Source of the DNA: Akkermansia muciniphila
GTDB lineage: Bacteria > Verrucomicrobiota > Verrucomicrobiia > Verrucomicrobiales > Akkermansiaceae
Assembly: GCA_945883695.1 (NCBI GenBank)
Contig: CAMCYK010000041.1
Location: 1-33,356 of the forward strand
Reading direction: 5' to 3'
DNA: 33,356 nt
In this document: positions 1-33,356 of the stretch, piece by piece
Layout: the number at the start of each line of letters is the position of its first letter
How positions within the stretch are numbered: position 1 is the stretch's first letter
Position numbers and translations under genes: made by a program
Notes under the pieces: generated by a model
Seen by the model: the letters and a program-made list of their open reading frames with translations, nothing else
What the model was told of the DNA's origin: nothing
Databases searched by the model: none

Positions 1-3
1 GAA

Positions 4-2121
4 ATGATCGCCGCCCGCGCCAGCGCCATCCTCCTGTTGAGCCACCTCGCCGGGGTGGCGGCGGAGGAGGTGCCTGCCTTCCGCACGGACATTCTGCCGA
101 TCCTGACCCGGGCCGGTTGCAATGCCGGGGCCTGCCACGGGGCGGCCAGCGGCCAGGGCGGCTTCCGGCTCAGCCTGTTCGGCTACGACCCCGAAGCCGA
201 CTTCGAACGCGTGACGCGGGAGTTCGGCGGGCGGCGGATCGATCTGGCGCGGCCGGAAGACAGCCTGCTGCTGCGCAAGGCCTCCGAAACGGATGTCGAC
301 CACGAGGGCGGCCGCAAGTTGGGATCCGGCTCGCGGAACTTCGCGTTGCTCCGCAACTGGATCGCCGCCGGCGCTCCGGCCGGGCCGCCGGACTTGCAGG
401 TGACCGGCATCGCGGTCGAGCCGCCCGATCTTCTGTTAGAAACGCCCGGGGAATCGCGGCCGCTCCGGGTGACCGCGACCCTGTCGGACGGCTCGAGCCG
501 CGACGTTTCGGATCTCGCGCTCTACACCTCCAACGACGATGCCGTGGCGGAGGTGACGAAGAGCGGCACGCTGACCCTGAGCGGCCGCGGGCTCACCAGC
601 ATCATGGTGCGCTACGGCGGGCAAGTCGCCGCGCTGCGGGTCGCGGTGCCCCTCGATGGGCCGGGCCCGCGCGACGGGGAGTTCCCGTCCGCGAACTTCA
701 TCGACGACGCCATCCGCGCCGGTTTCGTCCGGCTGCGGGTCACTCCCGCGCCGCTCTCCGACGACGCGGAATTCCTGCGCCGGGCTTACCTCGAGCTGGC
801 CGGGCGCTTGCCGGGCGAAGCCGCCACCCGGGCTTTTCTAACAGAACCCGATGCTCCGGACCGGCGGGCGCGGGTTATCGACGGCCTGCTCGCCAGCGAC
901 GGGTTCGTGGATTTCTGGACGCTGAAGCTGGCCGACCTGCTGCTCTTGAACGGCCAGGGCCCCGCGGCGAAAACCTGGCACGCCTGGCTCCGCGAACAGG
1001 TCGCGGCCAATGCCCCGTTCGACCGGATCGCGCGCGAACTCGTCACCGCCTCCGGCGAGCCGGCGCGGAACGGTCCCGCCGGATTCATGCTGCTGGCCTC
1101 CGACCCGCGCGATCTGTCGGAGCACGTGGGCCGGATTTTCCTCGGCGCGCAGATCGGCTGCGCGCGCTGCCACGCCCATCCGTCGGACCGCTGGACCCAG
1201 GACGACTACCATCGTTTCGCCGCCTTCTTCGCCCGGGTCACCCGCGACGGCGGAGTGGTCCGCGCCGGCGATCGCGGCGAGGTCGATGACCCGAAGACCG
1301 GCCGTCCGCTCGCGCCACGGGCGCTCGGCGGACCGGCGATCGTGATTCCGGAAGGCGCCGACCGCCGCCTCGCGCTGGCCGACTGGATGACCGATCCGGC
1401 CAACCCGTTCTTCGCCCGCACCGTGGTCAACCGCGTGTGGAAGCACCTGCTCGGCCGCGGTCTGGTCGAGCCGGTGGACGACCTGCGCCCGACCAATCCC
1501 GCCAGCCACCCGGAGTTGCTCGACGCGCTGGCGGCGGACTTCACCGCCCATGGCCACGACCTGCGTCGTCTGATCCGGCTCGTCGTCACCTCGCGCACCT
1601 GGCAACTCGCCTCGCGCGGCGGCTCCGCCGAACCCGCCGCCGGGCGGCTCTTCGCGCGGGCCCTGCTCAAGGACCTGCCGGCCCCGGTCTTCGCCGACGC
1701 CGTCGCGCAGGTCACCGGCGTGGCCGATCACTTCGCCGGCTATCCCGCCGGTACTCGTGCGGTGCAGCTCGTCAGCCCCGCCACGCCGTCGGCCGCGCTC
1801 GACGTGCTCGGCCGCTGCGACCGCAAGCGCTCCTGCGACGCGTCCTCCGTCACCGGCGGCGGCCTCGCGCAGGCCCTGCATCTGATCAACGGCAGCACCA
1901 TCAATGACAAGCTCGGCCGCGGGCTCGCCGCGGAGTTGCCCGCCCTCGCCAACCGCGAACTTGTCGAGACCCTCTACCTCCGCGCTTTCAGCCGCTTTCC
2001 CACCGCCGCCGAGATCGCCGCCTGGGACCCCGCCCTGCCCTCGGGCGACGGCCGCGCGGATGCCGTCGCCGATCTCCTGTGGGCCTTACTCAACTCCCGC
2101 GAGTTCGCGGTGAACCATTAG
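4..2121 (+). CDS. DUF1549/DUF1553 protein with Big-like domain and CxxCH motifs
   Basis: A secreted 705-residue protein of the planctomycete-cytochrome type. A signal peptide (about residues 1-20) is followed by a CX4CH cysteine/histidine motif (C39-H45, CNAGACH), a bacterial Ig-like segment (about 136-215), a DUF1549 region starting near residue 230 (FIDDAIR...), and a DUF1553 region from about residue 455 (LADWMTDPANPFFARTVVNRVW). A true CxxCH haem-c-type motif lies at C386-H390 (CARCH). The stop is 7 nt before the DUF1501 gene, the usual partner, so the two are almost certainly one operon. The family's biochemical role is not established; roles in extracellular polysaccharide breakdown or periplasmic electron transfer are inferred from context. 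The start at base 4 gives a good signal peptide, but the window begins just upstream, so an earlier start cannot be excluded. Confidence 0.88.
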   Translation: MIAARASAILLLSHLAGVAAEEVPAFRTDILPILTRAGCNAGACHGAASGQGGFRLSLFGYDPEADFERVTREFGGRRIDLARPEDSLLLRKASETDVDHEGGRKLGSGSRNFALLRNWIAAGAPAGPPDLQVTGIAVEPPDLLLETPGESRPLRVTATLSDGSSRDVSDLALYTSNDDAVAEVTKSGTLTLSGRGLTSIMVRYGGQVAALRVAVPLDGPGPRDGEFPSANFIDDAIRAGFVRLRVTPAPLSDDAEFLRRAYLELAGRLPGEAATRAFLTEPDAPDRRARVIDGLLASDGFVDFWTLKLADLLLLNGQGPAAKTWHAWLREQVAANAPFDRIARELVTASGEPARNGPAGFMLLASDPRDLSEHVGRIFLGAQIGCARCHAHPSDRWTQDDYHRFAAFFARVTRDGGVVRAGDRGEVDDPKTGRPLAPRALGGPAIVIPEGADRRLALADWMTDPANPFFARTVVNRVWKHLLGRGLVEPVDDLRPTNPASHPELLDALAADFTAHGHDLRRLIRLVVTSRTWQLASRGGSAEPAAGRLFARALLKDLPAPVFADAVAQVTGVADHFAGYPAGTRAVQLVSPATPSAALDVLGRCDRKRSCDASSVTGGGLAQALHLINGSTINDKLGRGLAAELPALANRELVETLYLRAFSRFPTAAEIAAWDPALPSGDGRADAVADLLWALLNSREFAVNH

Positions 2122-2128
2122 ATCACTC

Positions 2129-3460
2129 ATGAATCCGCGCAACTCCAGCCATCGCTGCGAAGGCATATCCCGCCGGGACTTCCTGCATCTGGGAGTGCTG
2201 AGCTCCTTCGGCCTGAGCTTGCCCGGCCTGCTGCGGATGCAAGCCGCGGCGGCGGAAACGGGCAAGCCCGCGGCACGGGCGAAGTCATGCATTCTGATCT
2301 GGCTGGACGGCGGGCCGAGCCACCTCGACCTGTTCGATCCCAAGCCGGACGCGCCGTCGGAGGTGCGCAGCCAGTTCAAGGCGATCGGCACCGCCGTGCC
2401 GGGCGTGCAAATCTGCGAACATCTCCCCCGCACCGCCGCGCTGATGAACGAGGTGGCGCTCATCCGCTCGCTGACCCACGAGCTGGGCAACCACGACACC
2501 GGCTCGCGCTTTCTTCTAACAGGCCACCGGCCCGTGCCGGCGATGGAGCATCCCAGCCTCGGCAGCCTGGTCTCCCATGCCGCCGGAGCCGGCGGAACGA
2601 TGCCTCCCTACGTGGCGATCCCGCACGACGGGGTCGGCGGCGATTCGAACGCGGCGCGCTCGGGCTACCTGCCGGGGGCCTTCGCGGCCTTCAGCACCGG
2701 CCGCGATCCGTCGCGGGTGGACGGCTTGCAACTCCCGGAAGGCGTCGGCTTCGAGCGCGCTGCCCGGCGCCACGCGATGCTGGAAAAAATGGACGCCTTG
2801 TCACGGCAGGTCGAGCAAGGCCCGGGCACGGCGGATCGCGACGCCTACTACGAGCAAGCGTGGCGGTTGCTGTCCTCGCCGGAAGCCAAGGCGGCGTTCG
2901 ACCTGTCCCGCGAAGCCCCGAAGAACCGCGAACGCTACGGCCCCGCGAACATCGGGGCGGGCTGCCTGCTGGCACGACGGCTGGTGGAAGCCGGCTCGCG
3001 CTTCGTCACCGTGGTCGACCCCGGCTGGGACATGCACCAGCAGATCTTCCGCGAACTGCCGGACTCGCGCTTTCCCGGCAGCGGCAAGCTGCCGGCGCTC
3101 GATCGCGCCTACTCCGCCCTGCTGACCGACCTGCGCGAGCGCGGTTTGTTGGAATCGACCCTCGTCGTCCTGATGGGCGAGTTCGGCCGCACGCCGAAGC
3201 TCAACGCGCTGGGCGGCCGCGACCACTGGCCGCGCGCCGGCTCGGTGCTGATGGCCGGCGGCGGCGTGCGCGGCGGACAAGTCATCGGCGCGACCAATGG
3301 CTTCGGCGAGTTCCCGGTCGACCGGCCGGTCGGGCCGCCGGACCTCGCCTGCTCCATCTTGAAACTGCTCGGCGTCGACCCCGGCGCGGAACTCGTCACG
3401 CCGGCGGGCCGGCCGATGAAAGTCATGGCCGACGGAAGCTTTATCCGGGAGTTGGTATGA
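2129..3460 (+). CDS. DUF1501 family Tat-exported protein
   Basis: A 443-residue DUF1501 protein, a family with an alkaline phosphatase/sulfatase-like fold. The N-terminus carries a twin-arginine signal (SRRDFLHLG, R15-R16), so export as a folded protein is expected. Family motifs seen are the early WLDGGPSHLDLFDPKP segment, the LTHELGNHDTGSRFLLTGHRP block, and the late GEFGRTPKLN...GRDHWPRAGSVLMAGGG block, whose acidic and His residues match metal-binding positions of the fold. It lies 7 nt after the DUF1549/DUF1553 gene and shares an ATGA stop/start overlap with the following WD40 gene, so the three should be co-translated. The substrate is unknown. Length is normal and no damage is seen. 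Confidence 0.9.
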   Translation: MNPRNSSHRCEGISRRDFLHLGVLSSFGLSLPGLLRMQAAAAETGKPAARAKSCILIWLDGGPSHLDLFDPKPDAPSEVRSQFKAIGTAVPGVQICEHLPRTAALMNEVALIRSLTHELGNHDTGSRFLLTGHRPVPAMEHPSLGSLVSHAAGAGGTMPPYVAIPHDGVGGDSNAARSGYLPGAFAAFSTGRDPSRVDGLQLPEGVGFERAARRHAMLEKMDALSRQVEQGPGTADRDAYYEQAWRLLSSPEAKAAFDLSREAPKNRERYGPANIGAGCLLARRLVEAGSRFVTVVDPGWDMHQQIFRELPDSRFPGSGKLPALDRAYSALLTDLRERGLLESTLVVLMGEFGRTPKLNALGGRDHWPRAGSVLMAGGGVRGGQVIGATNGFGEFPVDRPVGPPDLACSILKLLGVDPGAELVTPAGRPMKVMADGSFIRELV

Positions 3461-5253
3461 CCCGCATCGCGTGCGTTCTGGCGTGGCTCTGCGGGTGGTC
3501 TGCGCTTCACGCCACGCCGGTCACCGCGCTGGCCTTCAGCCACGACGGTGCCGCGCTGGTCAACAACGGCGACCGCGTCGTCGAAGTGCGCTCGCCGAAG
3601 GACGCGGCGGTGCAACGCCGCATCGAATGCGCGCTGCCCAAGATCAGCGCCCTCGCCTTTTCGCCCGACGGCCGCTGGCTGGTCGCGGCCGGCGGCGAAC
3701 CCGGCCTGCGCGGCGAGGCGATGTTGTTCACATGGCCCGGCGGCGTATTGAAACATCGCTTCGGCCAACACGCGGACCTCGTCACCGGCGTCGCCTTCGA
3801 CCCCACGAGCCGGCGGCTCGTCACCGCTTCCGCGGACCATGACGCGACGGTCTGGTCGCTCGATCCCGAGCGCCCGCCGACTGAAAATTTCACCCTGCGC
3901 GGCCACTCCGCACCCCTGCTCGCGGCCGCCTTCAGTCCGGGCGATGGCAGTATCGTCACCGCCAGCGCCGACCGCTCGCTGAAAGTCTGGTCGGCGGCCG
4001 GGGGCAAGCTGCTGCGCTCGCTCGGCCAGCATACCGAGGCCGTTCACGCGCTGGCCTTCCGTCCGGCGGTCGAAGGCCCGGCCACCTGCGCGAGCGCCGG
4101 CGACGATCGCACGGTGCGACTTTGGCAGCCGGAGATCGGACGCATGGTGCGCATCGTCCGCCAGCACGAGGGCCCGCTGCTGGCGCTCGCATGGTCGCCG
4201 GACGGACGCCACCTGTTCTCGGCCGGCCAGGAAGGACTGATCCGCCGCATCGACGGTGACAGTGACGCGGTCGAGCGTGAGTGGCGCTCCGGCAGCGGCT
4301 GGATCTACGCCCTCGCCGCGAGTCCCGATGGGGCTTCCCTGGCCGCCGGCGACTGGTCGGGCAGCGTGACCTTGCACCCGTTGCACGATGCCGGGCCCGC
4401 CGTACTTCTCGCAGGAACCGCGGAATCCGAAATCGCCCCCCACGGCGGCGGCAACGTGTACGCCCCGGAAGTGCATCGCGACGGCGAACGCTGGCGGATG
4501 TGGTATGGCGGCCAGGGCAAGGACGGGCACGACCGCATCCACCTCGCGGAGTCCGTCGATGGCACAACGTGGCAGAAGCGCGGCGTGGTCCTAGACCGGG
4601 GCGGCGCGAACCATGTCAACGACCCCAGTGTCGTGCGGGTCGGCGGGCGGTGGTGGATGTTTTACACCGTCGCGGAGACCGGAGAAATGGACGAAATCGC
4701 CGCGGCCACCTCGGCGGACGGGGTGCAATGGGAACCACGCGGCGTGGTGCTCAAACGGGGCGACGGCCTGGCTTGGGACTCCAGGAAAGTCGGCCGCCCG
4801 TCGGTGCTGCACGAAGGGGGAGTGTTCCGGATGTGGTTCGACGGGCAGCCCGGCGACGGGGCCGTCGCCGCCGGCGAGCCCGCGGCGGCGATCCGGCGCG
4901 AAGGACGCGCCGTCGGCTATGCGGAATCGCCCGACGGCCTCGTCTGGCAACGCCGCCCGCTGCCCGTCCACCGCGAAGGGGCCGGGGCGGTCCACGTCGC
5001 CCGCGACGGAACGCGGCTGATCATGACAATCGAATCCCACGGCGGCACCCGCTGGGCCAGCAGCACGGACGGACTGCGATGGGAGAGCCGCGGCCTGCTC
5101 CATCCGCTGAGCGGCAGCCCCGCCGACCGCTTCGGGCACGTCACGCCCTTCTTGCTCACCACCGGCTCCACCCCGCGTCTCTTCTTCGGTGCCGCCTCCC
5201 GCCCATCGTGGGACGGCAACGCGATCTCCGCGACCGACATCGTGCTGCCGTGA
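3457..5253 (+). CDS. WD40 propeller fused to GH43/GH130-like propeller, secreted
   Basis: A 598-residue protein whose ATG overlaps the stop of the DUF1501 gene (ATGA), so translation is coupled. After a signal peptide (about 1-19), residues about 20-310 carry WD40 repeats, recognisable as HADLVTGVAFDP..TASADHDATVWS, HSAPLLAAAFSP..TASADRSLKVWS, HTEAVHALAF..AGDDRTVRLW and HEGPLLALAWSPDG. From about residue 325 the repeat type changes to blades with RWRMWYGGQ, NDPSVVRVGGRWWMFY, GRPSVLHEGGVFRMWFDG and YAESPDGLVW, typical of the five-bladed propeller of GH43/GH32/GH130-like glycosidases. The frame stays open upstream of 3457, but that part only antisense-shadows the DUF1501 gene in another frame. 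A role in sensing or binding carbohydrate alongside its operon partners is inferred. Catalytic activity is uncertain. Confidence 0.85.
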   Translation: MTRIACVLAWLCGWSALHATPVTALAFSHDGAALVNNGDRVVEVRSPKDAAVQRRIECALPKISALAFSPDGRWLVAAGGEPGLRGEAMLFTWPGGVLKHRFGQHADLVTGVAFDPTSRRLVTASADHDATVWSLDPERPPTENFTLRGHSAPLLAAAFSPGDGSIVTASADRSLKVWSAAGGKLLRSLGQHTEAVHALAFRPAVEGPATCASAGDDRTVRLWQPEIGRMVRIVRQHEGPLLALAWSPDGRHLFSAGQEGLIRRIDGDSDAVEREWRSGSGWIYALAASPDGASLAAGDWSGSVTLHPLHDAGPAVLLAGTAESEIAPHGGGNVYAPEVHRDGERWRMWYGGQGKDGHDRIHLAESVDGTTWQKRGVVLDRGGANHVNDPSVVRVGGRWWMFYTVAETGEMDEIAAATSADGVQWEPRGVVLKRGDGLAWDSRKVGRPSVLHEGGVFRMWFDGQPGDGAVAAGEPAAAIRREGRAVGYAESPDGLVWQRRPLPVHREGAGAVHVARDGTRLIMTIESHGGTRWASSTDGLRWESRGLLHPLSGSPADRFGHVTPFLLTTGSTPRLFFGAASRPSWDGNAISATDIVLP

Positions 5254-5320
5254 CAGGGCGGGCCTCGCCGCAGGATGGGCTTGCCCCGCGCCGCTCGATC
5301 ATCACATCTCCCTCCACCCG

Positions 5321-6481
5321 ATGAACCTCGCCGCCTTCTACCACGACCAGCTTTTCAATGACTGCCTGCCTTTCTGGTTCCCGCGCGCGGTCGATGCCGA
5401 ACACGGCGGTTTCCTCCATTGCTTCGACCGCGACGGCACGCTCGTCGACAGCGACAAGTCGGTGTGGGCCCAGGGCCGGATGAGCTGGATGCTGCTCACG
5501 CTTTACCTCGAGCACGAGCGCCGCCCGGAGTGGCTGGCCTGGGCGGAAAGCGGCCTGCGTTTCCTTGAGGAGAAATGCGTCGATCCCACCGACGGCCGGA
5601 TGTTCTTCCACGTCGCGCGGGACGGCACGCCGCTCCGCAAGCGCCGCTACGCCTACAGCGAAAGTTTCGCCGCCATCGCCTTCGCGGCCCACGCGGCGGC
5701 GGCGAACGACGGCGACTCGGCCGACAAGGCGCGCCACTGGTTCGAGCTCTTCACCGACTGGAACTTCACCCCCGGCCGGATCCCGCCGAAGTTCACCGGC
5801 GCGCGGCCGATGGAAGCCCTCGCCCCCCGGATGATCACGCTGGTTACCGCCCAGGAACTGCGCAAACACCTCGGCGAGGACCGCCTGCTGACCCGCTGGA
5901 TCGACCGCTGCCTCGATGACATCGAGCGGCTCTTCGCGAAGCCGGATCTCAAGGTCGTGATGGAAGCGGTGGCGCCCGACGGCTCGGTCTCCGATCACTT
6001 CGACGGTCGCCTGCTCAATCCCGGCCACGCGATCGAAGCCGCGTGGTTCGTGCTCGAGGAAGCCGCCCACCGGAAGGACTCGCGCCTCCGGCAGCTCGGC
6101 TGCGACATGCTCGACTGGATGTGGGACCGCGGTTGGGACCAGGAACACGGCGGTCTCTTCTACTTCCGCGACCTCCACGGCAAACCGGTCCAGGAATACT
6201 GGCAGGACATGAAATTCTGGTGGCCGCATGACGAGGCGCTGATCGCCACCCTGATGGCCCACCGGATGAGCGGCGACCCGAAGTATCTGACCCGGCACGA
6301 GCAACTCCGCGAGTGGAGCTTCCGCCATTTCGCCGACCCGGAGCACGGCGAGTGGTTCGGCTACCTGCGCCGCGACGGCGTGCCTTCGAGCACGCTCAAG
6401 GGCTCGCTGTGGAAGTCGTTCTTCCATCACCCGCGCGCCCTCTGGCGCTGCCACGGGCTGGCTTTGGAATCCGCGCTTTGA
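5321..6481 (+). CDS. N-acylglucosamine 2-epimerase (AGE) family protein
   Basis: A 386-residue protein, close to the usual length of AGE/cellobiose 2-epimerase family (alpha/alpha)6-barrel enzymes, which interconvert C2 epimers of sugars such as N-acetylglucosamine and N-acetylmannosamine, or glucose and mannose units. Family features are the N-terminal FWFPRAVDAEHGGF segment, the SVWAQGRMSWML block, the NPGHAIEAAWF motif with a probable catalytic His at 236, and the C-terminal KSFFHHPRALW with His369/His370. The frame is open further upstream, but the ATG at 5321 gives the family-typical N-terminus. There is no signal peptide, so it should act in the cytoplasm on sugars imported after outside degradation. 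It lies 67 nt after the WD40/GH-like gene. The exact substrate cannot be told from sequence. Confidence 0.88.
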   Translation: MNLAAFYHDQLFNDCLPFWFPRAVDAEHGGFLHCFDRDGTLVDSDKSVWAQGRMSWMLLTLYLEHERRPEWLAWAESGLRFLEEKCVDPTDGRMFFHVARDGTPLRKRRYAYSESFAAIAFAAHAAAANDGDSADKARHWFELFTDWNFTPGRIPPKFTGARPMEALAPRMITLVTAQELRKHLGEDRLLTRWIDRCLDDIERLFAKPDLKVVMEAVAPDGSVSDHFDGRLLNPGHAIEAAWFVLEEAAHRKDSRLRQLGCDMLDWMWDRGWDQEHGGLFYFRDLHGKPVQEYWQDMKFWWPHDEALIATLMAHRMSGDPKYLTRHEQLREWSFRHFADPEHGEWFGYLRRDGVPSSTLKGSLWKSFFHHPRALWRCHGLALESAL

Positions 6482-6519
6482 CCGCTTGCCGTCGCCGCCC
6501 GCCGCGGCGAGGGTGAGAT

Positions 6520-7464
6520 ATGCCGGAAGAAGAACCCCTCCATGACCCCTGGCTGGTCGCCGCGTGGCCCGGTATGGGTAGCGTCGCGCTCGGCGCGGGC
6601 TACTACCTGCTCGCCAAGCTTGGCATGCACCTGCTCGACGAGCTCCCGGCGCGCGAACTGTTCGACCTTGACCACGTCGACGTGAAGGACGGCCTGATCC
6701 AGGTCGCGCCGCTGCCCCGCAGCCGCTTGTTCTGTTGGAAGGACCCGCAACAGCGGCACGACCTGATCGTGTTCATCGGCGAGGCCCAGCCAACCGCGAA
6801 GAGCGGGCTGATCTGCCGCCAGCTGATCGACCGCGTCGCGCCGCTCGGGGTGAAGAAGGTCTTCACCTTCGCCGCGATGGCCACCGACATGCGCCCCGGC
6901 CAGGAGGGCCGGGTTTTCGGCGCGGCGGTCGACCGCGGGACGCTGGAGAGCTTCAAGCAACTCGACGTCCAGCTGCTGCAGGGCGGCCAGATCAGCGGCC
7001 TCAACGGCGTGCTGCTGGGCGTCGCCGCCGAGAGCGGGATGAGCGGCGGCTGCCTGCTCGGGGAAATGCCGGGCATGTTCGCGCAGCTCCCCTTCCCCAA
7101 GGCCTCGCTCGGCGTGCTCGAGTTCTTCGCGACCATGGCCGGCATAGAAATCGACCTGCGCGAACTCCAGGGCCACGCCCGCGACGTCGAGGGCAAGCTC
7201 GCGGGATTCCTGCAGAAGATCGAGCGCGCGATTCACGAGGTGGAGGCTCCGGAAGCCGCGGAGCCGCCGGAGCAAGCGCCGTCCGGATCCAAGAAACCAC
7301 GGCTGGAAGCGGCGGACCGCCAGCATCTCGAGCAGCTCTTCACCGAGGCCGCCCGCGACCGCTCCCGCGCCTATTTCCTCAAGCAGGAACTCGACCGCCT
7401 CCACGTGTTCCCGGAATACGAGGACCGCTTCCTCGACCTCTTCAAGGAGCCCGGACCGCCCTGA
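6520..7464 (+). CDS. PAC2 family protein
   Basis: A 314-residue cytoplasmic protein of the PAC2 (proteasome assembly chaperone 2-like) family. The start LVAAWPGMGSVALGAGYYL matches the family's conserved WPGMGNVA-type opening. IVFIGEAQPT, the run GVKKVFTFAAMATDM and the glycine-rich GLNGVLLGVAAESGMSGGCLLGEMPG are also typical. Residues about 10-235 form the PAC2 domain; the rest is a charged, probably helical tail (about 240-314) ending in KEPGPP. PAC2 proteins occur in archaea and some bacteria, often ones without a proteasome, and their bacterial function is unknown. It follows the epimerase gene by 38 nt on the same strand, so co-transcription is likely, though a functional link is not evident. 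Confidence 0.82.
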   Translation: MPEEEPLHDPWLVAAWPGMGSVALGAGYYLLAKLGMHLLDELPARELFDLDHVDVKDGLIQVAPLPRSRLFCWKDPQQRHDLIVFIGEAQPTAKSGLICRQLIDRVAPLGVKKVFTFAAMATDMRPGQEGRVFGAAVDRGTLESFKQLDVQLLQGGQISGLNGVLLGVAAESGMSGGCLLGEMPGMFAQLPFPKASLGVLEFFATMAGIEIDLRELQGHARDVEGKLAGFLQKIERAIHEVEAPEAAEPPEQAPSGSKKPRLEAADRQHLEQLFTEAARDRSRAYFLKQELDRLHVFPEYEDRFLDLFKEPGPP

Positions 7465-7541
7465 GGGCCGGCGGAAGCGATGCGCGGCAAATCGCAAGAA
7501 ACACGGGGCGGGGACGGCAGCCCTCGCCTAAGATCAAGAGC

Positions 7542-7640
7542 ATGAACAACAAGCAGACCGAGGAGTTCCGCAAGCAACTGATCGAACAACGCGAGCAGAT
7601 CGTCGCCGGCTGGGCGGACGAGGAAGAGTCCGCGGGCTAA
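7542..7640 (+). CDS. Possible 32-residue charged small protein
   Basis: A short frame beginning MNNKQTEEFRKQLIEQREQI and ending in EEESAG. It lies between the PAC2 gene and the second DUF1549 gene. Its composition is strongly charged, rich in Glu, Gln and Lys and helix-forming, unlike the Arg/Pro/Ala-rich translations of non-coding frames in this GC-rich DNA. That is the only support. No convincing ribosome binding site is seen (AAGAGC just upstream is weak), and no family is recognised. Confidence 0.35.
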   Translation: MNNKQTEEFRKQLIEQREQIVAGWADEEESAG

Positions 7641-7692
7641 CAGCATCACTTTCAGATTGAAAGAGAGGCGGCCGGACCCGAGTTAAGGGAGC

Positions 7693-10600
7693 ATGCTTCG
7701 TCCGCTCTCCTTGCTCATCGTCACCGCTTGCATCCCCGTGGCGGCGGAGCCCTTGCAGTTCAACCGGGATATCCGGCCGATCCTTTCCGAAAAGTGCTTC
7801 GCCTGCCACGGCTTCGATGCCAAGCATCGGGAGGCCGACCTGCGGCTCGACGAGCCGGCGGCCGCCTACCAGACGGACAAGCACGGCAACGCGGCCATCG
7901 TCCCCGGCAAGCCGGACGACAGCCTCATCTGGTATCACATCACCAGCACCGACGAGGACGAGCTGATGCCGCCGCCGGACTCCAACAAAAGCCTCAGCGC
8001 TGGCGAGAAGGCGACGCTGCGGCGCTGGATCGAGGAAGGTGCCTCCTACCAGAAACACTGGGCCTTCGAGGCTCCGAAAAAGCCCGCGGTGCCGGAGGGC
8101 GGCGGAGCGGAAATCGACCGCTTCATCGCCGCGCCCTTGACCGCCGCCGGCAAATCCCTTTCGCCGGAAGCCGACCGCCCGACGCTGGTCCGCCGGGTCA
8201 GCATGGCGCTGCGCGGACTGCCGCCGGCGATCGAAGAAATCGACACCTATCTCGCCGACCCGGCACCCGACGCCTATGAAAAAATGGTCGACCGTTTCCT
8301 GGCATCGCCCCACTACGGCGAGGAAATGGCCCGCCACTGGCTGGACGTCGCGCGCTACGCCGACACCCACGGGCTGCACCTCGACAACGAGCGCCAGACC
8401 TGGGCCTACCGCGACTGGGTGGTCGGTGCCTTCAACCGCAACCTGCCCTACGACCGCTTCACCGTCGAGCAGCTCGCCGGCGACCTGCTGCCGGAGCCGA
8501 CCCAGGACCAGTTGATCGCCACCGGCTTCAACCGCTGCAACGTGACCACCAGCGAGGGCGGCAGCATCGATGCGGAGTTCGTGTTCCGCTACGCGGTCGA
8601 CCGCGCCAGCACCACCGCCCAGGCCTTTCTCGGCCTGACCGCCGGCTGCGCGGTCTGCCACGATCACAAGTACGATCCGATCACCGCGAAGGACTTCTAT
8701 TCGCTCTACGCCTTCTTCCACTCCAATGCCGATCCGGCGATGGACGGCAACGCCATCCTGACCCAGCCGGCGCTCAAGGTGAAGCCGCCGGATTACGATG
8801 CGAAGATGCAATCGTTCGCGGAGCGCGAGGCGCATCTTAGAAAGGCGATGGAGGAGCGGGCCGCCACCGTGACCTATCAGGATCCCGCCGGACTTGAGCC
8901 GCGGCCGCCGGTGACCACGGTCGAGCAGGTGTGGTTCGAGGACAGCTTCCCGCAGGGCGCGGAGGTCGGCAGCACCGGCCATCCCCTGACTTATGTCGAC
9001 ACCCCGGTCGCCAGCGGCACGAAGTCGCTGAAGCGCGGCGGCCCCGGGGTAGCGCAGGATTACTACCAAGCCGGCGCGACGCCGTTCGAAGTGCCACAGG
9101 ACCCGGTGTTCTTCGTCCATGTCTATCTCGACCCCGCCGATCTCCCGGACGAGGTGATGATCCAGTTCCATAGCGACCAGTGGAAACACCGCGCGATCTG
9201 GGGCCAGGACCTCATCGAATTCGGCGCCAAGGGCACGACCGAGCGCTTCGTCGCCGGTCCCCTGCCCGAAGCCGGAAAATGGGTGAAGCTCGAGGTCCCG
9301 GGATCCAGCATCGGCCTCGCGCCGGGCACCAGGATCACGGGCTATGCCTTCACCGTCCACGGCGGCACCGTTCACTTCGACAAGCTGGGCGTCAGCGGCC
9401 GGACCGATCCGGCGGCGGACCCCGCCCTCTCGCTCGCCGCCTGGCGCGCGGCGCAGGCCGGCAAGGACACGCCCGGCGCGCCCGGCGACATCAACGCTTG
9501 GCTGAAGGAAGGTCCCGACAAGCCGCGGACGCCGGAGGAACTCAAGCGGATCCTCGAATACTACGTGCAGCAGGTCTGCGGCAGCACCCGCGGACATTTC
9601 GCCGCCCTTCACGAGCAACTGGCGGCGGTCGCGAAGGAACGCGGCGACTATGACGGATCGGTGCCCTCGACCTTCATCTTCAACGATCTCCCCCAGCCCC
9701 GCGAAAGTCATGTGATGGTGCGCGGCGAATACGACAAGCCGGGCGAGAAGGTCGAACCCGACACCCCCGCCGTGCTGCCCGCCCTGAAGAAGGCCGGACC
9801 GCGCGCGAACCGGCTCGACCTGGCGAACTGGCTGGTCGCCCCGGAGAACCCCCTCACCGCGCGGGTCGCGGTGAACCGCTTCTGGCAGCAGGTCTTCGGC
9901 AGCGGCCTGGTCCGCAGCAGCCATGACTTCGGCACCCAGGGCGAATTGCCGAGCCACGCCGAGCTGCTCGATTGGCTCTCCCTCTGGTTCCAAGAGAACC
10001 GCTGGGACGTCAAGCAACTGATGCGGCTGATGCTCACCAGCGCGACCTTCCGCCAGCAGAGCATGGCCCCCGCCGACCACTGGCTGGCCGACCCCGCCAA
10101 CCGCCGGCTTGCCCGCGGCCCGCGGTTCCGGCTCGATGCCGAACAGATCCGCGACCAGGCGCTCTTCGTCGGCGGCCTGATCCGCCTCGACATGGGCGGC
10201 AAGGGCGTGAACCCCTACCAGCCGCCCAACATCTGGGAGCCGGTCGGCTTCGGCGGCTCCAACACCCGCTTCTACCAGCAGGGCAGCGGCGACGCCCTCT
10301 ACCGGCGCTCGCTCTACACTTTCCTGAAACGCACCGCGCCGCATCCGCTGATGTCGAACTTCGACGCGCCCAACCGCGAGCAATCGTGCATCGCCCGCGA
10401 GCGCAGCAACACCCCGCTGCAAGCGCTGCAACTGATGAACGATGTCCAGCACTTCGAAGCCGCCCGCGCCTTCGCCCAACGCATCATGAGCGCCGCGGCG
10501 ACCCCCGAGCAACGGGTCGACTTCGCCTTCCGCAGCGTCACCGCCCGCCCGCCCGCGCCGGATGAATCCGCGATGCTGCTGGAGTTCCACCGGCAGCAAC

Positions 10601-10755
10601 TGGCGAAATACCAAGCCGCCCCCGACGAGGCGAAGAAAGCCGTCACTTTCGGCGAATCCAAGCCCCCTCCCGACCTGCCCGAACCCGAACTCGCCGCCTG
10701 GACGCTGGTCGCCAACCTCATCCTCAACCTCGACGAAGCCGTCGTCCGCAACTGA
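7693..10755 (+). CDS. Large DUF1549/DUF1553 protein with PSD1-type haem motif and lectin-like insert
   Basis: A 1020-residue secreted protein. After a signal peptide (about 1-18), a PSD1-type cytochrome domain has CxxCH at C35-H39 (CFACH) followed by AKHREADLRLD. DUF1549 starts near residue 142 (IDRFIAAPL) and contains MARHWLDVARYADTHG and a second CxxCH at C319-H323 (CAVCHDHKYDP). Residues about 470-580 form an extra beta-rich segment (FFVHVYLDPADLPDEVMIQF...GTRITGYAFTVHGGTVHFDKLG), resembling a concanavalin-like or carbohydrate-binding module. DUF1553 runs from about residue 703 (LANWLVAPENPLTARVAVNRFW) and includes the RLDAEQIRDQALFVGGLI and CIARERSNTPLQALQLMND motifs. AAGGGAG sits just before the ATG. 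The next gene is 8 nt away and encodes its DUF1501 partner. Function is unproven; exported polysaccharide processing or electron transfer is inferred. Confidence 0.92.
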   Translation: MLRPLSLLIVTACIPVAAEPLQFNRDIRPILSEKCFACHGFDAKHREADLRLDEPAAAYQTDKHGNAAIVPGKPDDSLIWYHITSTDEDELMPPPDSNKSLSAGEKATLRRWIEEGASYQKHWAFEAPKKPAVPEGGGAEIDRFIAAPLTAAGKSLSPEADRPTLVRRVSMALRGLPPAIEEIDTYLADPAPDAYEKMVDRFLASPHYGEEMARHWLDVARYADTHGLHLDNERQTWAYRDWVVGAFNRNLPYDRFTVEQLAGDLLPEPTQDQLIATGFNRCNVTTSEGGSIDAEFVFRYAVDRASTTAQAFLGLTAGCAVCHDHKYDPITAKDFYSLYAFFHSNADPAMDGNAILTQPALKVKPPDYDAKMQSFAEREAHLRKAMEERAATVTYQDPAGLEPRPPVTTVEQVWFEDSFPQGAEVGSTGHPLTYVDTPVASGTKSLKRGGPGVAQDYYQAGATPFEVPQDPVFFVHVYLDPADLPDEVMIQFHSDQWKHRAIWGQDLIEFGAKGTTERFVAGPLPEAGKWVKLEVPGSSIGLAPGTRITGYAFTVHGGTVHFDKLGVSGRTDPAADPALSLAAWRAAQAGKDTPGAPGDINAWLKEGPDKPRTPEELKRILEYYVQQVCGSTRGHFAALHEQLAAVAKERGDYDGSVPSTFIFNDLPQPRESHVMVRGEYDKPGEKVEPDTPAVLPALKKAGPRANRLDLANWLVAPENPLTARVAVNRFWQQVFGSGLVRSSHDFGTQGELPSHAELLDWLSLWFQENRWDVKQLMRLMLTSATFRQQSMAPADHWLADPANRRLARGPRFRLDAEQIRDQALFVGGLIRLDMGGKGVNPYQPPNIWEPVGFGGSNTRFYQQGSGDALYRRSLYTFLKRTAPHPLMSNFDAPNREQSCIARERSNTPLQALQLMNDVQHFEAARAFAQRIMSAAATPEQRVDFAFRSVTARPPAPDESAMLLEFHRQQLAKYQAAPDEAKKAVTFGESKPPPDLPEPELAAWTLVANLILNLDEAVVRN

Positions 10756-10763
10756 CCTCCGCC

Positions 10764-12221
10764 ATGAATCCCTTCTTCGAACAGCAGTTGCTGCAAACCC
10801 GCCGCCAGTTCTTCGGCCAAAGCGGCATCCGCCTCGGCGGACTCGCCATGGCATCGATGCTCGGCGGCCGGACCGCCGGCGCCGCCGCGTCCGCCGTCCA
10901 CCCGGCGATCGCCGGCCTGCCCCACTTCCCGGGCAAGGCCAAGGCGGTGATCTATCTCCACATGAACGGCGGACCGTCCCAGCTCGACCTGTGGGATTAC
11001 AAGCCGGACCTCAAGCAGCAGTTCGACAAGGACCTGCCGAAGAGCTTCCTCGGCGAACGGATCACCACCATGACCAGCGGCCAGGGCCGCTTCCCGGTCG
11101 CCCCGTCCAAATTCAGCTTCGCCCAACACGGCCAGTGCGGCCGCTGGGTCAGCGAACTGCTGCCGCACACCGCGAAGATCGTGGACGACCTCGCGCTGAT
11201 CAAAACCGTCCACACCAACGCGATCAACCACGACCCGGCCTGCACCTTCACCATGACCGGCTCCGAGGTCCCCGGCAAACCCAGCATGGGCTCGTGGATC
11301 TCCTACGGCCTCGGTGCCGAAACCAGCGATCTCCCGGCCTTCGTCGCGCTGATGCCGAGCTTCCCCAACGGTTCGAACGCCCAGGCGCTGTTCAGCCGGA
11401 TGTGGGGCCCCGGCTTCCTGCCCGGCAAGCATTCCGGCGTCGTGCTGCGCGGCGGCGGCGACCCCGTGCTCTATCTCGAGAACCCGCCCGGCGTCGCCCC
11501 CGCCGACCGCCGCGCGATGCTCGACACGCTTGGCAAGCTCAACGCGCGCGGCTTTGACAAGATCGGCGACCCCGACATCCAGACCCGCATCTCGCAATAC
11601 GAGATGGCCTACCGCATGCAGTCGAGCGTGCCGGAACTGACCGACCTCTCCAAGGAATCGCCCGCCAGCCTCGAACTCTACGGCGAGGACGTGAAGCGCC
11701 CCGGCTCCTTCGCCGCGAGCGCCCTGCTGGCGCGGCGGATGGTCGAGCGCGGCGTGCGCTTCGTCCAGATCATGCACCGCGGCTGGGATTCCCATGGCAA
11801 CCTGCCGGGCGAACTCTCCGCCCAGTGCAAGGACACCGACCAGGCCTGCGCCGCGCTGGTGATGGACCTCAAGCAGCGCGGGATGCTCGACGACGTGCTG
11901 GTCATCTGGGGCGGCGAATTCGGCCGCACCGTGTATTCCCAAGGCACGCTGACCGCCGAAACCTACGGCCGCGACCACCACCCGAAAAATTTCTGCATGT
12001 GGATGGCCGGCGGCGGGATCAAGGGTGGCGTCACCCTCGGCGAGACCGACGATTTCTCCTACAATCCGATCGCCGATCCGGTGCACGTCAACGAGATCAA
12101 CGCCACCATCCTCCACTGCCTCGGCATCGAGCACGACCGCTTCACCTTCCGCTACCAAGGCCTCGACCAGCGCCTGACCGGCGTGGAGCCGATGAACGTG
12201 ATCAAGCAGATCCTCGCGTGA
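10764..12221 (+). CDS. DUF1501 family Tat-exported protein (second copy)
   Basis: A 485-residue DUF1501 protein, 8 nt after the 1020-residue DUF1549/DUF1553 gene. The N-terminal TRRQFFGQSGIRLGG (R13-R14) is a Tat-type signal. Family landmarks seen are YLHMNGGPSQLDLWDYKPD, HTNAINHDPACTFTMTGSE, RFVQIMHRGWDSHGN, and WGGEFGRTVYSQG with GRDHHPKNFCMWMAGGGIKGG, whose acidic and His residues match metal ligands of the alkaline-phosphatase-like fold. It differs clearly from the 443-residue copy at 2129-3460: the lead is different and the central region is longer. The pairs therefore look like separate paralogous modules rather than a recent duplication. It ends 19 nt before a convergent gene. Confidence 0.92.
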   Translation: MNPFFEQQLLQTRRQFFGQSGIRLGGLAMASMLGGRTAGAAASAVHPAIAGLPHFPGKAKAVIYLHMNGGPSQLDLWDYKPDLKQQFDKDLPKSFLGERITTMTSGQGRFPVAPSKFSFAQHGQCGRWVSELLPHTAKIVDDLALIKTVHTNAINHDPACTFTMTGSEVPGKPSMGSWISYGLGAETSDLPAFVALMPSFPNGSNAQALFSRMWGPGFLPGKHSGVVLRGGGDPVLYLENPPGVAPADRRAMLDTLGKLNARGFDKIGDPDIQTRISQYEMAYRMQSSVPELTDLSKESPASLELYGEDVKRPGSFAASALLARRMVERGVRFVQIMHRGWDSHGNLPGELSAQCKDTDQACAALVMDLKQRGMLDDVLVIWGGEFGRTVYSQGTLTAETYGRDHHPKNFCMWMAGGGIKGGVTLGETDDFSYNPIADPVHVNEINATILHCLGIEHDRFTFRYQGLDQRLTGVEPMNVIKQILA

Positions 12222-12240
12222 TCGGAGTGTCGTCGCGGCC

Positions 12241-13407
12241 TCAGGGTGCCGCGACTTTGAACTCGTGCTCGAGCGCCTGGAACAGGATCTCGCGGGACTT
12301 GGTCACGCCGTGAAGCATCCGGGTGCCGCCGACCAGCAATTTGGGCATCAGGTAGTTCAACTGGCCACTGTTGGTGACGTTGATGCGCTTGTAATCCAGC
12401 GCGTCCGCCGCCAGCACTTCGTCGATCCACGGGTCGGCCAAGGCATCCGGAGCAAGCGGCTTCCCAAGCAGCGGTGCCACCACCGCCCTCGCCTTGGCCG
12501 GATCGAGGGCCGGCCGCGCGAAGAGCGCGTGGTGAACCGCGGGAAACGAGGCGGGATCCGTCCGCCAGCATGCCAGGGCGAGCCGCGCCAACTCGCAGGC
12601 ATGCGGATGATCGTTCAGATGCGGAGGCACCTCCGGATTGCAGGCGCGGTCGATCGGGGCCGGGAGCAGCACCACGCAGAGCTTACCCGGGTGCTTCTTT
12701 TGGAAAGCCTCGAGATCCTCGTGGAGATCGCGGCACGCGTTGCAGGCGTAGTCGAAGTATTTCACGGCCACGTGCGGGGCGGCCGGGTCGCCGAGGTGGG
12801 GCAGCAGGGCGACGTTGTAACGCTTGTTGCCAAGCAGCGTCACCTTGCGTCCCTCGCCGCGCTCGTGGACCGGCAGCGGCTTTCCCGGAGCCGCCGCGGG
12901 GCTTTCCTTGAGCACGATGTCGGATTCCTGGTGGGTGTCGGGCACCGGCCCGAAAATCTGACCGGCCACCAGCACGCCGGTGGCGGCGAGCCCGGCCAGC
13001 AGGCCGTTCCTGAGATCGCCGCGCGATCCGCCGCCGTGATGGCGGAAAACCAGCACCGCGCAGGCGAGCCCGATCCCGTGGGCGGCGAGGCACCACGGGC
13101 AGAAGCTCCGCAGGACGAAGGCCTGGACGATGCCGAACCAGACCGCGGCAGCGCCCAGCGCGGTGCCCACCGCGAGCAGCGCCGTGCGCTGCGGCCGGAA
13201 GGTCAGGAACAGCAGCGCCGCGTAAAGCAGCAGCGACAGCGCGGTGACCGGGATCAGGAACCACTGCGACCAGCGCGATCCGAGCACGTTCGCGCAGCCG
13301 GTCCCCGCCCCGCAGCCGACAAGGTAGCCGATGGATCCCGTCGCCTTTTGCAGGAGGAGCCAGCCGCTGATGAGCAGCCCGCCGATTGAAGCCAGTCGCA
13401 GTGCCAT
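12241..13407 (-). CDS. VKOR domain fused to thioredoxin-like (DsbA-type) domain
   Basis: A 388-residue membrane protein of the vitamin K epoxide reductase fusion type, which makes disulfide bonds in exported proteins by passing electrons from thioredoxin-like cysteines to quinone. The N-terminal helix bundle (about 1-150) carries the loop cysteines C32 and C38 (GCGAGTGCANVLGS) and the quinone-side pair C103-C106 in SFCPWCLAAHG. After a linker, residues about 185-388 form a thioredoxin fold with active site C222-C225 (DYACNACRDLHEDL) and a likely cis-Pro in NYLMPKLLVGGT. The frame is open far upstream, but the ATG at 13407 starts right at the first membrane helix. All four key VKOR and both Trx cysteines are present. 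It lies downstream of the 1181-residue secreted protein on the same strand, separated by a hairpin. Confidence 0.9.
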   Translation of the reverse strand: MALRLASIGGLLISGWLLLQKATGSIGYLVGCGAGTGCANVLGSRWSQWFLIPVTALSLLLYAALLFLTFRPQRTALLAVGTALGAAAVWFGIVQAFVLRSFCPWCLAAHGIGLACAVLVFRHHGGGSRGDLRNGLLAGLAATGVLVAGQIFGPVPDTHQESDIVLKESPAAAPGKPLPVHERGEGRKVTLLGNKRYNVALLPHLGDPAAPHVAVKYFDYACNACRDLHEDLEAFQKKHPGKLCVVLLPAPIDRACNPEVPPHLNDHPHACELARLALACWRTDPASFPAVHHALFARPALDPAKARAVVAPLLGKPLAPDALADPWIDEVLAADALDYKRINVTNSGQLNYLMPKLLVGGTRMLHGVTKSREILFQALEHEFKVAAP

Positions 13408-13442
13408 GGTGGAGAGAATAGGACAAGGGTCACGGACAAGGA

Positions 13443-13475
13443 CAGCCCTTCGTTTCCGGAGAAGACGAAGGGCTG
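13443..13475 (-). terminator. Perfect 11-bp hairpin between two - strand genes
   Basis: CAGCCCTTCGT (13443-13453) and ACGAAGGGCTG (13465-13475) are exact inverted repeats around an 11-nt loop. The hairpin begins 28 nt past the stop of the 1181-residue gene and lies before the VKOR-Trx start, so it probably ends transcription of the former. There is no clear T run on the - strand side, so its strength is uncertain. Confidence 0.6.
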
Positions 13476-13502
13476 CCGGCCGAGGTTCAGGTTGAACGAC
13501 GT

Positions 13503-16500
13503 CTACGGGGCGGGAACATCCTCGATGAGGTAGAACGCCTTGCCCGCGGGCGGGTTCGGATCGGAAACGAGCGCGGTCGTGGCGGCCGGAGTGAACGGCA
13601 CACCGACATTCACCCAGTCGTTGGTGAGGGTCAGGCTGCGGCGCAGTTGATACCGCTTGGCGGTATTGAAGCCCTGGACGGTCATCTCGAAGGCTGCTCC
13701 GTTGAAACCGCTGGCAACAACCACCAGATTCTCCGGTATCCCGGTGGTCTGATGGACCATGATCGCATTGTATTGAGATCCCAAACCCGAACTCTCGATG
13801 TAGATGTAGTGCCGGCTGTTGGTTGCCGTGAAAGTCCCGATGACATATTGGCCCGGGAAGTTCGTTTCGTTGCCGAAAGTCCCGGAGTTGAGATCCACGA
13901 CCTCGTCCGTGAGATCGAAGGTGCCATAAGTCCAGACCCGGCCACCGGTGCCGTTGCGGGTGTCGGCCACCCATATCTGGATCCGGTAGCTTTCACCCAC
14001 CGTCAGCCCGGGGATCTCGACGAACCTCGCGGCCGCGCCAAAGCTCCCGGAGTTGAGCAGGGTTTCGTAGTCGGGGTTGTTGCCACGATTGAACGGATCG
14101 AAGCCGGTGAAGCTCGCGCCCAGCGAAGGCCCGGGCTGGAACGTGACGCCAAGTCCCGGAACCGGCACCGGGGAAGCACCGCCGGTCCACGCGTGCGCCA
14201 GGAATCCACCCGTATTGAAGTCGCTGAGGTTGCCGGTGATGTTGGTGGCCACACCCCAATCCACCGGAGTGAAATCCGGCAACGAGAGATTGTCCTTGGG
14301 ATCACTGCCTTTCGCGATCTCGAATCCATCGGAAATCTGATCCCCATCGGTGTCGGCCAGCCGCGGATTGGTGGTGTGGGTCTTCACCTCGGCCCCGTCG
14401 CTCAAGCCGTCATTGTCGCTGTCGGCGTCATTCGGAATGGTTCCGTTCTGGAACTCCTCGAGGTTGGTCAGGCCGTCATTGTCCTGCAGGTCCTCGGCCG
14501 CGTCGGTGTTGTCATTGGGATCCAGGAACGCGTAGCGGGCCTCGAAGAAGTCCGGCATGCCGTCGCCGTCGGTATCCTGGTCGACGCCGAAGAATTCGAG
14601 CTCGCCGAGGGCGTGCGTCGCGTTGGTCTGGGTCGCGGTGACCGAATAGCGGAACCAGCGGTAACTGGCCGCCGGTGCGGGCAGGTTGAAGCGAAGCACC
14701 TGGTTCCGGTTGGCTCCCCAGAACGCCGCGGACGTGTCGGCGTGGACGAAGATATCGGTGAAAACCACCCCGTCGTTCGATCCTTGGATCTTCCAGGCCC
14801 GCGGATCCCGTTCGGGCGAGTCGTTGGAGGAGGTCACCGTGAAATGCGTGAGCGCCACACCGTGCGACATTTCCACGGTCACGCTTTGCTCGGGAACCGC
14901 CACCGTGATGCCGTCGCAGCACCACTTGGCCTCGCCGCCGCCGACCTTGTTGTCGAAGACGTTGAGCGCCCCTTCGGTGGGCTGAAAGTCGGGCTTGTTG
15001 GTCGCCGTGGCGGAAACCCAGTCGAAGCCGCTGCCGGCCGCGGTGGCATCGCTGCCGTTGTTGTCGCGGTCGGTGATATCCCGTCCGAGCAACGAGGCGG
15101 TGCCGGTGCCGAGCGCCGCCACGGTCACCCCACCGGGGGTGCTGGTGTCGAGGGCGGGATTGGAGCCCCTGGCAACTTCATAGGCGTCGCGGAAAAAGTC
15201 GTTGTCGGAATCCGCCTGGTTCGGGTTCGAGCCATGCGTGTTGACCTCCGCCCCGTCGGTCAGTCCATCGGCGTCGCTGTCCTTCACGAAGGGGTTGGTT
15301 TTGTGGGTCTTCAACTCCGGACCGTCGTTCAATCCGTCACCGTCCGTGTCCATCAGGGTCGGGTTGGTTCCAGCCACGAACTCCTCGAGGTTGGTCAGGT
15401 CGTCACGGTCCTGGTCGGCAGTCGCGTCGCCAGCCACCGCGTCGCTGAGGAAAGCGGGATAAAGGTCCTCGTACAGCTTGGGAAGTCCGTCCGCGTCGGC
15501 GTCGGTGTTGCTCTGCACACCGAAATACTCGAGTTCCCCCAGCGCATGGTTCGCGCCGCCGGTGCTGAAGACGGCGTAGCGGATGAATTTGTAGGGCAAC
15601 GCATCGCCAGGCAGGTTGACCCGCATCACCTGGTTGCGCGCGGTCCACAACGTCGCGTTGGTGAACGCGAAGCGGATGATCGGCGCGAAGGTGATCCCGT
15701 CGTTGGAGCCTTGGATCTCCCAGACCCGCGGGTCGCGCTCGGGACTGTCGTTGCTCGATGAAATGGTCAGATACTGGAGGCTCGTGTACTGGGCGAACTC
15801 CACGGTGAGGTTCTGCGGGGCACCGTTGCAGCACCACTTCTCCGGATCCCCCGCCACCTTGTTGTCGAAAACGTTCGCGGCCCCGCCGCTGGCGAAAGTC
15901 GCGGGCGAGGTGGAGGTGAGCGAAACCCAGTCGAAGCCGGTTCCCGCCGGGGTGGCGTCGCTGATGTTGTTGTCGGGATCGGTCAGGTCGGAATCCAGCA
16001 GCGGCGCGGTGCCAATACCCAGGAAGCTCAAGGTGGCGCTGTTCGGCGTGCTCGTGGCATTGATCGGATTCGATTCGGCCTGCACCTCGTAGCCGTCCGG
16101 GAAGATGTCGCCATCGCTGTCGGCGAGCAGCGGATTGCTGCCGTGAAGATTGACCTCCGCCCCGTCCGAGAGGGTGTCGCCGTCGCTGTCGAGCACCCGC
16201 GGATTGGTGCCCCGGGTGATCTCGGCCCCGTCGGGCAAACCGTCGCCGTCAAAGTCGGGTCCGGTCAGGTTCAGGCGCTTCTGGTATTCCACCAGGTTGC
16301 TCGCCCCGTCGGAATCCTGGTCGAGCGCGGCATCGGCGGCGTTGTTCTTGTTGAGGAACGCGTAGCTGTCCTCGATATGATCGGGAATCTTGTCGCCGTC
16401 GGTGTCCGGCGAGAGGTCGCGCAGCACGTAAGCGCTCACCCCGTTCTGGGCCTGCGCCACCCCGCGGCCATAAAATGTCTGGGTCGGGCCGTCCGCGGTG

Positions 16501-17048
16501 AAAGTGCCGATGACATAACTGCTCGTGTTCATCGCGAAGGTCGCCGTCTCGGTCCCCGCCCCGTCCGCCGGACTGTCACTCCACTCCATCGTGCGCCCGC
16601 CGCAGCAAGCCCGGTCGTCGGAGACGAACAACTGCACCTGATACTGGATCCCGGGCACCAGGCCGTTGACCGTGACATTCTTCGGATTCGCCCCGTCGGG
16701 GGCGAAGCCGTCCATCACGGCTTGGAAATTGGCATTCGGCGTCCCCGCCGGCACCCAGTTGGCCGCGTCGTAGAACTCGCCGCCGGTGGCGATGGCGCTG
16801 AGAACACCGACGGCGGCACCGGTGGTCATGTTCTCGAAGGTGATCGACTCGGCGCCCACCGGAACCGCGAACGGTCCCGCACCCGCACCGCTGCCCCAAG
16901 TGCCGGCATGGAACAGGGTACCGTTCAGGCTGATGGCGCTTTCATCGACGGTCTCGGTGGGACCGGTGGTCCAATTCACGGGCGCCGCTTGTGCCATCGC
17001 GAAGACGGCCGACAAGGCACCTATCAAACAATAGGTCGGGGTTTTCAA
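13503..17048 (-). CDS. Secreted protein with thrombospondin type 3-like and discoidin-like repeats
   Basis: A 1181-residue exported protein with a signal peptide ending near ...AMAQA (residues about 1-22). Three blocks of Asp/Gly-rich repeats of type DTDGDGLNDGPELKTHKTNP and DSDGDTLSDGAEV (about 215-335, 515-630, 835-925) are thrombospondin type-3-like calcium-binding repeats. Between them are two copies of a roughly 170-residue discoidin-like (F5/8C) unit, each running SDAT.AG.GFDWVS, then VFDNKV, then KWCC.G, then SSNDSPERDPR.W.IQGSNDG, and ending HALGELE.FGV. A further beta-rich domain (about 930-1100, similar in style to 30-215) and a C-terminal stretch with KRYQLRRSLTLTNDWV complete it. 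No PEP-CTERM or sortase tail is recognised. A surface or matrix adhesin, or a carbohydrate-binding role, is inferred. Confidence 0.85.
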   Translation of the reverse strand: MKTPTYCLIGALSAVFAMAQAAPVNWTTGPTETVDESAISLNGTLFHAGTWGSGAGAGPFAVPVGAESITFENMTTGAAVGVLSAIATGGEFYDAANWVPAGTPNANFQAVMDGFAPDGANPKNVTVNGLVPGIQYQVQLFVSDDRACCGGRTMEWSDSPADGAGTETATFAMNTSSYVIGTFTADGPTQTFYGRGVAQAQNGVSAYVLRDLSPDTDGDKIPDHIEDSYAFLNKNNAADAALDQDSDGASNLVEYQKRLNLTGPDFDGDGLPDGAEITRGTNPRVLDSDGDTLSDGAEVNLHGSNPLLADSDGDIFPDGYEVQAESNPINATSTPNSATLSFLGIGTAPLLDSDLTDPDNNISDATPAGTGFDWVSLTSTSPATFASGGAANVFDNKVAGDPEKWCCNGAPQNLTVEFAQYTSLQYLTISSSNDSPERDPRVWEIQGSNDGITFAPIIRFAFTNATLWTARNQVMRVNLPGDALPYKFIRYAVFSTGGANHALGELEYFGVQSNTDADADGLPKLYEDLYPAFLSDAVAGDATADQDRDDLTNLEEFVAGTNPTLMDTDGDGLNDGPELKTHKTNPFVKDSDADGLTDGAEVNTHGSNPNQADSDNDFFRDAYEVARGSNPALDTSTPGGVTVAALGTGTASLLGRDITDRDNNGSDATAAGSGFDWVSATATNKPDFQPTEGALNVFDNKVGGGEAKWCCDGITVAVPEQSVTVEMSHGVALTHFTVTSSNDSPERDPRAWKIQGSNDGVVFTDIFVHADTSAAFWGANRNQVLRFNLPAPAASYRWFRYSVTATQTNATHALGELEFFGVDQDTDGDGMPDFFEARYAFLDPNDNTDAAEDLQDNDGLTNLEEFQNGTIPNDADSDNDGLSDGAEVKTHTTNPRLADTDGDQISDGFEIAKGSDPKDNLSLPDFTPVDWGVATNITGNLSDFNTGGFLAHAWTGGASPVPVPGLGVTFQPGPSLGASFTGFDPFNRGNNPDYETLLNSGSFGAAARFVEIPGLTVGESYRIQIWVADTRNGTGGRVWTYGTFDLTDEVVDLNSGTFGNETNFPGQYVIGTFTATNSRHYIYIESSGLGSQYNAIMVHQTTGIPENLVVVASGFNGAAFEMTVQGFNTAKRYQLRRSLTLTNDWVNVGVPFTPAATTALVSDPNPPAGKAFYLIEDVPAP

Positions 17049-17098
17049 GGGTTTGGGTTTTTGGGTTATCCAAACTGCAGGATGCGAATCCGGGACCC

Positions 17099-17119
17099 GT
17101 CAAGTTGCTTTTACTTGAC
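17099..17119. promoter_or_regulatory. 7-bp inverted repeat in divergent intergenic region
   Basis: GTCAAGT (17099-17105) and ACTTGAC (17113-17119) flank a T-rich 7-nt loop in the 238-bp gap between the divergently transcribed 1181-residue protein gene and the glycerophosphodiesterase gene. The arms contain TTGAC on both strands, so the site could be an operator or overlapping -35 elements. No well-spaced -10 box was found for either direction, so the regulatory role is only suggested. Confidence 0.3.
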
Positions 17120-17286
17120 CGCTATTTATTCTCTCGTCGCGCGTGCTCCTACCGCGCGCAAATCCCGGGACCTTCCCGGACTTCGTCCGCCTCTCCCACC
17201 ATCGGATTCGTCACGCGATTGGGATCGACCCGCGGAGATCGGACGAGTTGGCTGGTCCAAGCAATTTTTCCCAACCCGTTCCCATC

Positions 17287-18087
17287 ATGAGTCCCGCCTT
17301 GCCTGCCCTTGTCGTGTTCGTCGGATCCCTCCATGCGGCCGAACCTTTCCTCGTCGCGCACCGCGGTGCGTCGCACGACGCCCCGGAAAACACCCTGCCC
17401 GCTTTCGAACTCGCCTGGAAACAGGGGGCCGACGCGATCGAAGGGGACTTCCATCTCACCGCGGACGGCCGGATCGTGTGCATCCACGACTTCGACACCG
17501 CGCGCGTCGCCGGCCGCAAAATGATCGTCAAGGACAGCACGCTGGCCGAGTTGCAAGCCCTCGACGCCGGCGCTTGGTTCAAGCCCGCCTGGAAGGGCAC
17601 CCGGATGCCGACCTTGCGCGAGGTTGCCGCGACGGTGCCAGCGGGCAAGAAATTCTATGTCGAGGTGAAATGCGGGCCGGAGATCGTGCCCGCGATGCTG
17701 GACGACCTGGCGGCCTCCGGGCTCGACGACGAACAGATCGTCGTGATCTCTTTCAACGCGCCGGTCATCCAGGCGGTAAAGGAACGAAAGCCGCAGTACA
17801 AGGCCTGCTGGCTGTCATCGTTCGGCAAGGGGACGCCGCTCGACCCCGGCACCGGCAAGGTGCTTGCCACCGTGCGCGCGATCCAGGCGGACGGCTTCAG
17901 TTCGAAGGCCGACCCGCGGCTCGACGCCGCTTTCGTCAAAACCCTCCGCGACGCGGGCATCGAGTACCACTGCTGGACCGTGGATGATGCGGCCACCGCC
18001 CGTCGCTTCATGGAACTCGGCGCGTTGTCGATCACCACCAACCGCCCTGGATTCCTTCGCAATGCCTTGGCGGGGCCGACGCCCTGA
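17287..18087 (+). CDS. Glycerophosphodiester phosphodiesterase family protein, secreted
   Basis: A 266-residue protein with a short signal peptide (about 1-18) and a complete GDPD domain, which hydrolyses glycerophosphodiesters to glycerol-3-phosphate and an alcohol in a metal-dependent reaction. Motifs seen are AHRGASHDAPENTLPAF (H25, R26), the metal-binding E52 and D54 in AIEGDFHLTADGRIVCIHD, catalytic H67, then FYVEVKCGPE, and the C-terminal CWTVDDAATARRFMELGALSITTNRPG typical of the family. The frame is open upstream to 17143, but 17287 is the first ATG, sits at the signal peptide, and leaves a normal family length. It stands alone as a single gene with its own terminator. An exported role in scavenging phosphate or glycerol from lipids is inferred. 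Confidence 0.9.
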   Translation: MSPALPALVVFVGSLHAAEPFLVAHRGASHDAPENTLPAFELAWKQGADAIEGDFHLTADGRIVCIHDFDTARVAGRKMIVKDSTLAELQALDAGAWFKPAWKGTRMPTLREVAATVPAGKKFYVEVKCGPEIVPAMLDDLAASGLDDEQIVVISFNAPVIQAVKERKPQYKACWLSSFGKGTPLDPGTGKVLATVRAIQADGFSSKADPRLDAAFVKTLRDAGIEYHCWTVDDAATARRFMELGALSITTNRPGFLRNALAGPTP

Positions 18088-18121
18088 CCCATCCGGAAGA
18101 AACCGGCCTGGTGAACCCAAA

Positions 18122-18152
18122 AGACCCGCGATCCTCAACGAATCGCGGGTCT
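18122..18152 (+). terminator. Intrinsic-type terminator after the glycerophosphodiesterase gene
   Basis: AGACCCGCGAT (18122-18132) and ATCGCGGGTCT (18142-18152) are exact inverted repeats with a 9-nt loop, 35 nt past the stop codon. A T-containing stretch (GGTTGGAGTTTTGG) follows. The stem is GC-rich and perfectly paired, as expected for a factor-independent terminator. Confidence 0.7.
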
Positions 18153-18642
18153 GGTTGGAGTTTTGGGTTTCCTGGAGATCAGATGAAGTGCGGCGGGCCC
18201 AACCCTCCCAGATTGAACCCGCCGCCTTCTTTCGGGGTCGCCAAGACAGTTAATCAGCTGGCGCGCCGCCCTCGAAATCTTTGTAATCCCCTGTCTATCA
18301 GATCTTTTCCGGCATGGAAGAATTGCCGCCTTGTTGCAAGTTGCACCGGAAGAGCGCAAGATGCATCGCCCGGCGATCGAGGGGAGCGGATGATCCACCG
18401 CTTCTGACCCCAATTCCAGTCTTGGGATGGACATCCCAACGAGGTGCCGCCAAGTGATCCGCACCCGGAGAAGTGGGGCCGTGTCTTCACCAGATTCCCT
18501 GCAAGCGCAACGTGCGGGCGGATTGCAACGAGGCGGCGCGCGCCCGTGCGAATTGAAATGCTTGGAGCGGGCCGCGCCGACCACAATACCGATCGCCCGC
18601 GGGCAACGAGGCTGGCCCGTCTTCTGCGAGAAGGATCCCGCC
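18153..18642. other. Non-coding 490-bp stretch
   Basis: No coding frame here looks real; the open frames are Arg/Pro/Ser-rich shadows. It holds a second inverted repeat, GCGGCGGG (18190-18197) with CCCGCCGC (18218-18225) around a 20-nt loop, and the sequence GCAAGATGC at 18356-18364, which recurs upstream of two signalling genes. TTGCAAGTTGCA-type repeats lie near 18332-18345. A promoter for the downstream small membrane protein genes probably lies here, but no clear -10/-35 pair was found. Confidence 0.4.
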
Positions 18643-18963
18643 ATGACCAAACAATCTTATCCCCCGCCGGGCCCGGGAGCCGGACCCGCCGCTGAACATT
18701 GCCTCCACGAACTCGCTGACAAGGCGAAGCTGCGCCTCGCCTCGCCCAAGCTGCTCGACCTCGCCGTGGCGGCGGTTGCGGGAGTGGCGTTGGGTTACCT
18801 GCTTTTCTCGCCGCGTCGTTCCCGCGGGCTGCGGGAAGTGTTGATGGGAACCGTGGTGCCCTTCGCGAAAGAACACGCGAACGACGCCTACGACGCGATC
18901 GCCCATAACAAGCAACTCGACAAATTGCGTCGCCGGGCATCGAAGATCCACGTCCCTTGGTAA
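18643..18963 (+). CDS. Small membrane protein, YqjD/DUF883-like
   Basis: A 106-residue protein with a polar N-terminus (about 1-35), a single hydrophobic segment rich in Ala, Val and Leu (LLDLAVAAVAGVALGYLLF, about 38-57) and a basic, helical C-terminus (KQLDKLRRRASKIHVPW). This layout resembles small inner-membrane stress proteins of the YqjD/ElaB/DUF883 type, but with the membrane helix in the middle, so the assignment is only by likeness. GAGAAGGA upstream of the ATG at 18643 is a good ribosome binding site and fixes the start. The next gene, also a small one-helix protein, begins 21 nt on, so they probably form an operon. Confidence 0.65.
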   Translation: MTKQSYPPPGPGAGPAAEHCLHELADKAKLRLASPKLLDLAVAAVAGVALGYLLFSPRRSRGLREVLMGTVVPFAKEHANDAYDAIAHNKQLDKLRRRASKIHVPW

Positions 18964-18984
18964 GCCCCCAACCGATCGATCAGG

Positions 18985-19341
18985 ATGAGCAATACCCGGA
19001 TAACCCCGCCCCAACCGAACGATTGGTTGGAAGATAAACTCGCCGCAGGAAGCATGGAGCTGCGCCGAAAACGCGATGAGCTCCGGGCGGCGATCGAGGC
19101 ACGCCCCTTGTGCGCGGTCGCGGCCGGCATCGGCTTCGGATACATCGCCCGCAAGCTGCCCCTCATCACCATCACGGCCTCGCTGGCCCGCCTGTCGCTC
19201 GGCTTTCTGCCCCACGCGCTGCCGGTCATCGGATCCAAGCGGGCCTGGGATCTTCTGAAACCCGATCTCCGCACCCCGATTGTCCGCCGCCCGGCCGCGG
19301 GCGATTGGGACCCGTCTGAAGATTCCCTCCGCCCGGATTGA
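18985..19341 (+). CDS. Small membrane protein, partner of the preceding gene
   Basis: A 118-residue protein: a charged helical N-terminus (KLAAGSMELRRKRDELRAAIEARP, about 18-41), then a hydrophobic glycine-containing stretch (CAVAAGIGFGYIARKLPLITITASLARLSLGF, about 43-74) and a Pro/Asp-rich tail. The order of a coiled or amphipathic helix followed by a membrane helix is that of the YqjD/DUF883 group, which links ribosomes or stress responses to the membrane in enterobacteria. That function is not shown here. It follows the previous small membrane gene by 21 nt. Its stop codon lies exactly where the homology of a convergent truncated GAF gene is lost. Confidence 0.65.
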   Translation: MSNTRITPPQPNDWLEDKLAAGSMELRRKRDELRAAIEARPLCAVAAGIGFGYIARKLPLITITASLARLSLGFLPHALPVIGSKRAWDLLKPDLRTPIVRRPAAGDWDPSEDSLRPD

Positions 19342-19648
19342 GAGGATGGGAAGCGGTCCGCGGATCCGTGGCGGTATCGCGAATCATATAGGGACCCTCC
19401 CGCAGGATGACCGATGCACGGAGGCCCGGGCAACGATCCACTTGCTCCAGCTCGATCCCCACCCGCGACTTGAACCAGATCCGGTTCGTGTCCACCAGCG
19501 AGACCAGGGCCGCCGGAACCTTCAACAGGACCGCGGCGAGCGCGGTGATCGCGTCGAAAAATCCCTCCGCCGGGGTGTCGAGGATTTGGTATCCTTGGAG
19601 AACGCGGATCCGCTCGATCTCGTTGTCAGCGGTCCACTCGTCGTTCAT
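19340..19648 (-). pseudogene. Truncated GAF-domain sensor gene
   Basis: From the ATG at 19648 the frame reads MNDEWTADNEIERIRVLQGY, then QILDTPAEGFFDAITALAA, ALVSLVDTNRIWFKSRVGI and ILREGPYMIRDTATDPR, a textbook start of bacterial GAF-domain signalling proteins (the ILDTPPE..FD, LVD..R.WFKS and DPRF blocks). Family likeness stops after ASHPL at about 19340. The frame stays open to 19226, but there it only runs antisense through the 118-residue membrane protein gene, giving meaningless Gly/Pro/Arg sequence. The rest of the GAF fold and any kinase or GGDEF output domain are gone. An alternative start at 19684 is possible. It is probably a remnant left by a deletion or rearrangement and unlikely to be functional. 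Confidence 0.7.
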
Positions 19649-19764
19649 GGCCGGGATCTTGGCTGGGCGTGCGACAAGTTCCATCGGAAATCGCGTCGTC
19701 CGGGAGGTGCAACGCGGGAAATTCGCAAAATTCGTCTTTCATCAAATATTAGAAGGCAGATTGC

Positions 19765-19944
19765 ATGAACCCGCGCCCCGACGGCCCGGTCGCCGCCGGT
19801 CTCCCCCACCATTTCCCGATGATTTCGCGCATCGCCTGGCAGGTCGGCCGCCTTTTGCAAAGCAGCGCTGCCGCCGCGGGCAACACCCCGCCATGCGGGC
19901 CGGGAGCCCGTCACCGTGCCGCGGCCTCCGCCGCGGCACGGTAG
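19765..19944 (+). other. Uncertain 59-codon frame and hairpin upstream of the OmpA-like gene
   Basis: Between the GAF remnant and the OmpA-like gene is an ATG-initiated 59-codon frame ending at 19944. Its Pro/Ala/Arg-rich content does not look clearly coding. A perfect 11-bp inverted repeat, CCGTGCCGCGG (19914-19924) and CCGCGGCACGG (19931-19941), covers its end and could be a terminator or an RNA hairpin in the leader of the next gene. It has no T run. Confidence 0.3.
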
Positions 19945-19983
19945 CTGCGAGGGAGCAATCCGCATTCAAGCACCCGAAATCCC

Positions 19984-20562
19984 CTGAGAACCCATCATTG
20001 CCTGCTCCTTTCCTCCGCCCTGCTCGGCCACCTGTCCGCCGACCCGCTCTCCACGGCCGGCCGCCTGACGCCGGTGCTCACGCAAGACACCGAGACCGTG
20101 CAACCGGGCGGTCCCGGCACGGTGACCCGGACCGTGGTCGAAGAAACCGTCGTCCCGGCGCCACGCCGCCTGGATCCCGCTTTGACACGCCGCCAACTCG
20201 CGATCATGCCCCGGGCACTGCCGGTGGAGCCGGCGGTCGTGGTGCCGCCCGGCGCCAAGGTGGAAACCACCGAAACCAAAACCATCGTCAAGCGTCCCGG
20301 CCTCCCGCCACGGGTTTACAACGTGGAACGGAGCGTCGTCGTCATCGAGGGACACACCAGCACCGATGGTGAAGCGGAGATGAACCTCGATCTCTCGGCC
20401 CGCCGCGCCCGGCGTGTCCACGGGGAACTGACGGCGAATTATGCCGTCCCGCCGGAGGTCCTCACCGCCCACGGGCATGGCGAGAACTATCCCGCCTACC
20501 CGGACGGCACCGAAGAACAGATGGTGCTCGACCGGCGCGTGCTGGTCGTCCGCGTCAAATGA
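19984..20562 (+). CDS. OmpA-like peptidoglycan-binding protein with unusual start
   Basis: The C-terminal half is an OmpA-type domain: VVVIEGHTSTDGEAEMNLDL, SARRARRVHGEL, VLTAHGHGENYPAYPDGTEEQ and LDRRVLVVRVK correspond to the GHTD, LS..RA..V, GYGE..P and NRRV blocks that bind peptidoglycan diaminopimelate. A linker rich in TVVEETVVPAPRR and KVETTETKTIVKRP precedes it. The first conventional start is a GTG at 20074 (162 residues), but the same frame upstream encodes what looks like a signal peptide, LRTHHCLLLSSALLGHLSA, beginning with a CTG at 19984. An in-frame stop lies at 19942 and no ATG, GTG or TTG lies between. So the gene either uses CTG or has lost its start. An envelope-anchoring role is inferred. 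Confidence 0.65.
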   Translation: MRTHHCLLLSSALLGHLSADPLSTAGRLTPVLTQDTETVQPGGPGTVTRTVVEETVVPAPRRLDPALTRRQLAIMPRALPVEPAVVVPPGAKVETTETKTIVKRPGLPPRVYNVERSVVVIEGHTSTDGEAEMNLDLSARRARRVHGELTANYAVPPEVLTAHGHGENYPAYPDGTEEQMVLDRRVLVVRVK

Positions 20563-20594
20563 AGAATCCCCCCGCAATCAGAACCCCATATACC

Positions 20595-21263
20595 ATGAAA
20601 CCAATTAACAGTATCTTTGCAGCCGGCCTTTTCACCTTCACCACCCTGGGACCGCTTCAGGCGGCGGACGGGGTCGCGATGAACGACGGCAAGCTGATGT
20701 CCGTCAAGGACGGCGTCAAAACCGAGGTCACGGGTGAGATCACCCTTACGGACGGCACCAGGGTGACCTCCACCGGCGGCGTGACATCCGCGGATGGCAA
20801 GTCCTGGAAGCTCAAGGATGGCGACTTCATCGAAATGGACCGCACCATCCTGACCCAGGTCGTCAAGGACGGCGTGATCCGCAAAGACGGCAAGGTGATG
20901 AAGATCGCCGCCGGAGTGATGTCGGAGCTGTCCTCGGAAATGACTCTGTCCGATGGGACGAAGATCATGCCCGACGGCAAGGTGGTTCCGAGAGCGGGCA
21001 AGACGTGGGAGCTCGACAACGGCGATGCGATCTTGAGCGACGGCCGCCCCCTCCTTGAAGGATCTGTCATCTTCATGGATGGCAAACCGCTGCTGTTCGA
21101 GGACTGCATGGCGCAACCCCTCATGGAGGAGGTCTCCCTGGACGGGGTCAAGGTGCGCCCTGACGGGGCCGTGACCAAGAAGGACGGTGGCACGGCGACC
21201 TTGAACGAGGGCGATGTCATCAACAAGGACGGCACCTGGATGCCGGATCGCAAGGCCGAATGA
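20595..21263 (+). CDS. DUF6799-type repeat protein, exported
   Basis: A 222-residue protein with a signal peptide (about 1-23, ending LQAADG) followed by tandem repeats of about 65-70 residues, each containing DG-rich turns: MNDGKLMSVKDG, then LTDGTRVTSTGGV, ADGKSWKLKDGDFI, then again RKDGKVMKIAAG, LSDGTKIMPDGKV, ELDNGDAILSDG, and a third unit near the end. This is the pattern of DUF6799 domains, short beta repeats of unknown function seen in Bacteroidota and Verrucomicrobiota. An ATG at 20559 also exists in frame, but 20595 starts directly at the signal peptide. It follows the OmpA-like gene by 32 nt on the same strand, so the pair may be an operon for envelope proteins. Confidence 0.7.
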   Translation: MKPINSIFAAGLFTFTTLGPLQAADGVAMNDGKLMSVKDGVKTEVTGEITLTDGTRVTSTGGVTSADGKSWKLKDGDFIEMDRTILTQVVKDGVIRKDGKVMKIAAGVMSELSSEMTLSDGTKIMPDGKVVPRAGKTWELDNGDAILSDGRPLLEGSVIFMDGKPLLFEDCMAQPLMEEVSLDGVKVRPDGAVTKKDGGTATLNEGDVINKDGTWMPDRKAE

Positions 21264-21283
21264 CCGGGAATCGGAGGTAAGCC

Positions 21284-21307
21284 GGGGCCGCCATTCGCGG
21301 CGGTCCC
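21284..21307 (+). terminator. Hairpin after the DUF6799 gene
   Basis: GGGGCCGCC (21284-21292) pairs with GGCGGTCCC (21299-21307), with one G-T wobble and a 6-nt loop, 20 nt past the stop of the DUF6799 gene. There is no T run after it, so it is only a candidate terminator. The rest of the gap to 21542 shows no recognisable gene. Confidence 0.45.
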
Positions 21308-21542
21308 AAGGTGCGGCCGGAAGGTGATGATCCACTTCCGGCCGAAACCGTACCCGGATACGGACTTTCCCTCGCGTTCGCCTGGCGGCGCGTCCTGGTG
21401 AGGCCCGCGCCGTTCCGGTTGGGGCGCGCGCCGTTTGTCCCAACGGAAAAGAGCCACGGGGCATTCGGCGCGTGACTCGTCATGGTGCTTGCCGCGGAAG
21501 CGGTCCGGCGGATCCTCGGGGCGGCGGTGGCCCCCCGTGGAT

Positions 21543-21728
21543 TCAGCGGGTGGCCGCGTCCTGAATCTTATCGCCGGTCTTTTCGATATCTTTCCCGAGG
21601 CCGTAGGTGGTGCTGCAGGAAGACGAGCTGACCGCCAGCGCGACGGCCACGGCGGAGAGAACCGCGACGCGGATGAAGAAAGGTGCCGCCGAGCGGCAAA
21701 ACGGTCGTGAGATGATTACAGGATTCAT
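21543..21728 (-). CDS. Entericidin A/B-like small lipoprotein
   Basis: A 61-residue protein starting MNPVIISRPF, with a hydrophobic export segment (FIRVAVLSAVAVALAVSSSS) and then CSTTYGLGKDIEKTGDKIQDAATR. The short mature part, Cys followed by Thr residues, G.GKDIE..G..I..A, is the entericidin family signature. These are small cell-envelope lipoproteins, in E. coli linked to stationary-phase lysis, and common in stress loci of many bacteria. The residues before the Cys (SSS) are a poor lipobox, but the Cys is where the family places it. The frame is open to 21848; the ATG at 21728 is chosen because it gives a normal length. It is divergent from the sigma-54 regulator gene. Confidence 0.72.
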   Translation of the reverse strand: MNPVIISRPFCRSAAPFFIRVAVLSAVAVALAVSSSSCSTTYGLGKDIEKTGDKIQDAATR

Positions 21729-21837
21729 GCTGCTCTCCAGTTGCAAACAGCGCGCCATTCTCCCGATTACGTGTAAGAGATTGGATTTGAGTCGGATCGG
21801 CAGAATGAACGCAACGCGGCAGGAGGGATGAAATGTT

Positions 21838-21847
21838 GCATCTTGCA
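21838..21847. promoter_or_regulatory. Recurring GCATCTTGCA motif upstream of the response regulator
   Basis: GCATCTTGCA occurs here, about 140 bp before the sigma-54 regulator gene. The same 10-mer occurs in reverse complement at 28180-28189, just upstream of the hybrid kinase gene, and its 9-base core also lies at 18356-18364. It faces its downstream signalling gene at both kinase/regulator sites. This could be a binding site for one of these regulators; it is an observation of recurrence, not a known box. Confidence 0.3.
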
Positions 21848-21988
21848 CGATCCGCCTCAGAATCCTAGAATAATGTAATCCCCATGACTCATCAGCGATT
21901 CAGGCGACCCGTCCGAAAGGCTTGGTTTAGAGACACTTGGCTATTCCACCCCGGACGGTATAGTTACTGTTTAAGCGTCCCCATCCAG

Positions 21989-23374
21989 ATGGACATTCTT
22001 ATTGTAGATGATGAACGGTCGATTCGACTCACCACCACGCTCGCCCTGGAGGGTGAAGGACACTACGTGGAATCGGCGGCGGTTGGCACCGTGGCCTTGC
22101 AACGGATCAAGGAGGAGGATTTCGATCTCGTGTTTCTGGATCTCCGGCTCGGCGATGAAGACGGCTTGGACATCCTGCAAAAGATCATGGAGCTGCGCCC
22201 GCAGGCACTGGTGGCGATTTTCACAGCACACGGGTCGATCCCGACCGCGGTCCGGGCCACCCAGCTGGGAGCCTTTGACTACCTCGAGAAGCCGTTCACG
22301 CCGGACCAGCTGCGGGCCATCCTGATCAAAGCGCAGAAGGTGCAGCGCAACCAGCAGGAGGTCAGCCAGCTCAAGGCCACGGTCCAGACGCTGAAAACCG
22401 AAGTCCGCCACTCGTCGCCGCCACTGAGCTTCCGCTCTTCCGACACCCGGGCGGAGGCTGACTTCGAAACGCTGTTCCGGGCCGCCCCCACCTCGGCTTC
22501 CATCCTCATCCTCGGGGAAAGCGGCACCGGAAAAAGCGTGATCGCCCATGAGATTCACGATCGCAACCGGCTGCGGGACAAACCCTTCGTCACCGTCAGT
22601 TGCCCGAGCCTCTCCAAGGATCTGCTGGAGAGCGCCCTGTTCGGCCACATGAAAGGCTCGTTCACGGGGGCGATCAAAGACACCTGGGGCAAGATCCACG
22701 CGGCGGACGGGGGCACCTTGTTCCTCGACGAGATCGGCGAACTTCCCATGGAGATCCAACCCAAGCTGCTGCGGTTCCTGCAAGAGAGGGAATACGAGCG
22801 GCTCGGGAAAACCAAGGTGCGGGAGGCCAACGTGCGGGTCATTGCCGCCACCAACCGCGACCTCAGGGCCAGCATGAAGGCGGGGGATTTCCGCGAGGAC
22901 CTTTACTACCGGCTCAACGTGATCAGCGTGACGGTCCCTCCCCTGCGCGAACGCCCGGCCGATCTCGAGCACTTCGCCAAGTCCTATCTCGAATTCTTCG
23001 CCGCCCAGGTGGGGCGTCGCATCGAGGGATTCAGCGAGAGCGGCCGCAGCGCCTTGTTGCGCCATTCCTGGCCGGGAAACCTGCGCGAGCTTCGGAACGC
23101 GATCGAGCGAGCCACCATCCTCGCCCGGGGGACCAAGGTCGAGGCGGAGGACCTGCCTCATCCGACCTTCCAATCCGCGGGCGAGGGAAATCCGGATCCA
23201 GACGGTCCGAACATCGGTGGCGAGCACAGCCTCGAGGAAATCGAGCAGGCCCATTTGACCAAGGTGCTCGGCTGGGCCCCCTCGCTTCAGGACGCCGCCC
23301 ATGTCCTGGGCATTGACAAGGCGACGCTCTACCGCAAGCGCAAGCGTCTCGGGCTCGATAGCTTGACCTCTTGA
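21989..23374 (+). CDS. Sigma-54-dependent response regulator (NtrC/AlgB type)
   Basis: A 461-residue NtrC-family regulator. A receiver domain (1-120: DILIVDDERS, phospho-acceptor D51 in DLVFLDLRLG, TAHGS, LEKPFTPDQL) is followed by an AAA+ domain with Walker A GESGTGKS (from G176), the sigma-54-contacting loop GSFTGA (223-228, a variant of GAFTGA), Walker B GGTLFLDEIGE, and arginine-finger region RFLQEREYERLG. A Fis-type helix-turn-helix ends the protein (SLQDAAHVLGIDKATLYRKRKRLG). The ATG at 21989 begins directly at the receiver; longer frames upstream add no family sequence. The sensor kinase gene starts 4 nt after the stop, giving the regulator-then-kinase order of AlgB/KinB-like pairs. 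Everything needed for activity is intact. Confidence 0.93.
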   Translation: MDILIVDDERSIRLTTTLALEGEGHYVESAAVGTVALQRIKEEDFDLVFLDLRLGDEDGLDILQKIMELRPQALVAIFTAHGSIPTAVRATQLGAFDYLEKPFTPDQLRAILIKAQKVQRNQQEVSQLKATVQTLKTEVRHSSPPLSFRSSDTRAEADFETLFRAAPTSASILILGESGTGKSVIAHEIHDRNRLRDKPFVTVSCPSLSKDLLESALFGHMKGSFTGAIKDTWGKIHAADGGTLFLDEIGELPMEIQPKLLRFLQEREYERLGKTKVREANVRVIAATNRDLRASMKAGDFREDLYYRLNVISVTVPPLRERPADLEHFAKSYLEFFAAQVGRRIEGFSESGRSALLRHSWPGNLRELRNAIERATILARGTKVEAEDLPHPTFQSAGEGNPDPDGPNIGGEHSLEEIEQAHLTKVLGWAPSLQDAAHVLGIDKATLYRKRKRLGLDSLTS

Positions 23375-23378
23375 GCCC

Positions 23379-24986
23379 ATGTTGCAACACCGCTTCATCC
23401 ATGGTCTCGGAATCCTCGTCCTCCTGCTCTGGCTCACCGGGATCTCCGCGCTGTTGCCCGCCGGGGGAATGATTTTGAATGGAAGCGGGAAACCCTATGA
23501 AGACGCGGGGAAACACATGATGTCTGTGAGTTCGATCATCCTGTTGGGAACCGCCACCGCCCTGCTGGTCTATCTCCAACTCTCCAAACATCTGGTGGAA
23601 CCGATGGCCTCCCTCGAACGGTCGATCGGCGGGATTCGCAAGGGCAATCTCGAGCGGACCCCTTCCGCGCCGGAACAAGCGAGCGCGTTTGGCGGCATGG
23701 TTCCCGCCATCAATGAGATGGCGGCGGAGCTGAGAAGCTCGCGGGGCCAAGACGATGACAATCTGAGGCGCGCCAACATCGTCAACCGCGCCATCCTCGA
23801 AGCCCTCCCGTCACCGGTGTTCGTGGTCGGCGAGAACGGCGGGGTCATCCATGTCAATCCCGCCGGGGAAAGCCTGTCGGAGAGCCTCGGCGTCGCCGGC
23901 CGCTTGCCGGCGAAAATCCAGCATATCCTCGACGAATGCCGGAGAAACCAGAGCCACTATCTGCCGCAGGACCCGCGCGAGGCCCTGGTCTTTCGCATCG
24001 CAGAGGAAGAGGTCTATTTCCTGCCCCGGATCTTCCGCTTCGATTCGGAAAACGACTCGCTTTCGGGTTGGGCGGTCTTGCTTCACAATGTCAGCCGCAT
24101 CCGCTGGCTGGATGACATGAAGACCAATCTGATCGCGACGGTCAGCCACGAGATCAAGACCCCGTTGACCGGCATCCGGATGGTGCTGCTGCTGCTTCTG
24201 GAAGAGCGGACCGGCCGGCTCGACCCGATGCAGCGGACCCTGGTGGACTCGGCCAGCGCCGACTGCGAGCGCCTGCTTGCCACCTTGAACAGCTTGCTGG
24301 ACCTCTCCCGGGCGGAAAGCGGATCCATGCACCTCAGCCGGGTGCCGGTGTCACTCCAGTCGATCATCGCGACAATCCCCAGCCAGTTCGAAGGACGGCT
24401 CGGCAGCCGCGGGCTGGATCTCAGCGTCGAGGAAGCATAAGCATCCGCGGACTTCCCGAAAGTTCTCGCCGACCCGGTCCGCCTGACGGAAGTGGTGAAC
24501 AACCTCGTGTCCAACGCGATCAACCACAGCCCGGAAAAGGGCGAGAGCGTGCTCCGGCTCGCCAAGCCGGACGGCGAACATATCCGCCTTTCGGTCATCG
24601 ATCAGGGGCCGGGCGTCCCCGAGGCGAGCCAGGGCCGGATCTTCGAGCGCTTCTATCGGGCACCGGGCCTGGCCTCGCAGGGCCTGGGAGTGGTCGATTT
24701 CCTGATCAAGCCGGCGGCCCCCGCCGACATCCGCCGGGTGGTCGAATTCGTTCTCGGCCCGCCGTGGTCACGCCTCGCGCAGGCGCTCCACGCCGCTCGA
24801 AGCGGCCAGCCCGAAACCGCCCTTGGGATCCTGGAAGCCGCGCACCAGGACCCCGATCCGACGGAATCCTGCTGGATCAAGGCCCTCAAACGGGTGGTCG
24901 AGGCGGATGCAGGCGGCGAGATGACCCAGCTCGAGGAAGAGGTCCGCTCGTGCTTCCCCGCGCTGGCCTTCAACCCGCCCGCATGA
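23379..24986 (+). pseudogene. KinB-like sensor kinase interrupted by TAA, with a receiver-like tail
   Basis: Residues 1-353 form an intact N-terminal part: membrane helix (about 8-30), a very short outside loop, a second helix (about 50-66), HAMP-like region, a PAS-like segment (ALPSPVFVVGENGGVIHVNPAGE) and HisKA with H257 in TVSHEIKTPLTGIRM. An in-frame TAA at 24438-24440 (after LDLSVEEA) stops translation before the ATPase domain. The same frame continues at once with FPKVLADPVRLTEVVNNLVS (N box), DQGPGVPE (G1) and IFERFYRAPG (F box). Where the G2 box is expected it changes to VVDFLIKPAAPADIRRVVEF, the end of a receiver domain, then an unassigned tail to 24986. So there is both a nonsense codon and an apparent internal fusion or deletion. 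The first part might still be made as a 353-residue kinase-dead protein. Confidence 0.75.
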
Positions 24987-25097
24987 ATCCGGGTCCCCCG
25001 GTCAAGGGCGGCCGCGTCGCAAATTGCGCCCGTGTCAGGGACATCTGCAACCGGTCCGGCCGGCCGACAACGATGCCAGGCTGATCGTGCCGCGGCC

Positions 25098-25124
25098 CCG
25101 GTCCTGCTAAAGGGATAGGACCGG
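25098..25124 (+). terminator. 8-bp hairpin before the DUF2383 gene
   Basis: CCGGTCCT (25098-25105) and AGGACCGG (25117-25124) are exact inverted repeats around an 11-nt loop, about 110 nt after the end of the kinase region and 30 nt before the DUF2383 start. It may be a terminator for the regulator/kinase operon or a leader hairpin. No T run follows. Confidence 0.45.
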
Positions 25125-25154
25125 CAATTCCGCCGGCCAGACATCCCACTAGAC

Positions 25155-25592
25155 ATGAATGCGATCGAAGAATGTATCGAAGCCTGCAACAAGCTCCTCC
25201 GCGGCGAACTTTCCGCGTTGGAGTCCTACACCCGAGCCATCAAGAAATTCGAGACCGAGGGCGAGCGCACGGCCCTTCAAGGCATCCGTTCCGGCCACGA
25301 GAAGCCGGCGGCCAGCCTGCGGTCCCACATCCAGGACATGGGTGGCAGGCCGTCCGAAAGTTCGGGCGCATGGGGCGGCTTCGTCCAGGCGCTGGAAGGC
25401 GCGGCCCTGGTGCTCGGTGAGTCCCCGCCACTCGCCGTGCTCGAAAAAGGCGAGCAACACGGCATCGACGAGTATCGGGAGGCGCTCGCGGACGAGGACG
25501 TGATGGAGGAAATCAAACAGGTGATCCGCGGCCAGCTGCTGCCCTCCTGCGCGCAACACCTCGTGACGCTCGGGCGCTTGAGGAAAGCGTGA
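25155..25592 (+). CDS. DUF2383 (PA2169-type) four-helix-bundle protein
   Basis: A 145-residue cytoplasmic helical protein: MNAIEECIEACNKLLRGELS, LESYTRAIKKFETEG, SGHEKPAASLRSHIQDMGG, SGAWGGFVQALEGAALVLGE and KGEQHGIDEYREAL. The early C.EACN.L..GE..A...Y..A pattern, the central HE....LR.HI...GG motif and length about 145 match DUF2383/PA2169 family proteins, which adopt a ferritin-like four-helix bundle. Their molecular function is unknown; the genes often sit in stress loci with DUF892 and entericidin-like genes, as here. It has its own well-formed terminator and ends before a convergent DUF892 gene. Confidence 0.85.
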   Translation: MNAIEECIEACNKLLRGELSALESYTRAIKKFETEGERTALQGIRSGHEKPAASLRSHIQDMGGRPSESSGAWGGFVQALEGAALVLGESPPLAVLEKGEQHGIDEYREALADEDVMEEIKQVIRGQLLPSCAQHLVTLGRLRKA

Positions 25593-25721
25593 GCGGTCGT
25601 TGAGTCCTCACTCCCGCGCGCGCAGCCAGCCGCGCGGCTGATCCAGAGCGGCGGGCACGAAAGCCCGTCCGCGAAGTGCATGACCATGCCGCAGCGGGTT
25701 GCGAATTGCGCCGGCCCGCGA

Positions 25722-25764
25722 CAAAGCCGGCATCCCTGGAACGGAACGCCGGCTTTGATTTTCT
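25722..25764 (+). terminator. Intrinsic terminator after the DUF2383 gene
   Basis: CAAAGCCGGC (25722-25731) and GCCGGCTTTG (25748-25757) are exact 10-bp inverted repeats around a 16-nt loop, followed by ATTTTCT. The T-containing tail and position 130 nt past the DUF2383 stop fit a factor-independent terminator. The convergent DUF892 gene ends at 25784, so it may act on both strands. Confidence 0.7.
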
Positions 25765-25783
25765 CCTGACCGCGATCCCCCTG

Positions 25784-26284
25784 CTAAACCGCAACCAACG
25801 ACAGGGGTCTCGCGGTGGAAGGTTCGTACTGACCGGGTGGTGGTTCCGGAAAGGTCTCGGCCATGGCCTCGATCACCTCGTCGAAGCAGCCGGCATCCAC
25901 GTGGAGACCCTCCTCGGCCGCGAGTTTGCGCGCCAGGCGGTAATCCACCATGATCACGCGGTGGAGTTGATGGCAGAAGGTTTCGACCGCAGGATCGTGG
26001 CGCTCGCCGCGATTCTCCCCGGCCAGCCGGGCGCTGCCGACGGCAATTAATTTTCGCATCGACAGACATTCGTCGCCGAGCGCGGAAATCCCGTGGTCCC
26101 ACGCCAGGTCGTTGATCATGTAGCGCCGGTAGCGGGCGGCGGCGAGATAGCCGGTCATGATTTCCCTCAACCGGGGACGAGTCGCTTCCGCGACCAGATC
26201 AGGCAACAGGCGGATGAGCAGTTGTTCCCTGCAATGGATCAAGCGGAGCCTTCCGTAATAGAAGGAAAGGTTTGGTTCTTTCAT
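25784..26284 (-). CDS. DUF892 (YciF-like) ferritin-like protein
   Basis: A 166-residue helical protein. LSFYYGRLRLIHCREQLLIRLLPDLVAEATRPRLREIMTGYLAAARYRR corresponds to the DUF892 opening (F...L..LY..E.QL...LP.....A....L......H...T). The internal LGDECLSMRKLIAVGSARLAGE and the late HQLHRVIMVDYRLARKLAAEEG segment match the family's C.....L..E and ..E...Y..A...A..LG blocks. Several metal-ligand His/Glu positions look altered (for example YLAAARYRRYM where a His is usual), so iron binding is doubtful. CGGAG upstream of the ATG at 26284 supports the start. It is convergent with the DUF2383 gene and fits the stress-locus context. Confidence 0.68.
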   Translation of the reverse strand: MKEPNLSFYYGRLRLIHCREQLLIRLLPDLVAEATRPRLREIMTGYLAAARYRRYMINDLAWDHGISALGDECLSMRKLIAVGSARLAGENRGERHDPAVETFCHQLHRVIMVDYRLARKLAAEEGLHVDAGCFDEVIEAMAETFPEPPPGQYEPSTARPLSLVAV

Positions 26285-26535
26285 CGACTCCGGTTTTGCA
26301 GATGCGATGCCATCTTCAGGACGCCTGCCCGGATAGCCACGGGGAATGTTTCCGGCGTCCCCCGTGGCCCATCACACGGCCGTTCACGACGCAGTTTGCA
26401 GCGCATCACGACGTGTCTTGCACGAAGGATCGAAACACGCGTCCGGCATTCATGCGCTCCGCGGCCCGCCGGCCTGTGAACACCCCATGGGATCCGCCGC
26501 CGCCCTCGTAACGCTCGCGTGCCGGCCGCGAGCCT

Positions 26536-28142
26536 TCAAGCGGAGGGGACGGCGCTCCCCGCACCGCCTCGTTGAAGCAGCAGACGCAGGTCGGACGGAC
26601 TTACCGGCTTCACCAGATGTTCGTCAAAACCCGCCTCCCGCGACCGGGCCATGTCCTGCGGCTGTCCCCACCCGCTGAGCGCGACCAGAGTCACCCCCGC
26701 GCCGCCCTGCAAGGCCCGGATCTTCCGCGCGGCTTCAAAGCCATCCATCCGGGGCATGCCGAGATCCATCAAGACCAGGTCCGGCAACGACAGGGCCACC
26801 TTGCGCACCGCCTCTTCCCCGTCATACGCCACGTCCACCTCGCGACCCTCCAGCTTGAAAAACATCGCGAGAATGTCGGCGGTGCTCTTCGCGTCCTCGA
26901 CGATCAGCACCCGCTGCCATTTCCCGCTGTCCTCGACCACCCCCGCCGGCGCTCCGGTATCACCCGGTGCCTTGACGGTCGCGCCGGCAGGCAGGCGGAT
27001 CGTGAACTCGCTGCCCTTTCCAATCCCGGCGCTTTTCACCTCGATGCATCCCCCGTGCAGCTCCACCAGCATTTTCGCCAGCGTGAGCCCGATCCCCACG
27101 CCGTCTTGACGACCGTGTTCGTCCTGCTCGAACCGGTTGAAGATACTCTCGATCCGGGACGCTTCGAGCCCGCGCCCGTCGTCGGTGATCGCGATCCACG
27201 GCCGCGCGTCTCCCGCCACGCCGAAGGACAGCCGGATGCTCCCCCCGGCCGGGGTGTATCTCGCGGCATTCGACAGCAGGTTCGAGACGACCTGCGCGAT
27301 CCGGTGGGCGTCCACCTCCACGTCCACGCCGGCTCCCCCGGATTGGATCTCGAAATGCTGCCCTTGCTCCTTGAACAGCGGCCGGCAAGCATCCGCCGCC
27401 CCGCGCAGGAGCTCATCGAGCGGAACCACCGATTTCTTCAAGGCGATCTTTCCCGTGTTGATCCGTGCCATGTCCAGGAGATCGTCGATAAGATGCACCA
27501 TCTGTCCGGTCTGGCGCTCCATCATCGCGGCCCCCCGGGCAACCATTCCGGGATCCGACGATAAAGCCCGGATCACTTCCAGCCCGGTCAGGATGGAAAC
27601 CAGCGGATTTCTCAGTTCGTGCGCGAGCGTCGCAAGGAACGGGTCCTTGCGGCAATGCGCCTCGCTCTCGACGAGTTTCGCCTCGATCGCGCGACGCTCG
27701 GTGACATCCCGCGAGATCGACAACAGCGCCGCCCGTCACCCGGCGCGGCATGCAGCGAAACCACCGCCACGTTCCACCATCTCGGCAGGCCGTCCAAAGT
27801 CGCGCCGCACGCTTCGAAGCGTCCCACGCCGCCGGCCAACGCCAGGTCGATCGCGTTGCGGGCGGCTTGCTGGTGGTCGTCGCCCGCCCACAACTTGACC
27901 CAGTCCAATCCGACCACCGGATCGAGCCCCTGCGCCTCGATCATCTCCAGTCCCCGGGTGTTGATCCCGGTGATTTTTCCGGCGCGATCCAGAATCTTGA
28001 TGCAGTCCGGGCTGTGCTCCATCACCGCCGGGCACACATCCGGGTCTCCGGCCAGGGAGCGTTTGCCATCCGCCGCCGCTTTCCCACCCGCATGGGGCAT
28101 TGGGTCCAACCGGTCAGCCGGCTTCCTGGCGTCGAAAGGCAT
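26536..28142 (-). pseudogene. PAS/histidine kinase/receiver hybrid with a frameshift
   Basis: Read from the ATG at 28142, the first frame gives a PAS domain (DVCPAVMEHSPDCIKILD, ITGINTRGLEMIE, LDPVVGLDWVKLW, LPRWWNVAVVSLHAAPGDG). Near 27730 the frame must shift by one base to continue as LLSISRDVTERRAIEAKLVE, the usual PAS-to-kinase linker. Then come HisKA (FLATLAHELRNPLVSIL), the ATPase boxes (NLLSNAARYT, DDGRGL, DGVGIGLTLAKMLVELHGG) and a receiver (VLIVEDAKSTADIL, DLVLMDLGMPRMDGFEAA, HLVKPVSPSDL), ending at 26536. A single missing base explains it, so this is a 535-residue soluble hybrid kinase that is either broken or misread in the assembly. The kinase half has no in-frame ATG near the break, only a TTG at 27723. 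All catalytic motifs are intact. Confidence 0.78.
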
Positions 28143-28179
28143 GACGTGTAAACTAGACCCGCCAGGGGAACTTACAACT

Positions 28180-28196
28180 TGCAAGATGCCTTGCAG
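28180..28196. promoter_or_regulatory. TGCAAG...CTTGCA inverted repeat upstream of the hybrid kinase
   Basis: TGCAAG and CTTGCA flank a 4-base centre about 40 bp before the hybrid kinase start. It contains the TGCAAGATGC motif, the reverse complement of the site upstream of the sigma-54 regulator. A dyad this close to the start could be an operator. No matching sigma-54 -24 element is seen beside the TTGCA. Confidence 0.35.
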
Positions 28197-28278
28197 GGGC
28201 GGTCGCCACCACCCGTCCGGCGGGCGGGCCGCCGTGGCTGGATGGGGCACACTTTTGGCACACCCTCCCCCGCTCCAC

Positions 28279-28307
28279 AAAAAATCCCGGCGCCTTTCAG
28301 CTCCGGG
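28279..28307 (-). terminator. Intrinsic terminator downstream of the tRNA-Leu fragment
   Basis: On the - strand, CCCGG and CCGGG (28303-28307 and 28286-28290), with two further G-C pairs inside, enclose a short loop. They are followed directly by ATTTTTTG (six T, 28279-28284). It begins 23 nt beyond the tRNA 3' end and is oriented to stop its transcript. It is the best-formed T-run terminator in the window and appears to be the native terminator of the original tRNA gene. Confidence 0.75.
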
Positions 28308-28329
28308 CCTCGATGATTAGAAAGAACAT

Positions 28330-28380
28330 GCGCGCGAGAGGACTCGAACCTCCACATCCTTGCGAATACTAGAACCTGAA
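28330..28380 (-). tRNA. 3' half of tRNA-Leu(CAG), probable attachment-site remnant
   Basis: On the - strand the sequence gives an anticodon loop TTCAGGT (CAG at 28376-28378), the 3' half of the anticodon stem, a Leu-type variable arm (ATTC-GCAA-GGAT), a T arm with TTCGAGT loop and paired GGAGG/CCTCT stem, and CGCGCGC as the 3' side of the acceptor stem, with A as discriminator. The 5' half is absent: no GCGCGCG acceptor strand or D arm lies in the AT-richer DNA beyond 28381, and the anticodon stem loses a matching partner just past the loop. CCA is not encoded. This is the pattern left when an integrase-type element recombines within a tRNA anticodon loop. It is not a functional tRNA gene here. 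Confidence 0.75.
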
Positions 28381-28498
28381 TGCAGCTAAGCCACTGACTG
28401 CCAATCATCTGAATTCTCATAAGTCCTTAAAATTGCCCGAATCTGCCACAGAGGGGCAAGATGGATTGGAGCAATTTGGGGCACGAACGGGAATGTAT

Positions 28499-28517
28499 TT
28501 TGTCACCATTTGTCACC
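28499..28517 (+). repeat. Direct repeat TTTGTCACC x2, 10-bp period
   Basis: TTTGTCACC occurs at 28499-28507 and again at 28509-28517, spaced one helical turn apart, between the tRNA-Leu remnant and the first HTH gene. Tandem sites on one face of the helix are how excisionase-type proteins often bind next to attachment sites. The link is inferred from position only. Confidence 0.5.
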
Positions 28518-28584
28518 TATCGCCAATGAGTTACAAGAACCCGAGTTGCTTGCCAAAGCCCCAGTTGACAAGGCATTCACGGGC

Positions 28585-28786
28585 ATGGACCCGCACCCTA
28601 CCCCGCCGCGCCGCGAACTCGACCTCATGACCGAACAAGACCTCGCCCACCACCTCAAGGTCTGCCGCCCCCAGCTCTACAACTGGCGCGTTGCCGGGCT
28701 GATCCCCCTACTTCAAGCTGGGCAAGGCCGTCCGCTTCCGGGTGGCGGATGTGACCACTGCGATCGAGCGAATCAGGATTGGGTGA
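28585..28786 (+). pseudogene. Excisionase-like HTH gene, copy 1, frameshifted
   Basis: From the ATG at 28585 the frame reads ...RELDLMTEQDLAHHLKVCRPQLYNWRVAGLIP, a winged HTH of the excisionase/MerR-like HTH_17 type (LMTEQDLAHHL..CR.QLYNWR.AGLIP). At a run of five C (28704-28708) the frame shifts. Removing one C restores YFKLGKAVRFRVADVTTAIERIRIG and a stop at 28784-28786. The copy at 31085 has four C at this point and reads through correctly, which shows that the fifth C is an insertion or an error. It would be about 66 residues, a normal size for small phage- or island-type excisionases and plasmid regulators. It lies about 200 bp inside the presumed island end. Confidence 0.7.
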
Positions 28787-28922
28787 GCCGACGGCCTCGC
28801 GGATGATCTCGCCCGACAAGACGAACCCGACCATCCACCCGGCTACAAGAGGCCCATCCAACCGGTGCATTCCTGGCACCGGAAAATCTTGTGAACGCCG
28901 CTGCATGGGCTAGGCTCCAGCT

Positions 28923-29246
28923 GTGAAAGCAAAAGACGAAGCCAGAAAGCCCCTGCGGGGACGCCCCAAGGTTCCGGTAAAGAAGCGGATCAACACCCGC
29001 TTCCCGGAATCCCTGGCAGCAAAGATCGAGTATGCGGCGGCCATCCGAGGCGTCGCTGTCGCAGCTTTCATCCAGGAGGCCGTGGCCGCGCAGGCCGAGC
29101 AGGTCATCGAGGCCGAGTCCCGCTGGCAACTGACCCGTGACCAAGCCGCCGCGGTGACGGCCCTCATTGCCAGCCCGCCCAAGGCCAACAAAAAGATGGT
29201 GGAGGCCGCCAAAGAAGCATCGCGCCATGTCGTCCTACGCGATTGA
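28923..29246 (+). CDS. DUF1778 (TacA-like) antitoxin
   Basis: A 107-residue protein started by GTG. A basic lead (KPLRGRPKVPVKK) precedes a ribbon-helix-helix domain (RINTRFPESLAAKIEYAAAIRGVAVAAFIQEAVAAQAEQVIE), then a toxin-binding tail (WQLTRDQAAAVTALIASPPKANKKMVEAAKEA), the layout of DUF1778 antitoxins. These bind and neutralise a GNAT toxin and repress their own operon through the RHH domain. The stop overlaps the start of the GNAT gene by 20 nt, the usual antitoxin-first order. The lead is longer than usual, and a later start cannot be excluded. No clear ribosome binding site or operator was seen upstream. Confidence 0.82.
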   Translation: MKAKDEARKPLRGRPKVPVKKRINTRFPESLAAKIEYAAAIRGVAVAAFIQEAVAAQAEQVIEAESRWQLTRDQAAAVTALIASPPKANKKMVEAAKEASRHVVLRD

Positions 29247-29748
29247 GCGCCTCTCGGCCGACCACGACCGGGCCGCCTTCACCAGCGGTCTCGACTCGGT
29301 CGATCGCTATCTGAGGGAGACCGCCCGCGGGCATTCGGAAAAGGGCGTGAGCATCACCCGCGTGCTCGTTGGTATCGATGCTGCACCCCCCAAGCCGATC
29401 TTGGGCTTCTTCACGCTGTCCCCCATCCTGATCGAAGCCAAACCGTGGCCCAAAGCCCCCAAGGGGCTGCCGAACCAACCGGTTCCCGCGATCTTGCTCG
29501 GACGGCTTGCGGTGGCCGCGACGCACCAGGGCAAAGGGCTCGGCGCGATGCTGGTCGCCACCGCCTGCCAGATTGCCACCGAGACCATCACCCTCGCCGG
29601 CGGAATCGGCTTGGTTGTGGACGCCGCCCATCCGCAAGCCGCGTCTTTTTACGCCAGCTTCGGTTTCAAGGCGGTTTCCCCCGGCGGCCTGAGGATGTTT
29701 CTGCCGGCGAAATCCCTCAAAACCGGGGTCGAAATCAGGAGGGAGTAG
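29227..29748 (+). CDS. GNAT-family toxin (TacT/AtaT-like)
   Basis: A 173-residue acetyltransferase. The N-terminus YAIERLSADHDRAAFTSGLDSVDRYLRETA is the hallmark of TacT/AtaT toxins (the F.CG...LD.YL pattern, here F.SGLDSVDRYL). The acetyl-CoA loop is HQGKGLG (100-106), and Tyr142 in AASFYASFGF is the catalytic tyrosine position. LLGRLAVAATHQG and the end segment RMFLPAK also match. Such toxins acetylate the amino group of charged tRNAs and block translation until bound by the DUF1778 antitoxin. The ATG at 29227 overlaps the antitoxin's end by 20 nt, so the pair is co-translated. It looks intact and is the only undamaged module of this part of the island. Confidence 0.85.
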   Translation: MSSYAIERLSADHDRAAFTSGLDSVDRYLRETARGHSEKGVSITRVLVGIDAAPPKPILGFFTLSPILIEAKPWPKAPKGLPNQPVPAILLGRLAVAATHQGKGLGAMLVATACQIATETITLAGGIGLVVDAAHPQAASFYASFGFKAVSPGGLRMFLPAKSLKTGVEIRRE

Positions 29749-29789
29749 CCCCGCCGTCGGCGCACACGAAAGCTTCGCCGCGACAAGCA

Positions 29790-29882
29790 CTCCCTCTCAT
29801 TCACGGATCAATCTGCCATCAGAGGCTTCACGTGCGGGCTGCCGATGTCGTCTCAGCGATCGAGCGGATGAGGATCGGGTAG
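29790..29882 (+). pseudogene. Excisionase-like HTH gene, copy 2, 3' remnant
   Basis: From about 29829 the frame reads HVRAADVVSAIERMRIG and a TAG stop at 29880-29882, nearly the same as the end of copies 1 and 3 (RFRVADVTTAIERIRIG and RFRAADVASAIERMRIG). The N-terminal HTH is missing or too altered to recognise, although LPLIHGSICHQRL just upstream may be its eroded remainder. It is a relic between the GNAT toxin and the metallophosphoesterase genes. Confidence 0.6.
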
Positions 29883-30051
29883 CACACCCTCACCCCGATT
29901 GAGAAAGATCCGACCTGCAACTGGCGCATGGTCGGCAGGAAACGATAAAACCAAGAGAACGGTATCAGGCTGCCGAGGTATTGATCCGGGCCTGCCACAG
30001 CGCCAGAATGCCTCCGGACCAATGCGGCAGATTGCCGGCCAACTCCACGAA

Positions 30052-30796
30052 ATGAAGATCCACGTCCTCAGCGACCTCCACCTCGAGTTCGGCCCTATCA
30101 CCCTACCGCGGGTCGATGCCGACCTCGTCGTGCTGGCAGGTGACGTGCACACCAAACGGAACGGGATCCCGTGGATCCGGCGGACATTCCCCGAAGTCCC
30201 TGTGATCTACATCGTCGGAAATCACGAGTTCTACGGCGAGAAAGCTCCGGGCCTGCTCGACAAGCTCAAGTCGGAGACGGGCGGCAGCAACATCCGCGTC
30301 CTTGAGAACGAGTTTGTGGAAATCGGCGGATACCGGATTTTCGGTGCCACCCTCTGGAGCGATCTTGCCCTTTTCGGGGACCCGCAGACCGGGTCCATCG
30401 AGGCGCTTGCGATGAACGACTACAAGCGCATCCATCACTCGGTCACTTATCGAAAGCTGCGGCCGGTGGATACCAGGGTTAGCCACCTTGATTCAGTGAG
30501 GGCCATCGAGTCCTTCCTCGCGACCGGCGATCCCCGCCGCTCGGTCGTCGTCACCCATCACGCACCGTCCGTTCACTCGCTGCCGCCAGATCCGCATTCA
30601 GGATCCGGTCAGCTGCGCCTACGCCTCTCGCCTGGAAGTTTTGATCCAAAGGACAAGGCCACTGATCTGGATCCACGGGCACATCCATCATTCGCAGGAC
30701 TACGCGGTTGGGGAAACGAGGATCATCGCCAACCCGCGGGGGTATGCCGACAGTCCAAACGACGACTTCAGCCCGGAGTTGGTCATCGAGCTTTAG
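30052..30796 (+). pseudogene. Metallophosphoesterase with a frameshift
   Basis: From the ATG at 30052 the protein begins MKIHVLSDLHLEFGP, then DLVVLAGDVHTKRNGIPW and VIYIVGNHEFYG: the D-x-H, GD-x-H/K and GNHE metal-binding motifs of calcineurin-like phosphoesterases. VVVTHHAPSVHSLPP follows. Just after this, near 30590, the frame breaks. One base fewer gives DRIQDPVSCAYASRLEVLIQ, IWIHGHIHHSQDYAVGETRIIANPRGY and FSPELVIEL with a stop at 30794-30796, restoring the final GH-x-H motif. The restored length is 247 residues, normal for the family. As written, the protein would lose the last metal-ligand motif and be inactive. Its natural substrate is unknown; such genes are common accessory genes on islands. 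Confidence 0.75.
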
Positions 30797-31084
30797 CACG
30801 CAAAGATTCCGGCCCGCAGCGAGTGCCCCAAGGTCCCTATGAATCAGAAATATTGCCATCACCACCACCCTGGAAGAGTGGCAAAGCGCGACCTTCCTAG
30901 GCAGCCACGCGCCTCGTGAGTGGCGGCGCCAATGACCCAATGGGCCTAAGAGCATTCTCCGAGGTAAGCTTTGACCACCGAGCAAGAGGCCAAAGCACTT
31001 TTCCGGGTCGGCAGGTAAACTCCTAGATTGATACGCTACCTTACGGTCCCTAGGCATGGAAGAGGATCAGGCGGTCGTGCAATC

Positions 31085-31207
31085 TGTCGCCGCCAACTCT
31101 ACAACTGGCGCATCGCCGGGCTGATCCCCTACTTCAAGCTGGGCAAGGCGGTGAGGTTCCGGGCGGCCGACGTGGCCTCGGCAATCGAGCGGATGCGGAT
31201 TGGGTGA
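31085..31207 (+). pseudogene. Excisionase-like HTH gene, copy 3, 5'-truncated
   Basis: The frame gives CRRQLYNWRIAGLIPYFKLG, then KAVRFRAADVASAIERMRIG and a TGA stop at 31205-31207, closely matching the frame-corrected copy 1 in both protein and DNA. Upstream of the first Cys the likeness is lost at once (RHGRGSGGRAI instead of the LMTEQDLAHHLKV expected), so the first helix of the HTH is missing. An ATG at 31056 lies in another frame. It is probably a recombination remnant. Confidence 0.65.
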
Positions 31208-31871
31208 GGTTCAAACCCTCTTGGATGGCGGATCGGCAGGGAGGCCTGCCGGAGCTGCGCTTTTCTTTGATTTCATGGGCATTGGTGCGTTGTGGAGCTA
31301 GCTTGATGACGTAGGGATCGTGGCGCTGAACGGCCGATCTTTGTGAAATCCGTGTGGAATCGGAGGGATTTTGTCGCGGAACTCGGATCGATTCCCGCCC
31401 CTGTCCGCCACCCGCCCTCCGGTGTTCCGGAAGTCTTGGCAGTGGTGGCAAAAGGCTTGTCCATCTGTCACACCTTTGCCAGATCGGCGAGTCGGATCAA
31501 GATCCGATTGCCACGTCGAGCGGTCCGCTCCAGTCTCTCCCGCATCGCATGGTTCGAGTCGCATTCCTTACCGAGTTCTTGCCGGAAACCCGCCCAGGCA
31601 TCGCAGCAGGGGTTCCCGCGGTTGACGGGGACAGCGCCACGAGGTGGGCAAGGCGTTGGGGTGTTCTGTAAGACGTAGGCGATCTTTTCCCGTGAAGCGA
31701 CGCAATGGGGGCCAAGTAATCTGGAACGGAGGGTGCGCCCGTGGGATGTCCGGCGAGCTTTGTTCCCCCTGAGTTCAAGGGAGTTCAATCGCCGAGAAGC
31801 CGAATCTGCTTCGTTTTCCGAATGGGTTGGCACGGCCAGAGCCATTGGTTGGCGTGTAGCGTTCTCTTGAG
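31208..31871. other. 664-bp stretch without recognisable genes
   Basis: Several open frames of 80-125 codons exist on both strands but overlap one another and have Arg/Ser/Pro-rich, family-free translations. No start with a ribosome binding site, no transposase motif and no terminal inverted repeat was seen. It probably is decayed DNA between the third HTH remnant and the RHS/lipoprotein cassette. A GC-rich to AT-richer change occurs near its right end, about 31880. Confidence 0.4.
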
Positions 31872-32465
31872 CTACGGGTTGTCCCCCCTAGGACTAAGCG
31901 CTTCCTTTTGAGCTGGATACTTCGGTACCCATGATTGAATGTAGCCCTCAAAATTTGGAATTGGAGCCCCTTTGTTCAGGAGCCCAATGCTTTCAAAGTC
32001 CCAGCCAGATTTAGCCAGATCTTCAATATCACTAGAATTAAGTCTTCTCTGATCACCCTTATATTTAACATGATACCTGCCCCCGTCAATCACCCTCACC
32101 TCTGCGATCTCAAATATATGCATTTCGGATTTAGATTTCAGCGCGCTCGGCCTTAATGATTTTTCATCATACGAAACCGGAATCTCCAGCACTATTTCAT
32201 ATCTACCATTGACGAAGAAAATGGTCTTCCATTTTTGAGTAAGCGAGAAGTGGCGAAAGTTTTCTATTAGGCTAACTGATGGGTACTTTTTCCGAATTGA
32301 GTCTGCATAATCGATGGACCTATAGCCCTCTTCAATTGCTTTCTCGTGTTCAACCGCAGCCGAGTGGATCGATCCCGCGCCACCCGATGGCGCAACACCT
32401 CGTTTGCATCCGACGAGAAAAATAGGAATCACCAACCATCTGGATTTTTTGAGAATTAAATTCAT
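31872..32465 (-). CDS. Predicted lipoprotein downstream of the RHS gene, possible immunity protein
   Basis: A 197-residue protein of no recognised family. MNLILKKSRWLVIPIFLVGC is a lipoprotein signal with a clear lipobox (LVGC, Cys20), so it should be anchored in a membrane facing the periplasm. The mature part is mixed alpha/beta (YADSIRKKYPSVSLIENFRH, WKTIFFVNGRYEIVLEIPVS, GRYHVKYKGDQRRLNSSDIE). It starts 6 nt after the stop of the RHS gene, in the same AT-richer DNA that differs from the chromosome to the left. A small gene directly after an RHS variable C-terminus is where an immunity gene sits in polymorphic toxin loci, which is the reason for that suggestion. It could equally be an unrelated lipoprotein. 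Confidence 0.7.
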   Translation of the reverse strand: MNLILKKSRWLVIPIFLVGCKRGVAPSGGAGSIHSAAVEHEKAIEEGYRSIDYADSIRKKYPSVSLIENFRHFSLTQKWKTIFFVNGRYEIVLEIPVSYDEKSLRPSALKSKSEMHIFEIAEVRVIDGGRYHVKYKGDQRRLNSSDIEDLAKSGWDFESIGLLNKGAPIPNFEGYIQSWVPKYPAQKEALSPRGDNP

Positions 32466-32471
32466 GATTTT

Positions 32472-33356
32472 TTATCTTACGAGCGAAGGGTCTAGCGGGT
32501 GAGGTTGCCATAGATCCGATAGAAAATTCTGGGGGATTCGATCTTTAAGCGTCCCATCAATCCATAAGGCATGGGAGGGGAAACGTGATCCGGAAAACTT
32601 TTTTATTTGGTAAAAAGCTGAATCCCCTACGCAATATATTAGCACCTTACCGGCGTTCCAAATATTTCTTGAGGTTCTGACTCCTACCGCTTGAATTCCC
32701 GGTTCAGCGAGAAGCAGGTTTGGGCTACCCCAGCTTATCCATTGGAGGCGGATTGAAGAAATAGAGACCCGAGTGAGATTGGACGTTAGGTTGATTGTGC
32801 CATAAAATGGAATCAAGCTGACCAGGTTTGGCGGAGGAGCCGGAATGGGAATGACCCCTTCGAGTCCACCGTCTTTGTCGGTGGCAAGGTTCTCGCGAAG
32901 CAAGCGCCCCTTGTCACAACAATAAGAAACATCCATGTGTGCATAAAGGCGATATGATTGATCTTTATCGTCTGTTGTGGGGAATTGACTGAAAGGTTTA
33001 AATCCGCCAAAGCTCAAGCGATCCCAAATTAGTGAGACTGGAATCAAAACGCTTGGTGATGGATGAGTTGAACCTGGTCGAACCACAGGGAAAACCCCAT
33101 CGATGTAACTTTTGCTGACAACTTTTGTTAAATAGTTCCTTATCGCACCCAGGAAGTCAGTTGCATTTGTAGCATTATTATCCAAAAGCCCATACAAGTT
33201 CAGTCCCCCCTCCTCTCCGATCGGATCCCTTGACAGCCACCTGCCGAGCTGGGTGTCGAGGTAGCGGTAGCCGTAGTTGTAGAGTTCGCTCTCCTTGTCC
33301 CGGAACTCCCCGTGGTAAAGGAACTCCCAGTCGTAGGCGCTGTTGCCGAGGACACC
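32472..33356 (-). CDS. RHS repeat-associated core protein, C-terminal end (5' end outside the window)
   Basis: The last 294 codons of a longer gene that enters from the right edge. The first visible part, AYDWEFLYHGEFRDKESELY, then NYGYRYLDTQLGRWLSRDPI and GEEGGLNLYGLLDNNATNATD, is the RHS repeat-associated core ending in the conserved GRW.S.DP segment. After about 33200 comes a roughly 240-residue C-terminal region in AT-richer DNA (FLGAIRNYLTKVV..., YRLYAHMDVSYCC, TSRNIWNAGKVLIYC, LWIDGTLKDRIPQNFLSDLW) with no recognised toxin motif. RHS proteins form a shell around a variable C-terminal toxin, or act as secreted or surface proteins. Whether this tail is toxic is unknown. It is followed 6 nt later by a lipoprotein gene, a possible immunity partner. 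Confidence 0.8.
   Translation of the reverse strand, partial: GVLGNSAYDWEFLYHGEFRDKESELYNYGYRYLDTQLGRWLSRDPIGEEGGLNLYGLLDNNATNATDFLGAIRNYLTKVVSKSYIDGVFPVVRPGSTHPSPSVLIPVSLIWDRLSFGGFKPFSQFPTTDDKDQSYRLYAHMDVSYCCDKGRLLRENLATDKDGGLEGVIPIPAPPPNLVSLIPFYGTINLTSNLTRVSISSIRLQWISWGSPNLLLAEPGIQAVGVRTSRNIWNAGKVLIYCVGDSAFYQIKKFSGSRFPSHALWIDGTLKDRIPQNFLSDLWQPHPLDPSLVR

Follow-up and report, generated by a model that had tools for sequence, protein, structure and literature searches.

An intact NtrC-type regulator beside a probably decayed membrane histidine kinase in Akkermansia muciniphila

An intact NtrC-type response regulator gene in Akkermansia muciniphila is followed by a histidine kinase gene with an in-frame stop: what can this kinase still do, and what becomes of its regulator? 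We analyzed the locus within a 33,356-nucleotide stretch of one contig, referred to here as the window. All of the evidence comes from one draft assembly of 391 contigs, compared with one genome per species. Our analysis indicates that the window probably holds a decayed membrane histidine kinase operon: the regulator is intact, while the kinase lacks its sensor region, is stopped after its acceptor domain and is fused by a ~400–440-bp deletion to a destroyed receiver-plus-tail gene, leaving the regulator uncoupled. A regulator left after its own kinase apparently just lost catalysis amounts to a natural experiment that bears on the survival of orphan regulators.

The regulator (21989–23374, + strand) has the composition of the NtrC class: Pfam finds a receiver (REC) and a sigma-54 AAA+ domain, and a Fis-type helix-turn-helix (HTH_8) falls marginally below cut-off (21.7 versus 22 bits). 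It retains its Asp, its Walker A motif and a GAFTGA-like loop that reads GSFTGA, and only 4 of 163 columns that are otherwise invariant in the alignment of relatives are altered, all mildly, which bears out the description of an intact partner regulator in the earlier note. In NCBIfam, no cut-off was reached for the regulator or the kinase among the best 25 matches listed. The regulator tree gives the window a long end branch (0.34, versus 0.05 for G177), which may mean that the regulator itself is losing constraint; in RpoB (first ~510 residues), the branch of the window genome is 0.027, the sixth longest of 16 tips and not unusually long. The window regulator clusters with rows of genus g13 (G177 and G256; support 99), whereas RpoB assigns the genome to g1. 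Together with the long branch, this grouping could reflect either horizontal transfer or paralogy. Against plasmid sequences, the best 15 of 483 records stood at 38–42%.

The kinase reading frame (23379–24440, + strand) encodes 353 amino acids, with two membrane helices discerned by eye, weak PAS matches and a HisKA domain. Aligning it with relatives revealed three lesions: firstly, ~140 residues are absent between the two presumed membrane helices (approximate site 23487–23516), and the input region has no Pfam match to HAMP, a domain scored at 1e-7 in a relative's kinase, a loss that the earlier note had overlooked; secondly, a TAA at 24438–24440 ends the frame within a 6-bp tandem repeat (AAGCAT-AAGCAT, 24433–24444), with three additional codons in the window around this stop; thirdly, the ATPase domain is cut at its G2 box. 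The acceptor (DHp) domain is conserved throughout: HisKA (24120–24323; residues 248–315, Pfam 7.5e-17) has its phospho-accepting His in an intact H-box (SHEIKTPLTG), with none of 30 invariant columns changed. The stop sits 38 residues past this match. Beyond it the same frame reopens immediately and stays open to 24986 (the listed ORF, 24492–24986, starts with GTG), and no complete HATPase_c follows: the remnant (24441–24689) has N, G1 and F boxes and covers profile positions 2–76 of 111. With HisKA before the stop and a partial HATPase_c after it, the TAA lies between acceptor and ATPase, as had been proposed from the sequence, and the ATPase ends prematurely.

In relatives, the same regulator is followed directly by a full-length membrane histidine kinase of 601–613 aa (~605) in all 26 of the full-length loci that we collected from genus, family and order genomes. 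One such kinase contains HAMP, PAS, HisKA and HATPase_c by Pfam, and a relative's sensor region compared with solved chains gave no match at E 10 or less. Behind the kinase, 24 of the 26 loci (L035–L044 and L166–L181; L179 ends ~1.6 kb past the kinase) carry a separate gene of ~205 aa, a receiver with a weakly TPR-like tail that forms a conserved third member of the operon. The window's tail, VDFLIKPAAPADIRRVV..., aligns to the C-terminal half of this protein. Between RAPG in the kinase and VDFL in the receiver, we measured 24 nt in the window and 427–463 nt in relatives, using a script that located both anchors in 12 of the 24 receiver-bearing loci. These distances support the suspected deletion joining two genes. 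It removes ~400–440 bp, starting at the G2 box of the ATPase and ending inside the receiver gene (junction at 24686–24694, + strand), and joins the two in frame; because kinase and receiver are read in frames that differ by one position in those 12 loci, it was the deletion that created a single common frame. What is left of the receiver-plus-tail gene (24690–24986, + strand) is its C-terminal part, the half with the phospho-acceptor Asp being gone. The earlier note was therefore right that the ATPase runs into a receiver-type ending near a GLG, with one correction: this GLG, which corresponds to G(V/I)GLGL in relatives, is all that belongs to the G2 box, and receiver codons follow it directly. 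A conserved chimeric architecture is ruled out, as not one of the 26 full-length loci carries the fused tail.

Searching 57 genomes, the window's own among them, with the 353-aa protein, we obtained orthologues from nine further members of the genus and from G027. Within its own draft assembly, the single strong match was the window kinase (next best 4.4e-8) and no intact copy turned up elsewhere; a relative's receiver, compared with that genome, best matched the operon's own regulator (2.9e-12). The gene order, the missing pieces and the lack of another copy in this assembly are direct observations.

In histidine kinases, the G2 box contributes to the ATP lid. With this box gone and a stop ahead of the ATPase, the kinase would be incapable of ATP-driven autophosphorylation, with or without read-through, and the regulator would receive neither phosphate from its own kinase nor normal kinase-coupled dephosphorylation; it would then idle unphosphorylated or accept phosphate from another kinase. 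In our judgment, the kinase is most likely non-functional and no longer coupled to the regulator. By analogy with the Pseudomonas and Bordetella systems described below, the regulator would be unpaired, as the earlier note suggested, and some other kinase may feed it.

Measures of divergence suggest when these losses occurred. With the topology fixed to that of the regulator, the end branch of the window accounts for 4.7% of the tree length in the regulator, 5.1% in HisKA, 4.0% in HATPase, 4.9% in PAS and 7.2% in TM2-HAMP, and the invariant columns changed outside HisKA number 0 of 15 (HATPase), 1 of 15 (PAS) and 2 of 4 (TM2-HAMP). Codon changes against four relatives are dominated by third positions before the stop and after it alike, the exception being a 33-codon linker where they are nearly even. 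Divergence in the acceptor and ATPase segments does not exceed that of the regulator, so the lesions that affect catalysis look recent, and it seems that sensing was released first and catalysis lost recently. One feature counts against decay: both deletions keep the frame, for which the chance expectation is about 1 in 9, and a freely decaying gene often shows frame shifts. The fully conserved acceptor domain, too, would be compatible with a truncated protein that has kept a role.

Such a role, which we consider unlikely, would have the 353-aa product (membrane anchor, PAS and DHp) work without an ATPase, either relaying phosphate from a hybrid kinase to the regulator or serving as a phosphatase or phosphate sink, much like the role proposed below for DHp-only proteins of relatives. 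The stop does fall beyond an unaltered HisKA, a hybrid-type kinase lies 1.5 kb past the locus, and in four relatives the same slot holds a DHp domain alone, followed by a hybrid kinase. However, the ATPase remnant is conserved as well as the DHp domain relative to the tree, which argues that it was under selection until recently; moreover, the window's hybrid is frame-shifted, and the tree places the window regulator inside the full-length clade, apart from the DHp-only rows. Loss of kinase function thus remains our preferred reading, and the truncated kinase is improbable as a separate case on the way to the DHp-only state.

The relatives' DHp-only proteins make a comparison worth more than the window case itself. 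In four genomes (G014, G028, G024 and G013), the kinase slot after the orthologous regulator (60–63% identity) holds an ORF of 66–76 aa with a HisKA domain alone, including its His (2.6e-13 to 3.8e-11, nothing else above cut-off in Pfam; L046, 4558–4758, + strand, and also L045, L047 and L048). After a further 15–171 nt, a PAS-HisKA-HATPase-REC hybrid kinase begins in all four, and none was seen in the flanks retrieved for the 26 full-length loci among matches listed for three of five hybrid queries. These genes occur in 4 of 260 family genomes, and the same four were recovered among 386 order genomes; among at least 80 loci listed from named genomes, none had the short frame, and those matches looked like ordinary kinases. 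Pairwise differences at codon positions 1, 2 and 3 (0.36–0.55, 0.21–0.41 and 0.56–0.73) are consistent with real coding genes, although the test is weak: by NG86, dS is finite (about 3) in two of six pairs, with dN/dS about 0.14 and 0.25, and undefined in the other four. In the tree of regulators, all DHp-only rows but G028 group together (93), a single clade of the four not being rejected (p-AU 0.182), and full-length rows surround them, as would be expected if a full-length kinase had been reduced. The helix past the His (LTGI.M..HLL) resembles that of full-length kinases. At a distance of a few kb, three of the four loci also have receivers related to the operon's third gene.

The DHp-only proteins end after the DHp domain, leaving no ATPase-like second domain before the next start. 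Spo0B keeps such a domain. ChpT also retains one (PMC3433190), a difference from the 66–76-aa proteins; both are pseudo-kinase phosphotransferases in which a dimeric DHp hairpin, the element that recalls the relatives' proteins, relays phosphate between receivers (PMC9981736, PMC3433190, PMC6136694). To pass phosphate from its terminal receiver to a second one, a hybrid kinase needs a His carrier (PMC9981736). Its position suggests that the DHp-only protein could be that carrier, a predicted minimal phosphotransfer protein. We therefore put forward, as a tentative idea with somewhat less than even support, that the kinase of this family's NtrC-type regulator can lose everything but its DHp hairpin and take on a new use as a minimal dimeric histidine phosphotransferase that has no ATPase-like domain, passing phosphate from the neighboring hybrid's receiver to the regulator, with the four proteins as predicted cases. 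If this is true, a conserved DHp-only gene between regulator and hybrid would show how a two-component pair can become a phosphorelay by simple domain loss, and its product would be smaller than any pseudo-kinase phosphotransferase in the literature examined. No DHp-only carrier was found in the available text of the literature searched, which is no proof that none is in print.

An assembly or sequencing error, in the form of a collapsed or chimeric contig with a miscalled repeat, could also produce such a locus, and we regard this as quite unlikely. The draft is fragmented into 391 contigs, the TAA lies within a short tandem repeat and the nearby hybrid is frame-broken as well; yet error would have to account for the sensor gap, the stop and the junction, three separate in-frame differences within one gene, in a window whose other genes look intact. 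When 20 other ORFs of the window, including some alternative frames picked for testing, were compared with Pfam, 12 gave a family match at 1e-5, with main domains that in most cases cover almost the entire profile. Frame breaks are therefore no general feature of the window, the hybrid kinase being the exception. The contig's composition also matches the genome: the tetranucleotides of positions 1–21000 correlate with those of five other stretches at r 0.98. This composition and the PAC2 gene, whose homologues are confined to g1 (4 of 17 genomes, with three at 73–76%), rule out a misbinned contig, a concern prompted by a g13-like regulator in a genome that RpoB assigns to g1; a DUF1549/1553 protein has many paralogues and is hence uninformative for placement. 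In positions 4–12221, DUF1549/DUF1553 and DUF1501 genes form two sets, separated by WD40, epimerase and PAC2 genes, and Pfam identifies planctomycete-type cytochrome genes in the window besides those of DUF1501, a gene content that would point to Verrucomicrobiota or Planctomycetota. A functional kinase-receiver fusion made by stop read-through is highly improbable: the frame is open on either side of the single TAA, but the G2 box is incomplete, the receiver lacks its Asp half and no full-length locus has the fusion.

If decay has indeed uncoupled the regulator, which kinase might replace its own? The earlier note had named the nearby hybrid. Its core (HisKA, HATPase_c and REC; 26536–27723, − strand) and its PAS part (27615–28280, − strand; PAS_4 1.1e-8) are in different frames, with the break near 27720, and its three best matches in relatives are frames of 648–904 aa. 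Being frame-shifted from its PAS domain, it is weaker as a replacement kinase; the proposal stands as a possibility and is not favored. The window's pair may be similar to KinB–AlgB, to judge by the known domain layout of KinB and AlgB. In Pseudomonas aeruginosa, AlgB receives its phosphate from a separate kinase, BphP, whereas KinB removes it (PMC6932827), so that loss of a kinase can raise regulator phosphate. There, as in the window, a regulator gene lies beside a membrane kinase gene; the window genome, however, has no match to the bacteriophytochrome domain PAS_2, which rules out a light-driven replacement kinase of the Pseudomonas type. A further parallel is offered by Bordetella pertussis, where risS is a pseudogene beside a kept regulator, RisA, that is still active and requires another kinase, RisK (PMC5020355). 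RisS is broken by a frame shift and RisK was found experimentally, whereas the window kinase carries a stop and two deletions and has no known replacement. Adjoining the broken operon are a DUF2383 gene (25155–25592, + strand) and a DUF892 gene (25784–26284, − strand), and the surroundings of the DHp-only locus in G028 likewise include genes that resemble these by eye.

Follow-up and report, generated by a model that had tools for sequence, protein, structure and literature searches.

A tRNA-Leu(CAG) fragment in Akkermansia muciniphila very probably marks the excisionase-side edge of an integrative island with relatives in Verrucomicrobia

Results

The stretch of DNA analysed here (the window), the 33,356 nucleotides of contig C41 from an Akkermansia muciniphila assembly of 391 contigs and 6.3 Mb (GCA_945883695.1), very probably contains the attR, or excisionase-side, edge of an integrative island lodged in the anticodon loop of tRNA-Leu(CAG), with its partner integrase on contig C194. 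Sequence comparison leads to this reading because repeat pairs mark the ends of such elements and because both ends of the same element are present in a relative, whose integrase sits next to tRNA-Leu(CAG). An island edge at this tRNA, formed by recombination in the anticodon loop, had been predicted from the window alone, and it is now backed by both junctions, the empty site, the uniqueness of the tRNA and the integrase. The element is a well-known kind of mobile DNA, a tRNA-targeted integrative island, of which the exact edge, target and partner could be fixed from raw sequence. The window edge lies on one contig (which stops inside an RHS gene) and C194 and C297 are separate contigs, with the interior of the element split across contigs; C41 and C194/C297 are taken to be the ends of one physical element. 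The features of the window are listed in Table 1.

Table 1. Features at and beyond the proposed island edge in the window
Feature	Position	Strand	Basis
Native tRNA-Leu(CAG) intrinsic terminator, chromosome side	28279..28307	-	Homology in G007/G009/G006/G008, fold
3' half of tRNA-Leu(CAG), displaced fragment at probable attR	28329..28381	-	Sequence, shuffles, agreement with L126/L127
Element terminal spacer, core to repeat pair	28382..28498	.	87% match to G004:C9; tRNA-Lys sibling only from 28486
Paired direct repeat TTTGTCACCATTTGTCACC, probable integrase/excisionase arm-type site	28499..28517	+	Excisionase-side spacing, 10 bp period
Excisionase-like HTH gene, frameshifted in C-run at ~28704-28708	28585..28783	+	69-74% identity, two frames, to C28:37505-37702
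TacA1-type antitoxin-like gene, cargo	28923..29246	+	PF08681, E 4.5e-12
GNAT acetyltransferase, TacT-like partner, cargo	29227..29748	+	PF13508, E 1.9e-8
Excisionase 3'-end relic 2	29835..29880	+	85-89% identity to G004:C9 and C28 excisionase genes
Calcineurin-like metallophosphoesterase-like ORF, cargo	30022..30900	+	PF00149, E 4.7e-6
Excisionase 3'-half relic 3	31082..31208	+	91% identity to G004:C9 excisionase gene over 127 bp
Repeat common to tRNA-Lys sibling interior, beside truncated integrase (C48)	31224..31869	.	88.6% over 650 bp
RHS core and variable C-terminal end, truncated at contig end	32472..33356	-	Sequence

A displaced tRNA half and its native terminator

The tRNA fragment is 53 nt long and runs from the last anticodon-stem base and the anticodon loop (TTCAGGT) to the discriminator A at 28329. 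Read on the minus strand from 28381, its letters are ATTCAGGTTCTAG-TATTCGCAAGGATG-TGGAGGTTCGAGTCCTCT-CGCGCGC-A, in which the loop is followed by the 3' anticodon stem, the variable arm, the T arm, the acceptor strand CGCGCGC and the discriminator. Compared by eye with the intact tRNA-Leu(CAG) genes at loci L126 and L127, it agrees with their 3' half. Shuffled windows gave 0 matches to the fragment at ≤3 mismatches, and no whole tRNA was found in the window by ARAGORN or, as expected for half a tRNA, by Rfam. The half gene lacking its 5' portion, as it had been described on this strand, is therefore real by its sequence, the shuffles and ARAGORN.

The terminator on the 3' side of the fragment is made up of a hairpin (28286-28307) and a T-run (28279-28284). 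Its fold energy taken alone is unremarkable (-14.5 kcal/mol, z -1.45), and its identification comes from homology to what immediately follows the intact tRNA-Leu(CAG) genes of relatives. Four genomes of the same genus (G007, G009, G006 and G008) have an intact tRNA-Leu(CAG) that runs straight into a homologous terminator (G007 AGTCCCGGAGCTGAAAGGCCCCGGGATTTTTTGT, window GGCCCGGAGCTGAAAGGCGCCGGGATTTTTTGT), so the terminator side can be assigned to the native chromosome, and these genomes present the empty site. It had been anticipated that island-free relatives would join the tRNA directly to this terminator, and this part of the expectation held; none of the four carries the fragment without an island. 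The second part, that a hybrid kinase to the left of the terminator would be a conserved neighbour there, did not hold, as the kinase is not conserved beside tRNA-Leu(CAG) in the relatives fetched. Its sole match, in G011, is 32% identical, lies in the opposite orientation and is typical of kinase paralogs, and kinase synteny was dropped; the native side is consequently identified by the terminator alone.

The integrase end

The only 5' half of tRNA-Leu(CAG) in the genome is found on contig C297, where the sole intact copy of the gene (C297:85-168) lies at the contig end. The gene upstream of it is also upstream of tRNA-Leu(CAG) in most of the four relatives with an empty site, and its downstream side consists not of the terminator but of foreign DNA common to C194. 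The two contigs overlap over the first 137 bases of C297, with the tRNA 3' half and 84 bp downstream of it identical. C194 encodes a complete tyrosine integrase of 450 aa (C194:10435-11784; Pfam PF00589, E 2e-7) that starts ~60 bp from the tRNA half. The original prediction had placed the element above position 28380 and had called for a matching intact tRNA-Leu(CAG) with an adjacent tyrosine recombinase at the far end; both are present in this genome, the integrase beside the intact tRNA, on contigs separate from the window.

A repeat pair links the ends

A repeat pair of the form TTTGTCACC-N(1-4)-TTGTC occurs at exactly four sites in the 6.3 Mb (reversed control, 0), each of which is an element end: window 28499, C28:37419, C48:16025 and C194:11753. 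The first and last of these are the window edge and the C194 integrase end, and the other two are both ends of a sibling element at tRNA-Lys. C48 carries an intact tRNA-Lys(TTT) and an integrase that shares 58% identity with the C194 enzyme; C28 carries a tRNA-Lys 3' fragment, then the repeat pair, then an intact HTH gene, and this end is 79% identical to window 28486-28790. Because the same paired-end anatomy recurs at the four sites, the genome holds two sibling elements. The period of the repeats is 11 bp at the integrase ends and 10 bp at the sites followed by the HTH gene. At the integrase start the pair is read in two reading frames and is therefore unlikely to be a by-product of repeated amino acids. 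The paired repeats may bind integrase or excisionase.

The same two ends are found in the relative G004. Its integrase, 90% identical to that of C194, lies directly 3' of an intact tRNA-Leu(CAG), and elsewhere in its genome an excisionase end (G004:C9) is 87% identical to window 28387-28790. The tRNA fragment of the latter is not seen, since an insertion-sequence-like stretch abuts the excisionase end.

From these ends a route of integration can be proposed. The C194 tyrosine integrase would recombine the attP of a circular element with attB in the chromosomal tRNA, attP being predicted to consist, in order, of the integrase start, an arm-repeat pair of 11 bp period, the tRNA-Leu 3' half, a spacer of ~117 bp, a second such pair of 10 bp period and the excisionase-like HTH gene. 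On integration the chromosomal 5' half would gain the 3' half of the element and so form the complete tRNA gene of C297. The displaced native 3' half would end up, together with its terminator, at the far end, now window 28279-28381, from where the element would extend rightward from 28381.

Excisionase-like relics, cargo and a crowded insertion site

The small HTH gene of the window sits at the arm opposite the integrase and is a candidate excisionase; an intact copy is found on C28. Among named models, the excisionase-like HTH protein (L095:12503-12706) comes closest, below cut-off, to NF047737 (MAD1 HTH), the NCBIfam model of MAD1 from the methylation-associated defence system. Since the window copy is frameshifted, the element is probably impaired in driving its own excision unless a further copy assists. 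The two further relics of such genes (Table 1) suggest that several elements of the family came and went at this site. Beyond the excisionase-like gene, the adjacent genes with PF08681 and PF13508 make up a putative TacAT-type pair, and RHS-type ORFs follow the integrase in the G004 element as well. The content foreseen for the island, namely HTH excisionase relics, a toxin-antitoxin pair (here a TacA1-type antitoxin and a GNAT protein by Pfam) and an RHS cassette whose core carries a variable C-terminus at the contig end, was thus recovered. A dispersed repeat (GATGGCGGATCGGCAGG...) lies beside an excisionase relic in the window and beside a truncated integrase at C48:14233-14878, and parts of it are also found on C267, C117, C109, C36 and C166.

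On the other side of the tRNA half of C194 lies a second integrase-like N-terminus, similar to one that adjoins a tRNA-Leu fragment in G011; the G011 insertion goes on with ORFs of phage-like appearance (helicase- and tail-like) and is probably a prophage. The second N-terminus (L036, 11901-12570) has an in-frame TGA near its start and points away from the tRNA half. As C194 joins two integrase-bearing ends, a single island is too simple a description of the site, and the tRNA-Leu(CAG) anticodon loop is a shared insertion site. Judging from the assembly branch, C297 may represent the locus without the prophage and C194 the same locus with it.

This crowding bears on whether the window edge and the C194 integrase belong together. 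The fragment could derive from a different, older island, such as another family member or the prophage, with the C194 integrase belonging to a second, tandem element at the tRNA. The junction of two integrase-bearing ends at a single tRNA half, the likeness of the second integrase to that of the G011 prophage next to the same tRNA fragment, and a frameshifted excisionase gene followed by two relics would all accord with such a history. It is nevertheless considered unlikely, as the window edge bears the repeat pair and HTH gene that partner the C194 integrase family rather than the prophage type, and G004 has the same two ends at high identity (edge 87%, integrase 90%).

Variable arm and position of the crossover

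The variable arm of the window fragment reads ATTC-GCAA-GGAT, as opposed to GGGG-GCAA-CCCC in C297, C194 and the closest relatives; by eye, both can form paired stems. Given a crossover in the anticodon loop, this difference fits a native half displaced by that of the element, and the window arm would then be the old native allele. It follows that either the native allele here was unlike that of the relatives or an earlier exchange had occurred. A crossover in the T-arm would instead make the window variable arm element-derived, and it would explain why the fragment and C297 do not differ in the T-arm and over most of the acceptor stretch, and why the variable arm of the fragment agrees with the element-bearing tRNAs of L126 and L127. 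However, at all junctions of the family, be they Leu, Lys or Arg, the anticodon loop is where tRNA identity begins, and the 3' half of C194/C297 is common to the G004 element, which leaves a T-arm crossover quite improbable. The tRNA-Leu(CAG) variable arm also varies strongly among close relatives (G001-G017 and others) with pairing kept, and repeated exchange of 3' halves with mobile elements has possibly driven these changes.

That the fragment is a degenerate tRNA gene deprived of its 5' half by a mere deletion or rearrangement, without integration, can practically be dismissed: a tRNA half alone could result from deletion, but the break falls at the anticodon loop, as it also does in C194, C28, G011, G026, G105 and G103, the fragment adjoins foreign DNA that carries arm repeats and an excisionase-like gene, the 5' half with a new 3' half is present on C297, and such a loss is already contradicted by the empty site of the relatives and the restriction of the repeat pair to element ends.

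Comparison with known systems

Islands integrated at tRNA genes have been mapped with Islander, and about half of them use the anticodon site (2083 of 3919; PMC4383910). The Islander definition places the tRNA and its fragment on one replicon, 2-200 kb apart; here they lie on separate contigs of the assembly. Four further features expected of such islands were found: a displaced 3' tRNA fragment in the correct orientation (28329-28381, minus strand), a restored intact cognate tRNA with element DNA downstream (C297:85-168), an uninterrupted attB in relatives, and a tyrosine integrase in the island, beside the tRNA half in C194 and, as the G004 ortholog, beside tRNA-Leu. As in Islander class 'A' (anticodon-centred; PMC4383910), the 3' half of the element restores the tRNA at one end and the displaced fragment lies at the other, tandem insertions occur at one tRNA, and the integrase is inside the island, here adjoining the intact tRNA. 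In contrast to the general class, both arms here carry a conserved repeat pair with fixed but different spacing.

The arrangement may also be compared to lambda-type integrase/excisionase systems. In such systems the core is flanked by arm-type repeats, and a small HTH protein adjoins one of the arms. By analogy, putative arm repeats flank the core here and the small HTH gene lies beside one arm, whereas one repeat pair is seen per arm and the spacing differs between the sides.

An integrase family across Verrucomicrobia

Related loci numbered 53, all in Verrucomicrobia records, and the integrase starts 46-95 bp from a tRNA in 30 of the 42 loci examined. The targets comprise at least seven isoacceptors: Leu(AAG) at 9 loci, Leu(CAG) at 8, Lys(CTT) at 5, and Lys(TTT), Met(CAT), Arg(ACG) and Leu(TAG) at 2 each, with the two Leu(TAG) sites in the opposite orientation. 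An integrase tree, built without the C48 integrase, groups by tRNA target: it needs 7 changes for its 8 labels, which is the minimum. Ends and core are found together in two cases. G103:C220 holds an integrase end, a tRNA-Leu(AAG) 3' half and an excisionase end in one stretch, and G059:C50 holds an integrase end, a tRNA-Arg(TCT) 3' half and an excisionase end in a row, with a different repeat motif, of the TTGTCGGAAA type, at both ends.

Defence genes lie beside the excisionase end of family elements in two relatives. PglZ, BrxD and BrxHI-like genes (BREX-like) are found there in G004:C9 (L179), and a DruE-like helicase (Druantia-like) is near the excisionase gene in G059:C50. These elements resemble BREX and Druantia defence islands, whereas the window copy shows a toxin-antitoxin-like pair, a phosphoesterase and RHS, and no complete defence system.

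A limited literature search found the general Islander class and no description of this integrase family, which thus seems undescribed, as far as such a search, which cannot prove it, can tell. Taken together, the loci likely represent an undescribed, partly defence-carrying family of verrucomicrobial islands in which one integrase lineage was retargeted among at least seven isoacceptors, with the anticodon loop as target wherever a junction is readable, repeat pairs of 11 and 10 bp period whose letters change together at both ends, and a swap of the variable arm of the host tRNA-Leu. The attP anatomy of the family is clean and recurs at many tRNA genes, and no such description was found for the phylum. 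As the clades of the integrase follow both the tRNA target and the repeat variant, the family offers a natural test set for target change in tyrosine integrases.

One clade of the integrase family (L138, L144 and L166) has no tRNA beside the integrase. The anticodon Leu(AAG), unusual for bacteria, was seen in L190 (G000:C29) and at the Leu sites of L128-L131, L136, L143 and L148. The idea that integration creates this anticodon was dropped, as AAG recurs at Leu sites of the family in many genomes and in the tRNA-Leu of G000 C29.
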